From assembly GCA_017552715.1 (NCBI GenBank), contig JAFZOW010000006.1, positions 34,887 to 98,886 on the forward strand: a stretch of DNA of 64,000 bases, given 5' to 3'. Each line of letters starts with the position of its first letter. Within the stretch, counting starts at the first letter, position 1. The translations under genes were made by a program, and so were the position numbers. Of this stretch, positions 1-64,000 are shown piece after piece. The stretch comes from Lachnospiraceae bacterium (GTDB lineage: Bacteria > Bacillota > Clostridia > Lachnospirales > Lachnospiraceae). Below the pieces are notes generated by a model that was not told the origin of the DNA, searched no databases, and was given only the letters and a program-made list of their open reading frames with translations.

Positions 1-1
1 T

Positions 2-1417
2 CTGGCACAGGATATCTATGATCATTTGACAGAAAAAAGTTACAAAGTATTCTTTTCGCGTATCACATTAGAAGAAAAGGTCGGAAGCGAATACGAACCA
101 TATATATTTGCTGCCCTGAACTCTGCAAAGGTTATGATCGTAGTGGGCACATCAAAGGAACACCTTGATGCTGTGTGGGTAAAGAATGAATGGAGCCGAT
201 TCCTGGCAATGATGAAAAAAGATAGGAGTAAGGTACTCCTGCCATGTTATAAAGACATGAATCCATATGATATGCCGGAAGCGTTGTCTGTTTTACAATC
301 CTATAATATGGCGGCAATAGGTTTCAGCCAGGATTTGCTGCGTGGTATAGGAAAAATAATAGGGAAAAATAATGGCGAAGCAAATTTAGGTGGTAATAGA
401 AATGATATAGATGCATATAAAAATAGGAGCATTGACTTTTTGGAAAATGGGGAGTTTAGTCATGCTATTGAGTATTGCGAGAAAATACTGGACATATGTC
501 CGAGTGATGTTGACACATATATAGTTAAATTGTGTGCAGAGAAAAGGATACGTGAAAAAAAAGAGCTGGCGAAATTAAATAAATCATTTGAGAATGATTC
601 ATCGTATAAAAGTATATTAAAATATGGATCGGATGATATTCGTAAGGAGTTTGCAGGGTATTTATCAGCTATTAATGATCGGTTAAAGAATAGAAGAAAA
701 AAAGTATGGTTATCAATTGCTATTGTTTTTCTTCTTATAGCTATCGGAATAGGAGGGCGTTATATATATATACGTTATAAAGAGAGACAATATGTAGCCA
801 AGGTCGAACAGCTTGCAAATGAAGGAAAGTTTGCAGAGGCTAAAAGTAGTATTATTGATGAAACAGCGATAGATGCTGCCGACTCTAAATTGAGAAGTTA
901 TATAAACGCGGGAGTGGCTTTGGAAGAGGGGGATTATGCAACGGCTAAAAATATTTTAACAGCATTAGATGGATATATGGATTCTGATAATATGCTTTAT
1001 AAATGTAGATATGAATATTTAGATTATCTGTTGGATAATCGCGATTATGATAAGGCGGAGATTGAATTAAATGAGCTGATTGCTTTGGGGTATGAAGATG
1101 AAAGCTCTGAAAAAGCAAGGTTATTACATTTTGAAATAGATGTGCTTAAAGATTACGATGGAGAAAAGTATTCGCATGTAGCAAGCAAAATTCGAAAACT
1201 TAAAGAATCAGATAGTAAAATAGAAGAACAGTTCATGGATAAATACATTGATAAGTTTTATGAAGATGGTAAAAAAATGCTGGATGAGGCGTCTGAAGCT
1301 TATGAAATACGTAAAGCAGTATCGGTTTTGGGGATTTGTGGTAAAGATTACAAAGATGTAAAAGAATTGTTAGAATCGAAGAAGGCACGGAGTGGTGGAG
1401 GAGTGAGGTGGTGGTGA
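2..1417 (+). CDS. TIR-domain membrane protein with C-terminal helical repeats (5' end outside window)
   Basis: The frame is open to the left edge: codons for LAQDIYDHL precede the first possible in-window start (TTG at 26), so the true start lies outside. The N-terminal ~110 residues are a bacterial TIR domain of the KVFFSR / YEPYIFAALNSAK / WVKNEW type. The Glu of WVKNEW (codon 188-190) matches the catalytic Glu of NAD-cleaving TIR enzymes. A helical segment with a TPR-like pair follows, then one membrane helix (about residues 225-248 counted from codon 26) and a C-terminal half of alpha-helical, TPR-like repeats. Known family roles are NAD hydrolysis or signalling in immunity; whether this one is enzymatic is inference. 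Base composition is much more AT-rich than the genes after 2400, suggesting transfer. A hairpin without a T-run follows the stop. Confidence 0.8.
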   Translation: MAQDIYDHLTEKSYKVFFSRITLEEKVGSEYEPYIFAALNSAKVMIVVGTSKEHLDAVWVKNEWSRFLAMMKKDRSKVLLPCYKDMNPYDMPEALSVLQSYNMAAIGFSQDLLRGIGKIIGKNNGEANLGGNRNDIDAYKNRSIDFLENGEFSHAIEYCEKILDICPSDVDTYIVKLCAEKRIREKKELAKLNKSFENDSSYKSILKYGSDDIRKEFAGYLSAINDRLKNRRKKVWLSIAIVFLLIAIGIGGRYIYIRYKERQYVAKVEQLANEGKFAEAKSSIIDETAIDAADSKLRSYINAGVALEEGDYATAKNILTALDGYMDSDNMLYKCRYEYLDYLLDNRDYDKAEIELNELIALGYEDESSEKARLLHFEIDVLKDYDGEKYSHVASKIRKLKESDSKIEEQFMDKYIDKFYEDGKKMLDEASEAYEIRKAVSVLGICGKDYKDVKELLESKKARSGGGVRWW

Positions 1418-1428
1418 TTATTTTGTTG

Positions 1429-1443
1429 TGGCGAGAGTCGCCA
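1429..1443 (+). other. Short hairpin after the TIR gene
   Basis: TGGCGA-gag-TCGCCA forms a perfect 6-bp stem with a 3-nt loop 12 nt after the TIR stop codon. There is no T-run after it, so a classical terminator is doubtful. The rest of the 138-bp gap (1444-1555) shows no convincing promoter. Confidence 0.35.
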
Positions 1444-1555
1444 TTCCGGAAAACAGAGTATCTCAAATCCGAAATAAGGTACCGCCAAAGACGCAGGTAC
1501 TGTGCAAGTTTGCTTGCTTAATGCTAGATTTAAAGTGAAAGTGAGAAGATGATAG

Positions 1556-2278
1556 TTGGTATTAAATCGTATGAGAAAACGGATTTTTCAGATTCTTGAA
1601 ACTGGAGAAGATAAGGATCGGCCAAGTCAGATATATGATGTTTTCATGATGATAGCTATCATCGTGAGTATAGCGCCATTAGCAATAAAGATTGAGAATA
1701 CCTATACCATAGTCATTGATAGGACGACAGTTATTATCTTTATTATTGATTATTTGCTGCGACTCTTAACAGCAGATTATAAGCTGAAAAAGGGGGCACT
1801 ATCGTTTGTTCGGTATCCGTTTACTCTTATGGCGATAGTCGATCTGATTTCAATACTGCCCAGTCTATCAATACTGAGTCGTGGATTCAGGGTGCTTAAA
1901 GTGGCGCGGCTTGTGCGTACGCTTCGTGTGTTTCGAGTTTTTAAGGCATTCAGATATTCAAAGAATATTACAATACTGATTAATGTGTTCAGGAAACAGA
2001 AGGACAGTCTTTTCGTGGTCTGTTGGCTGGCGCTAGGTTATATCGTTATCACGGCGCTGATAATGTTTAATTTTGAGCCGGATACTTTTGATACGTTTTT
2101 TGATGCCATATACTGGGCAACAGTATCACTAACTACAGTAGGGTATGGAGATATCTATGCAACCAGTGTGATTGGTAAGATTATTACTATGATATCGGCG
2201 TTGTTTGGAATTGCAATTGTGGCACTTCCCGCTGGAATAATAACTGCGGGATATATGAATGAAGTGGAGAAAACTTGA
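1556..2278 (+). CDS. Voltage-gated potassium channel (Kv/KvAP-like, six TM)
   Basis: Predicted tetrameric K+ channel of the inner membrane. The order is a short cytoplasmic N-terminus, S1-S3 helices, an S4 voltage sensor with arginine every third residue (GFRVLKVARLVRTLRVFRVF), S5, pore helix with selectivity filter TTVGYGD, and S6 near the C-terminus. At 240 residues it is a complete minimal Kv channel with no RCK/TrkA-N domain. The start is uncertain: TTG at 1556 has a weak GAGAAG upstream, while ATG at 1571 (MRKRIFQ) is in frame but lacks a clear ribosome site. It shares the AT-rich composition of the TIR gene 138 bp upstream, and both differ from the genes that follow. Channel identity is secure; the link to the TIR gene is inference. 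Confidence 0.9.
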   Translation: MVLNRMRKRIFQILETGEDKDRPSQIYDVFMMIAIIVSIAPLAIKIENTYTIVIDRTTVIIFIIDYLLRLLTADYKLKKGALSFVRYPFTLMAIVDLISILPSLSILSRGFRVLKVARLVRTLRVFRVFKAFRYSKNITILINVFRKQKDSLFVVCWLALGYIVITALIMFNFEPDTFDTFFDAIYWATVSLTTVGYGDIYATSVIGKIITMISALFGIAIVALPAGIITAGYMNEVEKT

Positions 2279-2304
2279 TCTGGGAGGTCGCTATTCTAAT
2301 TCCT

Positions 2305-2334
2305 TAAAGCTTCGTAAAGCTTCATAAAGCTTCA
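2305..2334 (+). repeat. Three tandem 10-bp direct repeats (TAAAGCTTCR)
   Basis: Units at 2305-2314, 2315-2324 and 2325-2334 read TAAAGCTTCG, TAAAGCTTCA and TAAAGCTTCA. Each contains the palindrome AAGCTT, and the 10-bp period would place all copies on one face of the helix. The array ends 17 bp upstream of a probable -35 element, a position suited to a regulator site. Confidence 0.7.
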
Positions 2335-2350
2335 TGGCGTGTTATTTCTA

Positions 2351-2379
2351 TGGTCAAGATCCATCAGATAGTGTATAAT
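2351..2379 (+). promoter_or_regulatory. Probable promoter of the lipoprotein/GH5 operon
   Basis: TGGTCA (2351-2356), a 17-bp spacer and a perfect TATAAT (2374-2379) lie 34 bp upstream of the ATG at 2413. The -35 matches consensus at 4 of 6 positions. Confidence 0.6.
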
Positions 2380-2412
2380 ATCCCGTAAAGACTGTATTTG
2401 ACGGGAGGAAGT

Positions 2413-4125
2413 ATGAAAGTCAGACATATCACAGCCATGCTGCTTGTTGCGGCGCTGCTGGCCGGCTGCGGCAGCAGCGGGACGGAAGATAAGGGGCCGG
2501 TGGAGGCTACCGAGGGGGAAACGGAGGAAGTGACACCCACCGAAGTTCCCACAGCCGCACCCACACCGGAAGAAGCTCCGGAAGAGGAAGAATATGTGCC
2601 GCCGTACTATGTCGAAGGCAGCGGCAGTTATTTCGTACGCTTAAGTGACGGCGTGTATTTCCATGAATATACAAAAGAAGTCTTTGATGACCTGGCCCTG
2701 AACGGGGATTTCCTGACCTATATCATAGGGGACGGTGATACATACCTCTGCCGTTATGATGAGGAGAGCGGAGAGGTGACGCGGGTCGCGGAGGATGACT
2801 GCATCGGGGCACTGTACTGGTGCGGGGACCGTTTCTACTGTGACAGATTTACCGGCGGGACGGGTTATGTCTGTACCATCACTCCGGATGGGGATTGTGA
2901 GCAGCTTTGCCCCGGAGAGGTGATGGGCACTTCGATGGACGGCGGATGGATCGCCATCTGGGAGTACGAACCGGACGGAGATGCATCCATGATCCGGGTG
3001 CTGGACGAAGAGGGGAAGGAAGCCTACCGTCTGGATACCGATTACTATTCCTTCGGCTATTGCGGCCTGGATATGAATACACTGATCTTCCGTAATGTGC
3101 GGGAGAACGGCATGGTGGAATTTTACAGCTGTGATGCCGACGGGCCTGTATTGCTGGGAACCCTGGCTAAAACCGGGGGCTACGGGAATCCCCGCTGCCA
3201 TCAGATGATACGGAATGAAGTGGCGGATTATCTGATGCTCACCTGGTATGGCGGACCCACGGATGCTTATGAAAGCTGTCAGGTGGTGTCACTGCGGCCC
3301 GGTGAAGAGGGAAGCCTGGAACTGGTACAGGATGGTTATGACCCTGCGGTGATGCCCAACGCCGCGGAATTCGAGATACCGGATATGCGCTTCGCCGATG
3401 GGGAGCTGGTCTACGAGCGCTGTGCAGCAGGCACGGCTTCACTGACGGAGGGTCGTCACGGGGATCTGTGGCTTTATAACGATCATTTTGATCAGGGAGC
3501 GATATCCAAAGCCTTTATCGATTATCCGGACCGGCGGGATCTGCGCATCCTGACTTCGCAGCTTTTGGGAGATCAGCTGTACCTGATGGTGGCGGCCGTA
3601 GAGTACGATCCTTCCGAGGATTACAGCTGGATGCGCTACTATCGTTATAAGGATAAGATGTATTATCTGCGGGTACCGGCAAAGGAAGATTCAAAAGTGG
3701 AGAGCATCTACGGAGCAGACTGGAGTACGGCTTCAAGCTTTGATACCTCCGGCTATGAAGCTTTCATCGGGACCTGGCGTATGGACGAGGCTGCGCCGGA
3801 AGGCAATGCCGCAGAGCGGGAGCCTGCCCGTATGGATCTGTGGCTCTGGTTTGACGAGTCGCATATGGCCGGCATTATCGATAATCCGCAGCTGGGTGGT
3901 CTGTATTATCTGGAGAGCTCTGTTTTGGACGGCGAGTATCTGCTCTTCGGGACCAATGAGCTCCATGGGCATAACTTTTCTGCCAGTATCGATGGGGATG
4001 AGCTGACGGTGACCTTCCTCCAGAAACTTCAGAGCGAGACGGGGTCCGATGCCATGAGCTGGACCGGGTATTTTCATAAAGTATCACAGGAGGAATATGG
4101 AGCAGAGTGGGGTGTGGAAGAATGA
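2413..4125 (+). CDS. Secreted lipoprotein with possible beta-propeller-like region
   Basis: The start is ATG 2413, preceded by GGGAGGAA at good spacing; an upstream in-frame TTG (2398) lacks such a site. The protein begins with a lipoprotein signal (MKVRHITAMLLVAALLAGC), so it should be lipidated on Cys-19 and anchored outside the cell. An acidic Thr/Pro-rich linker follows (about 25-65). The large middle part has repeated YxCD.. / G.LYWCGDRFY-type beta segments reminiscent of six-bladed propellers such as DUF5050-type proteins, which is my inference. A C-terminal stretch starting FIGTWRM resembles a small lipocalin-like barrel. No catalytic motif was recognised. Its stop overlaps the ATG of the GH5 gene (ATGA), implying translational coupling. 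Confidence 0.75.
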   Translation: MKVRHITAMLLVAALLAGCGSSGTEDKGPVEATEGETEEVTPTEVPTAAPTPEEAPEEEEYVPPYYVEGSGSYFVRLSDGVYFHEYTKEVFDDLALNGDFLTYIIGDGDTYLCRYDEESGEVTRVAEDDCIGALYWCGDRFYCDRFTGGTGYVCTITPDGDCEQLCPGEVMGTSMDGGWIAIWEYEPDGDASMIRVLDEEGKEAYRLDTDYYSFGYCGLDMNTLIFRNVRENGMVEFYSCDADGPVLLGTLAKTGGYGNPRCHQMIRNEVADYLMLTWYGGPTDAYESCQVVSLRPGEEGSLELVQDGYDPAVMPNAAEFEIPDMRFADGELVYERCAAGTASLTEGRHGDLWLYNDHFDQGAISKAFIDYPDRRDLRILTSQLLGDQLYLMVAAVEYDPSEDYSWMRYYRYKDKMYYLRVPAKEDSKVESIYGADWSTASSFDTSGYEAFIGTWRMDEAAPEGNAAEREPARMDLWLWFDESHMAGIIDNPQLGGLYYLESSVLDGEYLLFGTNELHGHNFSASIDGDELTVTFLQKLQSETGSDAMSWTGYFHKVSQEEYGAEWGVEE

Positions 4126-5732
4126 AAAAGAAGCTGAGCGCACTTGCACTGAGCCTGCTCCTCTGCCTTTCTGCCTGCGGTGAAACGGCAGCGCCACCGA
4201 CTGTAAACCCTACGGCTGTACCCACGGCTGTTGCTGCGGCTCAGACACCGACAGAGGCTGCGGTAGAAACCGTGACAGCTGAAGCAAAGGAAACACCAAC
4301 TATAGCTCCGACGGAAGCACCCACGGAGGCGGCCGAGAAGGAGACGACTCCCACGGAGAAGCCGGAGGCGACCAAGGCTGCGGAAAAGGAAGAGACAAAG
4401 CCTGCCGCAACGGCTTCGACAGGATCCCCTTTTGCGGATCACGGAGCCCTGCATTTTGAGGGGAACCGCATGAAGGACAGTAAGGGTGCCAACTATCAGC
4501 TCAAGGGGGTTTCCACCCACGGCATCGGCTGGTTTCCGGAGTATGTGAACAAGGATACCTTCCGTACCCTCAAGGAGGAGTGGGGGATCAACTGTATACG
4601 TCTGGCCATGTACAGCGCCGAAGGTGCGGGGTACTGCACCGGCGGGGACAAGGCAAAGCTGAAGAGCCTGGTGGAGAACGGCGTAAAATATGCTACGGAT
4701 CTTGGGCTTTATGTGATCATCGACTGGCATGTGCTGGGAGAACAGGATCCCAATGTATATAAGGATGAGGCAAAGAAATTCTTTGCCGAGATGTCGAAGA
4801 AATACGCATCCTACGGGAATGTGATCTACGAGATCTGTAACGAGCCCAACGGCTCGACGGACTGGGCAAAGATCAAAAGCTATGCAAGGGAAGTGATCCC
4901 GGAGATAAGGAAGAATGCCCCGGATGCCATCATCATCGTGGGCACTCCCACCTGGTCCCAGGAGGTGGATAAGCCGGCGGCGGATCCGCTGTCGGAATAT
5001 ACCAATATCGCCTATACCATTCATTTCTATGCGGCAACCCATAAGAGTGATCTGCGTAATCGCATGCAGTCGGCCCTGGATAAGGGGATCCCCCTTTTCT
5101 GCAGCGAATTCGGAGCCTGCGATGCCAGCGGTAACGGGGCTTATGATTTTGAGGAGGCAAATGCCTGGATCGCCGCCATGGATAAGGCCGGCGTGAGCTA
5201 TTGCATCTGGAATCTTTCCAATAAGAACGAAAGCTCCAGCCTGATCGCTGCGGGCTGCGGCAAGCTTTCCGGCTGGAAAGAGAGCGAGCTTTCCGGGGAA
5301 GGGAAATGGTATGTCGGAGTGCTGGGCGGGAAGGCTACGGGCAGCACAAAGGTCACGGAGAGCGGCAATGGTCAGCAGGGTAACGGACAACAGGCATCCC
5401 CGGCGGCTGTGGCTGCCACATCAAAGAACACACAAGTGAGCATTCAGCGGGCCAACGGCTGGAATGACGGGAAGCAGGATTTTGTCCAGTTTACCCTGAC
5501 CATTAAGAATACGGGATCGGAACCCATAAAGGACTGGAAGCTTAAGGCGGAGTTTTCGAGCGATGTGAAGCTGGACCAGTCCTGGAACGGAAGCTACAGT
5601 CTGAGCGGAAGGACCTTAAAGATCGGTCCCGCGGATTTCAATAACGAGATCGCTGCGGGAAGCAGTGCGGAGATCGGCTTTATCGTATGCGGGAGCGGAG
5701 AGCCTGCGGCACCGTCCATCACCATCGAGTAG
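4122..5732 (+). CDS. GH5 endoglucanase (cellulase) lipoprotein with C-terminal CBM2-like domain
   Basis: The chosen ATG (4122) overlaps the previous stop. A lipoprotein signal with lipobox LSAC (Cys-19) is followed by a Thr/Pro/Ala/Glu-rich linker to about residue 105, then a glycoside hydrolase family 5 (subfamily 2-like) TIM barrel. Visible motifs are LKGVSTHGIGWFPE, VIIDWHVL, the acid/base Glu-241 in YEICNEPNG, and the nucleophile Glu-329 in FCSEFGACD. A Gly/Gln-rich linker precedes a ~95-residue beta domain with the TLTIKNTGSEPIKDWKL pattern of family 2 carbohydrate-binding modules. The enzyme should cleave beta-1,4-glucans at the cell surface. Motifs are complete, so activity is likely; exact substrate (cellulose, lichenan, xyloglucan) cannot be told from sequence. 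Confidence 0.93.
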   Translation: MKKKLSALALSLLLCLSACGETAAPPTVNPTAVPTAVAAAQTPTEAAVETVTAEAKETPTIAPTEAPTEAAEKETTPTEKPEATKAAEKEETKPAATASTGSPFADHGALHFEGNRMKDSKGANYQLKGVSTHGIGWFPEYVNKDTFRTLKEEWGINCIRLAMYSAEGAGYCTGGDKAKLKSLVENGVKYATDLGLYVIIDWHVLGEQDPNVYKDEAKKFFAEMSKKYASYGNVIYEICNEPNGSTDWAKIKSYAREVIPEIRKNAPDAIIIVGTPTWSQEVDKPAADPLSEYTNIAYTIHFYAATHKSDLRNRMQSALDKGIPLFCSEFGACDASGNGAYDFEEANAWIAAMDKAGVSYCIWNLSNKNESSSLIAAGCGKLSGWKESELSGEGKWYVGVLGGKATGSTKVTESGNGQQGNGQQASPAAVAATSKNTQVSIQRANGWNDGKQDFVQFTLTIKNTGSEPIKDWKLKAEFSSDVKLDQSWNGSYSLSGRTLKIGPADFNNEIAAGSSAEIGFIVCGSGEPAAPSITIE

Positions 5733-5738
5733 GATATG

Positions 5739-5761
5739 AACTTCACCGGAACAGTGAAGTT
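5739..5761 (+). other. Intergenic inverted repeat between GH5 and esterase genes
   Basis: AACTTCAC (5739-5746) and GTGAAGTT (5754-5761) form a perfect 8-bp stem around a 7-nt loop, starting 6 nt after the GH5 stop. No T-run follows, so it is more likely an mRNA-stabilising or processing hairpin, or an operator, than a terminator. Confidence 0.5.
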
Positions 5762-5797
5762 AAAGTAATACTTACATGAGGAAAAGGAGGTAGTGCA

Positions 5798-7399
5798 ATG
5801 GGAGTAATGGAAAGACCTGAAGTGAAGCAGCTGGCAGACGGGGGAAAATGCTGGGAGCATGCTTATGAGCATTTCCGGCTGAAGGTTTTCAAGCCTGCGA
5901 CGGAAGTGGACGGACCTGTGAACAACTACGGTTTCCGGGCGCCGCTGCTGCTGGTCTTTGAGGAAAAGGAACAGAGCATGGAGGAGGCAGTGGCTTTTGC
6001 CGGACAGAGCGGCCTGGCCCGGATTGCTTCCGATGTGGATTCCACGGTGCTCTTTATCTATCCTACCTGCGAGGGCGGCTGGGATAAGGCGGGAGTAGAG
6101 CTTTACCAGGAGCTCATCGCCAATACCAAGAACCATCCGGAGTATGAGGACGGGATCTGTAAGATCACGGATTTCTTTACAAGAACCTTCAAGGGTTATT
6201 TCATCCGCGGAGCCATCTTCCGTGCGGATATCTACAGCTACGGAGCTTCAGCGGATTACTGTGCCCGTACGCTGCTTAAGAAGATCGACGGCGAATACCT
6301 CTGGGGCCCCGGTGAGATCACACCCGCTGTTGTCTCCATGGAACGCTTAAGCATCACCCCCGCACCGGAAAGGAAAGACATCGCCATCCTGAGTGTGGGG
6401 AACAGTGCGGAGATCAATAAAGGCTTCGAGGGCTGCGAGCATCTGCTGGTGAAGGATAAGGCCGAGTATGAAGCGGACTTCAAGTCCTTCGTGTGGAAGT
6501 TCAAGATGTGGTGCGGCAAGATCGAATACGAGCCGGACTTTGAGGCACTGAACATGGTGGAGGAACCCGGCTGTACGGTGGTGAAGACCTCACCCGACAA
6601 CAAAGGACGCTATAAGGATCAGCCCACGCATAAAGTGGGATACTTCGTATATTATAACAAGGGGATCATGGACAAGGGTCCCGTACCCCTGGTGCTGGGC
6701 TTCCACGGCGGCGGAGACTGCTCCATGTATCTGACCTTTGTATCCGGCTGGTGGGAGGTCTGTCACGATCATGACTTCCTCTATGTGGCCATCGACGATC
6801 ATCTGGAGGTGAGAGCCACCGAGGTGATGGAGCTGATAGAAGATCTGAAAAAGAAATACAATATCGATGAGAAGCGTATCTATGCCGGTGGCTTTTCCAT
6901 GGGCAGCGGCAAGACCTGGGATCTGTATCAGGAGTATCCGAAGGCCTTTGCGGGCTTCGCCCCCTGCAGCGCCCTCTTCCCCATCAGGGAGAATCCCTTC
7001 GGCCTTTCCCTGGGGGATGAAAAGCTGAATATGGATACGCCGGTGCCGGTGTTCTATTCCGGCGGCGAGGAGTCGCCTCTTCCGGAGCTGCCTTCCCAGG
7101 CAGATACCTGTCTGGACCGTGTGCAGTACGTTGCGGGCGTGAATAAGCTGAAATGCCGTTTTGACGTGAAATTTGAGGATAAGGACAAGTGGGAAGACAA
7201 GTATTACGGCATCCCCGGGGACAGGGTGGAAAAGATCCCCGACGAATCCCGGGGGAGTGTGCTCACGGTACGTTACTACGATAGTGAGGACGGGGTATGC
7301 CGCACGGCCTTGGCCAGCGTCAGCGGGCAGCAGCACGAGTGCCGCCACCACAGTGTAGAACAGGCCTGGAGGTTCATCTCCCAGTTTGAAAGACCTTGA
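5798..7399 (+). CDS. Alpha/beta-hydrolase, PHB depolymerase / feruloyl-esterase-like
   Basis: A strong AGGAGG lies 8 nt before the ATG. The C-terminal half is an alpha/beta hydrolase: the oxyanion region is GFHGGGDC, and the nucleophile elbow is GFSMG (Ser-367) in IYAGGFSMGSGKTWDL, as in LpqC/PHB-depolymerase and feruloyl esterases. The final HHSVEQAWRF segment may hold the catalytic His. The N-terminal ~260 residues are a less familiar domain with LFIYPTCEGGWD and RADIYSYGASADY patterns that itself resembles a second, decayed hydrolase fold. No signal peptide is visible, so it may be cytoplasmic. Position 65 bp after a cellulase suggests work on ester-linked plant carbohydrates or their products; this is inference. 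Length 533 is longer than typical single-domain esterases. Confidence 0.75.
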   Translation: MGVMERPEVKQLADGGKCWEHAYEHFRLKVFKPATEVDGPVNNYGFRAPLLLVFEEKEQSMEEAVAFAGQSGLARIASDVDSTVLFIYPTCEGGWDKAGVELYQELIANTKNHPEYEDGICKITDFFTRTFKGYFIRGAIFRADIYSYGASADYCARTLLKKIDGEYLWGPGEITPAVVSMERLSITPAPERKDIAILSVGNSAEINKGFEGCEHLLVKDKAEYEADFKSFVWKFKMWCGKIEYEPDFEALNMVEEPGCTVVKTSPDNKGRYKDQPTHKVGYFVYYNKGIMDKGPVPLVLGFHGGGDCSMYLTFVSGWWEVCHDHDFLYVAIDDHLEVRATEVMELIEDLKKKYNIDEKRIYAGGFSMGSGKTWDLYQEYPKAFAGFAPCSALFPIRENPFGLSLGDEKLNMDTPVPVFYSGGEESPLPELPSQADTCLDRVQYVAGVNKLKCRFDVKFEDKDKWEDKYYGIPGDRVEKIPDESRGSVLTVRYYDSEDGVCRTALASVSGQQHECRHHSVEQAWRFISQFERP

Positions 7400-8158
7400 T
7401 CATTTTTTCATCTTCAAAGGCGGATCCGCAGGGTATCCGCCTTTGATCTTTTGCATGCCGCGCTGCACGGCGTCTTTGGATTCCTTCCAGTCGGCGTCGG
7501 CATTGCGGTAATCGAATTTCTCGATGAGCCAGTTCACATCCTCCTGCAGGCGCTCCAGATTGCGCTGCATAAGGGGAAGGATCACGGCATAAAAGTCATC
7601 CAGCTGCTGCCCGGAAAGCTGATCGTCCGCTGCGGAACAGAGGTCGCCGAAATGACTGATGCAGAAGCCCTTGCTTTCCGTAACCCGTTTGCGGAAGGAT
7701 TCGTCATCCTTCCACATCACAAAGAAGGTATCGATATAGCGGGCGTAGATCTCGGCGGAGTGACGGCAGACGTAGCAGGAATCCTCTTTTTCATTTACCC
7801 AGTTCACCAGGTTGTTGGTGGAAGCCTTTTTCTTCAGCCGGTCTGCCAGGCTGGGCCGTCCGGGTTTGAAGCGTTTTATCTCGTTATCCAGCTCGTTTCT
7901 CAGTCTCATGTAATGGGTCTTTAAGATCCAGCCGTTCCCCAGGGTGTTTCCGTAGTCGAACATCTTTTTGAAATGCTCGCGGCAGAAGCCCTGTGCATCC
8001 GTCAGGGCCCGCACATCGCTTTCCATATAAGAAGCGCAGCTGCCCAGTACAAAATCCAGGGAATCCTGCTCCAGGGAACGCTCCACGAAGCAGAAGGGAC
8101 ATTCGTCACCGGCGTTCACCGCATCGTTTAAGGGGATGGTATACAGCTGTTCTTTCAT
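7400..8158 (-). CDS. DUF6062 family cysteine-rich protein
   Basis: I recognise the DUF6062 pattern common in Lachnospiraceae and relatives; the function is unknown. The cytoplasmic protein of 252 residues has a repeated layout: CPFC near residue 21, GFCREHF, then CYVCR and GFCISHF in the second half, i.e. two copies of a CxxC plus CxxxF arrangement. This could bind metal or iron-sulfur, which is inference. Helices with many charged residues fill the space between. AGGAGG precedes the ATG at 8158. It is convergent with the esterase (stop codons abut) and divergent from the DUF6106 gene. Confidence 0.8.
   Translation of the reverse strand: MKEQLYTIPLNDAVNAGDECPFCFVERSLEQDSLDFVLGSCASYMESDVRALTDAQGFCREHFKKMFDYGNTLGNGWILKTHYMRLRNELDNEIKRFKPGRPSLADRLKKKASTNNLVNWVNEKEDSCYVCRHSAEIYARYIDTFFVMWKDDESFRKRVTESKGFCISHFGDLCSAADDQLSGQQLDDFYAVILPLMQRNLERLQEDVNWLIEKFDYRNADADWKESKDAVQRGMQKIKGGYPADPPLKMKK
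7414..7450 (+). terminator. Probable terminator for the esterase transcript, inside the end of the convergent gene
   Basis: TCAAAGGCGGAT (7414-7425) and ATCCGCCTTTGA (7435-7446) form a perfect 12-bp stem with a 9-nt loop, followed by TCTTTT on the plus strand. It starts 14 bp after the esterase stop and lies within the last codons of the minus-strand DUF6062 gene. Confidence 0.5.
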
Positions 8159-8214
8159 AAAGACCTCCTTTGGAACGGGTTTATATCAAATTATTGTGTA
8201 TTCCACTCCAAAAC

Positions 8215-8245
8215 TATAGCATATTTTGAGGAATTGTGCTATACT
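8215..8245. promoter_or_regulatory. Back-to-back extended -10 promoters
   Basis: TATAGCA (8215-8221) and TGCTATA (8237-8243) are inverted copies. On the plus strand TGTGCTATACT (8235-8245) is an extended -10 for the DUF6106 gene. On the minus strand TATGCTATAGT is the matching element for the DUF6062 gene. No good -35 is seen on either side, as expected for extended -10 promoters. The symmetry could also serve a shared regulator. Confidence 0.6.
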
Positions 8246-8270
8246 ACAACAAGTTTGTCGGGAGGTGGCC

Positions 8271-10270
<2,000 letters not shown>

Positions 10271-10303
10271 TGACCTTATAACTTTCGCAGGGGGGAGGAA
10301 ACT

Positions 10304-11674
10304 ATGAAACACATTCTGGTGGTTGATGAAGACAGTTCCAGCCTGGAGATCATCCGTTCCACATTGGGCGGGACCTATCGCGTGACCGAATTGAATACCG
10401 GCCCTCAGGTTCTGCAGTTCCTGACAACCCGTGTGCCGGATCTGATCCTGATGGAGCTGCGGCTGACCGTGATGGACGGCTTCGAGCTCATGGGACGTAT
10501 CCGTGAGAACGAGGCCACCAAGAAGGTTCCCATTGTATGTATCTCCAAACGGGATCCCGAGACCGAGGAGCGGGCTCTTACCATGGCTGCCGGCTTTATC
10601 GCCAAGCCTTTTGTTCCCAGTGCTCTTCTTGCCCAGATCGGCGAGATCATGGGAGCGGTGGAACAGCAGCGTTCCCTGGGCGGTATGATGCAGGGCGAAG
10701 GTCTGCAGGCAGTGATCGATGAGAGCCAGCGCGACAGCCTTACCGGGCTGTGGAACTGGAATGCAGCCATGCAGATGGTGGATATGCGACTGAACTCGGG
10801 CTACAGCGGAGCCCTGTTCATGATCGATATGGATAACTACAAGGCCTTTTCGGATGTATACGGACCCCAGTCCGGGGATCTTGCCATGCAGATGGTGGCA
10901 CGTACCATGATGGACAATGCGGCTACGGATGATGTGGTGTGCAGGGTCTTCGGTGATCTGTTCATGGCGTTCTACAGCGGAGTGACCGACCGGCCTGCGC
11001 TGATCCAGCGTGCAGAGACGCTGATCAGGGATTTCGGGGCCAAGATCCTGGAATCCCGCTTTGATGCCAATACCTCCCTTTCCATCGGTATCGCCCTCGC
11101 TCCGGAGGACGCAAGGGATTTCGTGCATCTTTACTCGAATGCGGACAAGGCCCTGTATTTCGTAAAGCAGAGTGGTAAACACTCCTATCATTTTTATTCC
11201 AAGGCCATGGATTCTGATACGGTAACGACCAATCTGTGGACACTGCAGGAGAACTTCAGCAGCGTGATCCCCGCAAAGGGAGCTTACCTTCTGGATGTGC
11301 GCGGATTCCAGTATGTATATAATTTCATGCACCGCAGGGCAGAGCGCGGCCAGATCGATGCTCGTATGGTGCTCTTTACCCTGGCACCGGATCAGGGCTA
11401 CCTTCCGAAGAAGGACGAGCTGGAAAAGGCCGTGGAGCGGCTGGATCAGGCCCTGTATTCCACCCTGCGCCGTGGAGACGTGTCCACGCAGTATTCCGGC
11501 CGGCAGGTGCTGGTGATACTTCTGGATATCACGGAGGAGGCCTGCACCACCGTGGTACAGCGAGTGGCAATGAATTACGAAAAGATGGATCCCAGCGGGC
11601 GCATTCACCTGCTGTACGAGACCATAGCCCTCGGTGCGGATATCATGGCAGCCCAGGCGGCAGCCCCGCAGTGA
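10304..11674 (+). CDS. Degenerate response regulator with degenerate GGDEF domain
   Basis: The receiver domain (1-120) keeps the acidic pocket (VVDED) and the Lys-101 of AKPF, but the phospho-acceptor Asp is Glu-51 in LILMELRL, mimicking a phosphorylated state. A GGDEF-fold domain follows (about 140-290): DSLTGLWNW, IDMDNYKAFSDVYG and GKHSYHFY are family features. However, the signature loop GGDEF is FGDLF (216-220) and no RxxD inhibitory site is seen, so cyclase activity is unlikely. A further ~150-residue C-terminal region has GGDEF-like beta patterns (KGAYLLDVRGFQYV, STQYSGRQVLVIL) and may be a second decayed copy. It is probably a constitutive binding or scaffold protein, or a GTP/c-di-GMP sensor, by inference. 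GGGGGAGG lies before the ATG. Confidence 0.88.
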   Translation: MKHILVVDEDSSSLEIIRSTLGGTYRVTELNTGPQVLQFLTTRVPDLILMELRLTVMDGFELMGRIRENEATKKVPIVCISKRDPETEERALTMAAGFIAKPFVPSALLAQIGEIMGAVEQQRSLGGMMQGEGLQAVIDESQRDSLTGLWNWNAAMQMVDMRLNSGYSGALFMIDMDNYKAFSDVYGPQSGDLAMQMVARTMMDNAATDDVVCRVFGDLFMAFYSGVTDRPALIQRAETLIRDFGAKILESRFDANTSLSIGIALAPEDARDFVHLYSNADKALYFVKQSGKHSYHFYSKAMDSDTVTTNLWTLQENFSSVIPAKGAYLLDVRGFQYVYNFMHRRAERGQIDARMVLFTLAPDQGYLPKKDELEKAVERLDQALYSTLRRGDVSTQYSGRQVLVILLDITEEACTTVVQRVAMNYEKMDPSGRIHLLYETIALGADIMAAQAAAPQ

Positions 11675-11702
11675 GCATTTGACAGTTAAGGAGTTATACA
11701 GA

Positions 11703-11731
11703 GTCCGCTGATCCCATCAGCGGACTTTTTT
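11703..11731 (+). terminator. Intrinsic terminator after the guaB/GGDEF unit
   Basis: GTCCGCTGAT (11703-11712), loop CCC, ATCAGCGGAC (11716-11725), then six T. The 10-bp stem is perfect. It separates guaB and the GGDEF gene from the glycan operon. Confidence 0.95.
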
Positions 11732-11763
11732 CTGAAACAGCCCTTATTCACGCTGTTCTTTAA

Positions 11764-11792
11764 GTGACAGATCGGGAATAATATGCTATACT
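11764..11792 (+). promoter_or_regulatory. Promoter of the surface-glycan operon
   Basis: GTGACA (11764-11769), a 17-bp spacer and TATACT (11787-11792), with TATG directly upstream forming an extended -10. It lies 32 bp before the ribosome-site-supported ATG at 11825 and directly after the terminator. Confidence 0.8.
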
Positions 11793-11824
11793 GTACTGTG
11801 GATTTTTGTGGGAGGTTTTCTGTT

Positions 11825-12784
11825 ATGGGAGAGAGTATGGAGGCGCGTATCGGGAGGCTGGTGGAAGCCCAGATCGCGGACTACGGAATGGGACGGGATA
11901 TCGACCGTGTCCTCTCCTTTGATCAGCCTGATAAGGCGATCATCGTGGATATCCTGGAGAAGCTGCAGCGTCTGGTCTTCCCGGGATACTTCAAGAATAA
12001 AACCTATAAAGTCTATACCGTACGCAACGATACCAGCATGCTCATCGAGGATCTGCTCTTTTATCTGCAGAAGCAGCTGATCATCGTGCTGCGCTATCTG
12101 CCGGAGCTGGCGGAGGCCGATGAGGAGGCCCTGCGGCAGCGGGCGGAGGAGATCGCCTTTGCTTTTATTGAAAAGATCCCGTTGATCCGCGAATATATCG
12201 ATACGGATGTGCAGGCGGCCTTTGACGGGGATCCCGCAGCCTTTTACAAGGACGAGATCATCTTTTCCTATCCGGGGCTTTACGCCATCTTTGTGAACCG
12301 TGTGGCACATGAGCTTTACCTGCTGGGTGTTCCTCTGATCCCCCGTGTCATGACGGAGCATGCCCATTCCCTTACCGGGATCGATATCAATCCCGGTGCC
12401 ACCATCGGAAAATATTTCTTTATCGATCACGGGACGGGCATCGTGGTGGGAGAGACCACGGTGATCGGCGAAAATGTAAAGGTGTATCAGGGGGTGACCC
12501 TCGGTGCAGCCTCCACCCGTGGCGGAAGAAGTCTGAACAATAAAAAGCGTCATCCCACCATTGAGGATAATGTGACCATCTATTCCGGAGCTTCCATCCT
12601 GGGAGGAGATACGGTGATCGGAGAAGGGGCCGTCATCGGCGGTAACTGCTTTATCACCCATTCCGTTCCGGCCGGGGCTAAGGTATATATCCGCAGTCAG
12701 GAGCTGGTATATAAGTACGATAACGGGGAGAAGGAAAAGCGTATGCCGCTGGATACGGATGACGCCTGGTTCTATGTCATATGA
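11825..12784 (+). CDS. cysE: Serine O-acetyltransferase (CysE/EpsC type)
   Basis: Transfers acetyl from acetyl-CoA to serine for cysteine synthesis. The ATG at 11825 has GGGAGG about 9 nt upstream; an earlier in-frame ATG (11783) would lie inside the promoter. The N-terminal ~150 residues are the helical region seen in long clostridial SATases. The C-terminal left-handed beta-helix carries EHAHSLTGIDINPGA, FIDHGTGIVVGET and YQGVTLGA, with the catalytic Asp/His pair. It heads a glycan operon (ATGA overlap with the next gene), so its acetyl donor activity might instead serve sugar N-acetylation, as PglD does in bacillosamine pathways. Sequence motifs favour serine as acceptor. Confidence 0.88.
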   Translation: MGESMEARIGRLVEAQIADYGMGRDIDRVLSFDQPDKAIIVDILEKLQRLVFPGYFKNKTYKVYTVRNDTSMLIEDLLFYLQKQLIIVLRYLPELAEADEEALRQRAEEIAFAFIEKIPLIREYIDTDVQAAFDGDPAAFYKDEIIFSYPGLYAIFVNRVAHELYLLGVPLIPRVMTEHAHSLTGIDINPGATIGKYFFIDHGTGIVVGETTVIGENVKVYQGVTLGAASTRGGRSLNNKKRHPTIEDNVTIYSGASILGGDTVIGEGAVIGGNCFITHSVPAGAKVYIRSQELVYKYDNGEKEKRMPLDTDDAWFYVI

Positions 12785-14766
12785 GAGAAGCGGGAAAGCG
12801 TAAAATCCAGCATTGGCAGCTGATGGCCGCATTTCTTGCGGTCTTTGATGCGCTTACCCTGAATCTTTCTTTCTTCCTGGCCCTCTGGCTGCGTTTCGAC
12901 TGCAGGATCAGTATGATCCCCTCGGATTACTGGCAGCCCTATATCCGTTTTACCCTGATCTATATGGTGCTGGGCCTCCTGGTCTACTGGAAGTGCGGTC
13001 TGTATTCGGCCATGTGGCGCTATGCCAGCTTTAAGGAGCTGGAGCGTATCGTCCTGTCCGGTGCCATCACATTTCTGATCCATATTGCCGGTATCAGCTT
13101 TTTCGTTATACAGTCATCCGATGAATTCTGGCGTATGCCCTGGACCTACTATGTGGTGGGGATCATGTTCCAGTTCAATCTGACCATGGCCTCACGTTTT
13201 TCCTATCGTTTTCTTCTGCTGGTAAAAGACCACAGGGGAGAAGTGAGTGCGGAATTCCATCCGGTACTGCTCATCGGCGCGGGGAGTGCCGGCCGTGCCA
13301 TCGTGCGGCAGATGAACCGTATCGGCCGGGGCCACGACCGTATCGCCTGCATCATCGATGACGATACGAACAAGTGGAAGCGTTACCTGGACGGCATTCC
13401 CATCCTGGGAGGAAGGGAGCTGATCCTTTCGGCGGTGGAACGTTACCACATTGAAAAGATCTACATCGCCATCCCTTCCGCCACGGCGGACGAGCTGAAG
13501 GAGATCCTCAATATCTGCAAGGAAACGGACTGCTCCTTAAAGCTGCTGCGCGGTATGTACCAGATGGTGGACGAGGACAGGATCACGGTACGGGATCTGA
13601 AAGACGTGTCCATCGAGGATCTGCTGGGCCGCGATCCCATACGGGTAGAGATGAAGGAGATCTACGACTTCATCAACGGACGGGTGATCCTGGTGACCGG
13701 CGGAGGCGGTTCCATCGGAAGTGAGCTTTGCCGGCAGATCGCCAAGCATGCACCGAAGACGCTCATCATCTTTGATGTGTATGAAAACAATGCCTATGAG
13801 ATACAGCAGGAGCTCAAGCGGGATCATCCCGAGCTGGATCTGCAGGTAGTGATCGGTTCGGTACGGGATTCCCGAAGACTGAAGCAGGTATTTGAACAAT
13901 ACAGGCCGCAGCTGGTCTATCATGCGGCAGCACATAAGCATGTGCCCCTTATGGAGGAAAGCCCTGCCGAGGCGGTTAAGAACAATGCTGTCGGTACCTA
14001 TAAGACGGCCTATGCGGCCATGTGTTACGGCGTGGATCGTTTTGTGCTGATCAGTACGGACAAGGCCGTGAATCCCACCAATATCATGGGGGCCAGCAAA
14101 CGTCTCTGTGAGATGGTGGTGCAGAGCTTTGATGCCATGATCAAAGCCGGACGGGCGAAGGAACTGAAGCCTTTATTTACCCATGAGGGGGATGCGGCAG
14201 AGCTGCTTCCGCAGACAGAGCCCCATACGGAATATGTGGCGGTGCGTTTCGGTAACGTACTGGGCAGTAACGGCAGTGTGGTACCCCTGTTCAAGGAACA
14301 GATCGCCCAGGGCGGACCGGTGACCGTGACCCATCCCGATATCATCCGTTATTTTATGACCATCCCCGAGGCCGTGAGCCTGGTGCTGCAGGCCGGCACT
14401 TATGCGAAGGGCGGCGAGATCTTTGTGCTGGATATGGGCAGCCCCGTGAAGATCGATACCCTGGCCCGGAACCTGATCCGCCTGTCGGGGCTTAAGCCGG
14501 ATGAGGATATCAAGATCGTTTATACCGGCCTGCGTCCCGGAGAAAAGATGTATGAGGAAAAGCTTATGGAAGAGGAGGGGCTTACCACCACCCCCAATAA
14601 GCTGATCCACGTGGGCAAACCGGTAGCATTTGACGAAGAGCATTTCCTTGCGGGCATGGAGAAGCTGACCCGTGCCGCTTATGAGCATCCTGAGGATATC
14701 CGCCGCCTTGTATCGGAACTGGTGGATACCTATCACTATACCGCATCGTCGGAGGAGGAAAAGTAA
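12781..14766 (+). CDS. Membrane NDP-sugar 4,6-dehydratase (PglF/CapD family)
   Basis: The 661-residue protein has four N-terminal membrane helices (about 15-125) and a first Rossmann-like domain (PVLLIGAGSAGRAIVRQM, ~160-280). The catalytic SDR domain follows, with the NAD motif VTGGGGSIGSELCRQI, LISTDKAVNPTNIMGASKR (the TDK and Met-x3-Lys active-site variant typical of UDP-GlcNAc 4,6-dehydratases) and RFGNVLGSNGSVVPLF. It should convert UDP-GlcNAc to the 4-keto-6-deoxy intermediate at the membrane. Its ATG overlaps the previous stop (ATGA) and its stop touches the aminotransferase ATG. The dehydratase, aminotransferase and phosphoglycosyltransferase order matches pgl-type pathways. Confidence 0.93.
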   Translation: MREAGKRKIQHWQLMAAFLAVFDALTLNLSFFLALWLRFDCRISMIPSDYWQPYIRFTLIYMVLGLLVYWKCGLYSAMWRYASFKELERIVLSGAITFLIHIAGISFFVIQSSDEFWRMPWTYYVVGIMFQFNLTMASRFSYRFLLLVKDHRGEVSAEFHPVLLIGAGSAGRAIVRQMNRIGRGHDRIACIIDDDTNKWKRYLDGIPILGGRELILSAVERYHIEKIYIAIPSATADELKEILNICKETDCSLKLLRGMYQMVDEDRITVRDLKDVSIEDLLGRDPIRVEMKEIYDFINGRVILVTGGGGSIGSELCRQIAKHAPKTLIIFDVYENNAYEIQQELKRDHPELDLQVVIGSVRDSRRLKQVFEQYRPQLVYHAAAHKHVPLMEESPAEAVKNNAVGTYKTAYAAMCYGVDRFVLISTDKAVNPTNIMGASKRLCEMVVQSFDAMIKAGRAKELKPLFTHEGDAAELLPQTEPHTEYVAVRFGNVLGSNGSVVPLFKEQIAQGGPVTVTHPDIIRYFMTIPEAVSLVLQAGTYAKGGEIFVLDMGSPVKIDTLARNLIRLSGLKPDEDIKIVYTGLRPGEKMYEEKLMEEEGLTTTPNKLIHVGKPVAFDEEHFLAGMEKLTRAAYEHPEDIRRLVSELVDTYHYTASSEEEK

Positions 14767-15995
14767 TGGAACAGAGAAAGATCAGTTTCAGTCCGCCGGA
14801 TATCACGGAGGATGAGATAGAAGAGGTATGTGTGGCGCTCAGAAGCGGCTGGATCACTACCGGTCCCCGGGTCAAGGAGTTTGAAAAACGTATTGCGGCT
14901 TACCTTGGCGCCCCCTGTGCCGTGGCCCTGAATTCCGCTACGGCGGCGGAAGAGCTGAACTTCCGTATCCTCGGGATCGGGGAAGGGGATGAGGTGCTGG
15001 TTCCGGCGTATACCTACACGGCTACGGCTGCAGCGGCCCTGCATACCGGAGCGAGTATCCGTTTTGTGGACTGCGCAAAGGATTCCCTGGAGATGGACTA
15101 CGATGCGCTGGAAGCAGCCATCAGTGAAAAGACGAAAGCCGTGGTGCCGGTGGATATCGCCGGTATCCCCTGCAATTATGAGCGCGTATTCGAGATCGTG
15201 GAGAGAAAGCGCTCCCTCTTTACTCCGGGAGGAAATACGGAGCTGGGACAGAGGATACAGAAGGCTCTGGGACGTGTGGCTGTGGTTTCGGACAGCGCCC
15301 ATTCCTTCGGTGCATCGAGAAAAGGGAAGATGGCCGGAACGCTGGCAGATTTTTCCTCCTTCTCGTTCCATGCTGTAAAGAATCTTACAACAGCGGAAGG
15401 CGGAGCTTCGGTATGGCGCAGCATCCCCGGCATCGACGACGGGGAACTGTATCACTGGTACCAGCTGTACAGCCTGCATGGTCAGGATAAGGATGCACTG
15501 GCAAAAACGAAACTGGGTTCCTGGGAATATGACATCATCGCGCCGCTGTATAAGTGCAATCTGACGGATGTTGGGGCTGCCATCGGCCTCATCCAGCTGG
15601 ATCGTTATCCTTCATTGCTCGCACGGCGGCGGGAGATCATCGAGAAGTATGATGCGGCCTGCGAACGGCTGGGGCTGGAACATCTTAAGCATTATACGGA
15701 GGACTATTCATCCTGCGGTCATCTCTATATCCTCCGGCTGAGCGGAGCGGATGACTTAAGGCGCAGGGAGATCATCACGGCCATGGCAGAGAAGGGAGTA
15801 CCCTGCAATGTGCATTACAAGCCCCTGCCCATGATGACGGCCTATAAAAACCTGGGCTTCGATATAAAGGATTATCCCAACGCTTATGCCCGTTATGCCA
15901 ATGCCATGAGCCTGCCGCTTCACACGAAGCTGGATGATGCGGATGTAGATTACATCATAGCCTGCCTGGAGGAGGTATGCGGTGAGAAGCTTTGA
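14766..15995 (+). CDS. DegT/DnrJ/EryC1 family PLP sugar aminotransferase (PglE-like)
   Basis: A 409-residue fold-type I aminotransferase. Family marks are LRSGWITTGPRVKEFE, ALNSATAAEEL, VPAYTYTATAAA, DSAHSFGA and the PLP-binding lysine in FSFHAVKNLTTAEGG. It should aminate C4 of the keto-sugar made by the upstream dehydratase, giving a UDP-4-amino-4,6-dideoxy (trideoxy amino) sugar. The segment around residues 150-175 (ERKRSLFTPGGNTELGQRIQ) is longer than in many relatives, a feature shared with some clostridial homologues as far as I recall. Start ATG overlaps the preceding TAA by one base. Confidence 0.93.
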   Translation: MEQRKISFSPPDITEDEIEEVCVALRSGWITTGPRVKEFEKRIAAYLGAPCAVALNSATAAEELNFRILGIGEGDEVLVPAYTYTATAAAALHTGASIRFVDCAKDSLEMDYDALEAAISEKTKAVVPVDIAGIPCNYERVFEIVERKRSLFTPGGNTELGQRIQKALGRVAVVSDSAHSFGASRKGKMAGTLADFSSFSFHAVKNLTTAEGGASVWRSIPGIDDGELYHWYQLYSLHGQDKDALAKTKLGSWEYDIIAPLYKCNLTDVGAAIGLIQLDRYPSLLARRREIIEKYDAACERLGLEHLKHYTEDYSSCGHLYILRLSGADDLRRREIITAMAEKGVPCNVHYKPLPMMTAYKNLGFDIKDYPNAYARYANAMSLPLHTKLDDADVDYIIACLEEVCGEKL

Positions 15996-16671
15996 GGAGC
16001 TGCCCAGGGGACTGCGCTGTGAGGAAGTGAGGCCGTACTGGGAGAGCCTTCGTAAAAAAAGGCTTACCCTGGTCCTGAAGAGAGCCTTTGACCTCTGTAT
16101 GGCATCCCTGCTCCTTGTATTTCTGGCTCTGCCCATGGCTGTCATCGCCGTGGCGATCCTTCTGGATTCTCCCGGAGGAGTCTTTTTCCGGCAGCAGCGG
16201 GTCACGCAGTACGGGCGGATCTTTCGCATCCATAAATTCCGTACCATGGTGGCGGGGGCGGACCGTAAGGGAAGCGCGGTGACCGTAGCCGGGGATGCCC
16301 GTGTTACGCGTATCGGCGAGATGCTTCGGAAATACCGTCTGGACGAGCTTCCCCAGCTTATCGATGTGCTGGCGGGGGATATGAGCTTTGTGGGGACCCG
16401 GCCGGAAGTTCCCAAATACGTAAAGAAATACAGTCGTGAGATGCGTGCTACACTGCTGCTCCCCGCGGGGATCACCAGCGATGCAAGCATTGAATTCCGT
16501 AATGAGGCGGAGCTTTTATCCGGAGCGGAAGATACGGATAAAGCATATATTGAGCGCATCCTGCCGGAGAAGATGGCTGTCAATCTCCGGGCACTGAAAG
16601 AATTCTCACTGATCAACGATATGAAGACAATGCTGAGGACCGTGACAGCAGTCTTTGGCAGAGAGGAGTAG
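15982..16671 (+). CDS. Phosphoglycosyltransferase (PglC-type bacterial sugar transferase)
   Basis: Transfers a phospho-sugar from a UDP-sugar to undecaprenyl phosphate, starting glycan assembly at the membrane. It starts at GTG 15982 with GGAGGAGG upstream and overlaps the aminotransferase by 14 bases. Features are one re-entrant membrane helix near residues 35-58, GGVFFRQQRVTQYGRIFRI, HKFRTM, the catalytic Asp-Glu dyad in YRLDELPQL, and MSFVGTRPE. At 229 residues it is a small monotopic-type enzyme with a C-terminal extension of ~45 residues. The likely substrate is the amino sugar from the two upstream enzymes. Confidence 0.93.
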   Translation: MRSFEELPRGLRCEEVRPYWESLRKKRLTLVLKRAFDLCMASLLLVFLALPMAVIAVAILLDSPGGVFFRQQRVTQYGRIFRIHKFRTMVAGADRKGSAVTVAGDARVTRIGEMLRKYRLDELPQLIDVLAGDMSFVGTRPEVPKYVKKYSREMRATLLLPAGITSDASIEFRNEAELLSGAEDTDKAYIERILPEKMAVNLRALKEFSLINDMKTMLRTVTAVFGREE

Positions 16672-16675
16672 GAAT

Positions 16676-17728
16676 ATGCTCAGGGAAATACGGATCGCGG
16701 ATGAAGAAAAGATACTGGTTCACGGGAGGACACTTCCCGACAGGGATCCGGCAGTGCTTTTGTGGAACGGATCTTCCGTCGAATTTAATGTAAGAGCAAC
16801 GGAATTATGGGTGGAGCTGGCCGGGCCCTTTGATGTGAAGGAATGCTGGATCGCCATCGAACTGAACGGAGCGGTTATCGCCCGTCAGATGCTGAAGCCG
16901 GAAAGAGACTGGATCTGCATCTTCAGGGGAAAGGAAGTGCAGGATGTGAGCCGCGTGCGCATAATCAAGGAGCAGCAGGCCATGAACTTCGAAGCCTCCC
17001 ACCGGATAGAAGTCTGGGCCGTGAAGACCGACGGTGAGATCCTGCCTCCGCCTGTCTATGACCACAGGATCGAGTTTGTTGGAGATTCCATTAACTCCGG
17101 CGAAGGTTCCATCGGTGCCAGGGAGGAGACGCAGTGGATCAGCACCTTCTTCTCCCATATACACGCCTATCCCTATATGGTGGCGAAGGCCCTGAATGCC
17201 GATTACCGTATAGTCAGCCAGGGGGGCTGGGGCGTATATATCTCCTGGGACCGCAATCTGGAAGCGGCGATCCCCCGCGTGTACGAAGGGATCTGTTCCG
17301 TGGCGGTTCCCGACTTTGCCGTTCCGGGGCTTCACGAGAAGAATGATTTTGCTGCCTGGCAGCCGGAAGTGATCGTGGTGAACCTGGGGACCAATGATAA
17401 TACCGGAACCCATCCGGAAGGAAGAGAGGCGGATCCGGAGGAACTGAAGAAGATACAGGAGGCGGTGTGCGCTTTTCTGCATACGCTGCGTAAAAATAAC
17501 CCCCAGGCCTATATCATCTGGGCCTTCGGTATACTGGGAGACCAGCCGGCACCGCTCATCAAGGCCGGTATTGAAGATTTTAAGAAGCAGAGCGGAGATG
17601 AACGTGTGGAGTATCTGCCCATACCCAATACCACGGAGGAGACCGTAGGCAGTCTGGGTCATCCCGGAGAAGAAGCTCACCGGCAGGCAGCTGAAGTTAT
17701 CACTAAGCGTTTACGGGAGATACTCTGA
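16676..17728 (+). CDS. SGNH/GDSL esterase, CE2-like two-domain carbohydrate esterase
   Basis: The start is ATG 16676 after GAGAGGAG. The N-terminal ~120 residues form a beta jelly-roll-like domain as in CE2 acetyl esterases (VLLWNGSSVEFNVRATELWVE). The C-terminal SGNH hydrolase has block I IEFVGDSINSG (nucleophile Ser), block III NLGTND and the final block GHPGEEAH with catalytic His. No signal peptide is visible, so it probably acts in the cytoplasm, perhaps removing or exchanging acetyl groups on glycan intermediates. It sits inside the glycan operon, its stop overlapping the next ATG by one base. An alternative is a role in turnover of imported acetylated plant sugars. Confidence 0.82.
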   Translation: MLREIRIADEEKILVHGRTLPDRDPAVLLWNGSSVEFNVRATELWVELAGPFDVKECWIAIELNGAVIARQMLKPERDWICIFRGKEVQDVSRVRIIKEQQAMNFEASHRIEVWAVKTDGEILPPPVYDHRIEFVGDSINSGEGSIGAREETQWISTFFSHIHAYPYMVAKALNADYRIVSQGGWGVYISWDRNLEAAIPRVYEGICSVAVPDFAVPGLHEKNDFAAWQPEVIVVNLGTNDNTGTHPEGREADPEELKKIQEAVCAFLHTLRKNNPQAYIIWAFGILGDQPAPLIKAGIEDFKKQSGDERVEYLPIPNTTEETVGSLGHPGEEAHRQAAEVITKRLREIL

Positions 17729-18849
17729 TGGCGTTGATCGCACTTCTTACCAACAATGACGATGATATCTACTGCTTCCGCAAGGAGCTGATCGAAGCTC
17801 TGATCGACGAAGGCTATACGGTGCTGATCTCCTGTCCCTACGGCGAGAAGTTTAAGCTGATGGAGGGGATACCCTATATCTATGACGATCCCGTTATTGA
17901 CCGGCGCGGGACTAACCCTGTGGCGGATGCAAAGCTTTTTGCACATTATCTCACACTCTTTGCAAAGCATCAGCCGGCGGTGGTACTGACCTATACGGCC
18001 AAACCCAACGTATACGGAAGTCTGGCGGCCAGGATGCTCAATATACCCGTGATCAACAATCTGACGGGCTTCGGCTCGGCCCTGCAGGGAAGCGCGCTGA
18101 AAAAAGGCCTGATCCTGCGGCTTTTCCAGCTGGCCTACCGGGGTTCACGCTGTATCATGTTCCAGAATTCCACCAATAAACGTCTGGCGGAGCATTACCG
18201 TATGGTGAAGGGGAAGGGACGCCTGATCCCAGGCTCCGGTGTGGACATGCGGCGTTTTCCCGTATTGCCTTATCCGGAAGGCGGGGACGGAAAGAGCGGC
18301 CCTGTTGTGGTCTTCAACTACATAGGACGTATCCTGCACGATAAGGGAGTGGATGATTATATCGAAGCGGCACGGCGCATCCGGGCGGCTTATCCCAACA
18401 CCCGCTTTAATATGCTGGGTTTCATCGAACCCACCGAAGAGCATTACAGCGGTCTGCTTAAGGAGCTTGAAGAACAGGATATCGTTCATTATCTGGGCAG
18501 CCAGGCGGATGTACATCCCTTTATCGAAAAGGCCCATGCCATCATCCATCCCTCTACCTACGGGGAGGGGATGAGTAATGTACTGCTGGAGAATGCTTCC
18601 TCCGGGCGGCCCCTGATCACCACGGACAACCCCGGCTGCCGCGAGACCCTGCGGGACGGAGTGAGCGGCTTTATGTATCCAGGTGGGGATGTGGATGCCC
18701 TGGTGGCTGCCGTGGAGCGTTTCCTGGCTCTGCCCAATGAAGAACGCAGGGAAATGGGGCTGAAAGGGCGGCAGCGTATGGAGCGATACTTTTCACGGCA
18801 GATCGTGATCGATGCCTACCTGGAAGAGATAAAAGAGGTCCTGAAATGA
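17728..18849 (+). CDS. GT4 family glycosyltransferase
   Basis: A 373-residue GT-B enzyme. The N-terminal Rossmann half has NNDDDIYCFRKELIEAL and LTYTAKPNVYGSLAAR. The C-terminal half has the nucleotide-sugar site with the EX7E motif GEGMSNVLLE and IPGSGVDMRRF. It resembles PglA-type enzymes adding a second sugar to a lipid-linked amino sugar. It is cytoplasmic or peripheral on the membrane. It is coupled to its neighbours: the first base of its ATG is the last base of the previous stop, and its end gives an ATGA overlap with the next gene. Donor and acceptor cannot be told. Confidence 0.9.
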   Translation: MALIALLTNNDDDIYCFRKELIEALIDEGYTVLISCPYGEKFKLMEGIPYIYDDPVIDRRGTNPVADAKLFAHYLTLFAKHQPAVVLTYTAKPNVYGSLAARMLNIPVINNLTGFGSALQGSALKKGLILRLFQLAYRGSRCIMFQNSTNKRLAEHYRMVKGKGRLIPGSGVDMRRFPVLPYPEGGDGKSGPVVVFNYIGRILHDKGVDDYIEAARRIRAAYPNTRFNMLGFIEPTEEHYSGLLKELEEQDIVHYLGSQADVHPFIEKAHAIIHPSTYGEGMSNVLLENASSGRPLITTDNPGCRETLRDGVSGFMYPGGDVDALVAAVERFLALPNEERREMGLKGRQRMERYFSRQIVIDAYLEEIKEVLK

Positions 18850-20036
18850 AGAAAGTAGCCGTACTGGTCCAGAACCTGCATAACGGCGGTGCGGAACGTA
18901 TGGCTGCCAACCTTTCCCTGGAGCTGGCAAAGTACTATAAAGTATATATGATCGTCTTTGACGGAAGGGATGCGATCTACCCTTACGGCGGGGAACTGAT
19001 CGATCTGAAGGTTCCTCCCCTGGCGGAAGGGAGCGCTATAGAGCGGGTGAAGAATACCCTGCGCCGTGTGCGGCGCCTGCGCTATCTGAAGAAAAAGCTG
19101 GGGATAGACTGCACCATCAGTCACATGGAAGGGGCCAATCTGGTGAACATCTTATCCCGCATCCGGGATAAAGTATATTGCGTATACCACAGCATGCCCT
19201 CCATGTGTGAGAGCGGGAGCGGGCTGAATAAGCTGCTGCACCGTTTCCTGGCCGGGCACTGCGAGCGCTATCTTACCGTATCCCGGCTGGCGGAGGCGGA
19301 TATGGCGGAAAGCTTCGGGGTGGACGCACGTAAGCTTTCCTGCATCTATAATTTCTGTGATCTGAAAAAGATACACGAGTGGAAAGAAAGAGAACTGCCG
19401 GCGGAAGCGGAGGCGTTTTATACCGCGCATCCGAAGGTCCTAGTCAGTATGGGACGCCTTACGCATATGAAAGCCCAGGACCGGCTGATCCGTATGCTTA
19501 AGGAGCTGAGGGAGAAAGAGAAGGGACTGGGGCTGCTCATCCTCGGGGGAGGGGAGGAGAGACCCGCACTTTTGCAGCTGGCGGAGGAGCTGGACATTTC
19601 CGGGCATCTGTATCTGCCGGGGGAGATGGAGGATCCTTTTCCTTACCTGAAGCATGCGGATGTCTTCGCCCTGCCCTCGGATTATGAAGGCCTGCCCATG
19701 GTACTCATCGAGGCTGCGGCCTGTGCTCTTCCGGTAGTGAGTGCCGATATCCCCTCCGGGCCCCGGGAGATCCTGGCGCCGGATACGGATATACGAAAGA
19801 GGACCGAAGAGATCGAGTATGCGAAGTATGGTATACTGGTGCCTTCCTGTGCGGCGGAGCCCAGAAGGGGACCCTTGAGTGAACGTGAAAAGCTTTTTTC
19901 CGGGGCGATCGGGAACCTGCTGGAAGATCCGGCACTGTACCGCAGATATCGCGACAGTTCGGAGGAATGTGCGGAACGTTTTTCAGCGGATCATATAATT
20001 TTCGAATGGCGTGAGCTGATCGAAAAAGGAGTTTAG
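18846..20036 (+). CDS. GT4 family glycosyltransferase (last gene of glycan operon)
   Basis: A 396-residue GT-B retaining glycosyltransferase. Motifs are the N-terminal VQNLHNGGAERMAANLS, LVSMGRLTHMKAQDRLI opening the C-terminal domain, LLILGGGEERPAL, and the EX7E motif in DYEGLPMVLIEAAACALPV. It probably extends the lipid-linked oligosaccharide begun upstream. No flippase or polymerase is present in the window, so export must be encoded elsewhere. It is convergent with bioY, overlapping it by 4 bases at the stop codons. Confidence 0.9.
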   Translation: MKKVAVLVQNLHNGGAERMAANLSLELAKYYKVYMIVFDGRDAIYPYGGELIDLKVPPLAEGSAIERVKNTLRRVRRLRYLKKKLGIDCTISHMEGANLVNILSRIRDKVYCVYHSMPSMCESGSGLNKLLHRFLAGHCERYLTVSRLAEADMAESFGVDARKLSCIYNFCDLKKIHEWKERELPAEAEAFYTAHPKVLVSMGRLTHMKAQDRLIRMLKELREKEKGLGLLILGGGEERPALLQLAEELDISGHLYLPGEMEDPFPYLKHADVFALPSDYEGLPMVLIEAAACALPVVSADIPSGPREILAPDTDIRKRTEEIEYAKYGILVPSCAAEPRRGPLSEREKLFSGAIGNLLEDPALYRRYRDSSEECAERFSADHIIFEWRELIEKGV

Positions 20037-20632
20037 TTCTTTCCCTGCCGGCTTTCGCGGATCAGACGTCGCAGGGTCTTATTATTCCCTATACCCAGAG
20101 CCAGAGCCATCTTCAGCGCATCCGGCAGCAGATAAGGAAAGACGCAGAGGCTGAGGACGGAAAGCAATCCGGGCCGGCTTCCGTCTTCGCCTATATAGAC
20201 ATGCATGAACCATAACGTTCCGAAGCCGTAGCAGAGGAGCAGTCCCGTGATCATGGTGAGTACTGTGGGAAGCAGGCCTCTTCCGAAATGGCGTTCCGAC
20301 AGCGCCAGAAGGAGCGTGATACACAAAAAGCCCAGGATATAGCCGCCGGTGGGACCGAATAGGACCGCAAGCCCCCCCTTCATCCCAGAAAAGACCGGGA
20401 TACCGAAAGCGCCCAGCAGCATATAGACGATCACCGCCAGGCTGGCAGAGCTGCCTCCCAGCAGGCTTCCCGTCAGGAATACCGCAAAAGTCTGCAGGGT
20501 GAACGGGACCGGCCCTATGGGAACATTGATCCAGGAACATACGGTGATGAGAGCCACAGACACGGCAATGTAAGCAAGTTCGACTGTAGTGAGGCGCCGC
20601 TGTTTATGTTGTGCTTTTTCTGAACTTTTCAT
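20033..20632 (-). CDS. bioY: Biotin ECF transporter S component BioY
   Basis: Membrane substrate-binding subunit for biotin uptake. The chosen ATG (20632) has GAGGGA seven bases upstream; a TTG two codons earlier is in frame but less well placed. The 199-residue protein has six membrane segments and family motifs INVPIGPVPFTLQTFAVFLTG, GIPVFSG and FGPTGGYILGF. The latter is the BioY biotin-site region. No ECF A/T genes are adjacent, so it likely uses a shared energising module. The upstream region carries a clear BirA-type operator over its -35 box, so biotin repression is expected. Confidence 0.95.
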   Translation of the reverse strand: MKSSEKAQHKQRRLTTVELAYIAVSVALITVCSWINVPIGPVPFTLQTFAVFLTGSLLGGSSASLAVIVYMLLGAFGIPVFSGMKGGLAVLFGPTGGYILGFLCITLLLALSERHFGRGLLPTVLTMITGLLLCYGFGTLWFMHVYIGEDGSRPGLLSVLSLCVFPYLLPDALKMALALGIGNNKTLRRLIRESRQGKN

Positions 20633-20670
20633 GGTCAATCCCTCTTGTATCCTTCGGATCCTGTTTCAGG

Positions 20671-20699
20671 ATTCTAGCACCGGATGGAATGATTGTCAA
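20671..20699 (-). promoter_or_regulatory. bioY promoter
   Basis: On the minus strand, TTGACA (20699-20694), a 17-bp spacer and TAGAAT (20676-20671) form a near-consensus promoter. The -35 lies inside one arm of the BirA operator. Confidence 0.85.
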
Positions 20700-20723
20700 C
20701 TATGAATATGAATGGGTTAACAA
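20693..20723. promoter_or_regulatory. BirA biotin operator
   Basis: TTGTCAACT (20693-20701), 13-bp spacer, GGTTAACAA (20715-20723). This matches the Gram-positive biotin operator pattern TTGTTAACC - spacer - GGTTAACAA, with one arm perfect. It covers the bioY -35 box, so BirA-biotinyl-AMP binding should block initiation. Confidence 0.88.
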
Positions 20724-20747
20724 TTGCTCTTCGTCCTTCTTTCCTTC

Positions 20748-20776
20748 TTGCACGACGGTCTTTTGCGGGGTATAAT
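20748..20776 (+). promoter_or_regulatory. Promoter of the GT4/GH13 genes
   Basis: TTGCAC (20748-20753), 17-bp spacer, perfect TATAAT (20771-20776), 25 bp before the ATG at 20802. It is divergent from bioY; the BirA operator ends 24 bp upstream of this -35. Confidence 0.85.
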
Positions 20777-20801
20777 GTACTTTTGTGGAGGAAGGCGCTA
20801 T

Positions 20802-22367
20802 ATGAAGGTCTGTTTGCTGAATGATTCCTTTCCGCCGGTGATCGACGGCGTTGCAAATGTAGTGATGAACTATGGACGTATCATGCAGGAGGAGCTGGGG
20901 GCAGAGGTGCTGGTGGGCACACCCCGCTATCCCGGGGTGGATTACGATCACTATCCCTATAAGGTGATCGCCTATCCAAGTCTGGATACCACGGGACTGA
21001 TCTCGGGCTACCGCACGGGAAATCCTCTGGCCATGAAGGAGATCGATGAGATGGCCCATTTCTGGCCCGAGATCATCCATTCCCATTGTCCGGCAGCGTC
21101 CACCGTAATGGCGCGGGTGCTGCGGAACCAGACCGGTGCGCCTATCGTATTTACCTATCATACCAAATTTGATGTGGACATCACCCGGGCTGTGGGAGAC
21201 GGTTTCCTGCAGCACAGGACCATAGATGCCATGGTGGATAACATATCGGCCTGTGACGATGTCTGGGTCGTTTCCAGGGGGGCGGGAGAAAATCTCTGTT
21301 CCCTGGGATATGAGGGAGACTTCATCGTGATGAATAACGGGGTGGATTTCCCCCGGGGCCGCAGCTCGGCGGATGCGGTGAAGGCGGCTACGAAGGATTT
21401 CGACCTGCCGGAAGGCGTGCCGGTATTCCTTTTTGTAGGCCGTATGATGAAATACAAGGGCCTGCCCCTGATCATCGATGCCATGAAATACCTTTCCGAA
21501 GGCGGCTTTGATTTCCGCATGGTCTTTATCGGCGGCGGTGCCGATGCGGAGGAGATGCACACAAAGGTGCGGGATCTGGGCCTTACTCTGGATCTGCAGG
21601 GAGAAGACGGGAAAGTATCGAGCCTGCCGGGAGCGGCCGCTTCCAAAGGCCGGGTGATCTTTACGGGCCCCATACGGGACAGGGAAAAACTTCGGGCCTG
21701 GAATACCAGAGCGGATCTCTTCCTTTTCCCTTCTGTTTACGATACCAATGGTATCGTGGTAAGAGAGGCGGCAGCCTGCGGACTGGCCAGCGTGCTGATC
21801 AATGGTTCCTGTGCGGCAGAGGGGATCACTCATACGCATAACGGCTACCTGATCGAAGAAACGGCGGAGTCCATGGCTATGCTTCTGATGGATGCCTGCG
21901 GAAATATGGAGTGCGTGCACCAGGTGGGGCAGAATGCCATGGATGAGATCTATATTTCCTGGGAGCAGGCTACAAGGGCGGCTTATGAGCGTTACGGAGA
22001 ACTGGGTGAACTGCTCAGGAACGGAACCCTTGAGAAACGCAGGAAGGAACGGGGCGAAAAAGCATCGGACCACCTGCTGGACGGGGCAGCGACGGCTGCA
22101 GATAAAGTACGTGAGTTCTTTGATGCCTCCCGGAATTTCTATGAAGGCATGATCGGAAATGTGGAGGATTTCGGGACGGAGCTTAAAGAAGAACTGAAGG
22201 AAGGGCTGGAGGAACTGCGGGAACGCATACCCGAAGGAGTGAAGGAGTTCGGGGAGAAAGCCAAAAGGCTGGGCGAGAATGCGCAAAAGGGTGTGAAGGC
22301 CGGTCTGGAGTACGCGGAAAAGAGTATGCGGGAAGGCTTCGGAATGAGTGACCATGCGAACGAATGA
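20802..22367 (+). CDS. GT4 glycosyltransferase with amphipathic C-terminal tail (glycolipid synthase-like)
   Basis: The ATG 20802 has GGAGGAAGG upstream. Residues 1-400 form a GT-B enzyme of the 1,2-diacylglycerol glucosyltransferase type: LLNDSFPPVIDGVANVV, HSHCPAASTVMARVL, FTYHTKFD, MNNGVDF, VGRMMKYKGL and YDTNGIVVREAAACGLAS, where the usual first Glu of EX7E is Asp. The last ~105 residues have no GT similarity and are a series of charged amphipathic helices (such as ELKEELKEGLEELRERIPEG) resembling apolipoprotein or LEA-type 11-mers, likely to bind membranes. By inference it makes a glycolipid. It overlaps the GH13 gene by 14 bases. Confidence 0.87.
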   Translation: MKVCLLNDSFPPVIDGVANVVMNYGRIMQEELGAEVLVGTPRYPGVDYDHYPYKVIAYPSLDTTGLISGYRTGNPLAMKEIDEMAHFWPEIIHSHCPAASTVMARVLRNQTGAPIVFTYHTKFDVDITRAVGDGFLQHRTIDAMVDNISACDDVWVVSRGAGENLCSLGYEGDFIVMNNGVDFPRGRSSADAVKAATKDFDLPEGVPVFLFVGRMMKYKGLPLIIDAMKYLSEGGFDFRMVFIGGGADAEEMHTKVRDLGLTLDLQGEDGKVSSLPGAAASKGRVIFTGPIRDREKLRAWNTRADLFLFPSVYDTNGIVVREAAACGLASVLINGSCAAEGITHTHNGYLIEETAESMAMLLMDACGNMECVHQVGQNAMDEIYISWEQATRAAYERYGELGELLRNGTLEKRRKERGEKASDHLLDGAATAADKVREFFDASRNFYEGMIGNVEDFGTELKEELKEGLEELRERIPEGVKEFGEKAKRLGENAQKGVKAGLEYAEKSMREGFGMSDHANE

Positions 22368-24078
22368 CTGGTTTAAGAAAATGAGCTTCTACCAGATCTG
22401 GGTACGGAGCTTTGCGGACGGCAACGGCGACGGCATCGGAGATCTGTACGGAGTGTACGATAAACTGGACTATATCCGGAAGCTGGGAGTGGACGGGATA
22501 TGGTTTTCACCCATCTATCCTTCTCCCAATGCGGATTACGGTTACGATATCTCCGATTACCGGGATATACATCCGGATTTCGGAACCCTGGATCAGTTTA
22601 AGAAGGTGCTGGAAAAAGCCCACAGCCTGGGACTTAAGGTCATCATGGATCTGGTGGTGAACCATACCTCGGACGAGCATCCCTGGTTCATCGAAAGCTG
22701 CAAAGGAAAGGACAATCCCTACAGTGATTATTATATCTGGCGTGACAGGCCCAATAACTGGGACAGCCTCTTTGAAGGCAAAGCCTGGGAATATAATGAA
22801 CAGCGGGGACAGTACTACCTGCATATCTTTGCAAAAAAACAGCCGGACCTGAACATGGACAATCCCCGGGTGCGTGAGGAAGTAAAGGGCATCATGCGTT
22901 TCTGGCTGGATATGGGGGTGGACGGTTTCCGGGAGGATGTGATCAATTTCATCTCCAAGAAGGAAGGACTGCCCGACGGCCTGCCTTTCCTTCCCGCGGT
23001 GAACGGCATGCCCTATTATAAGGACGGTCCGCACATCCATGAATATATGGCGGAATTCCGCAAGGTGGCAGAGGAGTATGACTGCTTCCAGCTGGGGGAA
23101 GGCCCCATGACCACGGTGCAGTCGGCCCTGAAGTACTTAAGCGGCCCGACGAAAAGCCTGGATATGATGTTCGGCTTTGATCATATGATGGCTGACTGCG
23201 TATATACGGAGTATATCCACCGACCCTTCTCGCTGGTGAAGCTGAAGAAGGCGTTTTCAAAATGGCAGTATGCCCTGGCCGGAAAGGCCTGGAATGCGCT
23301 GTATCTGGAAAACCACGATCATCCCCGGGTAATCAGTCGTTACGGCAGCGAGCGCTTTCACCGGGAAAGCGGTTCGATGCTCGCAGCAAGCTATATCTTC
23401 CAGTGCGGGACTCCCTTTGTATATCAGGGGCAGGAGATCGGCATGACCAATATCCGTCTCTGGAACATCGAGCAGTATGTGGATGTGTCTACCAAGAATA
23501 ATTTTCACACATATCATGTGAAAGATGATATCAAAGACCGCCTGAAACGCATCCACTTATCCAGCCGGGATTCCTCCCGTACACCCGTGCAGTGGACGGC
23601 CGGGAAGAATGCGGGCTTTTCAAAGCTTAAACCCTGGTTCTATGTGAACCCGAATTACCGCCGTATCAATGTGGAAGCACAGGAGCACGATCCCGACAGC
23701 ATACTGAACTTTTACCGGAAATGCCTGGCGCTGCGCCGGCATTCGGAGACGCTGATCTACGGGACTTACCGGGAGTATTTCCCGAAGGATCCGAACATCT
23801 ATATGTACGAGCGGCGTTTAAAGGACATACGTTATCTGATCGTCTGCTCCTTTACGCGCCTTCCGCTGCGCCTGCGCATACCGAAGGAATATGCGGGTAA
23901 GAAGGGAAAGCTGCTGCTGTGTAACTATCCGGAGGGAAGGCAGCTGATGGCGGAGCACTTTAAGGAGAGGCTGAAGCAGGAGGTGGATCTGCTGGCCTGG
24001 GAGCACGGAATGTTAAGACCTTACGAAGCGAGGGTATACCGCTTCCGTTTCACTAAGGATAAAGGCGTGCAGAAATAA
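22354..24078 (+). CDS. GH13 alpha-glucosidase (oligo-1,6-glucosidase-like)
   Basis: A 575-residue cytoplasmic alpha-amylase-superfamily enzyme. Motifs in order are FYQIWVRSFADGNGDGIGDL, DLVVNHTSDEHPWF, GVDGFREDVINFI (Asp nucleophile), LGEGPMTTV (Glu acid/base) and ENHDHPR (Asp stabiliser), followed by a small C-terminal beta domain. This is the GH13_31-type arrangement of oligo-1,6-glucosidases and alpha-glucosidases, with GEGP where GEMP/GETP is commoner. It probably hydrolyses alpha-glucosidic oligosaccharides. The start is uncertain: ATG 22354 and GTG 22348 both lie inside the end of the preceding GT gene, and neither has a strong ribosome site. Confidence 0.92.
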   Translation: MRTNDWFKKMSFYQIWVRSFADGNGDGIGDLYGVYDKLDYIRKLGVDGIWFSPIYPSPNADYGYDISDYRDIHPDFGTLDQFKKVLEKAHSLGLKVIMDLVVNHTSDEHPWFIESCKGKDNPYSDYYIWRDRPNNWDSLFEGKAWEYNEQRGQYYLHIFAKKQPDLNMDNPRVREEVKGIMRFWLDMGVDGFREDVINFISKKEGLPDGLPFLPAVNGMPYYKDGPHIHEYMAEFRKVAEEYDCFQLGEGPMTTVQSALKYLSGPTKSLDMMFGFDHMMADCVYTEYIHRPFSLVKLKKAFSKWQYALAGKAWNALYLENHDHPRVISRYGSERFHRESGSMLAASYIFQCGTPFVYQGQEIGMTNIRLWNIEQYVDVSTKNNFHTYHVKDDIKDRLKRIHLSSRDSSRTPVQWTAGKNAGFSKLKPWFYVNPNYRRINVEAQEHDPDSILNFYRKCLALRRHSETLIYGTYREYFPKDPNIYMYERRLKDIRYLIVCSFTRLPLRLRIPKEYAGKKGKLLLCNYPEGRQLMAEHFKERLKQEVDLLAWEHGMLRPYEARVYRFRFTKDKGVQK

Positions 24079-24141
24079 GCAGACGGATCTGCACGGCAGG
24101 AAGATCATATTTCGGAAAAGATCCGAAAGGGGGAGTTTCAC

Positions 24142-24873
24142 TTGAGAGACGTAGACGATTATGTAAAGACCTATCTGGAGACAGGAGATTTTGAGCATAT
24201 CCTGGTGCGTTACCGCCGCCGGAAGGTGCTGGAGATGATCCATAAATACATGCCGGCATCCCTGATGGAGATAGGCTGTGGCATGGAGCCACTGGGCTGC
24301 TATTACCAGCCCCCCAAGCATTATATCCTTTTTGAGCCCGGAGAAGCGTTCTTTGAGAATGCCATGGAGCGTTTAAAAGACCTGCGCTGCGAGCTGGATG
24401 CCTTCCCGGAGCCTTTCCGTCCCGTGCCGGAGCTGCATGCGGACATGATCATCTGTGCGGGGCTTTTACATGAGCTGGAGGATCCCTGGGGGATGCTGCA
24501 GGATATCTATGATACGGCCGGAGAAGAGACCATCATCCATGTGAACGTGCCCAATGCCTTTTCAATGCACCGTGTGCTGGCCAGGCATATGGGACTGCTC
24601 AAGGATCAGCATGAGCTTTCGGACCGTAATACCCTGCTGCAGCAGCATACGGTCTTTGATATGGACAGCCTGCAGTCCATGTGCAGGTTCATGGGCTTCA
24701 ATGTGCTGGAGTCGGGTTCATATTTCCTGAAGCCCTTTACCCATGACCAGATGCACAAGATGATCGCGGAAGGCGTGATCGGCGAAGCCGTGCTGGACGG
24801 ACTGTACCACATGGGAGAAGAAGCCTACGGCTGCGAGATCTATGTGAACCTGAAGAAAAAACCGAAGCAGTAA
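24142..24873 (+). CDS. Class I SAM-dependent methyltransferase
   Basis: The start is TTG 24142, chosen because AAAGGGGGAG lies 6-7 nt upstream. The 243-residue protein has a Rossmann methyltransferase core: motif I SLMEIGCGMEP, post-I acidic YILFEPG, DMIICAGLLHELEDP as motif IV/V, and NVPNAFSMHRVL afterwards. That layout fits small-molecule or glycan methyltransferases found among nucleotide-sugar genes. The substrate is unknown. It is followed after 9 bp by the hydrogenase gene, so the two are probably co-transcribed. Confidence 0.85.
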   Translation: MRDVDDYVKTYLETGDFEHILVRYRRRKVLEMIHKYMPASLMEIGCGMEPLGCYYQPPKHYILFEPGEAFFENAMERLKDLRCELDAFPEPFRPVPELHADMIICAGLLHELEDPWGMLQDIYDTAGEETIIHVNVPNAFSMHRVLARHMGLLKDQHELSDRNTLLQQHTVFDMDSLQSMCRFMGFNVLESGSYFLKPFTHDQMHKMIAEGVIGEAVLDGLYHMGEEAYGCEIYVNLKKKPKQ

Positions 24874-24882
24874 GGAGACAAA

Positions 24883-26406
24883 ATGGGCGTACGCGGCGTA
24901 TATACTTCAGTAAACGAACAGAGGAAGAAAGTTTTCACAGAAGTGGCACGTCTTTCTTACGAATACAAGGAAGGGGATCTGTCGGAGATGGAGCTGATCC
25001 CTTACCGTATCGTGCCGGGAGAGGTTTCCATGTACCAGGACAGCGTGTTCCTGGAGCGGGCCATCGTGCGGGAACGCATGCGTCTTGCCATGGGACTGAA
25101 CTTCCGTACGGCGGCGGAGCACGCACCGGTGACCACCGGGGCGGAAGAGTGTGTCAAGCCGGAGAAATACTATCAGCCGCCTCTGATCAATGTGATCAAA
25201 TTTGCCTGTCATGCCTGTCCCGAGAATGAGGTGGTAGTGAGCGAGCATTGCCAGAGCTGTCTGGCCCACCCCTGTCAGGAAGTATGTCCGAAGAAGGCCA
25301 TATCCTTCGTGCACGGGAAATCCGTCATCGATCAGGAAGCCTGCATTAAATGCGGGAAGTGCGTGGAGGCCTGTCCTTACCATGCCATCGTTCATCTGGA
25401 GCGTCCCTGCTCCAAAGCCTGCGGCATGCATGCCATACATTCCGATGAATACGGCCGTGCCGATATCGATCAGGACCGCTGCGTGAACTGCGGCATGTGT
25501 CTGGCTAACTGTCCTTTCGGAGCCATTGCTGACAAGGCCCAGATCTTTCAGTGCATTCAGGCCATACGTTCCGATACGCCGGTTTACGCGGCCATTGCCC
25601 CGGCTATCGTGGGACAGTTCGGACCGGAGCTTACCCTGGACCGTATGCGTGCGGCCTTCCGTGCCCTGGGCTTCGCGGACGCTATTGAGGTAGCCATAGG
25701 TGCGGATCTGTGCACCCTGCAGGAAGCGGAGGATTTTGTAAAGGAAGTGCCGGATCACCATCCCTTCATGGGTACCAGCTGCTGTCCGGCCTGGTCGGTA
25801 ATGGCCAAACGGGATTTCCCGCAGTTTGCGGACTGCATCTCCATGGCTCTGACGCCCATGGTGCTTACCGGCAGACTTATAAAGAAAGAGCATCCCAACT
25901 GCAAGGTGGCCTTTATCGGACCCTGCGCGGCGAAGAAGCTGGAAGCCAGCCGGCGTACGATACGCAGCGACGTGGATTTTGTACTGACCTTTGAAGAGGT
26001 CATGGGTATGTTTGAGGCCAAGGGAGTGGACCTGGGAGCACTTCCCACGAACAACGCCATGCACGGAGCCAGCGGAGACGGCCGTGCCTTTGCGGTAGGC
26101 GGCGGTGTGGCTGATGCCGTGGCCAATGTGATACGGGAGAAGTATCCCGATCATGAATTCAAGGTAGAAAGAGCGGAGGGGCTGGAGGAGTGCCGTAAGA
26201 TGCTGCTGTTGGCCCGGAGCCATAAATACGACGGTTATCTTCTGGAAGGAATGGCCTGTCCCGGCGGTTGTATAGGCGGCGCAGGGACCGTGAACCCTTT
26301 GGCCAAATCCAGAGCTGCGGTTTTGAAGAACCGGGATGATTCCACGCATAAGCATGCGTTTGAAAGCTCCTTCGGAAACCGCATCACGGATCTGGTGGAG
26401 GAGTAA
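24883..26406 (+). CDS. [FeFe] hydrogenase, group B-like, monomeric with multiple FeS clusters
   Basis: A 507-residue cytoplasmic protein. Cys-rich ferredoxin-like regions come first: CHACP...CQSC...CQEVC (108-135), CIKCGKCVEACP (154-164), CSKAC (176-180) and CVNCGMCLANCP (200-210), enough for several [4Fe-4S] clusters. The hydrogenase domain then shows L1 TSCCPAW (298-304), L2 IGPCAAKKLE (345-354) and L3 EGMACPGGCIGGAGT (455-469). All four H-cluster cysteines are present. Variation from the canonical MPCxxK and GGGQP forms matches my knowledge of the poorly characterised group B enzymes. It probably oxidises or evolves H2 with ferredoxin, or senses H2. Maturases are not in the window. AAGGAGA precedes the ATG. 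Confidence 0.88.
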   Translation: MGVRGVYTSVNEQRKKVFTEVARLSYEYKEGDLSEMELIPYRIVPGEVSMYQDSVFLERAIVRERMRLAMGLNFRTAAEHAPVTTGAEECVKPEKYYQPPLINVIKFACHACPENEVVVSEHCQSCLAHPCQEVCPKKAISFVHGKSVIDQEACIKCGKCVEACPYHAIVHLERPCSKACGMHAIHSDEYGRADIDQDRCVNCGMCLANCPFGAIADKAQIFQCIQAIRSDTPVYAAIAPAIVGQFGPELTLDRMRAAFRALGFADAIEVAIGADLCTLQEAEDFVKEVPDHHPFMGTSCCPAWSVMAKRDFPQFADCISMALTPMVLTGRLIKKEHPNCKVAFIGPCAAKKLEASRRTIRSDVDFVLTFEEVMGMFEAKGVDLGALPTNNAMHGASGDGRAFAVGGGVADAVANVIREKYPDHEFKVERAEGLEECRKMLLLARSHKYDGYLLEGMACPGGCIGGAGTVNPLAKSRAAVLKNRDDSTHKHAFESSFGNRITDLVEE

Positions 26407-26466
26407 AAAAGGGATCACCGGCAGAGTAAGACATTCATTAAAGAGAGTTATCTATAGGAGGACAGA

Positions 26467-28578
26467 ATGGACGGGAAACTGAACGTTGAGGAACTTTTCG
26501 GGAGAAATGTGTTCACCATCGAGAAGATGCGTGAACGGCTGACCCGGGCGGTTTTCAAGGAAGTCATGAAGGTGATGAAGGAGGGAGGCGAACTCTCCAA
26601 GGGCTCGGCGGATGTGGTGGCCAAGGCCATGAAGGACTGGGCCGTGGAGATGGGGGCAACCCATTATACCCACTGGTTCCAGCCGCTGACCGGCATCACG
26701 GCCGAAAAGCATGACGCCTTTGTGACCCATCCGGACGAAGAAGGGCGTATGCTCCTGGAGTTTTCCGGCAAGGAGCTGATCAAGGGCGAGCCGGATGCGT
26801 CTTCCTTCCCTTCGGGGGGCCTGCGGGCCACCTTTGAGGCCAGGGGATATACGGCCTGGGATATCACTTCTCCGGCTTTTATAAAAGAGGATGCCACAGG
26901 CAAGATCCTCTGCATACCCACGGCTTTCTGTTCCTATACCGGGGAAGCCCTGGATAAGAAGACACCGCTCCTTCGTTCCGAGGAAGCCCTGAGCGAACAG
27001 GCACTGCGTATCGTACGGCTTTTCGGGAATACGGCTGCCCGGCGCGTAACTCCGTCGGTAGGTCTGGAGCAGGAATATTTCCTGGTGGACCGCGAGAAAT
27101 ATCTGAAGCGGGAAGACCTGATCTTTGCGGGACGCACCCTCTTCGGAGCGCCGGCCCCCAAAGGACAGGAGCTGGAGGATCATTATTTCGGTGCCATACG
27201 GGAGCGTATCGGTGCCTACATGAAGGATCTGAACATCGAGCTGTGGAAGCTTGGGGTGACGGCCAAGACGCAGCATAATGAGGTGGCTCCGGCCCAGCAC
27301 GAGCTGGCCCCCATATATGAGGACGGCAACGTGGCGGTGGATCACAACCAGCTGGTGATGGAGACCATGAAGAAGGTGGCGGGACGGCACGGTCTTACCT
27401 GTCTTCTGCATGAAAAGCCCTTTGCGGGCATGAACGGCTCCGGCAAACATGACAACTGGTCCCTGGTCACCGATAACGGGGTAAACCTTCTGGATCCCGG
27501 CCAGACACCCAATGATAATATGCAGTTCCTTCTGGTGCTGGCCTGCATGATCAAGGCCGTGGATGAGCATGCGGATCTTCTGCGGCAGTCGGCCTCCGAT
27601 GTGGGGAACGACCACCGTCTGGGCGCCAATGAAGCGCCTCCCGCCATCATCTCCATTTTCCTTGGGGATCAGCTGGAGGATGTGGTGGAGCAGCTGGTCT
27701 CCACCGGAAACGCTAAGAAGAGCAAGAAGAGCGGCAAGCTGCAGACCGGTGTATCGACTCTGCCGGATCTGGATAAGGATGCTACGGACCGTAACCGTAC
27801 CTCCCCCTTTGCCTTTACCGGAAACAAGTTCGAATTTCGTATGGTGGGCAGCTCCGATTCCGTGGCAGGCCCCAATACCGTACTGAATGCCATTGTGGCG
27901 GAAGCTTTCTGCGAAGCGGCGGACAGACTGGAAGCGGCTGAGGATTTTGAACAGGAACTGCACGATGTGATCAAGGAATATCTTGCGGATCATCAGCGTG
28001 TGATCTTCAACGGGGACGGTTATTCCGAAGCCTGGGTGCAGGAAGCGGAACGCCGTGGCCTTCCCAATATCCGTTCCATGGTGGAAGCCGTGGACGCTCT
28101 GCTTGAGAGCAGATCCGTAAAGATGTTTGAAAAATTCCGTATCTTTACCCGGGCGGAACTGGAATCCCGCGCCGAGATAACTTATCAGACCTACTCCAAA
28201 TCCATCAATATCGAAGCGCTGACCATGATCGACATGGCCAAAAAGCAGATCCTTCCGGCGGTGATGAAGTACAGCGGTAAGCTGGCGGAAACCATGCTGG
28301 CGGTAAAGGAGGCCGGCGGTGACGCCTCCGTACATGCCAGCATACTCTCGGAAGTGACCGGAAGGCTTTCCGAGATGAAGGAAGCCCTGGACAGGCTGCA
28401 GAAGGATCTTGCGGAGGCTTCCGCTGTCACGGATGTGAGAGAGCAGGCGTTCTATTACAAGGATAAGATCTTTGTGGATATGACGGCACTGCGTACTCCG
28501 GCGGATGCGCTGGAGATGTTGGTGGATAAGAGTATGTGGCCATTCCCGACCTATGGAGACATACTCTTCGAAGTATAA
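26467..28578 (+). CDS. glnN: Glutamine synthetase type III
   Basis: ATP-dependent condensation of glutamate and ammonia. At 703 residues it has the GSIII length and layout: N-terminal domain with [13 protein letters not shown] and [21 protein letters not shown], the catalytic region with [28 protein letters not shown] and the [11 protein letters not shown] motif, and a helical C-terminal domain. AGGAGG lies about 6 nt before the ATG. It stands 60 bp after the hydrogenase gene and 20 bp before trpE, so glutamine production is probably co-expressed with the glutamine-using anthranilate synthase. Confidence 0.97.
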
Positions 28579-28598
28579 AAAAATACGGGAGGAGAGGA

Positions 28599-30071
28599 AT
28601 GAAGATCAGTCCGGATATCAGTGAAGTAAAAAGGGTCGCGGCAGAGGAAAAGTACGATGTTTATCCCCTTTCCTGCGAGATCCTTTCGGATTTTACCACG
28701 CCCATCGAGACCATGCGTGTGCTGCTTGCCCATTCTACCCACTGTTACATGCTGGAAAGTGCCCAGGCCAGTGAGCGCTGGGGGCGTTACACCTTTATGG
28801 GCTACGAGCCCAAGCTGGCCATCAGCTGCATTAACGGCAGGCTCCGTGCGGGAGAGGAAGAGATCGACTGTGACGATCCTTCGGAATATCTGCGGGAGCT
28901 GATGAAAACCCACAGAAGTCCCCGCATCCCTTCCCTGCCTTCCTTTACCGGAGGTCTGGTGGGATATTTCTCCTTCGATTACCTGGGCTACAGCGAGCCT
29001 ACCATCCGTCGGGAGGTGGTGGACGAAGAGGAATTCCGGGATATGGATGTGATGCTCTTTGATAAGGTCATCGCCTTTGACCATGTATGTCAGAAGATCG
29101 TCCTTATCGTGAACATGGAGCTTAAGGATGCGGAAGCCGGCTATGCAAAAGCAAAAGAGGAGCTGGCTGCCATGGTGAAGCTCTTAAAGAGCGGAGAGAA
29201 GAAGCAGGACTGCAGCGGAAGGCTCACGGGGGAAGTGACCCCCCTTTTTGACAGGGAAGCCTACTGCGACATGGTGGAAAAGGGAAAGCATCATATCGTG
29301 GAAGGAGATATCTTCCAGATCGTGCTCTCCAACCGCCTGTGCGCACCCTTTGAGGGAAGCCTGCTGGATACCTACCGCTATCTGCGGACCATCAATCCCT
29401 CGCCTTATATGTTTTATTTCTCGGGAACGGATGTGGAGGTGGCCGGGGCTTCACCGGAGACCCTGGTAAAACTGGAAGACGGAGTGCTGCATACCTTCCC
29501 TCTGGCGGGAACCCGGAAGAGGGGAGCTACGGCGGAAGAGGATGAAGCGTTGGAGCGGGAGCTGCTGGCGGATGAAAAGGAGCTGGCGGAGCATAACATG
29601 CTGGTGGATCTGGGCCGGAACGATCTGGGCCGGGTCAGCCGTTTCGGCACAGTGGAGGTGGAAAAGCTCCACTCCATCGAGCGTTACTCCCATGTGATGC
29701 ATATCGGTTCCACGGTGCGGGGCGTGATACGGGAGGATAAGGATGCCCTGGATGCCATTGAAGCGGTGCTTCCGGCAGGTACGCTTTCCGGGGCTCCCAA
29801 GATCCGTGCCTGCCAGCTGATCAACGAGCTGGAGAACAACAAGAGAGGGATCTATGGCGGAGCCATAGGATATATCGATTTTGCGGGGAATATGGATACC
29901 TGTATCGCTATACGTCTGGCCTACAAAAAGAACGGGAAGGTCTTTATCCGCAGCGGCGCCGGGATCGTGGCTGATTCGGTACCGGAAAAGGAATATGAGG
30001 AATCCATAAACAAAGCCCGTGCCGTGCTGGGAGCCCTTGAGGCGGCTTCATCGGAAGGAGGTGCCTTATGA
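28599..30071 (+). CDS. trpE: Anthranilate synthase component I
   Basis: Makes anthranilate from chorismate using ammonia delivered by TrpG. ATG 28599 is preceded by GGGAGGAGAGG. The N-terminal domain has MLESAQASERWGRYTFMG, the LLES-type tryptophan-binding motif that favours TrpE over PabB. The C-terminal chorismate-binding domain has DIFQIVLSNRL, INPSPYMFYF, FPLAGTRKRG, DLGRNDLGRVS, VLPAGTLSGAPKIRA and FIRSGAGIVADS. The length of 490 is normal. It overlaps trpG by 4 bases. No other trp genes follow, and no leader peptide or attenuator space exists (20 bp after glnN). Confidence 0.94.
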   Translation: MKISPDISEVKRVAAEEKYDVYPLSCEILSDFTTPIETMRVLLAHSTHCYMLESAQASERWGRYTFMGYEPKLAISCINGRLRAGEEEIDCDDPSEYLRELMKTHRSPRIPSLPSFTGGLVGYFSFDYLGYSEPTIRREVVDEEEFRDMDVMLFDKVIAFDHVCQKIVLIVNMELKDAEAGYAKAKEELAAMVKLLKSGEKKQDCSGRLTGEVTPLFDREAYCDMVEKGKHHIVEGDIFQIVLSNRLCAPFEGSLLDTYRYLRTINPSPYMFYFSGTDVEVAGASPETLVKLEDGVLHTFPLAGTRKRGATAEEDEALERELLADEKELAEHNMLVDLGRNDLGRVSRFGTVEVEKLHSIERYSHVMHIGSTVRGVIREDKDALDAIEAVLPAGTLSGAPKIRACQLINELENNKRGIYGGAIGYIDFAGNMDTCIAIRLAYKKNGKVFIRSGAGIVADSVPEKEYEESINKARAVLGALEAASSEGGAL

Positions 30072-30631
30072 TCCTGCTCATAGATAATTACGACAGTTTT
30101 TCCTATAATCTTTATCAGCTCGTGGGGGAACTGAATCCCGATATACGTGTGGCGCGTAATGACGAGCTGGATATCGAAGGGATCCGTAAACTGGGCCCTT
30201 CCCATATCATACTTTCTCCCGGCCCGGGGAAACCCGAAGATGCGGGGGTCTGTGTGGACTGCGTAAAAGAGCTGGGTGGGGAGATCCCCATACTGGGAGT
30301 ATGTCTGGGGCATCAGTCCATCTGTCTGGCCTACGGTGCAACCGTAAGCTACGCAAAGCAGCTGATGCACGGAAAGCAGTCGGAAGTGAAGCTGGATACG
30401 CAGAGCCTGCTTTTCCGCGGCTGTCCGGAAAAGACCCTGATCGCCCGTTACCATTCCCTGGCGGCTGTTCCGGAGACGATGCCGGACTGCCTGCGTGTCA
30501 CGGCGCGCACCGCGGACGGAGAAGTGATGGCGGTAGAGCATGTGAATAAAGCGGTTTATGGCGTACAGTTCCATCCGGAGTCCATCATGACCCCGGACGG
30601 AAGAAAGATGCTTAAGAATTTTCTGGGATAA
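30068..30631 (+). CDS. trpG: Anthranilate synthase component II (glutamine amidotransferase)
   Basis: Class I amidotransferase that hydrolyses glutamine and channels ammonia to TrpE. Motifs are NYDSFSYNLYQ, SPGPGKPEDAG (oxyanion), GVCLGHQSI with the catalytic Cys, and VQFHPESIMT with the catalytic His/Glu. The 187-residue size is standard. AAGGAGG is placed in the end of trpE. It could also serve aminodeoxychorismate synthesis (amphibolic TrpG/PabA), common when only one copy is present. It is convergent with the SpoIIE-phosphatase gene, 16 bp away. Confidence 0.93.
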   Translation: MILLIDNYDSFSYNLYQLVGELNPDIRVARNDELDIEGIRKLGPSHIILSPGPGKPEDAGVCVDCVKELGGEIPILGVCLGHQSICLAYGATVSYAKQLMHGKQSEVKLDTQSLLFRGCPEKTLIARYHSLAAVPETMPDCLRVTARTADGEVMAVEHVNKAVYGVQFHPESIMTPDGRKMLKNFLG

Positions 30632-30647
30632 GGATCTTTATCGGAAA

Positions 30648-32654
30648 TCAGCCCGAATAAAGAAGAGAGAGCATTGTCAGGTCGTCGAAGGGTTCCGCCC
30701 CTTCGGCGTAACTGTCTATATCCTTTTTTATGGCGGCAAGGAATTCTTCCGGCATAAGAGAAGCGTGACGGTTCATGGTCTCAAGCATGGCAGAGATACC
30801 GTAGCGCTTTCCAGCAGGATTCTTGGCGTCCGGTAATCCGTCCGTATACAGGAAGAGCTTGTCACCGGGCAGGAGACAGATGTTGTTTGCCTTGTAACGG
30901 GTATCTTCCATGGCGGCGAGAGGAGGGAAGCTTTCTTCCATCATCAGTTCGTAATCCCCCTGGGCATGCTTGAGGGCCGGATACTCATGTCCGGCATTGG
31001 CATAGCTTAGGACGCCGCTCTTTAAGTTCAGGATCCCCAGCCAGGCTGTGACAAAAAGCTCCGAATCGTTGTTCTGGCACAGATGACGGTTGGTATCCTC
31101 CAGTACATGAGCGGGAGTGCGCCCGGTAAGGACGCTGTTCTTAAGGAGGGTCTTGGTGATGACCATAAAGAGCGCCGCAGGCACTCCCTTGCCCGAGACA
31201 TCTGCCATGACCAGTGCCAGATTATCGGGATTGATAAAGAAGAAGTCGTAAAAATCTCCGCCCACTTCCCTGGCAGGCTGCATGCTGGCATGAAGATTGA
31301 TATTCTTCCATTTCGGGAAGTTGGTGGGAAGCATGCCGGACTGGATATGCGTGGCAATGCTCAGCTCCGTATTCAGGCGTTCCGTTTCTGCGGTGAGCTT
31401 TGTCAGGTCATGGATATGAGCCTGAAGAGAAGCGCTCATTTCATTAAAGCTTTCCGCAAGGTCGCTGATCTCGTCATTGCTTTCTATGCTGACACGGTAA
31501 TCCAGATGGCCGCTGCTGATCTCCTTTACGTCTGAAGTAAGAGTGAGCAGGGGGGCGGTCAGACGTTCCGCCAGACGGCGTATGCTGAAGTATTCAAGGA
31601 TCAGGATCAGTATGAAGATCATGATAAAGGCTATGATCAGATTGCGGATACCGGTATCGATGGACTTCACCGGAGCCATGGCCAGTTCCTGCGGCACATG
31701 GAGACAGAGTGTCCAGCCCGTACTTTCCACCGGGGCGGAACAGTAGTAGATACGGTTATTCAGGAAGGCCGGATGGGTGTCGGAGAGCAATCGTGCGGCC
31801 GTCTCCTCGTCGATACCTTCACTTTTGGTCAGGGGCATGGCGTTGCCGTCGGCAGAGATCACGTTGCCGTTGTTGTCTACCAGAAAGGCATAAGCTCCCT
31901 CTCCGAGGTTAAGGGCAACGCTGGAACGATAAAGGTCGGAGATCAGAACATCCACACCGAAAACGCCGTAGAATCTGCCCTCTGCATCGTAATAGGGGGA
32001 AGCACAGGTGACGGTAAGCCCACGCCCGAAGCCATCGTTATAGATATCCGTAAATATGGTATTGCCGGCTTCCTTGCATTTTTTGTACCAGCTTACTTCA
32101 AAGAAATCGTAAACTCCGTCCTCGGGAGCCATATTATCCACGGGTTCATAGCCGGCCAGTATTCCCTTTTCGTTTCCCCAGTAAATAGCCGATACATTCT
32201 TGGACCGGTCGCTGATGATCGGATAGATAAGATCTTCCACATTACCCGTAAGGCGCAGCTCATCGTAGTGATCGGAAACAAGGATATCTCCGGTACGCCG
32301 TACGGCAGCCAGACCGTATTTCTCATTTCGCGGGTCCGTGACGGGGTCATGTTTAGTCATGTTCATGCGGGGAAGGTAGTCATCCGGATCGGCATAGATC
32401 TGACTCAGGTATCCGGCGAAGGCTTGGGCATATTCCCGGTAACGAATCAGATAAGCCTCTACCGCATAAGCTTTGTTCCCGGCAATATTCTTCAGATTGA
32501 CGCGCGTCTCCTCTGCCAGAGCGGTTTCACTCTGCCGTCGGATGATGTGCATGATCCCCACTGCCATGATACTGTTTAACAGAACGGCTACAATGGAGAT
32601 GACATAGCCCAGAAGCTGCAGACGTTTTCGGATGGATGAACGCTTTGTTTTCAC
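30648..32654 (-). CDS. Membrane sensor serine phosphatase (dCache-HAMP-SpoIIE/PP2C)
   Basis: The start is GTG 32654 with GAAGGAAAG upstream. Architecture: a membrane helix (about 14-36), a large extracellular double-Cache-like sensor (about 40-340), a second helix (~343-362), HAMP (RLTAPLLTLTSDVKEISSGHLDYRV), a short coiled coil, then a SpoIIE-type PP2C domain. Metal ligands are visible in REVGGDFYDFF, MADVSGKG and the final DDLTML. It should dephosphorylate an anti-sigma-antagonist such as the STAS protein encoded first in the same operon, in response to an extracellular ligand. Third gene of a minus-strand operon, 12 bp after the EAL gene. Confidence 0.92.
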   Translation of the reverse strand: MKTKRSSIRKRLQLLGYVISIVAVLLNSIMAVGIMHIIRRQSETALAEETRVNLKNIAGNKAYAVEAYLIRYREYAQAFAGYLSQIYADPDDYLPRMNMTKHDPVTDPRNEKYGLAAVRRTGDILVSDHYDELRLTGNVEDLIYPIISDRSKNVSAIYWGNEKGILAGYEPVDNMAPEDGVYDFFEVSWYKKCKEAGNTIFTDIYNDGFGRGLTVTCASPYYDAEGRFYGVFGVDVLISDLYRSSVALNLGEGAYAFLVDNNGNVISADGNAMPLTKSEGIDEETAARLLSDTHPAFLNNRIYYCSAPVESTGWTLCLHVPQELAMAPVKSIDTGIRNLIIAFIMIFILILILEYFSIRRLAERLTAPLLTLTSDVKEISSGHLDYRVSIESNDEISDLAESFNEMSASLQAHIHDLTKLTAETERLNTELSIATHIQSGMLPTNFPKWKNINLHASMQPAREVGGDFYDFFFINPDNLALVMADVSGKGVPAALFMVITKTLLKNSVLTGRTPAHVLEDTNRHLCQNNDSELFVTAWLGILNLKSGVLSYANAGHEYPALKHAQGDYELMMEESFPPLAAMEDTRYKANNICLLPGDKLFLYTDGLPDAKNPAGKRYGISAMLETMNRHASLMPEEFLAAIKKDIDSYAEGAEPFDDLTMLSLLYSG

Positions 32655-32666
32655 GGCTTTCCTTCC

Positions 32667-34298
32667 CTACTTCTTGTATTGTTTCTGTGCAAGCTTGGTG
32701 GTGAATTCTTCTGCTTTCATGGGACGGTCGTAATAAAATCCCTGTATGGTATGGCAGCCGGCGTTCCGTACAAATTCCAGCTGCTCCCTGCGCTCCACGC
32801 CTTCGGTGATCACGCTGATCCCCAGTTCCTCGGCCATGTGGATGATGTCGGTTAAGATGATACGGTCCTGATCGGAAAAATCTTCGTTGTCGATGAAAGA
32901 ACGGTCGATCTTCAGCTCGTTGATCTGCAGGTTCCGCAGGGTACTTAAGGAAGAATAACCGCTGCCGAAATCATCGATGGAGGTGGAGATCCCCGAATCC
33001 CACAGATGCTTCAGAAAAGCGGAAAGCAGACCGTGCTCCTGCTCGTCCACGGTCTCGGTGATCTCGATCTGTACAAGGGAGCGGTCCAGGGAATACTTTT
33101 CGATAACGGCTACGATATCCTCCGAAAGGTGCTGGTTGGACAGATCGCGGCGGGATACGTTCACGGAAACGCATACCGGATCCAGCCCCTGTTCCCTCCA
33201 GCGGCTTTGGTCGGAACAGACCTGTTCCAGTACGTACATATCCAGCCTGGAGATCAGGCCTTCCCGTTCCAGTACGGGCACGAAAGTTCCGGGGGAGAAG
33301 GTCTCGCCCTCATGCTGCCAGCGCACCAGACCTTCCGCACCTACCAGCATATGGGTGTCGGAATTGACCTTGGGCTGGTAGTATATGGTGAACTCCCGCT
33401 TTGCAAGGGCTTCGTCAAAGAATTCCAGGATCTGTTTCTGGCGGTTTACTTCGGCTTCGATCTTTTCGTTGACGAAGCAGACCGGCTCGTGGGTCTCGTT
33501 GCGGGCTATGCTTAAGGCCACCGAGGGCTTGGAAACAATGTCCAGGGGATCGTGAAGGCTTTCCGCATCGATCTGCCATACACCGACGGTGGCTGCGATA
33601 CGGGCGGAGAAGGTCTCTTCTCCCAGTTCGGCTTCGATGGGTATCCCGGAAAGCAGCTTCAGGAAGGCCTCGGAATGCTCCTTTTTGATCAGGGCCACGT
33701 AGTTGTCTCCGCCCAGATGGCCGATGATCTCGTCGTTCTTGAGAAAGGCCGAGATCTCGGAAGCATAGATCACCATGATGTTATCCGCATTCTTAAGGCC
33801 GATGCGTTTGCTGATATATCCGAAGCCTTTCAGGTTAAACGCGAAAGAATCGTATGCGGGGAGCATCCCGGCATTAAAGAGCCGTCGGACAGTGGTATTG
33901 TAGCCGCTGCCGTTGGGAAGTCCCGTAAGGGGATTGGTGGCGGCACTGCGCTCGATGAGACGGTTATAGTCGATATGCTCCAGATACTGTGCACAGGAAA
34001 AGGCCAGCATCTCGATCCAGGGAGCTTCTTCTTCGGTAAAGCATTCATTGACCGGGAAGACCAGGATCTTTTTCTTGCTCCCCTTTCCGCCGCGGTAGAC
34101 ATGTTCCAGAGGAAGGGAATCCGAGATCATGCCGGAAGAATACAGAGTCAGCCTGCCGGGACCGACACCGCTCTCAATGCGTGAGATACCGAAAGAGGCG
34201 GCTATCTCATTGATGGCCGCTTCAAAGCGTTCCCTGCGGGGGATCTTTTCCGAAAGTCTGCGTTGGAATTTCAGAAGCTCCTGCTGATGATCCGGCAT
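32667..34298 (-). CDS. c-di-GMP phosphodiesterase with degenerate GGDEF and intact EAL
   Basis: I choose ATG 34298 (MPDHQQELL) because GGAGAG sits 5 nt upstream; ATG 34310 is the alternative. Residues ~1-130 form a GAF-like region, 135-295 a GGDEF fold whose signature is GGDNY, probably not cyclising, and ~300-543 an EAL domain. The EAL domain has EGLVRW (catalytic Glu kept), SVNVSRRDL, QIEITETVDE, SIDDFGSGYSSL and ITEGVERREQ, i.e. the complete metal and catalytic set. It should linearise c-di-GMP to pGpG, possibly GTP-activated via the GGDEF-like domain. It lies between the STAS and phosphatase genes, tying c-di-GMP to a partner-switching circuit. Confidence 0.92.
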   Translation of the reverse strand: MPDHQQELLKFQRRLSEKIPRRERFEAAINEIAASFGISRIESGVGPGRLTLYSSGMISDSLPLEHVYRGGKGSKKKILVFPVNECFTEEEAPWIEMLAFSCAQYLEHIDYNRLIERSAATNPLTGLPNGSGYNTTVRRLFNAGMLPAYDSFAFNLKGFGYISKRIGLKNADNIMVIYASEISAFLKNDEIIGHLGGDNYVALIKKEHSEAFLKLLSGIPIEAELGEETFSARIAATVGVWQIDAESLHDPLDIVSKPSVALSIARNETHEPVCFVNEKIEAEVNRQKQILEFFDEALAKREFTIYYQPKVNSDTHMLVGAEGLVRWQHEGETFSPGTFVPVLEREGLISRLDMYVLEQVCSDQSRWREQGLDPVCVSVNVSRRDLSNQHLSEDIVAVIEKYSLDRSLVQIEITETVDEQEHGLLSAFLKHLWDSGISTSIDDFGSGYSSLSTLRNLQINELKIDRSFIDNEDFSDQDRIILTDIIHMAEELGISVITEGVERREQLEFVRNAGCHTIQGFYYDRPMKAEEFTTKLAQKQYKK

Positions 34299-34325
34299 GT
34301 TTCTCTCCATTTATGTAGGAATCCT

Positions 34326-34622
34326 TTATTCGATGTTCAAAAGTTTTGTGAAACCGCTTACCTGGAAGATGGACATTACTTCTTCGTTGACATTGCGGAT
34401 GATCATGCTGCCCTGGGCATTCATGATCTTCTGCATGCACAAAAAGACCCGGAGGCCGGCGGAAGATACATATTCCAGCTCCTTCAGGTCAAATTCAAGC
34501 CTTTTAACCCCCAGGATCTCATCCCGGAGGCACTGTTCGAGTTCAGGTGCGTTAACGGCGTCGAGTTCGCCTACAAGCAGCACCTTAAGGCATTCTCCGT
34601 TGTCGCTTTTTTCAAAATCCAT
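34326..34622 (-). CDS. STAS-domain anti-anti-sigma factor (SpoIIAA/RsbV-like)
   Basis: ATG 34622 (MDFEKSDNGE) has AAAGGAAAA 6-7 nt upstream; an upstream ATG at 34661 would lie over the -10 region. The 98-residue STAS protein has ELDAVNAPELE and EYVSSAGLRVFL, whose Ser is the usual kinase target. In partner switching the unphosphorylated form binds an anti-sigma kinase and frees a sigma factor; the SpoIIE-type phosphatase two genes downstream would be the activator. No RsbW/SpoIIAB kinase or sigma gene is nearby. Confidence 0.93.
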   Translation of the reverse strand: MDFEKSDNGECLKVLLVGELDAVNAPELEQCLRDEILGVKRLEFDLKELEYVSSAGLRVFLCMQKIMNAQGSMIIRNVNEEVMSIFQVSGFTKLLNIE

Positions 34623-34651
34623 GTAATTTTCCTTTGCGGTATCTGATAGAA

Positions 34652-34680
34652 AGTATACCATAATTTTCGCGTAAATGAAA
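34652..34680 (-). promoter_or_regulatory. Promoter of the STAS/EAL/phosphatase operon
   Basis: Minus strand: TTTCAT (34680-34675), 17-bp spacer, TATACT (34657-34652) with TATG immediately upstream as an extended -10. It lies 30 bp from the STAS ATG. Confidence 0.65.
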
Positions 34681-34718
34681 CAGGAAAAGATAAATAATTT
34701 GTTCCATTTTCGGGGATT

Positions 34719-34729
34719 TGTGGTATCAT
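34719..34729 (+). promoter_or_regulatory. Extended -10 of the first HD-GYP gene
   Basis: TGTGGTATCAT, an extended -10 element, 22 bp before the ATG at 34751. A weak TTGTTC lies 19 bp upstream of the hexamer. Confidence 0.5.
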
Positions 34730-34750
34730 GGTCAGGGGGGATATGGGTTC

Positions 34751-36901
34751 ATGGATAACTGTAAGGAGACCCGTGCTGCGGAGCCTAAGACAAATCGATA
34801 TCTGAGATGCCAGCTGCTTTTTTTTGCTGTCTGCGTGGCACTTAATTTTGTGTTTCCCCGCGCCGCCGGTGCACTCGGCCTGCCCCTTTATCTGGATAAT
34901 GTGGGTACCATCTCCGCGGCGGTGCTGGGAGGCTATCTTCCCGGTATCATTGTGGGTTATCTCAATAACATAATCAATATGCAGGGTAATCCCGGCAATG
35001 CCTATTATGTGGTGCTGTCCACCATGATCGCGGCCTGCGCCACCTGGCTCGGAAGGAAGGGCTTCTTTAAGAATTTCGGGAAAGCACTGCTCACCATACC
35101 CCTCTTTGCGTTCATCGGCGGAGTGCTGGGTTCGATCCTCACTTATCTCTTATACGGTTTCGGCATGGGGGAGGGGATAAGCGCTCCCTTTGCCAAAGCA
35201 CTGCTGGAAAGCGGAAAGCTTTCCGTTTTCTGGGCCCAGATGGCTTCGGATGTGGTGATCGATCTGATCGATAAGGCCATCACGGTGGTACTGGCTTATC
35301 TGGTGATCCGTCTGATCCCTGCGGACAGAAGGTCTCTGCTCTGGCTTACGGGCTGGCGTCAGGCTCCCCTTTCCCCGGATGCCCTCCTGGATGCGCGGAA
35401 GGATGTGACCCGTTCCTTTTCCCTCCGGGGCAAGATCATCACCATCATCTCCGTGATCATGATCTGCGTTGCCGTAGTCACCACCTTCATCAGCTATCTG
35501 CTCTTCCAGAGTTTTGCCATTAAACAGTATACCTACAGCTGCAGCAGCGCTGCCAGGCTTGCCGCGGATCTTATCGATCCGGAACGGGTCGGGGATTATC
35601 CGAAGATGGGGGATGCGGATCCGGAATACCGTGCTCTGGAGGAGAAGCTGGAGCAGATACGGAAGGGAAATGCCGATATCGAATATATCTACGTATACCG
35701 CTTCCTGGAGGACGGAGTGGAGGTGATCTTCGACCTGGATACGCCGGAAGTGCGCGGAGAGGATCCGGGAGATATCATTGAACTGGAGTATTATCTGGAA
35801 CCCTATAAGGAACAGCTGCTTAAGGGAGAGGAGATCGAGCCCATACTGGATAATACCATGTACGGACGGCTGCTGACGGTCTTTGTACCTGTCCGGGACA
35901 GCAGCGGGAACTGCCTCTGTTACGCCGCGGCGGATATCAAGGTGGAGGATATTCAGATGTCCACCCTGAATTATATGACCAAGGTGTTTTCCCTCTTCAT
36001 CGGTTTTTATATCTTTATCCTGACGCTCTGCATCTGGCTGGTGGATTATCATCTGATCTTCCCCATCACCGCCATGACCATATCGGCCAGAAAGTTTGCA
36101 TACGACAGTGAGGAAGCGCTGGAGATCAGTGTGGACCGGCTGCAGCATCTGGATATCTCCACGGGAGACGAGATCGAGAACCTTTACGAATCCCTTTCCA
36201 AGACCATTGCCGAAACCGTGGGCTACCTGGAAGATGTGGAGGCCAAGGGCGAAGAGATCGCCCATATGCAGAACGGCCTGATCTATGTACTGGCGGATAT
36301 GGTGGAAAGCCGGGACAAGAATACGGGAGACCATGTGCGCAAGACGGCCGCTTATGTCCGTCTGATCATGAAAAAGATGAAGGAAAAGGGTGTGTATGCC
36401 GATGCACTTACGGACGCATACATGGAGGACGTGGCCAATTCCGCCCCGTTGCATGACGTGGGGAAGATCATGGTCTCGGATATCATCTTAAACAAGCCGG
36501 GCAGGCTTACGGATGAGGAATTTGCGCTGATGAAGGGCCATACCACCGCCGGCAGACGTGTCATCGAGAGTGCCATGTCTCTGGTCTCCGACAGCGGATA
36601 CCTGCAGGAAGCAAAGAACCTGGCTACCTACCACCACGAACGCTGGGACGGAAAGGGTTATCCTTCCGGCAAAGCGGGGGAAGATATTCCTCTTTCGGCA
36701 CGTATCATGGCAGTGGCGGATGTTTTTGATGCGCTGGTATCCAAACGCAGTTACAAGGAGCCTTTCCCTTTTGAGAAGGCCATGTCCATCATAGAGGAAG
36801 GTGCCGGGACCCAGTTCGATCCGCAGATCGCGATGCTTTTTGTGGAAGCGGCGGATGAGGTGCGGGAAGTGACCCGGGCCCATGAGTCGATACCGGCATA
36901 G
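34751..36901 (+). CDS. Membrane HD-GYP phosphodiesterase, paralogue 1
   Basis: ATG 34751 follows a run of six G. The N-terminal ~200 residues form a multi-helix membrane module with GLPLYLDNVGTISAAVLGGYLPGIIVGYLNN, similar in pattern to ECF S-component or MASE-like sensors. Next come a membrane helix (~227-251), an extracellular Cache-like domain, another helix (~402-424) and a linker. A complete HD-GYP domain ends the protein, with LHDVGK near residue 567, HHERWDGKGYP near 630 and MAVADVFDALVSKRSYK. It should hydrolyse c-di-GMP in response to an external or membrane signal. The same architecture recurs at 39655-41790. It is followed by fbp after 25 bp. Confidence 0.92.
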   Translation: MDNCKETRAAEPKTNRYLRCQLLFFAVCVALNFVFPRAAGALGLPLYLDNVGTISAAVLGGYLPGIIVGYLNNIINMQGNPGNAYYVVLSTMIAACATWLGRKGFFKNFGKALLTIPLFAFIGGVLGSILTYLLYGFGMGEGISAPFAKALLESGKLSVFWAQMASDVVIDLIDKAITVVLAYLVIRLIPADRRSLLWLTGWRQAPLSPDALLDARKDVTRSFSLRGKIITIISVIMICVAVVTTFISYLLFQSFAIKQYTYSCSSAARLAADLIDPERVGDYPKMGDADPEYRALEEKLEQIRKGNADIEYIYVYRFLEDGVEVIFDLDTPEVRGEDPGDIIELEYYLEPYKEQLLKGEEIEPILDNTMYGRLLTVFVPVRDSSGNCLCYAAADIKVEDIQMSTLNYMTKVFSLFIGFYIFILTLCIWLVDYHLIFPITAMTISARKFAYDSEEALEISVDRLQHLDISTGDEIENLYESLSKTIAETVGYLEDVEAKGEEIAHMQNGLIYVLADMVESRDKNTGDHVRKTAAYVRLIMKKMKEKGVYADALTDAYMEDVANSAPLHDVGKIMVSDIILNKPGRLTDEEFALMKGHTTAGRRVIESAMSLVSDSGYLQEAKNLATYHHERWDGKGYPSGKAGEDIPLSARIMAVADVFDALVSKRSYKEPFPFEKAMSIIEEGAGTQFDPQIAMLFVEAADEVREVTRAHESIPA

Positions 36902-36926
36902 ACATCAAAGAAGAACGGAGAGTAGT

Positions 36927-38882
36927 ATGCCGCAGGATCCAAAGATACTGAAACTTCTGTCCAGACAATATCCGACCATAGCCGCAGCTTCCACGGAGAT
37001 CGTCAATCTCCAGTCGATCCTTAACCTGCCGGCTGCCACAGAACATTATATCTCGGACATTCACGGTGAATATGAACAGTTCAACCATGTGCTGCGAAAC
37101 GGCTCGGGAGCCATACGCCGCAAGATCGATGAGGGCTTCGGCAATACCCTGACCCAGAAAGACAAGCGGGAGCTGGCGGCCCTGATCTATTATCCCGAGG
37201 AGCGGCTGTCTCTTGTGGTGGAGGAGGAAGAGAACCTGGACGACTGGTACCGCATCATGCTCCACCGGCTGGTGCAGGTGACGAAACGTGCCGCCTCCAA
37301 GTATACCCGCTCCAAGGTGAGAAAAGCTCTTCCGGCCGACTTTGCCTACGTGATCGAGGAACTGATCACCGAAAAGGAAGAGATCGAGGATAAGGAACGC
37401 TATTACAACGAGATCATCCACACCATCATACGTATCGGCCGCGCCGGGGAGTTCATCATCGCCCTTTCCGTTCTGATCCGGCGGCTGGTGGTGGATCAGC
37501 TGCACATCGTGGGCGATATCTACGACCGGGGTCCCGGTCCCCATATCATCATGGACACCCTGATGGATTACCATTCCGTGGATATACAGTGGGGAAATCA
37601 TGATATAAGCTGGATCGGTGCCGCGGCAGGTTCGGCGGTATGTATCGCCACGGTACTTCGCATCTCTGCCCGTTACGGGAATCTGGATATACTGGAGGAG
37701 GGCTACGGCATCAATCTGGTGCCGCTGGCAAAGTTTGCCCTGGAAGTATACGGGGATGACCCCTGCGAGCTTTTCTCCATACGCTGCGGTGAAGGTTATG
37801 ACACCCGGGATATGGCCCTGGATATGAAGATGCACAAAGCGGTCACCATCCTGCAGCTTAAGCTGGAGGGGCAGCTGATACGGCGCTGTCCCTGCTTCGG
37901 CATGGAAAACCGTCTGGTACTGGACAAGATCGACCGCGAAAAGGGAACGGTGACGCTGGAGGGAAAGACCTATCCCCTCCGGGATCTGAACTTCCCCACC
38001 ATCGATCCGGCGGATCCCTACGATCTTTCCGCTGAGGAGTACGTGGTGATCGGGAAGCTGAAGCAGGCTTTTCTCCACAGCGAAAAGCTGCAGAAGCATG
38101 TACGCTTCCTCCTGAGCAAGGGAGGGCTGTATAAGGTGCATAACGGAAACCTGCTCTATCACGGCTGCGTTCCCATGGAGGCGGACGGAAGCTTCAAGCG
38201 GGTGGACCTTTTCGGGAAAGAGTATTCGGGCCGGGCCCTTTATGATGCCCTGGAAGCCTATGTAAGGAAAGGCTATTATGCAACGGAGGACAGAGAAGAG
38301 CGTCGCCGGGGACAGGACATCATGTGGTATATCTGGGCCGGACCGGGCTCTCCCGTCTTCGGTAAGGACAGGATGGCGACTTTCGAGTCCTATTTCATCG
38401 AGGATCCCGCTGCGGCCACCGAGGAGAAGAACTGTTATTACCGCCTGTACGAGCAGGAGGAGGTGCTGGACCGCATCCTTTCGGAGTTCGGCCTGACGGA
38501 AGAGGGCGCCCATATCATCAACGGTCATGTGCCCGTTCAGGTAAAGAAGGGAGATACTCCCCTGAAATGCGGAGGAAAGCTCCTGGTCATCGACGGCGGC
38601 TTTTCCAGGGCCTATCAGTCCAAGACGGGGATCGCCGGCTACACGCTGATCGTTAATTCCCACGGGATGTACCTTATGGCCCATGAGCCCTTTGAATCCA
38701 AGGAGGCTTCCGTGTTGAAGGGTTCGGATATCGTATCCGATTCCATCCCCGTGGAGCAGTATGCGAGACGTCATTTTGTGGCGGATACCGATATAGGTGC
38801 TCAGCTTAAGGAGAGCATAGCCGATCTGGAGGCGCTGCTGGAAGCCTACAGGGACGGCGAGCTGAAGGAGAAAGGAGAATAA
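36927..38882 (+). CDS. fbp: Fructose-1,6-bisphosphatase class III
   Basis: Firmicutes-type FBPase (calcineurin-like metallophosphatase), converting fructose 1,6-bisphosphate to fructose 6-phosphate in gluconeogenesis. Full length (651) with HYISDIHGEYEQF, VGDIYDRGPGPH, QWGNHDISWIGAAAG, INGHVPV and DGGFSRAYQ as metal-site motifs. The start ATG 36927 has CGGAGAG upstream. It abuts the PHP gene (ATG directly after its TAA) and is boxed in by the two HD-GYP paralogues, suggesting one transcript linking sugar-phosphate flow and c-di-GMP turnover, by inference. Confidence 0.97.
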   Translation: MPQDPKILKLLSRQYPTIAAASTEIVNLQSILNLPAATEHYISDIHGEYEQFNHVLRNGSGAIRRKIDEGFGNTLTQKDKRELAALIYYPEERLSLVVEEEENLDDWYRIMLHRLVQVTKRAASKYTRSKVRKALPADFAYVIEELITEKEEIEDKERYYNEIIHTIIRIGRAGEFIIALSVLIRRLVVDQLHIVGDIYDRGPGPHIIMDTLMDYHSVDIQWGNHDISWIGAAAGSAVCIATVLRISARYGNLDILEEGYGINLVPLAKFALEVYGDDPCELFSIRCGEGYDTRDMALDMKMHKAVTILQLKLEGQLIRRCPCFGMENRLVLDKIDREKGTVTLEGKTYPLRDLNFPTIDPADPYDLSAEEYVVIGKLKQAFLHSEKLQKHVRFLLSKGGLYKVHNGNLLYHGCVPMEADGSFKRVDLFGKEYSGRALYDALEAYVRKGYYATEDREERRRGQDIMWYIWAGPGSPVFGKDRMATFESYFIEDPAAATEEKNCYYRLYEQEEVLDRILSEFGLTEEGAHIINGHVPVQVKKGDTPLKCGGKLLVIDGGFSRAYQSKTGIAGYTLIVNSHGMYLMAHEPFESKEASVLKGSDIVSDSIPVEQYARRHFVADTDIGAQLKESIADLEALLEAYRDGELKEKGE

Positions 38883-39638
38883 ATGGCAGTACTGCTTGAA
38901 ACACATCTGCATACCGTACAGGCCAGCCGCTGCGGCCGTACGCCCGGGCGGGAATACCCGGCTTATCTGAAGGAGCGGGGCTATCAGGGGCTGATCGTGA
39001 CGGATCATTTTTTTAACGGCAACAGTGCCGTGCCAAGGGAGCTGCCCTGGAAGGAGAGGGTGGCACTTTACGCCTCCGGTTACGAGGATGCACTGGAGGG
39101 AGCGAAGGAGACGGATTTTAAAGTCTTTTTCGGGATCGAATATAATTTTGAAGGGGATGAATACCTGATCTACGGCCCGGATGTAAAATGGCTCTCGGAG
39201 CAGGATGATATACTCTCCTTATCGAGGAAGGAAGTGTATGAGCGGGTGCATGAGGCCGGCGGTATCATGGTACATGCCCATCCCTACAGGGAAAGGGGAT
39301 ATCTGAACACCATCCACCTTACGCCTTCCGTCTGCGACGGGATAGAGATCTACAATGCGTTTAATGACGATAACATGAATGCCCTGAGCTATGAGTACGC
39401 TCAGGAACTGAAGCTTCCCATGTCCTCCGGCTCGGACATCCATTCCTTCTATGACGGCCCCAGGGGCGCCGTACAGCTGCCGGAGATGCCCGTAAGCATG
39501 CTGGAATATGCAGAGGCCTTTCTGCGGGGGGAAGCTGTACCCATGATAGTGACGGAAGAGGGCGCTCGCAGGGTCACGGAAGTGGAAAGCCTGACAAAAC
39601 CCGTTCACGGGGCAACGCTTCCCATCATCAGACACTGA
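38883..39638 (+). CDS. PHP-domain metal-dependent hydrolase
   Basis: The 251-residue PHP protein has LETHLHTVQASRCG (first metal His pair), LIVTDHFFNGN, FGIEYNF (Glu ligand), MVHAHPYRERG and SGSDIHSF, a complete PHP metal-binding set. Relatives include histidinol-phosphate phosphatase-like and nucleotide 3',5'-bisphosphate phosphatases; the substrate here is unknown. AAAGGAG overlaps the fbp stop region, so translation follows fbp directly. Confidence 0.9.
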   Translation: MAVLLETHLHTVQASRCGRTPGREYPAYLKERGYQGLIVTDHFFNGNSAVPRELPWKERVALYASGYEDALEGAKETDFKVFFGIEYNFEGDEYLIYGPDVKWLSEQDDILSLSRKEVYERVHEAGGIMVHAHPYRERGYLNTIHLTPSVCDGIEIYNAFNDDNMNALSYEYAQELKLPMSSGSDIHSFYDGPRGAVQLPEMPVSMLEYAEAFLRGEAVPMIVTEEGARRVTEVESLTKPVHGATLPIIRH

Positions 39639-39654
39639 AACGGAAAAGGGATCC

Positions 39655-41790
39655 ATGAACAAAAGCAGGATTGCGGAGATCCTCAGGAAAAAACAGAATA
39701 TCGCAGCATTGTTCATATGCGCCGCGGGAGTCGGGCTTAATCTTCTGCTGGGCTACATCGTAGGCATATTGGGGCTGCCCCTGTATCTGGATACGGTGGG
39801 AACGGTGGCCGTAGCCGTGATGGGCGGTTATCTTCCCGGAGTGGCTGTCGGCTTTATCACCAATATCATCAAAAGTATTTCCGACCCTTCGTCCCTGTAT
39901 TACGGAGTGCTCAATGTGCTGATCGCGGTGGCCGCTACCTGGCTGTCCCGCCGCGGCTGGTTCAGGAGATGGTATGGGGCGGTGGGAGCGATCCTTGTGT
40001 TTACTCTGATCGGCGGAGGAATGGGGGCTCTGATCCCCTGGTTCATGGAAGGCCTGTCCTTTGACAGCGAATCCCTGAGCGGCCTGCTGTATCAGACGGG
40101 ATATTTCAACCTTGCCACTTCACATCTTGCATCCAGCCTTCTCATGGATCTGCCGGATAAGGCGGCTACAGTCTTTCTGGTGCTCATCATCCTGCGTCTG
40201 ATCCCCGGCGATTATTACTTTCTGGCTTCCTTCAATCACTGGATGCAGAAGCCGTCCAAAGAGGATATGGTGGGCGGAGTGGCCGGTACGGAGGTGCGTC
40301 GCATTTCCCTGCATGCCAAAACCCTGCTGGTGCTGATGCTTGCCCTTACCACGGTAGCCGTGGCCGGGATCTTTGTCAGCGTACGGGTTTATCACAGGGC
40401 GATCGTAAATGAGCACCTTAAGCTGGCAAAGGGGATCATCAGACTTGCCGCCCGTGAGATCGATCCGGAGCGGGTGGATGAATATCTGGAAAAAGGGGAG
40501 AAGGCAGAGGGCTACAGCGAGACCAAAGCCGGGCTGGCGGATGTCCTGTTCAGTTCCGAAGAGATCGCCTATCTCTATGTCTACCGTATGGAGGAAGACG
40601 GCTTTCATGTGGTCTTTGATATCGATACCGAGGATACGCCTGCGGATGAGACCGGGAGTGTCATTCCCTATGATGAAACCTTTATCCCTTATATCCCTCA
40701 GCTGCTTGCCGGGGAGGAGGTGGAACCCATCATCACGGATGATGAGTACGGTTTCCTGCTTACGGCTGCCGGACCCGTATATGATGCATCGGGAAAATGT
40801 GTGTGTTATATCATTGCCGATGTGGATATGGAGGAGCTGACCGCAAATGAACGAAGTTTCCTTATGGAGATGATCACGGTATTTCTGGGCTTCTTCATCC
40901 TGCTCTGTGCTTTTGTGATCTGGCTCATCGACTATCATATCGTCTTTCCCGTGCGGGCTATTACCAACTATGTGGATGAATTTTCCTATACCGGGGAGCA
41001 GCAGAGCCAGCTGGATGAATATGTCAGAAAACTCCGGGATCTGGATATCCATACCGGGGATGAGGTAGAGAGGCTCTTCCGCTCCATCTGCCGTATGACC
41101 TTAAGCCAGGCTGAGCAGACCCGGAGCATAAGACAGCTTTCCGAATCCACGGCGCAGATGCAGGAAGGTCTGATCATCACCATGGCGGACATGGTGGAAA
41201 ACAGGGACTCCGATACGGGCGCCCATATCCAGAAGAACGCCGCTTATGTGAGGATCATTGCGGAAGGTCTGATGAAAAAAGAGTATTATGCGGAAAAACT
41301 CACGCCCCAGTTTATCTCGGATGTGGTGCGTTCCGCCCCTCTGCATGATGTGGGCAAGATCAATATCTCGGACAGGATCCTGAACAAACCGGGCAAGCTT
41401 ACGGACGAAGAATATGCGGTCATGAAGAACCACACCACCATAGGCAAACAGATCATGGAGCATGCCATCAGCACGGTCCGGGGCGAAAGCTATCTGAAGG
41501 AAGCCAGGAATATGGCCGGATATCATCATGAACGCTGGGACGGGAAGGGATATCCGGAGGGCCTTCACGGGGAGGTGATCCCGCTGTCGGCCCGGATCAT
41601 GGCGGTAGCGGATGTATTTGATGCCCTGACATCAGCCAGAGTATACAAGCCCGCCTTTCCCTTGGAAAAGGCGCTGGCCATCATAGAAGAAGGGGCGGGA
41701 ACGCAGTTCGATCCGAAATGTGTGGAAGTGTTCATGGAAGCCCTTACGGAAGTGAAGATCGTTCTGAAGAAGTATAATCAGGATGTGTGA
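39655..41790 (+). CDS. Membrane HD-GYP phosphodiesterase, paralogue 2
   Basis: The architecture matches paralogue 1 at 34751: N-terminal helices with GLPLYLDTVGTVAVAVMGGYLPGVAVGF, a helix near residue 225, an extracellular Cache-like sensor, a helix near 410, then HD-GYP. LHDVGK lies near residue 562, HHERWDGKGYP near 630, with MAVADVFDALTSARVYK. All HD-GYP residues are intact, so it should degrade c-di-GMP. The sensor parts differ more than the catalytic parts, as expected for duplicated sensors of different ligands. It lies 16 bp after the PHP gene and 18 bp before the degenerate kinase. Confidence 0.92.
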   Translation: MNKSRIAEILRKKQNIAALFICAAGVGLNLLLGYIVGILGLPLYLDTVGTVAVAVMGGYLPGVAVGFITNIIKSISDPSSLYYGVLNVLIAVAATWLSRRGWFRRWYGAVGAILVFTLIGGGMGALIPWFMEGLSFDSESLSGLLYQTGYFNLATSHLASSLLMDLPDKAATVFLVLIILRLIPGDYYFLASFNHWMQKPSKEDMVGGVAGTEVRRISLHAKTLLVLMLALTTVAVAGIFVSVRVYHRAIVNEHLKLAKGIIRLAAREIDPERVDEYLEKGEKAEGYSETKAGLADVLFSSEEIAYLYVYRMEEDGFHVVFDIDTEDTPADETGSVIPYDETFIPYIPQLLAGEEVEPIITDDEYGFLLTAAGPVYDASGKCVCYIIADVDMEELTANERSFLMEMITVFLGFFILLCAFVIWLIDYHIVFPVRAITNYVDEFSYTGEQQSQLDEYVRKLRDLDIHTGDEVERLFRSICRMTLSQAEQTRSIRQLSESTAQMQEGLIITMADMVENRDSDTGAHIQKNAAYVRIIAEGLMKKEYYAEKLTPQFISDVVRSAPLHDVGKINISDRILNKPGKLTDEEYAVMKNHTTIGKQIMEHAISTVRGESYLKEARNMAGYHHERWDGKGYPEGLHGEVIPLSARIMAVADVFDALTSARVYKPAFPLEKALAIIEEGAGTQFDPKCVEVFMEALTEVKIVLKKYNQDV

Positions 41791-41808
41791 CGGAGGAAGA
41801 ACGACCGG

Positions 41809-43275
41809 ATGAAAAAGCGGCGCGGTAAGATCGCTGAAAAGATAATAAGCCTGTGCAGCCTGATGCCGAGCATTTTCTTTTTCTTAAGTATGACGGTACG
41901 GGCGGAAGGAGAAGTGCAGGGGGATACGGATGAGCCGAAGAAGCTGCTGATACGTTTCGGACTTTCGATGCTGCTGGTGCTGATCGGAGCCCTTCTGGCG
42001 TGGTGCGTCTCGGCGAGGCAGTCGGTACGAAAGCAGCAGGAAGAGATCCACAAGTCCAGGGAAGAGCTTAAGCTGGCAGACAACGCCAGAGCCCGCTTTC
42101 TGGCCAATATCTCTCAGGAACTCATAAGTCCCCTCAATACCATAATGGGAATGGATGAGATGATACTGCGGGAGGATACCGCGGATGTGCCCAAGCCCTA
42201 TGCCGATGCCGTAACGGCTTATGCCAGAGATATACGCAAAGCCTCGGAATCGCTGCTGACACTGGTGGGGAACCTTCTGGAACTTTCCGGTATCGAATCG
42301 GAGGGGATGAAGCTTAACGAAGGGGAATATGATCTGTACGGATTGCTCCGTCCCCTGATCGGGACCATGAGAATGCGCTGCGGGGAAAAAGGGATAGAGT
42401 TTAAGCTTGATGTGGATGAGCTTATCCCGAAGCGTCTTTACGGGGATGTGACCAAGATCCGGCAGATCCTCTTACATCTACTCATCAATTCCGTGAAGTA
42501 TACCGATATGGGGAGCATTTCTCTTAAGCTGTCTATGGAAGAGCGGAAGGATATGCAATGCGAGCTCCTTTTCCGTATCTCGGATACGGGGATGGGCTTA
42601 AAGCAGCTGAACCTGGAAAGGATACGTTCTATCCTGGAGGATGCGGATGCAGCGATGGCCAGTCACGTCTATGCGGCTGCTGCAGGACTGGGGATCTCGG
42701 CCCGTTATGCATCCCTTATGGAGGGGAAGCTGATATGCGAAAGTGAATACGGTGAAGGGACCGAATTCTCATTCATCCTGCCCCAGAGGATCATTGATGC
42801 AACGCCCGTCGGTACTTTCGCCCTTGAGGAGGACAACGGAGAACGCTCTTCCTTTGTCCCGGCTTTTGTCGCGCCGGACGGAGAGGTGCTGGTGGCGGAT
42901 GATGATCCGGCCAATCTGAATGTTGTGCGGGGGCTTTTAAAAGCCACGGGAGTATTCCTCACTACGGCCTCCACCGGCGAGGAGTGCCTGGAAAGGATAC
43001 GGGATGCCCACTATCATGTGGTCTTTCTCGGTCATCTGACTTCAGGGATGGACGGCTGGGAAACCCTCCGCAGGATACGCGAGATCGATGAGAAGCTGCC
43101 GGTCTATGCCATGAGCACCAACAGCTCTGTCGGCGAAGAGTATTATCGTTCCCGGGGCTTTACCGGATCCCTTCGCAATCCGGTAGACGGTGCCGCTCTG
43201 GAGCGTGCGATCATGCGGCATCTTCCGGAAAAAATGATGGAGATACATAAGGGAGAAGAAAAGACGGATGTTTGA
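41809..43275 (+). CDS. Degenerate hybrid histidine kinase (pseudokinase with pseudo-receiver)
   Basis: Two N-terminal hydrophobic segments (about 10-32 and 46-66) precede a HisKA-like helix with ARFLANISQELISPLN, where the phospho-acceptor His is Gln-103. A HATPase region follows with an N-box Asn (INSVKYT), DTGMG and GLGISARYASL, so ATP binding may persist. The C-terminal receiver keeps ADDD (364-366) but has Gly-408 in FLGHLTSGMDG where the phospho-Asp belongs, and Asn-457 in LRNPVD in place of the conserved Lys. Phosphorelay chemistry therefore appears lost at both ends while the folds are retained, suggesting selection for a non-catalytic role. It overlaps the next gene by 8 bases. GGAGGAAG precedes the ATG. 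Confidence 0.88.
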   Translation: MKKRRGKIAEKIISLCSLMPSIFFFLSMTVRAEGEVQGDTDEPKKLLIRFGLSMLLVLIGALLAWCVSARQSVRKQQEEIHKSREELKLADNARARFLANISQELISPLNTIMGMDEMILREDTADVPKPYADAVTAYARDIRKASESLLTLVGNLLELSGIESEGMKLNEGEYDLYGLLRPLIGTMRMRCGEKGIEFKLDVDELIPKRLYGDVTKIRQILLHLLINSVKYTDMGSISLKLSMEERKDMQCELLFRISDTGMGLKQLNLERIRSILEDADAAMASHVYAAAAGLGISARYASLMEGKLICESEYGEGTEFSFILPQRIIDATPVGTFALEEDNGERSSFVPAFVAPDGEVLVADDDPANLNVVRGLLKATGVFLTTASTGEECLERIRDAHYHVVFLGHLTSGMDGWETLRRIREIDEKLPVYAMSTNSSVGEEYYRSRGFTGSLRNPVDGAALERAIMRHLPEKMMEIHKGEEKTDV

Positions 43276-45469
43276 ACTGATCCGGACCTATCAACTGGAT
43301 ATCATGCTCGTGCTCTGTGCAGCCTGTATGACCATAGTGCTGCTGTTGACCTTTACCCGTTTCCTGCCTAAAAGGCGCAGGAGCATCATGATCCTTCTGG
43401 AACTGACCGCCACGCTGCTTCTGGCATCGGATCGTATGGCGTACCGTTACGCCGGCGATATGAGTTCTGCCGGCTATGTGATGGTGAGGCTTTCCAATTT
43501 CATGGTCTTTTTCCTGACCTCCGGGATCGTTCTGTGCTTTAACCTGTTCCTCATCGACTGGCTGGGAAGCAAAAAGGATATCGGGCAGCTGCCGAAGCGG
43601 CTCTCCGTTGTAAATTACGGGGCGGGACTCGGAATGGTCCTGGTGGTTGCCTCCCAGTTTACGGGGCTGTTTTATTATATTGATGCGCAGAACTGTTACC
43701 AAAGGGGGCCGGGCTTTCTGCTGAGCTTCATCATCCCCATCCTCTGTCCATTGCTGCAGTTTAGCGTTATCATTCAATACCGCCGGCATTTCAGCCGCCT
43801 GATCTTTTCCGCACTGGTATTGTATATCTTTGCCCCCATCGTCATGGCGCTGCTGCAGATCTACAGCTATGGCCTGTCTCTGGTGAACATGGCAATGGTC
43901 CTGGTTTCCGTCGGACTCTACATCTTCACTTATCTGGATATCAATGATGAAGTGGAGAGAGTCCACCATCTGGAGCTGGATAAGATGGAGGAAGCGCAGA
44001 GCAGTATGAAAAAGGTGTTTGACCATATCGCGGACGTGCTGGTGACGGAAAGGGAGAAGAAGGAGCCGGCCCTGCAGGGACATGCCGTCAGGGTGGCGGA
44101 TTATGCAAGGAGGCTTGCAAAGCTCTGCGGGAAAGATGAAGAAGAATGTGAAAAGGTTTATTATGCGGCGATGCTCCATGAGGTGGAAGAGCTCTCCGTT
44201 ATGGATAAGATGACGCAGAGTGAGGAGGAGATAAAGGAGATCGGCTCCATCATAGCCGTCTGCGATGCCTGTGACCGCCTGCGGACTATTACGAATGACG
44301 GGGGGGCAATGCCTCTGCCGCTGGTCCGGGAGGAGCTGCTCAAGGGGGCCGGGACCCTTTATGATCCGGGACTGATCGAACTGCTGGTGCAGCTGATCGA
44401 TGTCGATAACGAGGAAGAGGAGCAGGCAGCGGATTTTGCCGTGGAAAGGGAGCTGGAGTGCGGCAGATACAGGGAAAAGACCACCAGGGGGATCGATATC
44501 ACGGAAAACGTTACGAGGATCCGCTTCAGCTGTACGCCCCGGAAAGCAGGGGAAAACTTCAGTGCACCCGTAGTACTTCTGTTTGACGCCAATGACCGAC
44601 GTGTGCATGACAGCCGGCGCACGATCCTGGAACACAGTTATCTGGAATACGGGGAATTATGGTTTGACGGGCATTATGTCTGTACCGCCGCCAGGAACAT
44701 CGCTTCGGAAGCGGCAAAGCAGGAGAGCGGGGAGGATGAGAAGGACAGTTATCTGATCACGGCAGCGCGATATGAGGATCATATGAAGCTGAAGCTGGAG
44801 AACGGGGGACGCGTTGTATCCCTGGTGGTGGCTCTGCCGGACAGCACAAGGAACAGTTATATCGGCCTTAGCGGGGAAAACTGTCATATACGGGGGATCG
44901 AGATCGAAAAGACATCGGAGCATATCGGAGAGGAAGACATACGCAGGATAGCCGATGAGGTCAGCTTTATACGGCGTCTGGAATCGGATGTGCCGAATGT
45001 ACAGGTGGACCGTTTCCGCTCCGCTTATACGCAGGGAGTCCCGGTACGGAACGGAATGCGTCTGGTCTTTCACAGCATGAGCCTGCCTACGGCCACGCTG
45101 ATCTGGCACTGTCCGCACATCATATTATATACTTCGGCTGACGGTAAGGTCGGCGGGGAAGGATACAGGGAGCTGTCGGTGGTGAAGCTGAACGGTGAGA
45201 ACGATAATCCGCTGGAAGGGATAGAAAACAGCTTTTTTCTGAAGAAGAAAGAGAGCTTTCCGGGCTGGGAAGGCTGGGTGGAAGCCAACCGGAGCGGTCA
45301 GGAATACGAACTGGATTTTAAGAGGAATAAAAAGAGGATACGTTATACCACGGAAAATCAGGGGATACTCATCGAAAATACGACCTTCTTTCCGGAGGGG
45401 GAGGAGGAGGTATATGTGACCATCACCGGGGATCAGTGTGCGCTGACGGATATCCGCGTTCTGCAGTGA
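43268..45469 (+). CDS. 7-TM membrane protein with degenerate, shortened HD-GYP-like domain and novel C-terminus
   Basis: The N-terminal ~220 residues hold about seven membrane helices. Residues ~270-375 match the ends of an HD-GYP domain: GHAVRVADYARRLAKLCG, then AAMLHEVEEL where the HD pair is His-304/Glu-305, then IIAVCDACDRLRT and TLYDPGLIELLVQLI. The central ~60 residues with HHE and GYP are missing, so phosphodiesterase activity is not expected. The C-terminal ~350 residues are beta-rich with repeated segments (GLSGENCHIRGIEIEK and TITGDQCALTDIRVLQ look alike), family unknown. It is translationally coupled to the degenerate kinase. The two probably form one complex, by inference. Confidence 0.8.
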   Translation: MFELIRTYQLDIMLVLCAACMTIVLLLTFTRFLPKRRRSIMILLELTATLLLASDRMAYRYAGDMSSAGYVMVRLSNFMVFFLTSGIVLCFNLFLIDWLGSKKDIGQLPKRLSVVNYGAGLGMVLVVASQFTGLFYYIDAQNCYQRGPGFLLSFIIPILCPLLQFSVIIQYRRHFSRLIFSALVLYIFAPIVMALLQIYSYGLSLVNMAMVLVSVGLYIFTYLDINDEVERVHHLELDKMEEAQSSMKKVFDHIADVLVTEREKKEPALQGHAVRVADYARRLAKLCGKDEEECEKVYYAAMLHEVEELSVMDKMTQSEEEIKEIGSIIAVCDACDRLRTITNDGGAMPLPLVREELLKGAGTLYDPGLIELLVQLIDVDNEEEEQAADFAVERELECGRYREKTTRGIDITENVTRIRFSCTPRKAGENFSAPVVLLFDANDRRVHDSRRTILEHSYLEYGELWFDGHYVCTAARNIASEAAKQESGEDEKDSYLITAARYEDHMKLKLENGGRVVSLVVALPDSTRNSYIGLSGENCHIRGIEIEKTSEHIGEEDIRRIADEVSFIRRLESDVPNVQVDRFRSAYTQGVPVRNGMRLVFHSMSLPTATLIWHCPHIILYTSADGKVGGEGYRELSVVKLNGENDNPLEGIENSFFLKKKESFPGWEGWVEANRSGQEYELDFKRNKKRIRYTTENQGILIENTTFFPEGEEEVYVTITGDQCALTDIRVLQ

Positions 45470-45489
45470 ATCGATAAAAAACAGAATTA

Positions 45490-45516
45490 TTAGCACTCTG
45501 CCTTGACGGCTGCTAA
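45490..45516 (+). promoter_or_regulatory. CIRCE element upstream of clpB (imperfect)
   Basis: TTAGCACTC (45490-45498), N9, GGCTGCTAA (45508-45516). The left arm is perfect; the right arm differs at two positions from GAGTGCTAA. It overlaps the -35, as expected for HrcA repression. Confidence 0.85.
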
Positions 45517-45531
45517 TTGATGTGCTATAGT
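45503..45531 (+). promoter_or_regulatory. clpB promoter
   Basis: TTGACG (45503-45508), 17-bp spacer, TATAGT (45526-45531) with TGTG upstream as an extended -10. The -35 is within the CIRCE element. Confidence 0.88.
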
Positions 45532-45590
45532 ATGAAGCGTAAGAAAAACTTACGCTTCTTTTTTATGGAAGCAAAGGGAGGTGAAGCTGT

Positions 45591-48167
45591 ATGAACATCC
45601 AGAAATTTACCCAGAATTCCATGCAGGCAGTGGAAGATATGGAAAAATATGCCGTGGAATACGGTCATCAGGAGCTGGAAGAGGAGCATCTGATCTATGC
45701 CCTGCTTAAGCTTGAGGATTCCCTCATCCTCCGGCTGGTGGAAAAGATGGAGATCAATACGGAACACTTCTGCGGCCGCATCGAGCAGGCTCTCGGTAAG
45801 CGGGTTAAAGTGCAGGGCGGCAAGATGCACATCGGCGAGGACCTGAACAAGGTACTGATCACGGCAGAAGATGAAGCCAAAGCCATGGGAGACGATTACG
45901 TTTCCGTGGAGCATCTGATGCTGGCCATGATACGTCATCCCAACCGGGAGATGAAAGCGGTCTTTACGGAATACGGCTTTACCCGTGAACGTTTCCTTGG
46001 GGCTCTGCAGCAGGTCCGGGGGAATCAGCGGGTGGTGAGCGACAATCCGGAAGCCACTTATGACACTCTGGAAAAATACGGACAGGATCTGGTGGAACGG
46101 GCAAGGGCGCAGAAGCTGGATCCCGTTATAGGCCGGGATGCGGAGATAAGGAATGTGATCCGTATCCTTTCCCGCAAGACCAAGAACAATCCCGTGCTGA
46201 TCGGTGAACCCGGTGTCGGTAAGACCGCCGTGGTGGAAGGGCTGGCCCAGCGTATCGTGCGAGGCGATGTGCCCCAGGGGCTTAAGGACAAAAAGATCTT
46301 TGCCCTGGATATGGGGGCCCTGGTGGCCGGAGCCAAATACAGAGGTGAGTTTGAGGAGAGACTGAAAGCCGTACTTGAAGAGGTGAAGAAGAGTGAAGGG
46401 CAGATCCTGCTCTTCATCGATGAGCTGCATACCATCGTTGGAGCCGGTAAGACCGACGGAGCACTGGATGCCGGAAATATGTTAAAGCCCATGCTGGCCA
46501 GGGGAGAACTGCACTGCATCGGTGCCACAACCCTGGATGAATACAGGAAGTATATCGAAAAGGATCCGGCTCTGGAGAGGCGTTTCCAGCCGGTACACGT
46601 GGAGGAGCCCACGGTGGAGGATACCATCTCCATATTGCGCGGCCTGAAGGAACGTTATGAGGTATACCACGGAGTTAAGATCCTGGATAATGCCCTGGTG
46701 AGCGCGGCGTTGCTCTCCAAACGCTATATCAGTGACCGTTTTCTGCCGGACAAAGCCATCGATCTGGTGGATGAGGCCTGCGCCATGATCAAGACGGAGC
46801 TGGATACCATGCCCACAGAGCTGGACGAACAGTCCCGCCGCATCATGCAGATGGAGATAGAAGTAGCGGCGCTGAAAAAGGAAGATGACAACTTAAGCCG
46901 TGAACGTCTGGAAGACCTGAGCCGTGAGCTGGCGGAAGAAAAAGAAAGCTTTGAGACTGCTAAGGCCAAGTGGGAGAATGAGAAGGCCGCTGTGGACAAG
47001 GTTTCAAAGTTGAGAGAGCAGATCGAGGCGGTAAATAACGAGATCCAGATCGCCCAGCGTGAAGGAAATTATGAAAAGGCCGGCGAGCTTTCCTACGGGA
47101 CTCTGCCGGAGCTGAAAAAAAAGCTGGAGCAGGAGGAGAATACGGCGGGTAAGAAGGAAAACCGTCTTGTGCATGAAAATGTCTCCGAGGAGGAGATCGC
47201 CCGCATCATCAGCCGCTGGACCGGCATACCCGTATCCAAGCTAAACGAGAGCGAGCGCAACAAGGCCCTGCATCTGGATACGGAGCTGCATAAAAGGCTC
47301 ATCGGACAGGATGAGGCGGTACAGCGGGTCAGCGAAGCCATACAGCGTTCCAAGGCCGGTATCAAGGACCCGTCCAAGCCCATCGGAAGCTTCCTGTTCC
47401 TGGGACCTACAGGCGTAGGTAAGACAGAGCTGGCCAAGAGTCTGGCGGAGGCCCTTTTCGATGACGAGAGCAATATGGTGCGTATCGATATGAGCGAATA
47501 CATGGAGAAGCATGCGGTCTCCCGCCTTATCGGAGCGCCTCCGGGATATGTGGGCTATGATGAAGGCGGCCAGCTGACGGAAGCGGTACGACGCAGGCCC
47601 TATTGCGTGGTACTCTTTGATGAGGTGGAAAAAGCTCATCCGGATGTGTTCAATGTGCTGCTGCAGGTTCTGGACGACGGCCGTATCACCGACTCCCAGG
47701 GAAGGCTGGTGGATTTCAAGAACACCATACTGATCATGACCTCGAATATCGGGGCACAGAGCCTGCTGGAAGGGATCGATGCGGAAGGGAATATCACCGC
47801 GGAGGCGGAAGAGGAAGCCATGGATCAGCTGCGGGAGCAGTTCAGACCCGAATTCCTGAACCGTCTGGACGAGGTCATCTGCTTCCGGCCGTTGACTAGG
47901 AAAAATATCGGTGGTATAGTGAAGCTGGTCCTGAAAGAGCTGAACGGACGGCTTTCGGACCGGGAGATCTCCGTGGAGCTTACGCCGGAGGCAGAGGAGC
48001 TGGTGGCAGAGGAAGGCTACGACCCCGTATACGGCGCCAGACCGCTGAAGCGCTATATCCAGAAGCATGTGGAAACACTGGTGGCAAGGCGCATCCTTTC
48101 CGGCGGAGTATCGCAGGGAGATACCATACGGATCGGGGCTGCGGATGGAGAACTTCAGATACTTTAA
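45591..48167 (+). CDS. clpB: ATP-dependent disaggregase ClpB
   Basis: Hsp100 chaperone that rescues aggregated proteins with DnaK. The 858 residues show the N domain (two Clp-N repeats), NBD1 with Walker A GEPGVGKT, the coiled-coil M domain (about 400-530), NBD2 with [23 protein letters not shown], and the C-terminal domain. There is no ClpP-binding IGF loop, consistent with ClpB rather than ClpC/ClpA. AGGGAGGTG precedes the ATG. It is controlled by a CIRCE/sigma-A-type promoter, hence by HrcA. It overlaps the foldase gene by 23 bases. Confidence 0.98.
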
Positions 48168-49185
48168 AGCTATTGCAGTGATAATGCTGAGCCTCATTCT
48201 TCTTACGGCCTGCGGGGGAGGACAGATCGTCCTGACCACGGGCTTCGGGGAGGATGAGGTTTTTCGCGTGGAGGATATACACTGCAGCAGGTCGGAGGTG
48301 CTGCTTTATATGCTTTCCCTGCGGCAGCAGTATGAAAAGGCCTACGGAAGCGGTCTGTGGAACGCCGGTGAGGAAGGCCAGGAGCTGATGGGAGAACTGA
48401 AAAAAACGGCACTGGCCCGGATCGGACGGGTGAAGCTCATGAACCTGATGGCAGAGCTTTATCAGGTGAGCCTGAACAAGGAAGAGGAAAAGAAAGCAGC
48501 GGAAGCCGCAAATGAATATTATCAGAGTCTTTCCCCGGAGGAGATAGCGGCTCTGGATGGGATACGCTCCGGCGAAGTACAGCGGCTTATGAAGGAATAT
48601 GCCGTCGCCCGGAAGCTGTACCGGGAACTGACGAAGGATGTGAACATCGAGATCAGCGACGACGAGGCACGTATCATCACCCTGCACCAGATCGCCCTGT
48701 ATGTGGTGCATACCGCCGATGACGGGACCGTGATCGAAGCCACCATCGAAGAGCTGAAACGCAGAGCCGCGGAGCTGAAGGACCGGATAGACGAGGGGGA
48801 GGATTTTGACAGCCTTGCTTATGGAAACAACGAAGCAAAGGAGCTGGTGATCAGTTTTCCCAAGGGTGTGATGCCGGCAGCCGTGGAGGAGGCCTGCTTC
48901 GCGCTTGCGGAGGGAGAGGTGAGCGATGTTGTCGCTACGGAGGAAGGGGTCTTCCTTTTCAAGTGTATCAGTACCTACGAGCGGGAGCAGACCGAGGAGA
49001 GAAAGACGGAACTGGCCCGGGAAAGACAGAAGGAAAGCTTTGAGGCCCGGTATGAGGAGTTTGTCAAAGACAAGGCCTATTATCTGAACGAGACGCTCTG
49101 GGAGAGCATTCAGTGCCCGGAAACCGGCAGCGGTGAGCAGACGGATTTCTTTACCGTCTACGAAAATTATTTTCCCGAAACATAG
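48145..49185 (+). CDS. PrsA/SurA-like peptidyl-prolyl isomerase lipoprotein
   Basis: ATG 48145 ([10 protein letters not shown]) gives a clean lipoprotein signal with lipobox LTAC; upstream in-frame starts sit within clpB. The 346-residue protein has a helical SurA_N-like region (about 40-190), then a parvulin-like domain with [54 protein letters not shown] and [15 protein letters not shown], and a helical tail. It should assist folding of secreted proteins at the outer face of the membrane. Co-transcription with clpB places it in the heat-shock regulon. Confidence 0.88.
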
Positions 49186-49190
49186 AATTG

Positions 49191-49217
49191 TTAGCACTCA
49201 AATCAAATGAGTGCTAA
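49191..49217 (+). promoter_or_regulatory. CIRCE element upstream of htpG (perfect)
   Basis: TTAGCACTC (49191-49199), N9, GAGTGCTAA (49209-49217), an exact match to the HrcA operator consensus, ending 7 bp upstream of the -35 box. Confidence 0.97.
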
Positions 49218-49224
49218 AAAATCC

Positions 49225-49253
49225 TTGACAACGCCCTGTCAGGGTCTTATACT
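49225..49253 (+). promoter_or_regulatory. htpG promoter
   Basis: TTGACA (49225-49230), 17-bp spacer, TATACT (49248-49253). The spacer contains the palindrome CCCTGTCAGGG. The TSS would lie near 49260, giving a ~77-nt leader to ATG 49337. Confidence 0.92.
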
Positions 49254-49336
49254 CTTTTACGGTAATGAGAAATGCGGGATGCCGGGCTGTCAGCTCCGGT
49301 GTTTCGAAAGAAAAAGAGAAAGGAAGTGCATCAAGT

Positions 49337-51418
49337 ATGGCTGCAAAAACCGGCAGTTTATCCATTAACAGCGAGAACATTTTTCCCATCATCAAGAAGT
49401 GGCTCTATTCCGATCACGATATCTTTTACCGTGAGCTTGTGAGCAACGGCTGCGATGCCATCACCAAGCTGAAAAAGCTTGAGATGATGGGTGAATATAC
49501 CCTGCCTGATGACTATAAGCCGAAGCTTACCGTTGAGGTGAGCCCGGAGGACAAGACCATCCGTATCACGGATAACGGTCTGGGTATGACGGCGGAAGAG
49601 GTGGAGGAGTATATCACACAGATCGCCTTTTCCGGAGCTACCGATTTCATTGAGAAGTATAAGGATAAGGCCAATGAGGACCAGATCATAGGACATTTCG
49701 GTCTGGGCTTCTATTCTGCCTTCATGGTGGCGGAAAGAGTGGAGATCAATACCCTTTCCTATAAGGAAGGCGCAACGGCCGTACACTGGAGCTGCGACGG
49801 CGGTACCGATTATACCATGGAGGACGGAAAGCGTACCGAGGTGGGTACCGAGGTGATCCTTCATGTGAGCGAGGACTGCGCAAAATTCTGCAATAAGTAT
49901 GAGGCCGAGGATGTGCTGAAAAAGTACTGTTCCTTCATGCCCTACGAGATCTTCCTGGAGAAGAAGGGAGAGGAGCTGACCGAGACCATCGATGCCGACG
50001 ATAAGAAGGACGATGATGTGGTCCTGGAGGATGTGACTCCCGAAAAGAAAGAAGATGACAAGGAAGAGCCGAAGAAGCGTCTGAAGATCCGTAAGCGTCC
50101 GGTGCCTTTGAACGATACCACGCCTCTTTGGGCAAAGCATCCCAATGACTGCACGAAGGAGGAGTATCTGGAGTTTTACCGTAAGGTATTCCACGATTAC
50201 AAGGAGCCTCTGTTCTGGATCCACCTGAACATGGACTACCCCTTCAATCTCAAGGGCATACTTTACTTCCCGAAGATCAATATCGAGTTCGAGAGCATCG
50301 AGGGCGTGATCAAGCTGTACAACAACCAGGTGTTCATCGCGGATAATATCAAGGAAGTGATCCCCGAGTATCTGATGCTCCTTAAGGGTGTGATCGACTG
50401 CCCGGATCTGCCGCTGAACGTGAGCCGTTCGGCCCTGCAGAACGACGGCTTCGTCAAGAAGATCTCGGAGTATATCTCCAAGAAGGTGGCGGATAAGCTT
50501 TCCGGCATGTGCAAGACCGAAAGGGAAGAATACGAGAAATACTGGGACGATATCTCGCCTTTCATCAAGTACGGCTGCCTGAAGGATGATAAGTTCTGTG
50601 AAAAGATGACGGACTATATCCTCTTTAAGAATCTGGACGGGAAGTACGAGAGCCTGCCGGAATGCCTGGAGGTTAAGCCCATCGATCCCGGAGATGAGGA
50701 AGAGGGAGAAAAGGCCGAGGATGCCGAGGGCAACAAGGTAGAGGCCGAGATCGTCGACGAGCCGAAGGAAGAGGGTGAAGCCGGCAGTGATGCGGCGGAA
50801 GAGAAGAAAGACAAGAAGATCTATTATGTGACGGATGAGCAGCAGCAGAGCCAGTATATCGCCATGTTCAAAAAGGCGAAGAAGGATGCCGTGGTGCTGA
50901 AGGATCCCATCGACCAGCATTTCATTACCCAGCTGGAGAGCAAGAACGAAGGCGTAAAGTTCATGCGCATCGATGCGGATCTGACCGAGGACTTTAAGAC
51001 GAAGACTTCCAAGAAGGCCCAGGAGGAGCTGGATGCCCAGACGGAAGAACTGTCGAAGATATTCAAGAAGGCCATAAAGAAAGACAATCTGACGGTGAAG
51101 GTGGAGAAGCTGAAGAACAAGGATATCTCCTCCATGATCACCGTATCCGAGGAGACCCGCCGCATGCAGGATATGATGAAGATGTACTCCATGCAGGGCA
51201 TGAACCTCGGAGCCATGGGGAAGGAAGGCTATACCCTTGTGCTGAACGCCAACAACAAGCTGGTTCAGAAGATCCTTACCGACAAGGAGGGCGAGAATGT
51301 ACAGCTCCTCTGCGAGCAGCTATACGATCTTGCACTTCTGCAGAACGGGCCGCTGGAGGCCGAAGCCATGAGCCGCTTTGTGGCACGGAGCAACCGGATC
51401 ATGGGCCTTCTGTTATAA
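49337..51418 (+). CDS. htpG: Molecular chaperone HtpG (Hsp90), with acidic insertions
   Basis: The ATG at 49337 (MAAKTGSLSINS) has AAAGGAAG upstream. The N-terminal GHKL ATPase domain shows FYRELVSNGCDAI, RITDNGLGMTAEEV and GHFGLGFYSAFMVA. A charged linker (about 218-250, Asp/Lys/Glu-rich) leads to the middle domain with PLWAKHPNDCT and LPLNVSRSALQND. A second, strongly acidic stretch (about 453-495) interrupts the region between middle and C-terminal parts, longer than in E. coli HtpG as I recall. The C-terminal dimerisation domain ends at 694 residues. Under CIRCE control. It is followed by a terminator whose loop holds the next promoter's -35. Confidence 0.95.
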   Translation: MAAKTGSLSINSENIFPIIKKWLYSDHDIFYRELVSNGCDAITKLKKLEMMGEYTLPDDYKPKLTVEVSPEDKTIRITDNGLGMTAEEVEEYITQIAFSGATDFIEKYKDKANEDQIIGHFGLGFYSAFMVAERVEINTLSYKEGATAVHWSCDGGTDYTMEDGKRTEVGTEVILHVSEDCAKFCNKYEAEDVLKKYCSFMPYEIFLEKKGEELTETIDADDKKDDDVVLEDVTPEKKEDDKEEPKKRLKIRKRPVPLNDTTPLWAKHPNDCTKEEYLEFYRKVFHDYKEPLFWIHLNMDYPFNLKGILYFPKINIEFESIEGVIKLYNNQVFIADNIKEVIPEYLMLLKGVIDCPDLPLNVSRSALQNDGFVKKISEYISKKVADKLSGMCKTEREEYEKYWDDISPFIKYGCLKDDKFCEKMTDYILFKNLDGKYESLPECLEVKPIDPGDEEEGEKAEDAEGNKVEAEIVDEPKEEGEAGSDAAEEKKDKKIYYVTDEQQQSQYIAMFKKAKKDAVVLKDPIDQHFITQLESKNEGVKFMRIDADLTEDFKTKTSKKAQEELDAQTEELSKIFKKAIKKDNLTVKVEKLKNKDISSMITVSEETRRMQDMMKMYSMQGMNLGAMGKEGYTLVLNANNKLVQKILTDKEGENVQLLCEQLYDLALLQNGPLEAEAMSRFVARSNRIMGLLL

Positions 51419-51457
51419 GAGCGGAAAAAGAGCAGAGCATTCGTAACGGTGAGAAAG

Positions 51458-51484
51458 GAGCGACTGGACAAAGTCGCTCTTTTC
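51458..51484 (+). terminator. htpG terminator
   Basis: GAGCGACT (51458-51465), loop GGACAA, AGTCGCTC (51472-51479), then TTTT. Perfect 8-bp stem. The loop overlaps the -35 of the downstream promoter. Confidence 0.85.
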
Positions 51485-51493
51485 TATTATACT
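51465..51493 (+). promoter_or_regulatory. Promoter of the lipoprotein gene at 51539
   Basis: TGGACA (51465-51470), 17-bp spacer, TATACT (51488-51493). A perfect inverted repeat, CGGTAT (51499-51504) and ATACCG (51512-51517), lies around the expected transcription start and could be an operator. Confidence 0.75.
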
Positions 51494-51538
51494 ATTTGCG
51501 GTATGTTCTGTATACCGTAGAAAAGGGAGGGAAAAACT

Positions 51539-53026
51539 ATGAAAAAGGGAATGTTGGCAACGATCGGTGCTGCTGCATTGAGCCTGGGGCTGTTATGCGG
51601 CTGCGGGGCTACCACGGAGAGCGTGGTGGAAAAGATGTTTGACGAAGCAGCGGAAAGCTTTGCCTGCACGGTGGAGATGGATGTGGACGGCTCTGCCGGT
51701 GTAAGCGGCTTTAATGTGGATTTCGGTCTCAGCGGCACGGCAGACATGGAAGTGGACAACAATGACGCGGATGCTCCGGCCTATCACATGCTGGCGGACA
51801 TAAAAGCCTCTGCAATGGGCTCTTCCGAAAAAGTGAAGACGGAAGCCTATGTCATTACCGAGAACAACAATGTAAAGACTTATACCCTGGATCCCGACAG
51901 CGACGAATGGACCCTGACGGAAGTGCCGGTGGAGGAAAACCCACTGGATTCAAAAAGCCGTAAGAAGATGATCAGCGAGCTGAAGGATGTTCTGGGAGAA
52001 GCACAGCTCCAGAAAAAGGCCGAGAAGATCGGCAGTGAGAGCTGTCATGTGCTGAAACTCAATACCACCGCCGATGCTTTCAAGGGGATCGTGAAGATCG
52101 CCATGGATGCCGTGGATGACAAGACCAAAGAAGAGATCGAGGATGCCGGTGTGGATCTGGACAAGATCACGGATTACCTTTCTTTCATCACCATTGATGC
52201 CACCATTTATGCTTCCCAGAAGACCGGTCGCTGTGTACAGCTGGATGTGAATCTCGGGGAGAGCGATTTTGCCGGTCTCATCAAGAAGGTCTCGAAGGAT
52301 TTCGGCAGTATGGCGGACGGTCTCGGCGTAGACATGAGCAGTGTCAAACTGGAATTTGATAAGCTGTCATTTTCCGTTATGTTCTCGGATTGGGATGATG
52401 TGAAGGTGAAGATCCCCAAGGATGTTGAAGAGAATGCGAGAAACAGCGGCGGTATCGATCTGCCCATCGATCCGGAACCTATCGATCCGGATCCCATCGA
52501 TCCGGAACCCGAACCCGAGCCCGAGCCCGAACCGCAGACCGGCCTGAGCCCCAACCGGGATGGCAGCTATACCCTGTATGATTACTATGGTAACCCGGTA
52601 GTGGATGTTTATGAGCCCAACGGCTTTGAGATCGACTCCTCCAGCAGCGAAGATTTTATGAGCTTCTGGGATGATGACTGGAATTATGTGAGCGTCTATG
52701 TCAGCAGCATGAACAACTGGGATAATGTGCTCAATAACGGGGAAAGCCATAAGGAAGACGGTTATGAGTACTTCCTGCTTGAGGGAGACGGCGACAATGT
52801 TTCGATGATGGTGGATCTGGGCTTCCTGTATGACGGAGAAGTGGTCTATGCCGCCGTGGAAGGAGATTATGACAAGGATGCAGGGGATTTCGTTTATCCC
52901 AGCTACTACATTACCTGGAAGATCGATGAGGATCACTGGGTGCAGGTGACCATTTCTTCCGGGCTCTGCGATTCCTGGGATGATCCCGGACAGTTTGAGG
53001 ACTTCTTTGATCAGATGTTCCACTGA
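51539..53026 (+). CDS. Secreted lipoprotein with Asp/Pro-Glu/Pro linker
   Basis: GGGAGGG precedes ATG 51539. The signal MKKGMLATIGAAALSLGLLCGC has a lipobox with lipidated Cys. Residues ~25-300 form an LppX/DUF6612-like alpha/beta fold (ESFACTVEMDVDGSA, VKTYTLDPDSDEWTLTEVP, ESCHVLKLNTTAD), which in relatives binds lipids; this is an inference from pattern. A 24-residue (I)DP/EP repeat linker (52463-52534) leads to a C-terminal domain of ~160 residues rich in Asp, Tyr and Trp (DYYGNPVVDVYEP, FMSFWDDDWNYVSVYVSS). The function is unknown. It is monocistronic between two terminators. Confidence 0.78.
   Translation: MKKGMLATIGAAALSLGLLCGCGATTESVVEKMFDEAAESFACTVEMDVDGSAGVSGFNVDFGLSGTADMEVDNNDADAPAYHMLADIKASAMGSSEKVKTEAYVITENNNVKTYTLDPDSDEWTLTEVPVEENPLDSKSRKKMISELKDVLGEAQLQKKAEKIGSESCHVLKLNTTADAFKGIVKIAMDAVDDKTKEEIEDAGVDLDKITDYLSFITIDATIYASQKTGRCVQLDVNLGESDFAGLIKKVSKDFGSMADGLGVDMSSVKLEFDKLSFSVMFSDWDDVKVKIPKDVEENARNSGGIDLPIDPEPIDPDPIDPEPEPEPEPEPQTGLSPNRDGSYTLYDYYGNPVVDVYEPNGFEIDSSSSEDFMSFWDDDWNYVSVYVSSMNNWDNVLNNGESHKEDGYEYFLLEGDGDNVSMMVDLGFLYDGEVVYAAVEGDYDKDAGDFVYPSYYITWKIDEDHWVQVTISSGLCDSWDDPGQFEDFFDQMFH
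52463..52534 (+). repeat. Coding repeat for a Pro-rich linker
   Basis: Tandem codons give three PID-P-(E/D)-P units followed by five EP units, a rigid extended spacer between two lipoprotein domains. The 12-nt unit ATCGATCCGGAA-like recurs three times, so it may vary in length by slippage. Confidence 0.8.
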
Positions 53027-53053
53027 GAAGAGTGTCTGTACGGAAATGAAACG

Positions 53054-53084
53054 AGCGGCTGCCCCATGCGGGCAGCCGCTTTTT
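53054..53084 (+). terminator. Terminator after the lipoprotein gene
   Basis: AGCGGCTGCCC (53054-53064), 5-nt loop, GGGCAGCCGCT (53070-53080), followed by a T-run. Perfect 11-bp stem. Confidence 0.96.
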
Positions 53085-53085
53085 G

Positions 53086-53114
53086 TTGTAATTTCTCATC
53101 GATGATGGTATACT
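53086..53114 (+). promoter_or_regulatory. Promoter of the DUF5717 cassette, next to the start codon
   Basis: TTGTAA (53086-53091), 17-bp spacer, TATACT (53109-53114) with TGG upstream as an extended -10. Only 9 bp separate the -10 from ATG 53124, so transcription would begin within about 3 nt of the start codon and the mRNA would be practically leaderless. Confidence 0.75.
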
Positions 53115-53123
53115 GTTTAGGTT

Positions 53124-56100
53124 ATGAAGGAGATACTGTCAAAGATCCTGGCGGAAGATCATGATTTCGGAGAGACGCGTCAAGCTCTCTCCTTTTCGTG
53201 TGAAGAGCTTGTTTGCGAGATGCCTCCGGACCGGAGGCTTCACGGGAGCTTCTCCATCTATTCCGCCGACGGTGCCCATATATATGTATATTCCGGGGAT
53301 CTGCGCATTCTGATCGAGAACGAGGAATACAACGGGAAGAATGCGGAGGTCTGTTACACGGTGGACAGCTTCGGGCTGCCCCACGGGGCGGTCCATGAAG
53401 GCAGTCTTCAGATCATCTCCGATCACGGGGAATTTGAACTGCCCTATCGCATCGTGGTGAGCGGTTCCCTTCCCGATTCCTCCATGGGAGAGATACGTAA
53501 TCTTTTCCACTTTGCCAATCTGGCCAAGGCGGACTGGGAAGAGGCTCTTTCTTTATTCTATTCCGATCGATTTTCGGCCGTTCTGAACGGGACGGATGCG
53601 CAATACAGGTCCGCTTACCGTGGTTTTTCCGCCACAACGGGGAATTCCCGCAATATGGAGAACTTCCTGGAGGTGAGCCGGAAAAAGACAAGAGCCGATA
53701 TCCGCCCGGAGACGGAAAAGGTAGATATGATGCTGCCCAGAAAGAGCATGCGCAGACATATCCGTCTGGTCCGGGAGGGCTGGGGCTATTCGGAGCTGCA
53801 GCTTTCTGCCGAAGGGGACTTCCTGGCAGTGGAGCAGGAAACTCTGCTGGCATCCGATTTTCCGGGGAATGTGGGAGAGTTTTCCTACATCATCGATCTG
53901 GACGGCCTGCACACGGGAATGAACACGGGAGCACTGATACTCAGGGAAGGCCTGAAGGAGCTGCGTATCCCCGTATGTGTAGATGTGCCGGTGGCCAAGG
54001 TGGATCTGAGCGCCGAAAAGAGGATCATAAACCTCATGCAGCTGTATATCGATTATCGTGTGGGGCGCCTGGGGCTGGCGGAATTTGCGACCAGGGCCGA
54101 GCGACTGATCGAACGTGTGCTTTCCGAAACACCGGATGATCTGGAATACCGTTTGTATCAGGCCCAGCTGCGGGTGGCGGAAAAACGTCTGGCGGAAGCT
54201 GCGATGATCCTTGAACGGATAGAAGCACTGGCGGAGGAGAAGCCTGTTCCTCCGGAGCAGGAGGCATACCGGCTGTGGCTTTCCAGTATCTGCGATCATG
54301 ATCCTGAGCAGAATTCCGAATATCTCAGACGGGTGGAAGAACTGTACCGCCCGGATTCCGGAAACTGGCGACTGGCCTGGATCCATATGAACATGGACCC
54401 GGATTACAGAGATAATGACCGCAGGAAATGGCGGATGATCAAACTGCAGTATACGGAGTACGGTAATGCGAGTCCCGTTCTCCTTCTGGAGGCTTATCAT
54501 ATCCTGGTACAGGCTCCGAAACGTATGGATGAGCTGGGGGATTTCGAACTGGCACTCATGCGTTTTGCACTCCGCAAGGGCATCCTCAGCCGGGAGATGA
54601 CGGAACGTATGGCCATACTCTCCATGGATGTGACGGTCTATAACGAAGAACTCTGCCGCCTGCTGATGGAAGCCTATATGCCGGAGGAGAGTGTTGTCCT
54701 GCTGGAGGCGGTCTGCCTGATGCTGATCCGGGGAAACGTGAGCAGCGAAGAGGCTTTTGTCTGGTACAGCCGGGCCATAGAACGTGAACTGCGTATCAGC
54801 CGGCTTTATGAATACTATATCTGCAGCGCTCCTTTGAATTTCAAAGGCCTGCTGCCCCGTATCCTTCTGATGTATTTTGCCTATCGTTCTCCCCTGGACG
54901 CGGAGCGGAACGCTTTTCTCTATGCAAATGTGCTGCGTCACAGGAGTGAATACAGCGAGGTATATGACCAGTACCTGCCGGTGATCACGGAATTTGCCAG
55001 AGAACAGCTGGAGAAGGGGAACCTGAACGATAATCTGGCATATATCTACAAAAAGCTCTTTTCCGGCAAACGGCAGGAACAGTGGATCACGGATGCTTAT
55101 ACGGAGCTGCTCTTCTGTGAAGAGATATCCGTGCAGGATCCGGGGCTTAAGCGGCTGGTAGTGGTCTATGAACATCTGGAAGAGGAACAGGTCTGGTCCT
55201 TTTTTGCAGGCAAGGCGGTGGTGCCGCTGTACGGGGAGCATTTCAGTCTGCTCCTGGAGGATGAACGGGGCGACCGTTACGGAGACGAAGAACTATACAG
55301 CCGGAAAAAGCTCCTGAAAGAAAGCCCGGATGCTAAGAGGCTTCTGAACCTGGAGCATCCTTCCATGGGAGCCATGCTGGCTCTGGCAGAGATGAGCGGC
55401 GATGCGATACAGATCACGGCCGATAACGCGGATATCTTTGCAAGGCTTTCGGAAAGCGAAGGGGTTACGGAGGAGTACCGCCTTCGCATCATGATCGCCC
55501 TTGCGGAGTACTATTTCGATGCGGATGAGATCGTTTCCCTGGACGATCTGCTGCTTCGTTTCGATCCCCTGAGCCTTTCGGCGGTGGACAGGGAAAAATG
55601 CGTGCATATCATGGTGGCCCGCGGGCTATATGATGAGGCTTTTGAATGGGTCTGCCGCTGCGGATCGGAGGGCATCGATGTAAAGATACTGGTGCGCCTG
55701 TGTGACCGCCTGCAGGCAAGACGCGATCAGGAATACAATCCCGAGATACTCAAGATCTGCCGCGGTATCCTTCTGCAGGGGCGTTATGACGAGGAGATAT
55801 TAAACTATCTGCTGCGCTACGGCAGAGGAAATCTGAAAGAGCGCAAGGAATTGTGGCGCGCCGCGGATTCCTTCGGACTGGAGGTACAGGACCTGCTGGA
55901 GAGTATGATGCTGCAGCAGCTCTTTACCGGAGTGATGCTGCCGGAAAAGGAAGCGATCTGGCTGGAGCATATCAGCGGAGGGATCGGGACGGAGCTGGAA
56001 CAGGCTTATGCCGCAGTACTCTGCTACGATTATTTCATGAAACAGGAAGCCATGGGGGATAAGCTCTTTGACCGGCTGGCCCAGCTCTGCCGCCTGGGGG

Positions 56101-56690
56101 AAGAACTGAAGCAGATCTGCATCCTGGCATGGCTGAAGCATGCTTCGGAAAAGCCGGAGCTGTCGGAAGAGGAACGGAGCCTCTGTGAAGCATTCCTTCG
56201 CAAGGAAAGAGAGCTGGACATCTTCCTGCCGTTCTTTACCCGCTTTTCTTCCATGGATCCCTTTGCCTGTATACTTGCGGGGCAGAGCTTTGTGGAATAT
56301 GTGGGGCGTGAAGGCTCACAGGTTGTGCTGCATTACGTACGGGAGAACGAAGGGGAGGAAGAGAGTGAACCCGACTACCGGAGAGAGGAGATGCAGCATG
56401 TATACGGAGGCATCTACGTGAAGCGCTTCCCCCTCTTTTTCGGGGAACGCATCCATTATTATATCACAGAGGAAGACGGGCGCACGGAGAAGCTGACACG
56501 TTCTTCGGTGCTGGAATACAGTGATCCGGAACAGGGGACCGCGGAAGACCGTTTTACCCTGATCAACAATATCGCCATTGCGGAAGAGATGAATGACGAA
56601 GTAACCTTCCTTAAGCTCTTCCGTGATTATGACCGCCAGAAGCATATGTGCGAGCATCTGTTCCTGCCGGCCGGGACAAAGAGGGAGTAA
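53124..56690 (+). CDS. DUF5717 family giant protein
   Basis: I recognise DUF5717, seen in Lachnospiraceae and without function. The 1188-residue protein has no signal peptide or clear membrane helix. Residues ~20-120 and ~205-295 look like two beta-sandwich domains (LHGSFSIYSADGAHIYVYSGDL; HIRLVREGWGYSELQLSAEG). A very long alpha-helical region follows (~310-1050) with repeated paired helices like TPR or HEAT arrays, for example DLEYRLYQAQLRVAEKRLAE. A C-terminal beta domain (~1080-1188) ends the protein. No ribosome site is seen; the promoter abuts the ATG. The next gene starts 5 bp after its stop. The domain arrangement suggests a scaffold or tethering protein for the cassette, by inference. 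Confidence 0.82.
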   Translation: MKEILSKILAEDHDFGETRQALSFSCEELVCEMPPDRRLHGSFSIYSADGAHIYVYSGDLRILIENEEYNGKNAEVCYTVDSFGLPHGAVHEGSLQIISDHGEFELPYRIVVSGSLPDSSMGEIRNLFHFANLAKADWEEALSLFYSDRFSAVLNGTDAQYRSAYRGFSATTGNSRNMENFLEVSRKKTRADIRPETEKVDMMLPRKSMRRHIRLVREGWGYSELQLSAEGDFLAVEQETLLASDFPGNVGEFSYIIDLDGLHTGMNTGALILREGLKELRIPVCVDVPVAKVDLSAEKRIINLMQLYIDYRVGRLGLAEFATRAERLIERVLSETPDDLEYRLYQAQLRVAEKRLAEAAMILERIEALAEEKPVPPEQEAYRLWLSSICDHDPEQNSEYLRRVEELYRPDSGNWRLAWIHMNMDPDYRDNDRRKWRMIKLQYTEYGNASPVLLLEAYHILVQAPKRMDELGDFELALMRFALRKGILSREMTERMAILSMDVTVYNEELCRLLMEAYMPEESVVLLEAVCLMLIRGNVSSEEAFVWYSRAIERELRISRLYEYYICSAPLNFKGLLPRILLMYFAYRSPLDAERNAFLYANVLRHRSEYSEVYDQYLPVITEFAREQLEKGNLNDNLAYIYKKLFSGKRQEQWITDAYTELLFCEEISVQDPGLKRLVVVYEHLEEEQVWSFFAGKAVVPLYGEHFSLLLEDERGDRYGDEELYSRKKLLKESPDAKRLLNLEHPSMGAMLALAEMSGDAIQITADNADIFARLSESEGVTEEYRLRIMIALAEYYFDADEIVSLDDLLLRFDPLSLSAVDREKCVHIMVARGLYDEAFEWVCRCGSEGIDVKILVRLCDRLQARRDQEYNPEILKICRGILLQGRYDEEILNYLLRYGRGNLKERKELWRAADSFGLEVQDLLESMMLQQLFTGVMLPEKEAIWLEHISGGIGTELEQAYAAVLCYDYFMKQEAMGDKLFDRLAQLCRLGEELKQICILAWLKHASEKPELSEEERSLCEAFLRKERELDIFLPFFTRFSSMDPFACILAGQSFVEYVGREGSQVVLHYVRENEGEEESEPDYRREEMQHVYGGIYVKRFPLFFGERIHYYITEEDGRTEKLTRSSVLEYSDPEQGTAEDRFTLINNIAIAEEMNDEVTFLKLFRDYDRQKHMCEHLFLPAGTKRE

Positions 56691-56695
56691 GGGAT

Positions 56696-58012
56696 ATGCC
56701 CGGGATAGAAGGCATAAAAAGTGCATTGGGAAAGGGAGCAAGAGACCGGGCCTTTATAGGTATCGATCTTACGGATGAGTTCTCGCAGCTGAGCTTCTCC
56801 CTTGGGGAGGAGGATCCGCGTACTCCCAGCCTGGTACAGGGGAAGGAGCGGCTCTGCATCCCCACCATGCTGGCCAAGAAGTACGGGGAAAGTGTATGGA
56901 CCTACGGGGAAGAAGCCGTGGAGATGGTTGCGGCGAATGAGGCTTTTCCCGTGGACAGGCTGGTGGAGAGGGCTCTGGACGGAGCTACGGTAGAGGTGGA
57001 GGCCGTGGATTACAATCCGCGGGATCTGCTGGCTCTTTATATCCGGCGCTGTCTGTCCCGCATGTCTCCCTACACGCCGCTGGAAAAGGTGGCGGCCATC
57101 GTGATCAGCGTGGAGGATCCCAACGAGGAGATGATCGCGATCCTGAATCATGTGGTAAAGACCCTGCGTCTTAAACCGGAGCGGGTGTTCTTCCAGAGCC
57201 ATGCGGAAAGTGCCTATCATTATATAATGCATCAGTCAGCCGATGTGAGGGCGGCGGATACCTGTGTCTGTGATCTGCGTTCTACGGGGCTTAAGCTGAT
57301 GATCTACTCCCAGAATATCCAGACCAAGCCTCATGTAGTGATCATGCAGGAGAGAAACTATGACAATTTCCTGCCGGAGGATCTTGCCGGGGCAAAGGAT
57401 CCGGAGCTGCGCAAGGCGGCCAAGGACAGGGAGTTCTATCAGATCCTCTACAGTCATATCGAAGGACGGAGGCTTCAGGCAGCCTTCCTTCTGGGAGACG
57501 GTTTCGAGGGCGACTGGATGAAAGAGAGCCTGAAGTACCTCTGCAAAGGACGCAGGGTTTTTCGGGGGAACAATCTCTTCAGCAAAGGGGCCTGCTACGG
57601 TGCCAGGGAAAAACTGGAGCCTTCGGAGGAAGAGCGGGGGAATATCTTCCTGGGCCAGGATAAGGTAAAAGCGAATATCGGTATGCGGGTGATGCGAGAG
57701 GGCCGCGAGGCCTATATGGCGATCCTGGATGCCGGGAAAAACTGGTATGACACCTTCCGGGAGTGCGAGCTGATGCTCTGCGAAGAGGAACGGCTGGAAT
57801 TCATCGTAACCCCCTTAAACGGCAAGGACGTGAAGAAGGTGCCAATGTATCTGAAAGGACTGCCGCGGCGCACGCGGAGGACGACGCGGATACGTCTGCG
57901 TATGGAGATGATGTCGGAAAACCGGGTAAAGGTTGTGGTACGGGATCTGGGGTTCGGAGAGATCTTCCCTTCTTCCAATTCCGAATGGGAAATGGATTTC
58001 AAGGTATCATAG
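56696..58012 (+). CDS. DUF5716 family protein, probable actin/Hsp70-fold ATPase
   Basis: ATG 56696 is preceded by GAGGGAG. It is recognised as DUF5716, a usual partner of DUF5717. In the 438 residues I see an actin/Hsp70-superfamily pattern: phosphate-1-like FIGIDLTDEFSQL (20-32), a linker helix with FFQSHAESAYHYI (165-177) comparable to the Hsp70 EPTAAAxAYG segment, phosphate-2-like DTCVCDLRSTGLKL (188-201), and adenosine-like LLGDGFEGDWMKESLK (265-280). The usual GGGT in phosphate 2 is changed, so nucleotide hydrolysis is uncertain. The C-terminal ~100 residues are a basic beta domain (LPRRTRRTTRIRLRMEM). The ATPase idea is inference from motifs only. Confidence 0.78.
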   Translation: MPGIEGIKSALGKGARDRAFIGIDLTDEFSQLSFSLGEEDPRTPSLVQGKERLCIPTMLAKKYGESVWTYGEEAVEMVAANEAFPVDRLVERALDGATVEVEAVDYNPRDLLALYIRRCLSRMSPYTPLEKVAAIVISVEDPNEEMIAILNHVVKTLRLKPERVFFQSHAESAYHYIMHQSADVRAADTCVCDLRSTGLKLMIYSQNIQTKPHVVIMQERNYDNFLPEDLAGAKDPELRKAAKDREFYQILYSHIEGRRLQAAFLLGDGFEGDWMKESLKYLCKGRRVFRGNNLFSKGACYGAREKLEPSEEERGNIFLGQDKVKANIGMRVMREGREAYMAILDAGKNWYDTFRECELMLCEEERLEFIVTPLNGKDVKKVPMYLKGLPRRTRRTTRIRLRMEMMSENRVKVVVRDLGFGEIFPSSNSEWEMDFKVS

Positions 58013-58025
58013 AGAGGAAAGAACT

Positions 58026-58862
58026 TTGTCGGGAGTATATGAATGCGTGGGGCGCTATGCCAACACGCCGCTGACGATCAAGAATACCTATGTACGTGTG
58101 TGGAGCCTGGAGGAGCTGTGCTACTACATCTGTGAAAATGCGGCTTTAGTAGACGACAGTATAGTTACGAGCGAGCTCTTTGTATGGCTCTCGGAAGAGC
58201 TGGGGCTTAAGGAACTGGTGAAGCGCCTGAAGCAGATCCGCCGGCAGAGCGTGCGGCTGGAAAGCTTTATTGCCGAGATCCTGAACGAAGCTCATTATGT
58301 CTCGGAGGAGGAGCTGAAGACCATAGGCCGTGTCATACGGGCGAACCGCAGTATGCCGGAAACCGAGCGGAATATGGTGATGGGTGATTATTATCTGAGA
58401 GGCGGACATTACATCCCGGCACTCAGGACCTATATGGGGCTTATGCATGACAGTCTGGACGGTCCGGATCCGAAGCAGCTGGCCAGGATACTTTATAATA
58501 CGGCGGTGATCTATGCCAGGCTTTTCCTGTTTGAGGAGGCGGCGAAATACTACCGGGCATCCTGGGAACAGTCCGGAAGCCGGGAAGCATTGATCGGTCT
58601 TCTTTCCGCAAAACGTATGCAGCTTTCCGATGCCGATTATATGAAGTATCTGAACGAGCTGCCGGAGGCCCTGGAGGTATCCGGCGAGGTGGAAAAACGT
58701 ATGGCTGCCATACGCGCTGCCTACCCGGAGGAGGGGAACGGCGAACGTATCGAGGAACTGCGGCGCATCCGTATCGGCAGCGACCGTGCCGAATACGAAC
58801 AGAGAGCCGGTGAGCTTTTGAACGAAGAGAAAGAAAGCTACCGGAAAGCCATGCTGGAGTAA
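58026..58862 (+). CDS. Helical-repeat (TPR-like) protein of the DUF5717 cassette
   Basis: The start is TTG 58026: AGAGGAAAG lies 5-6 nt upstream and no in-frame ATG occurs nearby. The 278-residue soluble protein begins with a conserved-looking SGVYECVGRYANTPLTIKNTYVRVWSLEELCYY block (about 1-35). It continues as paired helices with TPR character (MVMGDYYLRGGHYIPALRTY; ILYNTAVIYARLFLFEEAAKYY). I cannot name the family. It sits 13 bp after DUF5716 and 3 bp before the coiled-coil gene, so it is part of one operon and probably an adaptor. Confidence 0.75.
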   Translation: MSGVYECVGRYANTPLTIKNTYVRVWSLEELCYYICENAALVDDSIVTSELFVWLSEELGLKELVKRLKQIRRQSVRLESFIAEILNEAHYVSEEELKTIGRVIRANRSMPETERNMVMGDYYLRGGHYIPALRTYMGLMHDSLDGPDPKQLARILYNTAVIYARLFLFEEAAKYYRASWEQSGSREALIGLLSAKRMQLSDADYMKYLNELPEALEVSGEVEKRMAAIRAAYPEEGNGERIEELRRIRIGSDRAEYEQRAGELLNEEKESYRKAMLE

Positions 58863-58865
58863 GGA

Positions 58866-60083
58866 ATGGGATTATTCAGGAAGCTTCGGGAAAAATGGGA
58901 TCGCCGTTACTATCCGGATGAGAGCGAATGGGACGGGGAAGAAGCCTGGGATGAGGAAGGTCTGGAGGAAGACCGCCCGCTGTCCCAGAGGGGGGCTCAT
59001 TATTTTTCCGATGCGGATACGCGTACCGTATATGTGCTGGAAGCCCTGGAGCAGATGAGCGAAGCCTCCGAGAAGGTGGAGCAGTATCAGGGAGAATATG
59101 ATGCCGTGACGGCACTGCTCATGGATATGGAGGAGATCGAGGATCTGCCCAATGACATGCGTGTTGCCATCATGGAGCAGGCTTCAAAGATCGAAAAACT
59201 GGAAAAGGAGCGCCGGCAGGTCTTTGTTACCGCAGGACAGCTGGATGAACACCGGGTGGATCTTTTAAAGCGCTATGAGGACGAGATCCCCGGAGGCGTG
59301 CGGAAGATGCGGGAGGCGGAGGAATACCGCAAACTGGTGAAGATGGATCTGCGGAAGATGGATGCGGAGAAGGCGTCCATACGTTATCAGCTGCGGGAAG
59401 CGGTGCTGACGGTCTCCAACAGCCGGGGGGTGGCCATCATCTGCGGCGTTGCCATGGTCGTCGCCATAGGTATACTGCTGGCCCTCCAGAAGATGATGGG
59501 ACTGGATGTGAGCTTTGGTTACATACTCATCGGAGGGGCGGGAGCGATCTCCCTTACGGTGCTGCTGGTCCGGTATCAGGACGCAGTACGAGAGATCAAA
59601 CATCTGGAAAAACTGAGAGATAAGATGATCGGTCTTCATAATACGGTGAAGATCCGTTTTGTCAACAATACAAATCTCTTGTCCTATCTGTATATGAAAT
59701 ATGGTGTAGACAATTCCGGGGAACTGGAAGAGGATTATCAGTCCTATATGGAGGTGATGGGGGCCAGACAGAAAGATGAAAAACTGAAAGAGGATCTGGA
59801 GTATTATTATAAAAAACTGGCGGATACCCTGAGGAAAAGCAATATCAAGGATCCGGAGATCTGGACCCGTCAGGCCAGAGCCCTGGTGGATCCGCGGGAG
59901 ATGGTGGAAGTGCGGCATGCCCTGATCGGGCGAAGAGGAAAACTGAGGGAACAGCTGGAATACAACAAAGAGGTTGCTGAGCTGGCCGGACAGCGGATCA
60001 AGGATCTGGCCAAGGCATATCCCCAGTATTCCCGGGAGATCGCGGGGATCGTTGAACGTTATGAAGGTAATATACCGGTATAA
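58866..60083 (+). CDS. Coiled-coil membrane protein of the DUF5717 cassette
   Basis: The 405-residue protein starts with a basic-aromatic then very acidic region (MGLFRKLREKWDRRYY, then DGEEAWDEEGLEEDR). A coiled coil follows (about 60-180), then two membrane helices forming a short hairpin (about 190-212 and 219-237) and a second coiled coil (about 240-400). Both long arms should be cytoplasmic, giving a membrane anchor with two coiled-coil arms. The family is not recognised. A short GGAATG lead-in precedes the ATG. It ends the cassette, 15 bp before purC. Confidence 0.75.
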   Translation: MGLFRKLREKWDRRYYPDESEWDGEEAWDEEGLEEDRPLSQRGAHYFSDADTRTVYVLEALEQMSEASEKVEQYQGEYDAVTALLMDMEEIEDLPNDMRVAIMEQASKIEKLEKERRQVFVTAGQLDEHRVDLLKRYEDEIPGGVRKMREAEEYRKLVKMDLRKMDAEKASIRYQLREAVLTVSNSRGVAIICGVAMVVAIGILLALQKMMGLDVSFGYILIGGAGAISLTVLLVRYQDAVREIKHLEKLRDKMIGLHNTVKIRFVNNTNLLSYLYMKYGVDNSGELEEDYQSYMEVMGARQKDEKLKEDLEYYYKKLADTLRKSNIKDPEIWTRQARALVDPREMVEVRHALIGRRGKLREQLEYNKEVAELAGQRIKDLAKAYPQYSREIAGIVERYEGNIPV

Positions 60084-60098
60084 TACAGGAGGAGTAAA

Positions 60099-60959
60099 AT
60101 GAAACCCATCAAAGAAGGAAAAGTAAGAGAGATCTATGACAACGGTGAAAGCCTTATCATGGTGGCAACAGACCGTATCAGCTGCTTCGATGTGATCCTG
60201 AAGAATGTGATACGGAAAAAAGGGACGGTACTGACCCAGATGAGCCGATTCTGGTTCGATCTGACAAAGGATATCGTACCCAACCACATGATCAGTACCG
60301 ATGTGAAGGATATGCCGGAGTATTTCCGGAAGCCTGAATTTACCGGAAACAGCATGCTCTGCAGAAAGCTCACCATGCTGCCCATCGAGTGCATCGTACG
60401 CGGCTACATCACCGGCAGCGGCTGGGCTTCTTATCAGAAGGACGGTACCGTGTGCGGCATCAAGCTTCCCGAGGGCCTGAAGGAATCCGAGAAGCTGCCG
60501 GAGCCCATCTATACTCCCAGTACCAAAGCCGAGATCGGGGATCATGATGAGAACATCTCCTTCGAGCGTTCCGTGGAAGTACTTGAGAAGCAGTTCCCCG
60601 GAAAGGGCGCGGAATATGCCGCAAAGCTTAAGGAATATACCCTGGCTCTTTATGTGAAATGTGCGGATTATGCCCGGGAACGCGGCATCATCATCGCGGA
60701 TACCAAGTTCGAGTTCGGCCTGGATGAAGAGGGGAATATCGTGCTGGGTGACGAGATGCTCACACCCGACAGTTCACGTTTCTGGCCTGTTGAAGGTTAT
60801 GAAGCGGGAAAGAGCCAGCCGTCATTTGACAAGCAGTTTGCAAGAGACTGGCTGAAAGCCAACGAACACGACTGGAAGCTGCCGGAAGAGGTGGAGCAGA
60901 AGACCATCGAAAAATATCTGGAAGCTTACCGTCTGCTTACGGGAAAAGAACTGCAGTAA
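60099..60959 (+). CDS. purC: Phosphoribosylaminoimidazole-succinocarboxamide synthase
   Basis: SAICAR synthetase of purine synthesis: ATP + CAIR + aspartate. Motifs are [56 protein letters not shown] and [15 protein letters not shown]. The length of 286 is typical of the longer bacterial form. AGGAGG precedes the ATG. No other pur gene is adjacent; expression from the upstream cassette is possible, as the gap is 15 bp. Confidence 0.98.
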
Positions 60960-61000
60960 ATATCTGTCAGGGAGATCAGCCGGCAGCTGCGGGTCAGTAC

Positions 61001-61876
61001 TTACTGCCGCAGTATCGTCATCATGATCTCCCTGCGGTTTTTTTCGTCTGTGCGGTAGTACTGTGCAATCTTTTTCAGCATACCGTCCACGTTTCCGGAG
61101 GCTTCGCCGATACGCAGTGAGGCGATCAGATCCGAAGGAAAAACGTCCTGCATCTGGAGGGCGTCGGATAAGGGGATGCCGCGGCTTACGATCTCAGCCG
61201 CCCTCGCTACTTTATCCCGCAGGATCTGATAGCGTATGGATTTCATGCAGTAGCGCAGACCCGTCTCCACGGCTACGCCGCTGTCATAAAAGAGTGCCAT
61301 ATTATCCGCAAGATCCGCCAGCTCGGCGGTTTTTATCCCTCTTCCCAGGAAAGGCAGATGGAGCAGGATGTCTCCGGCGATGCTGCTGCCCTTTACCAGT
61401 GCGCTTCCTCCGTAAAAACTCAGGATCAGAAAGGTGATCCCTGCCACAAGGATCACTACGATAGCTATGGCCGCCGGCAGGACATGCCAGACCGAAGCCA
61501 CGGCCAGAAAGCATATGATGGCAACGATCAGTACGATCATGGGATACAGGGCGGCCTGAAGAAGACGTTTTCTTGTACTTTCTTTTTCGTCAAAATAGAC
61601 GGCCATGCGGGAAAAGGCCTGCTCCACATGCCCCGTCTGTTCCGTGACATAGACGATGTTCACCAGCTCCGGTGTGTAGACAGCTTCGTCCCTCCGCATG
61701 GCTTCGCTGAGCTGCATCCCCAGACGTACACCTTCGGAAGTGCGGTGGATGGCTCCGCTTAAGGGAGAAGTTTTATCTTCCCGCAGGATCACGAGAGCAT
61801 GTTCGATGTCGAACCCGGCCCGCAGGGCCTGATCCATCTTGTGACAGAAAAGTGCCAGTTCCCTCAGCTTTGACAT
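61001..61876 (-). CDS. Short GspF/PilC-like type II secretion inner-membrane protein
   Basis: The 291-residue protein has two T2SSF domains: the first (about 10-105) with GFDIEHALVILRED, LSEAMRRDEAVYTPELVNIVYVTEQTG and FDEKESTRKRLLQA; then two membrane helices (about 106-155); then a second (about 180-285) with DNMALFYDSGVAVETGLRYC and PSDLIASLRIGEASGNVDGML. It stops right after KNRREIMMTILRQ, so the third membrane helix normal for GspF/PilC is missing and the protein is ~100 residues short. No ATPase, pilin or peptidase gene is nearby. It overlaps its coiled-coil partner by 13 bases. It may be a platform protein for a reduced pilus or a repurposed homologue. Confidence 0.85.
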   Translation of the reverse strand: MSKLRELALFCHKMDQALRAGFDIEHALVILREDKTSPLSGAIHRTSEGVRLGMQLSEAMRRDEAVYTPELVNIVYVTEQTGHVEQAFSRMAVYFDEKESTRKRLLQAALYPMIVLIVAIICFLAVASVWHVLPAAIAIVVILVAGITFLILSFYGGSALVKGSSIAGDILLHLPFLGRGIKTAELADLADNMALFYDSGVAVETGLRYCMKSIRYQILRDKVARAAEIVSRGIPLSDALQMQDVFPSDLIASLRIGEASGNVDGMLKKIAQYYRTDEKNRREIMMTILRQ

Positions 61877-62319
61877 GTGCTGCGTCCTTCCATTTCCCGT
61901 ATCTCTTTTACCAGTGCTTCCTTTTCGGATTCAAGTGAGGCATGTTCGATCATGATCTCTTCCAGTTCTTCTTCATGTTCCCGGCTGCGGGGAGAACGGG
62001 AAGACATAAAGAACGAAAGGAAACTTTCCTTTCGCCGCTTTCTTTCGAAGTCTATAAGATAGCCGGTCAGCTCCTGACGGCGGCGTTCCAGATAAAGGAT
62101 CCTGCGGTTGATCATACTCTTCTTTTCGTATTTATCCATCAGGATGCGGGCTTTTTCCAGATCTGCATTCGTCCGCTGCTCGGGCTGGTAGTGTTCCAGC
62201 AGTTCCGGCATGGCTCCGCCATAGGAGATACGCGGCCCGGGCTCTGTATCCTCCGTTTTTGGGGGCTCTTCTTTACGTTCACCCAGATAAAAAGGGATGG
62301 ACTCTTCTTTATCCTTCAT
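61864..62319 (-). CDS. Coiled-coil hypothetical protein upstream of gspF-like gene
   Basis: The 151-residue soluble protein has an acidic, Pro-rich N-terminus followed by long charged helices (about 50-145) with heptad character (EHEEELEEIMIEHASLESEK). The family is not recognised. The ATG at 62319 has no ribosome site and lies only 13 nt from a -10-like TATGAT. A second in-frame ATG (MPELLEHY), preceded by GGCGGAG, is an alternative start. It overlaps the gspF-like gene at its 3' end, so the two act together. The insertion sequence begins 35 bp upstream of its start. Confidence 0.65.
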   Translation of the reverse strand: MKDKEESIPFYLGERKEEPPKTEDTEPGPRISYGGAMPELLEHYQPEQRTNADLEKARILMDKYEKKSMINRRILYLERRRQELTGYLIDFERKRRKESFLSFFMSSRSPRSREHEEELEEIMIEHASLESEKEALVKEIREMEGRSTCQS

Positions 62320-62332
62320 GATGGTTTATGTT

Positions 62333-62362
62333 ATCATAATCCCCGGGCTTTATTGGAGTAAA
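62333..62362 (-). promoter_or_regulatory. Possible hybrid promoter formed with the IS end
   Basis: Minus strand: TATGAT (62338-62333) lies in host DNA, and TTTACT (62362-62357), 18 bp upstream, lies inside the IS terminal repeat. This would drive the coiled-coil/gspF-like pair leftwards. The -35 matches consensus at 4 of 6 positions. Confidence 0.4.
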
Positions 62363-62393
62363 GAAATAGACAGTTGATAAGAAAATAAAAAGA

Positions 62394-62463
62394 ATGAGTA
62401 TTGGAATCCTTGGTATAATGTTTTCTGGCTAAAGACAAACATAAGGAGGAAACCAATACTCAT
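62394..62463 (+). repeat. Inverted repeat over the transposase start (read-through hairpin)
   Basis: ATGAGTATTGG (62394-62404) pairs perfectly with CCAATACTCAT (62453-62463), and, across an A-A/A-A internal loop, TCCT (62407-62410) pairs with AGGA (62447-62450). The right arm contains part of the ribosome site and the AU of the transposase AUG. The element's own -10 lies in the loop. Confidence 0.8.
62411..62419 (+). promoter_or_regulatory. Transposase promoter -10
   Basis: TGGTATAAT: a perfect TATAAT (62414-62419) with the TGn extension, giving a start near 62426, downstream of the left hairpin arm. No clear -35 is seen. Confidence 0.6.
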
Positions 62464-63898
62464 GGACATTATAACACTTTTAGCCGATTATGTAAGAGGT
62501 CTTTTAGATGCGGAGGATCAGTTTATCCAGGATCTTGGACAGTTCCCCAGACTGGAACAGACAGTGAGTGATCTGAGCAGGAAGATGGCAGCTGATTTTC
62601 TCTCCCTGGTACTAAGCAATGCCGATGAACTACTCCGTTCAAGCGGGCGAAGGAAGGCAAGGTATAACGCGCAGAGACGTGTTACACGTACCTTGATATC
62701 GACTGTTGGGGATGTGACCTTTGATGAGACCGTATTTCGTGACAGGAAGACCGGGGAATACCGGCGCCTGCTGGGAGAGATGCTTCGGTTGCCGGAGAGG
62801 GAGAGGTTCACTTCTCTTGCTGAAGCAAAACTCCTGAACGAAGCAGAGGTTCATTCTTACCAACGGGCTGCAGATGCATTCAGTACCGGCCAGCATAAAG
62901 TTACAAAGACCACAGTGATGAACAAGATCCACGCCATTGAAGAGATCATGCCGGAGGCGGAAAAGCCGGAGGAGAAAAAACAACAGCGGTATCTGTACAT
63001 TGAAGCGGATGAAGATCACATCCATAGGCAGAAAGACGGTCAGAATGATGGCTGCATGATCGGTAAGCTGATCTATCTGTTTGAAGGGAAAGAAGATATC
63101 TGTGAGGGCCGAAGAGAACTCATACACCCCTTCTATTTCGGCGGCTTATATCCCGGAGATCAGAACAGCGGACTGTGGGATGAAGTCGAGAACTACATCC
63201 GTGATCACTACGATCAGGATTACCTGAAGTGCGTGTATATCAACAGTGATGGTGCTGCCTGGATTAAGGCCGGAAAAGACAGGGTGTATAAGAGTCGGCT
63301 GGTATCAGACCGTTTTCACCTGATGAAATATATCAACCGGGTGGCCCGTCTGACAGGTGATAAAAAGCTGATAAACGAGGCGAAGGGAAGGTTTTACAGA
63401 TACATCTATAAAGACAAGCTCCTTGCTGCAGAGAAGTTGCTGACGCGCATAAAGAACCGCTACGGAGGGGAGAATGCAGTTGAGGATTGCCGTAGTTACT
63501 TTGAGAATAACTGGGATTCGATCCAGAGAGCATTCCACGATAAAAAAGTTCTGGGATGCAGTGCAGAAGGTCATGTGAGTCATGTGCTTTCTGAACGTAT
63601 GAGTTCGAGACCTATGGGCTGGAGTGAAGTCGGTTCTGACAGGATGTGCCGACTGAGATGTTATGTGCGGAACTATGGACGGGAAAAGATCGTTGATCTG
63701 GTTACATACCGCAGAGAGAAAGAACTTGAGAAACTGCCGGCAACCGGAACAGACGGATTGATCGGAACAAAACAGAAAAAGACATACACACAGGAGCAAC
63801 GCCGGGCTTACACATATGTTGAAAAACTCCAGGCAACGATAGGCGGCACTACCGCAAGGAAGATACTGGCAATCCGGGAACAGATCGACAATATTTGA
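62462..63898 (+). CDS. ISLre2-family transposase (UPF0236)
   Basis: A 478-residue, apparently intact transposase. Family patterns are YNAQRRVTRTLISTVGDVTFDETVFRDRKTG, YLYIEADEDHIHRQ (with the acidic residues of a probable DDE/D active site), VYINSDGAAWIKAG and SDRFHLMKYINRVAR. AAGGAGGA lies 12-13 nt before the ATG, a rather long spacing. Both this site and the AUG can be sequestered by an inverted repeat in transcripts entering from outside. It catalyses movement of the surrounding IS. Confidence 0.93.
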   Translation: MDIITLLADYVRGLLDAEDQFIQDLGQFPRLEQTVSDLSRKMAADFLSLVLSNADELLRSSGRRKARYNAQRRVTRTLISTVGDVTFDETVFRDRKTGEYRRLLGEMLRLPERERFTSLAEAKLLNEAEVHSYQRAADAFSTGQHKVTKTTVMNKIHAIEEIMPEAEKPEEKKQQRYLYIEADEDHIHRQKDGQNDGCMIGKLIYLFEGKEDICEGRRELIHPFYFGGLYPGDQNSGLWDEVENYIRDHYDQDYLKCVYINSDGAAWIKAGKDRVYKSRLVSDRFHLMKYINRVARLTGDKKLINEAKGRFYRYIYKDKLLAAEKLLTRIKNRYGGENAVEDCRSYFENNWDSIQRAFHDKKVLGCSAEGHVSHVLSERMSSRPMGWSEVGSDRMCRLRCYVRNYGREKIVDLVTYRREKELEKLPATGTDGLIGTKQKKTYTQEQRRAYTYVEKLQATIGGTTARKILAIREQIDNI

Positions 63899-64000
63899 CG
63901 GAAGCGTTGGCGGGATGTAAGATAATAATCAAATCTGGTTAGAATCATCTATCCTTGGATCAATCTCATTCCTGTCAACTGACGATTCCTTTACGCCATC

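Follow-up and report, generated by a model that had tools for sequence, protein, structure and literature searches.

The locus considered here raises the question of what four tightly packed genes, present in the genome of a member of Lachnospiraceae, could do together and where they come from. The window, i.e., the whole stretch of DNA that was analysed (64,000 nt), carries all of them on the plus strand. A sequence-only reading described them as four genes of unknown function and as a candidate membrane-linked ATPase system. The first part of this description agrees with their positions and their Pfam matches to DUF families, and the second is revised below.

Organization of the Cassette

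The first gene (53,124–56,690) encodes the giant scaffold protein DUF5717 (1188 aa; Pfam DUF5717_N, E = 8e-248; DUF5717, E = 1e-84). The second gene encodes DUF5716, a putative degenerate Hsp70 or pseudo-Hsp70 (56,696–58,012; ATG at 56,696, stop at 58,012; 438 aa; DUF5716_C, E = 5e-99). It is followed by a TPR-like adaptor (58,026–58,862, 278 aa, TTG start at 58,026) and by a membrane coiled-coil protein (58,866–60,083, 405 aa) with two neighbouring hydrophobic segments and coiled-coil-like arms around them. The Pfam queries for DUF5716 and for the TPR-like protein carried a short upstream extension. DUF5717_N, DUF5717 and DUF5716_C cover the two larger products almost end to end; the descriptions of these models give neither a function nor a link to Hsp70, whereas the DUF5716 of the window appears to be an Hsp70 relative. 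Downstream of the cassette, purC starts at 60,099.

Upstream are located clpB, a PPIase lipoprotein gene and htpG (HtpG, Hsp90; 49,265–51,418, plus strand; Pfam HSP90, 6.7e-63). A perfect CIRCE operator (49,191–49,217, plus strand; 0 matches in 100 shuffles) precedes htpG, outside the cassette, and clpB is preceded by a CIRCE site as well. A scan of 51 loci revealed no CIRCE before DUF5717, and heat-shock control of the cassette was rejected on this basis. Between the lipoprotein gene and DUF5717, and also between htpG and the cassette, stands a terminator-like hairpin with a 12-pair stem and a T tail (53,053–53,081, plus strand); this pattern alone is weak, since the region holds 15 such sites with 12.6 expected. 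The −10-like sequence TATACT (53,109–53,114, plus strand), preceded by TG, ends 9 nt before the DUF5717 ATG, so that a near-leaderless start is possible. By eye, TATACT or TATAAT was seen 9–10 nt before the ATG in loci L032–L035, L039, L040 and L045.

Origin from a Multi-Hsp70 Operon

A larger homologous operon is present in other families of Lachnospirales. Besides DUF5717 and a TPR protein, it encodes four Hsp70-type proteins, of which three retain their ATPase residues (one of these being a fusion with VWA) and the fourth is degenerate, as well as a long protein with GrpE at its C-terminal end; the coiled-coil gene adjoins this operon or is located elsewhere in the genome. Each of the four window proteins has a counterpart in it. 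DUF5716 aligns to Hsp3 of the larger operon over 413 columns (hhalign, 6e-19), and the alignment spans the peptide-binding beta domain (SBD-beta) too; with Hsp2 the value is 1.6e-50, and two negative controls gave a probability of 0.1% each. Hsp2 of locus L071 matches both Pfam DUF5716_C (1.5e-26) and HSP70 (1.4e-17). In a tree of 54 sequences, DUF5716 forms a single clade (100/99), with Hsp2 from the larger-type L073 operon as its sister (100/99). A PDB profile search with DUF5716 retrieved DnaK only at E = 0.059, not significant alone. The Hsp70 side of the earlier assignment to the actin/Hsp70 type is nevertheless borne out by the profile alignment, where the controls fail. Membership of DUF5716 in the Hsp70 family by descent is supported by the alignment of both the NBD and SBD-beta and by its grouping with Hsp2 in the tree.

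The DUF5717 of the window is a homolog of the first gene or genes of the larger operon (80–88 bits), and its relative in L071, with a length of at least 1315 aa, matches DUF5717_N and DUF5717 at 1.6e-84 and 9.5e-28, respectively. A PDB profile search with DUF5717 gave no useful match. The TPR-like protein scores 23–25 bits against its larger-operon counterpart; a profile (A7) built from Lachnospiraceae detects the L071 ortholog at 69 bits. For the coiled-coil protein the score is 59–63 bits, and its homolog was found in 13/13 larger-operon genomes checked.

The GrpE-fusion protein (>100 bits) occurs in 49 of 128 genomes of the order outside Lachnospiraceae and in 0/19 Lachnospiraceae genomes. 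Orthologs of Hsp3 (>950 bits) and Hsp1 (>650 bits) were present in 4/4 larger-type genomes checked and, at the same thresholds, in 0/21 Lachnospiraceae genomes. At the phylum level the GrpE-fusion profile matched 44 of 398 genomes, but none of these matches resembles the operon protein: 43 are due only or nearly only to the GrpE-type C-terminal part, and the remaining one (G396) to another region of a 1137-aa frame. Among plasmid records, tblastn with Hsp70-VWA matched 86, of which none covers 80% of the query; the best 10 of the 86 cover 64–70%, and the features annotated there are dnaK. No DnaJ is among the Pfam matches listed for eight larger-operon proteins, and the HPD tripeptides found sit within Hsp70 or DUF5717 sequences.

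These comparisons provide good support for an origin of the cassette by reduction from the multi-Hsp70 chaperone operon of other families of the order. This apparent ancestry, in an operon with three intact Hsp70s and GrpE, is what the sequence-only reading missed. The data likewise support the view that Lachnospiraceae kept DUF5717, the catalytically changed DUF5716, the TPR protein and, mostly, the coiled-coil protein, and that catalytic residues were already lost in the Hsp70 that was retained.

The ATPase Site of DUF5716

The hallmarks of the Hsp70 ATPase are the phosphate-1 motif GTT, Lys70, Glu171 and the phosphate-2 motif GGGT. Eleven ATPase residues were checked in each Hsp70-type protein, and all of them are intact in Hsp1 (17/17), Hsp3 (18/18) and Hsp70-VWA (16/16). 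In the 31 DUF5716 proteins, Thr11, Thr12, Lys70, Glu171 and Thr199 are each retained in none (with a gap at the Lys70 column in two), and the glycine triad is mostly gone; Asp8 is retained in 28 and Asp194 in 20. Hsp2 of the larger operon keeps Lys70 in 0/20, Glu171 in 2/20 and Thr199 in 0/20 proteins. A glutamate is found no more than three residues from the Glu171 column in 28/31 DUF5716 (motif QSHAES) and 17/20 Hsp2, and may represent a shifted catalytic Glu in both. The T199–G341 span, which holds subdomain IIB, has a median length of 67 residues in DUF5716 versus 128–174 in the other groups, as counted along the sequence, so that the IIB stretch is about halved. In a review of bacterial Hsp70s (PMC8215388), Lys70 is named as an ATPase residue and GrpE is described as tilting NBD subdomain IIB during exchange.

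Among the motifs previously thought recognisable, phosphate-1 and the adenosine-like motif do stand at equivalent positions, but phosphate-1 no longer carries the ATPase residues; the same is true of phosphate-2. At the former adenosine motif a conserved block is present (GDGFEGDW..CRGRRVF.GNN..SKGACY), which has the highest conservation of the five segments compared (0.68; the SBD-beta part, 0.52). No Pfam ATPase domain was found in the DUF5717, TPR-like or coiled-coil proteins of the window. Since catalytic residues of DUF5716 are lost, its IIB stretch is about halved and no such domain was found in the other three proteins, the cassette is probably not an ATPase system, and with Lys70, Glu171 and Thr199 changed in 31/31 proteins the earlier designation is not supported. 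The ATPase reading was rejected on the residues and the shortened IIB, with the conserved Glu nearby as a reservation.

The TPR-Like and Coiled-Coil Proteins

Pfam TPR matches of the window TPR-like protein are below cut-off only; the larger-operon ortholog has clear TPRs (Pfam, 5e-26). DUF5716 and TPR are fused into a single gene in five genomes. The proposal that the third gene encodes a helical-repeat adaptor is consistent with these fusions, its own Pfam TPR matches remaining sub-cut-off.

The hydrophobic segments of the coiled-coil protein are located near residues 192–210 and 217–235, between the coiled-coil-like arms, in agreement with its description as a membrane protein with two such arms; in four relatives only one segment exceeds the hydrophobicity threshold. 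A genome-wide search did not find this gene in four Lachnospiraceae genomes keeping the other three genes, and in locus L048 it does not directly follow TPR. Therefore, a membrane tether is not always needed.

Distribution of the Cassette

DUF5717 is present in 118 and DUF5716, at one copy per genome, in 117 of 120 Lachnospiraceae genomes. The two genes are adjacent and on the same strand in all 113 genomes where both lie on one contig. Because the pair occurs in 117/120 genomes, the pairing is not due to chance; the genes thus co-occur in other genomes with their order kept, as anticipated. The cassette is absent from two genomes, both of which have HtpG and DnaK. At the class level, DUF5717_N was detected in 14 of 293 genomes, 13 of them Lachnospiraceae and one weak, below cut-off. 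With this sample, restriction of the system to the order is only loosely supported, because it seemingly includes only three genomes of the order outside Lachnospiraceae (0/3 with the operon).

No plasmid record matched DUF5717, and a mobile origin of the cassette was rejected. Four faecal records labelled 'Bacteriophage sp.' match DUF5717 and are guessed to be bacterial DNA. None of the locus counts includes L049, where the match is 399 bases long and lies at the end of a contig. Genes were called by a simple choice of the longest ORF, which missed the Hsp3 ORF in L076 and the TPR and coiled-coil genes in L036; the latter two were recovered by profile search.

Possible Functions

We infer that the cassette could encode a membrane-linked, non-ATPase client-binding scaffold, derived from the larger operon and using the housekeeping DnaK/HtpG, and give this reading about an even chance. 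DUF5716 would run no ATP cycle and would act as a client- or partner-binding module, as its C-terminal part can still be aligned to the peptide-binding beta domain of Hsp70, with the former adenosine motif turned into the new conserved block. The TPR protein would hold DUF5716 on the DUF5717 scaffold, and the coiled-coil protein would tether the complex to the membrane on its cytoplasmic side. Client proteins could thereby be held or localised at the membrane, and housekeeping DnaK and/or HtpG could provide ATP-dependent refolding in trans.

A more specific version is considered unlikely: pseudo-Hsp70, TPR adaptor and giant scaffold would serve HtpG (Hsp90) and DnaK as a co-chaperone platform tethered to the membrane, a self-contained four-Hsp70 machine having lost its motors and GrpE and come to lean on housekeeping chaperones. 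HtpG is a possible functional partner of the cassette. It is encoded upstream of DUF5716, on the same strand and within 15 kb, in 7/19 Lachnospiraceae genomes; this proximity concerns only 4 of 13 genera in the 19-genome sample, where further cases may be concealed by contig breaks. In neither of the two closed larger-type genomes is HtpG near the operon. If true, such a platform would be a bacterial counterpart, in role, to the eukaryotic Hsp70/Hsp90 organising proteins, near-universal in a gut family.

Alternatively, the products could form a membrane-bound structural or regulatory complex for cell shape, division or envelope/pilus assembly in the manner of FtsA/PilM, where the dead Hsp70 is a building block performing no chaperone work. 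The near-universal distribution, similar to that of housekeeping genes and with a single DUF5716 in each genome, the changed ATPase site, the membrane coiled-coil partner and the conservation peak in the former adenosine block rather than in SBD-beta are all compatible with this explanation. It is nonetheless somewhat unlikely, given the descent of DUF5716 from an operon where it was accompanied by intact Hsp70s and GrpE; moreover, DUF5716 retains an SBD-beta-like domain, which FtsA and PilM are not known to have.

That the cassette represents a biological-conflict system (anti-phage or stress) with a relationship to GAP1-N2 is quite doubtful. In the GAP1-N2 paper (PMC7159879), this class is described as combining HSP70 and GrpE, near the membrane, with proteins of the FNIII-DnaJ or FNIII-TPR kind, i.e., similar parts, with a second HSP70 devoid of the peptide-binding domain in a subset. 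However, a scan of 12 proteins flanking 8 of the 20 larger-type loci found no GTPase or GAP1, DUF5717 has no plasmid match, and presence throughout the family is unlike that of patchy defence systems. In PADLOC, run on nine proteins (which did not include Hsp2, the TPR protein or the coiled-coil protein of the larger operon), the four window proteins matched no family and only two larger-operon Hsp70s had a weak match (PDC-M61B), so a defence system was rejected.

An ATP-driven machine, with DUF5716 either working as an ATPase of the actin/Hsp70-like type or forming filaments, would fit the Hsp70-type alignment, the retained Asp8 and Asp194 and the glutamate near the Glu171 column, but is highly improbable with five residues changed in 31/31 proteins, the glycine triad mostly lost and IIB about halved.

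Two function-free families found in 117–118 of 120 Lachnospiraceae genomes can now be placed among the Hsp70s, and their function becomes testable. They also point to an operon in which three Hsp70s are intact and one is degenerate, and which includes fusions of GrpE and of VWA. A clear evolutionary step is seen, in which chaperone motors and exchange factor are gone, and an inactive paralog and its scaffold are kept in nearly all genomes.

Comparison with Known Systems

No description of the cassette or the larger operon was found in the literature, in agreement with the initial impression that the four genes match no known system; the nearest is the GAP1-N2 paper (PMC7159879).

Three prokaryotic Hsp70 types, DnaK, HscA and HscC, are distinguished in the review cited above (PMC8215388). 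In the larger operon, Hsp1, Hsp3 and Hsp70-VWA share with them all the ATPase residues checked, and DUF5716 aligns along its length to the larger-operon Hsp70s; however, in the DUF5716 of the window catalytic residues are gone and the IIB stretch is shortened by about half. The bit scores of the larger-operon Hsp70s fall far short of the equivalog cut-offs for DnaK/HscA (Hsp1, 264 vs. 648 bits); in a tree constructed without HscA, these proteins branch apart from the DnaK of the window genome and its second, 559-aa Hsp70.

With the GAP1-N2 systems, as described in that paper (PMC7159879), the larger operon shares HSP70 with GrpE, a second HSP70 (in a subset), a TPR-bearing scaffold and a membrane link. 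It differs from that description in that no GTPase/GAP1 was found among the 12 flanking proteins scanned, GrpE forms the end of a long protein, a VWA–Hsp70 fusion is present and there are four Hsp70-type genes; in the Lachnospiraceae cassette, a single degenerate Hsp70 is left.

Organization and conservation of the cassette

The four cassette genes proposed in the sequence-only reading (window positions 53124–60083) are present at that place, as seen from the open reading frames and Pfam matches. The DUF5717 gene (53124–56690) is followed by the DUF5716 gene (56696–58012, start ATG), a TPR-like protein gene (58026–58862, start TTG) and a gene (58866–60083) whose coiled-coil product contains two hydrophobic segments. 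A terminator-like hairpin (53053–53081) separates the cassette from the upstream genes, and purC, starting at 60099, comes next after the coiled-coil gene. A likely -10 box ends 9 nt ahead of the DUF5717 ATG (53109–53124), a spacing (9–10 nt) repeated in seven related loci (L032–L035, L039, L040, L045); the DUF5717 transcript is possibly near-leaderless. A UPF0236-type (transposase-like) gene (62462–63898) and a T2SSF-type membrane protein gene (61001–61876, reverse strand) also lie beside the cassette.

Among 120 Lachnospiraceae genomes of 90% completeness or more, which span 119 genera, DUF5717_N was found in 118 and DUF5716_C in 117. Both are located on one contig in 113 genomes, always with DUF5716 downstream on the same strand (113/113; gap between model hits 1.2–2.1 kb), and on separate contigs in 4. 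One genome (G224) carries DUF5717 without DUF5716, cut at the contig end, and the profile scan of the 120 genomes detected neither domain in G166 and G218. A scan of named relatives yielded 18 loci, 16 of them titled Lachnospiraceae, one Agathobacter (a genus of this family) and one Bacillota only. DUF5717 also occurs in four faecal records titled 'Bacteriophage sp.' (MT835988, MT835486, MT837190, MT835719), perhaps bacterial DNA in virome assemblies.

Gene order was compared, from mechanical gene calls, in 31 loci taken as family members: 17 of the 18 named-relative loci (L049 was too short), 13 from the family genomes, and the window. The TPR gene is next after DUF5716 in all 31. The coiled-coil gene follows in 25; its position is lost to the contig end in one (L041), and in 5 it is not next in order, an unrelated ORF occupying its place in L048. 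In 4 of these 5 no genome-wide match to the coiled-coil gene was found. DUF5716 and the TPR protein form a single gene in 5/117 genomes, the check covering unusually long frames only; such fusions point to physical partnership between the two proteins.

The larger operon of other Lachnospirales families

The matching operon is bigger in the other families of the order. At L071, a locus in a closed genome, it starts with DUF5717 (at least 1315 aa) and continues with Hsp1 (559 aa), a GrpE-fusion protein (644 aa, GrpE domain at its end, 3e-13), Hsp2 (523 aa), Hsp3 (551 aa), Hsp70-VWA (692 aa) and TPR (387 aa). Hsp2 is DUF5716-like, matching both DUF5716_C and HSP70. By mechanical gene calls, the full order is present in 14/20 larger-type loci (L063, L065–L072, L074, L075, L077–L079); DUF5717 is frequently called as two ORFs, and small extra ORFs appear in L065 and L066. 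The intermediate-looking L073 (genome G002, 4402–18229) retains every part, but its GrpE protein is cut down to 279 aa, and two of the genes, Hsp70-VWA and TPR, are called as two ORFs apiece. At L076 the gene caller missed Hsp3, though its 549-aa frame is present. The operon is incomplete or broken up by other ORFs in L064, L080, L081 and L082, where intervening ORFs of ~80–420 aa lie between the system genes, a pattern suggestive of gene insertion.

The coiled-coil gene adjoins the operon in 7/20 larger-type loci. Searched genome-wide, it is present as one copy in 13/13 larger-type genomes, beside the operon in two (G107, G002) and elsewhere in 11. No J-domain protein was seen in the operon (L063–L079).

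DUF5716 as an Hsp70 relative with a degenerate ATPase site

DUF5716 is annotated in Pfam as a DUF only. Its earlier tentative placement with Hsp70 is supported by profile alignment (hhalign) with Hsp3 (413 columns, 99.1%, 6e-19) and with the degenerate Hsp2 (1.6e-50) of related loci, control alignments with the coiled-coil protein and DUF5717 giving 0.1% each. The top match in a PDB profile search was DnaK, by itself not significant (E 0.059). The DUF5716 C-terminus can be aligned to the Hsp70 peptide-binding beta domain.

Catalytic positions were taken from one alignment of 104 sequences, numbered after E. coli DnaK, and eleven residues were scored (D8, G10, T11, T12, K70, E171, D194, three glycines and T199). 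All eleven are kept in Hsp1 (17/17), Hsp3 (18/18) and Hsp70-VWA (16/16). Hsp2 retains Lys70 in 0/20, Glu171 in 2/20 and Thr199 in 0/20. In DUF5716, T11, T12, K70, E171 and T199 are each retained in 0/31 (two with a gap at K70), D8 in 28/31 and D194 in 20/31. The claim of an ATPase thus finds no support, and the alignment argues that the ATPase residues of DUF5716 have been lost. Since a Glu lies within three residues of the Glu171 column in 28/31 DUF5716 proteins (17/20 in Hsp2), the catalytic Glu could possibly be shifted rather than lost. Lys70 bonds the gamma phosphate, and GrpE acts by tilting subdomain IIB (PMC8215388).

Subdomain IIB lies in the segment between Thr199 and the adenosine glycine. 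In DUF5716 this segment spans 54–71 residues (median 67), compared with 137 in DnaK and 128 in the window genome's second Hsp70; medians are 140 in Hsp2, 140 in Hsp3, 147 in Hsp70-VWA and 174 in Hsp1. The former adenosine region of DUF5716 has the top mean conservation of five segments (0.68 versus 0.37–0.52).

Direction of change

With a cut-off of 100 bits, set after inspecting the score table, the GrpE-fusion protein was found in 49/128 genomes of the order outside Lachnospiraceae and in 0/19 within it; five further genomes, two within the family, gave weak GrpE-type matches only. Hsp3 and Hsp1 orthologs are present in the same 4/4 larger-type genomes (>950 and >650 bits, respectively). Neither was found in any of 21 family genomes, where top matches to Hsp3 were other Hsp70s (<200 bits) and the best to Hsp1 reached 180 bits; among these matches no Hsp70-type frame attained the Hsp70-VWA length (at least 690 aa). 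The window's genome encodes DnaK and a second Hsp70 of 559 aa, HscC-like by length only and fitting no NCBIfam cut-off. Two further short matches (332 and 336 aa) are probably MreB.

In a tree of 54 proteins, all 15 DUF5716 sequences form one clade (100/99), sister to the Hsp2 of L073 (100/99). Read with DnaK as outgroup, Hsp2 forms a grade that gave rise to DUF5716. Branches are long in 5 rows and composition is unusual in 13, including DnaK, and the finer branching is therefore unsure. The simplest history of the cassette is loss: the Hsp70 motors and GrpE are gone, and an inactive paralog and the scaffold are kept.

Neighboring chaperone genes

Upstream of the cassette, clpB is preceded by a CIRCE-like operator (45490–45516, 2 mismatches) and htpG by a perfect one (49191–49217, 0 mismatches); the pattern of these sites occurred in 0 of 100 shuffles. 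Together with a PPIase-domain lipoprotein gene (48067–49185), they make up a proteostasis island. HtpG lies within the flank of 11/31 family loci, and a perfect CIRCE precedes it in all but one of these 11. It is upstream on the same strand, at most 15 kb from DUF5716, in 7/19 family genomes (4/13 genera), 54 kb off in G128, and elsewhere or on another contig in the remainder of these 19; in both closed larger-type genomes it is distant from the operon. HtpG was found in 25/25 genomes searched, including both without the cassette. The link of the cassette to housekeeping chaperones is thus no more than suggestive.

Proposed function and comparison with known systems

The favoured reading is that the cassette encodes a scaffold linked to the membrane, which would hold client proteins, run no ATP cycle itself and cooperate with DnaK and/or HtpG. 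What the sequences support is the homology, the missing ATPase residues, the conserved gene linkage and the DUF5716–TPR fusions. The coiled-coil protein would tether the whole complex to the membrane, the complex would bind client proteins, and these would pass to DnaK or HtpG. As four family genomes have no recognisable coiled-coil gene, the tether is not essential everywhere. The main rival is that the cassette forms a structural envelope complex.

In the literature searched, no mention of DUF5717 or of the three PF numbers was found, and 'DUF5716' occurred in a single paper, which appears to be a cancer study. The larger operon, with three intact Hsp70s, a degenerate one and a GrpE-ended protein, was likewise found without description there, and it is more surprising than the Hsp70 identity of DUF5716. 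No GTPase was found among 12 flanking proteins scanned from 8/20 larger-type loci. Among published systems, the closest relative is the HSP70/GrpE theme described for GAP1-N2 conflict systems, which requires a GTPase (PMC7159879).
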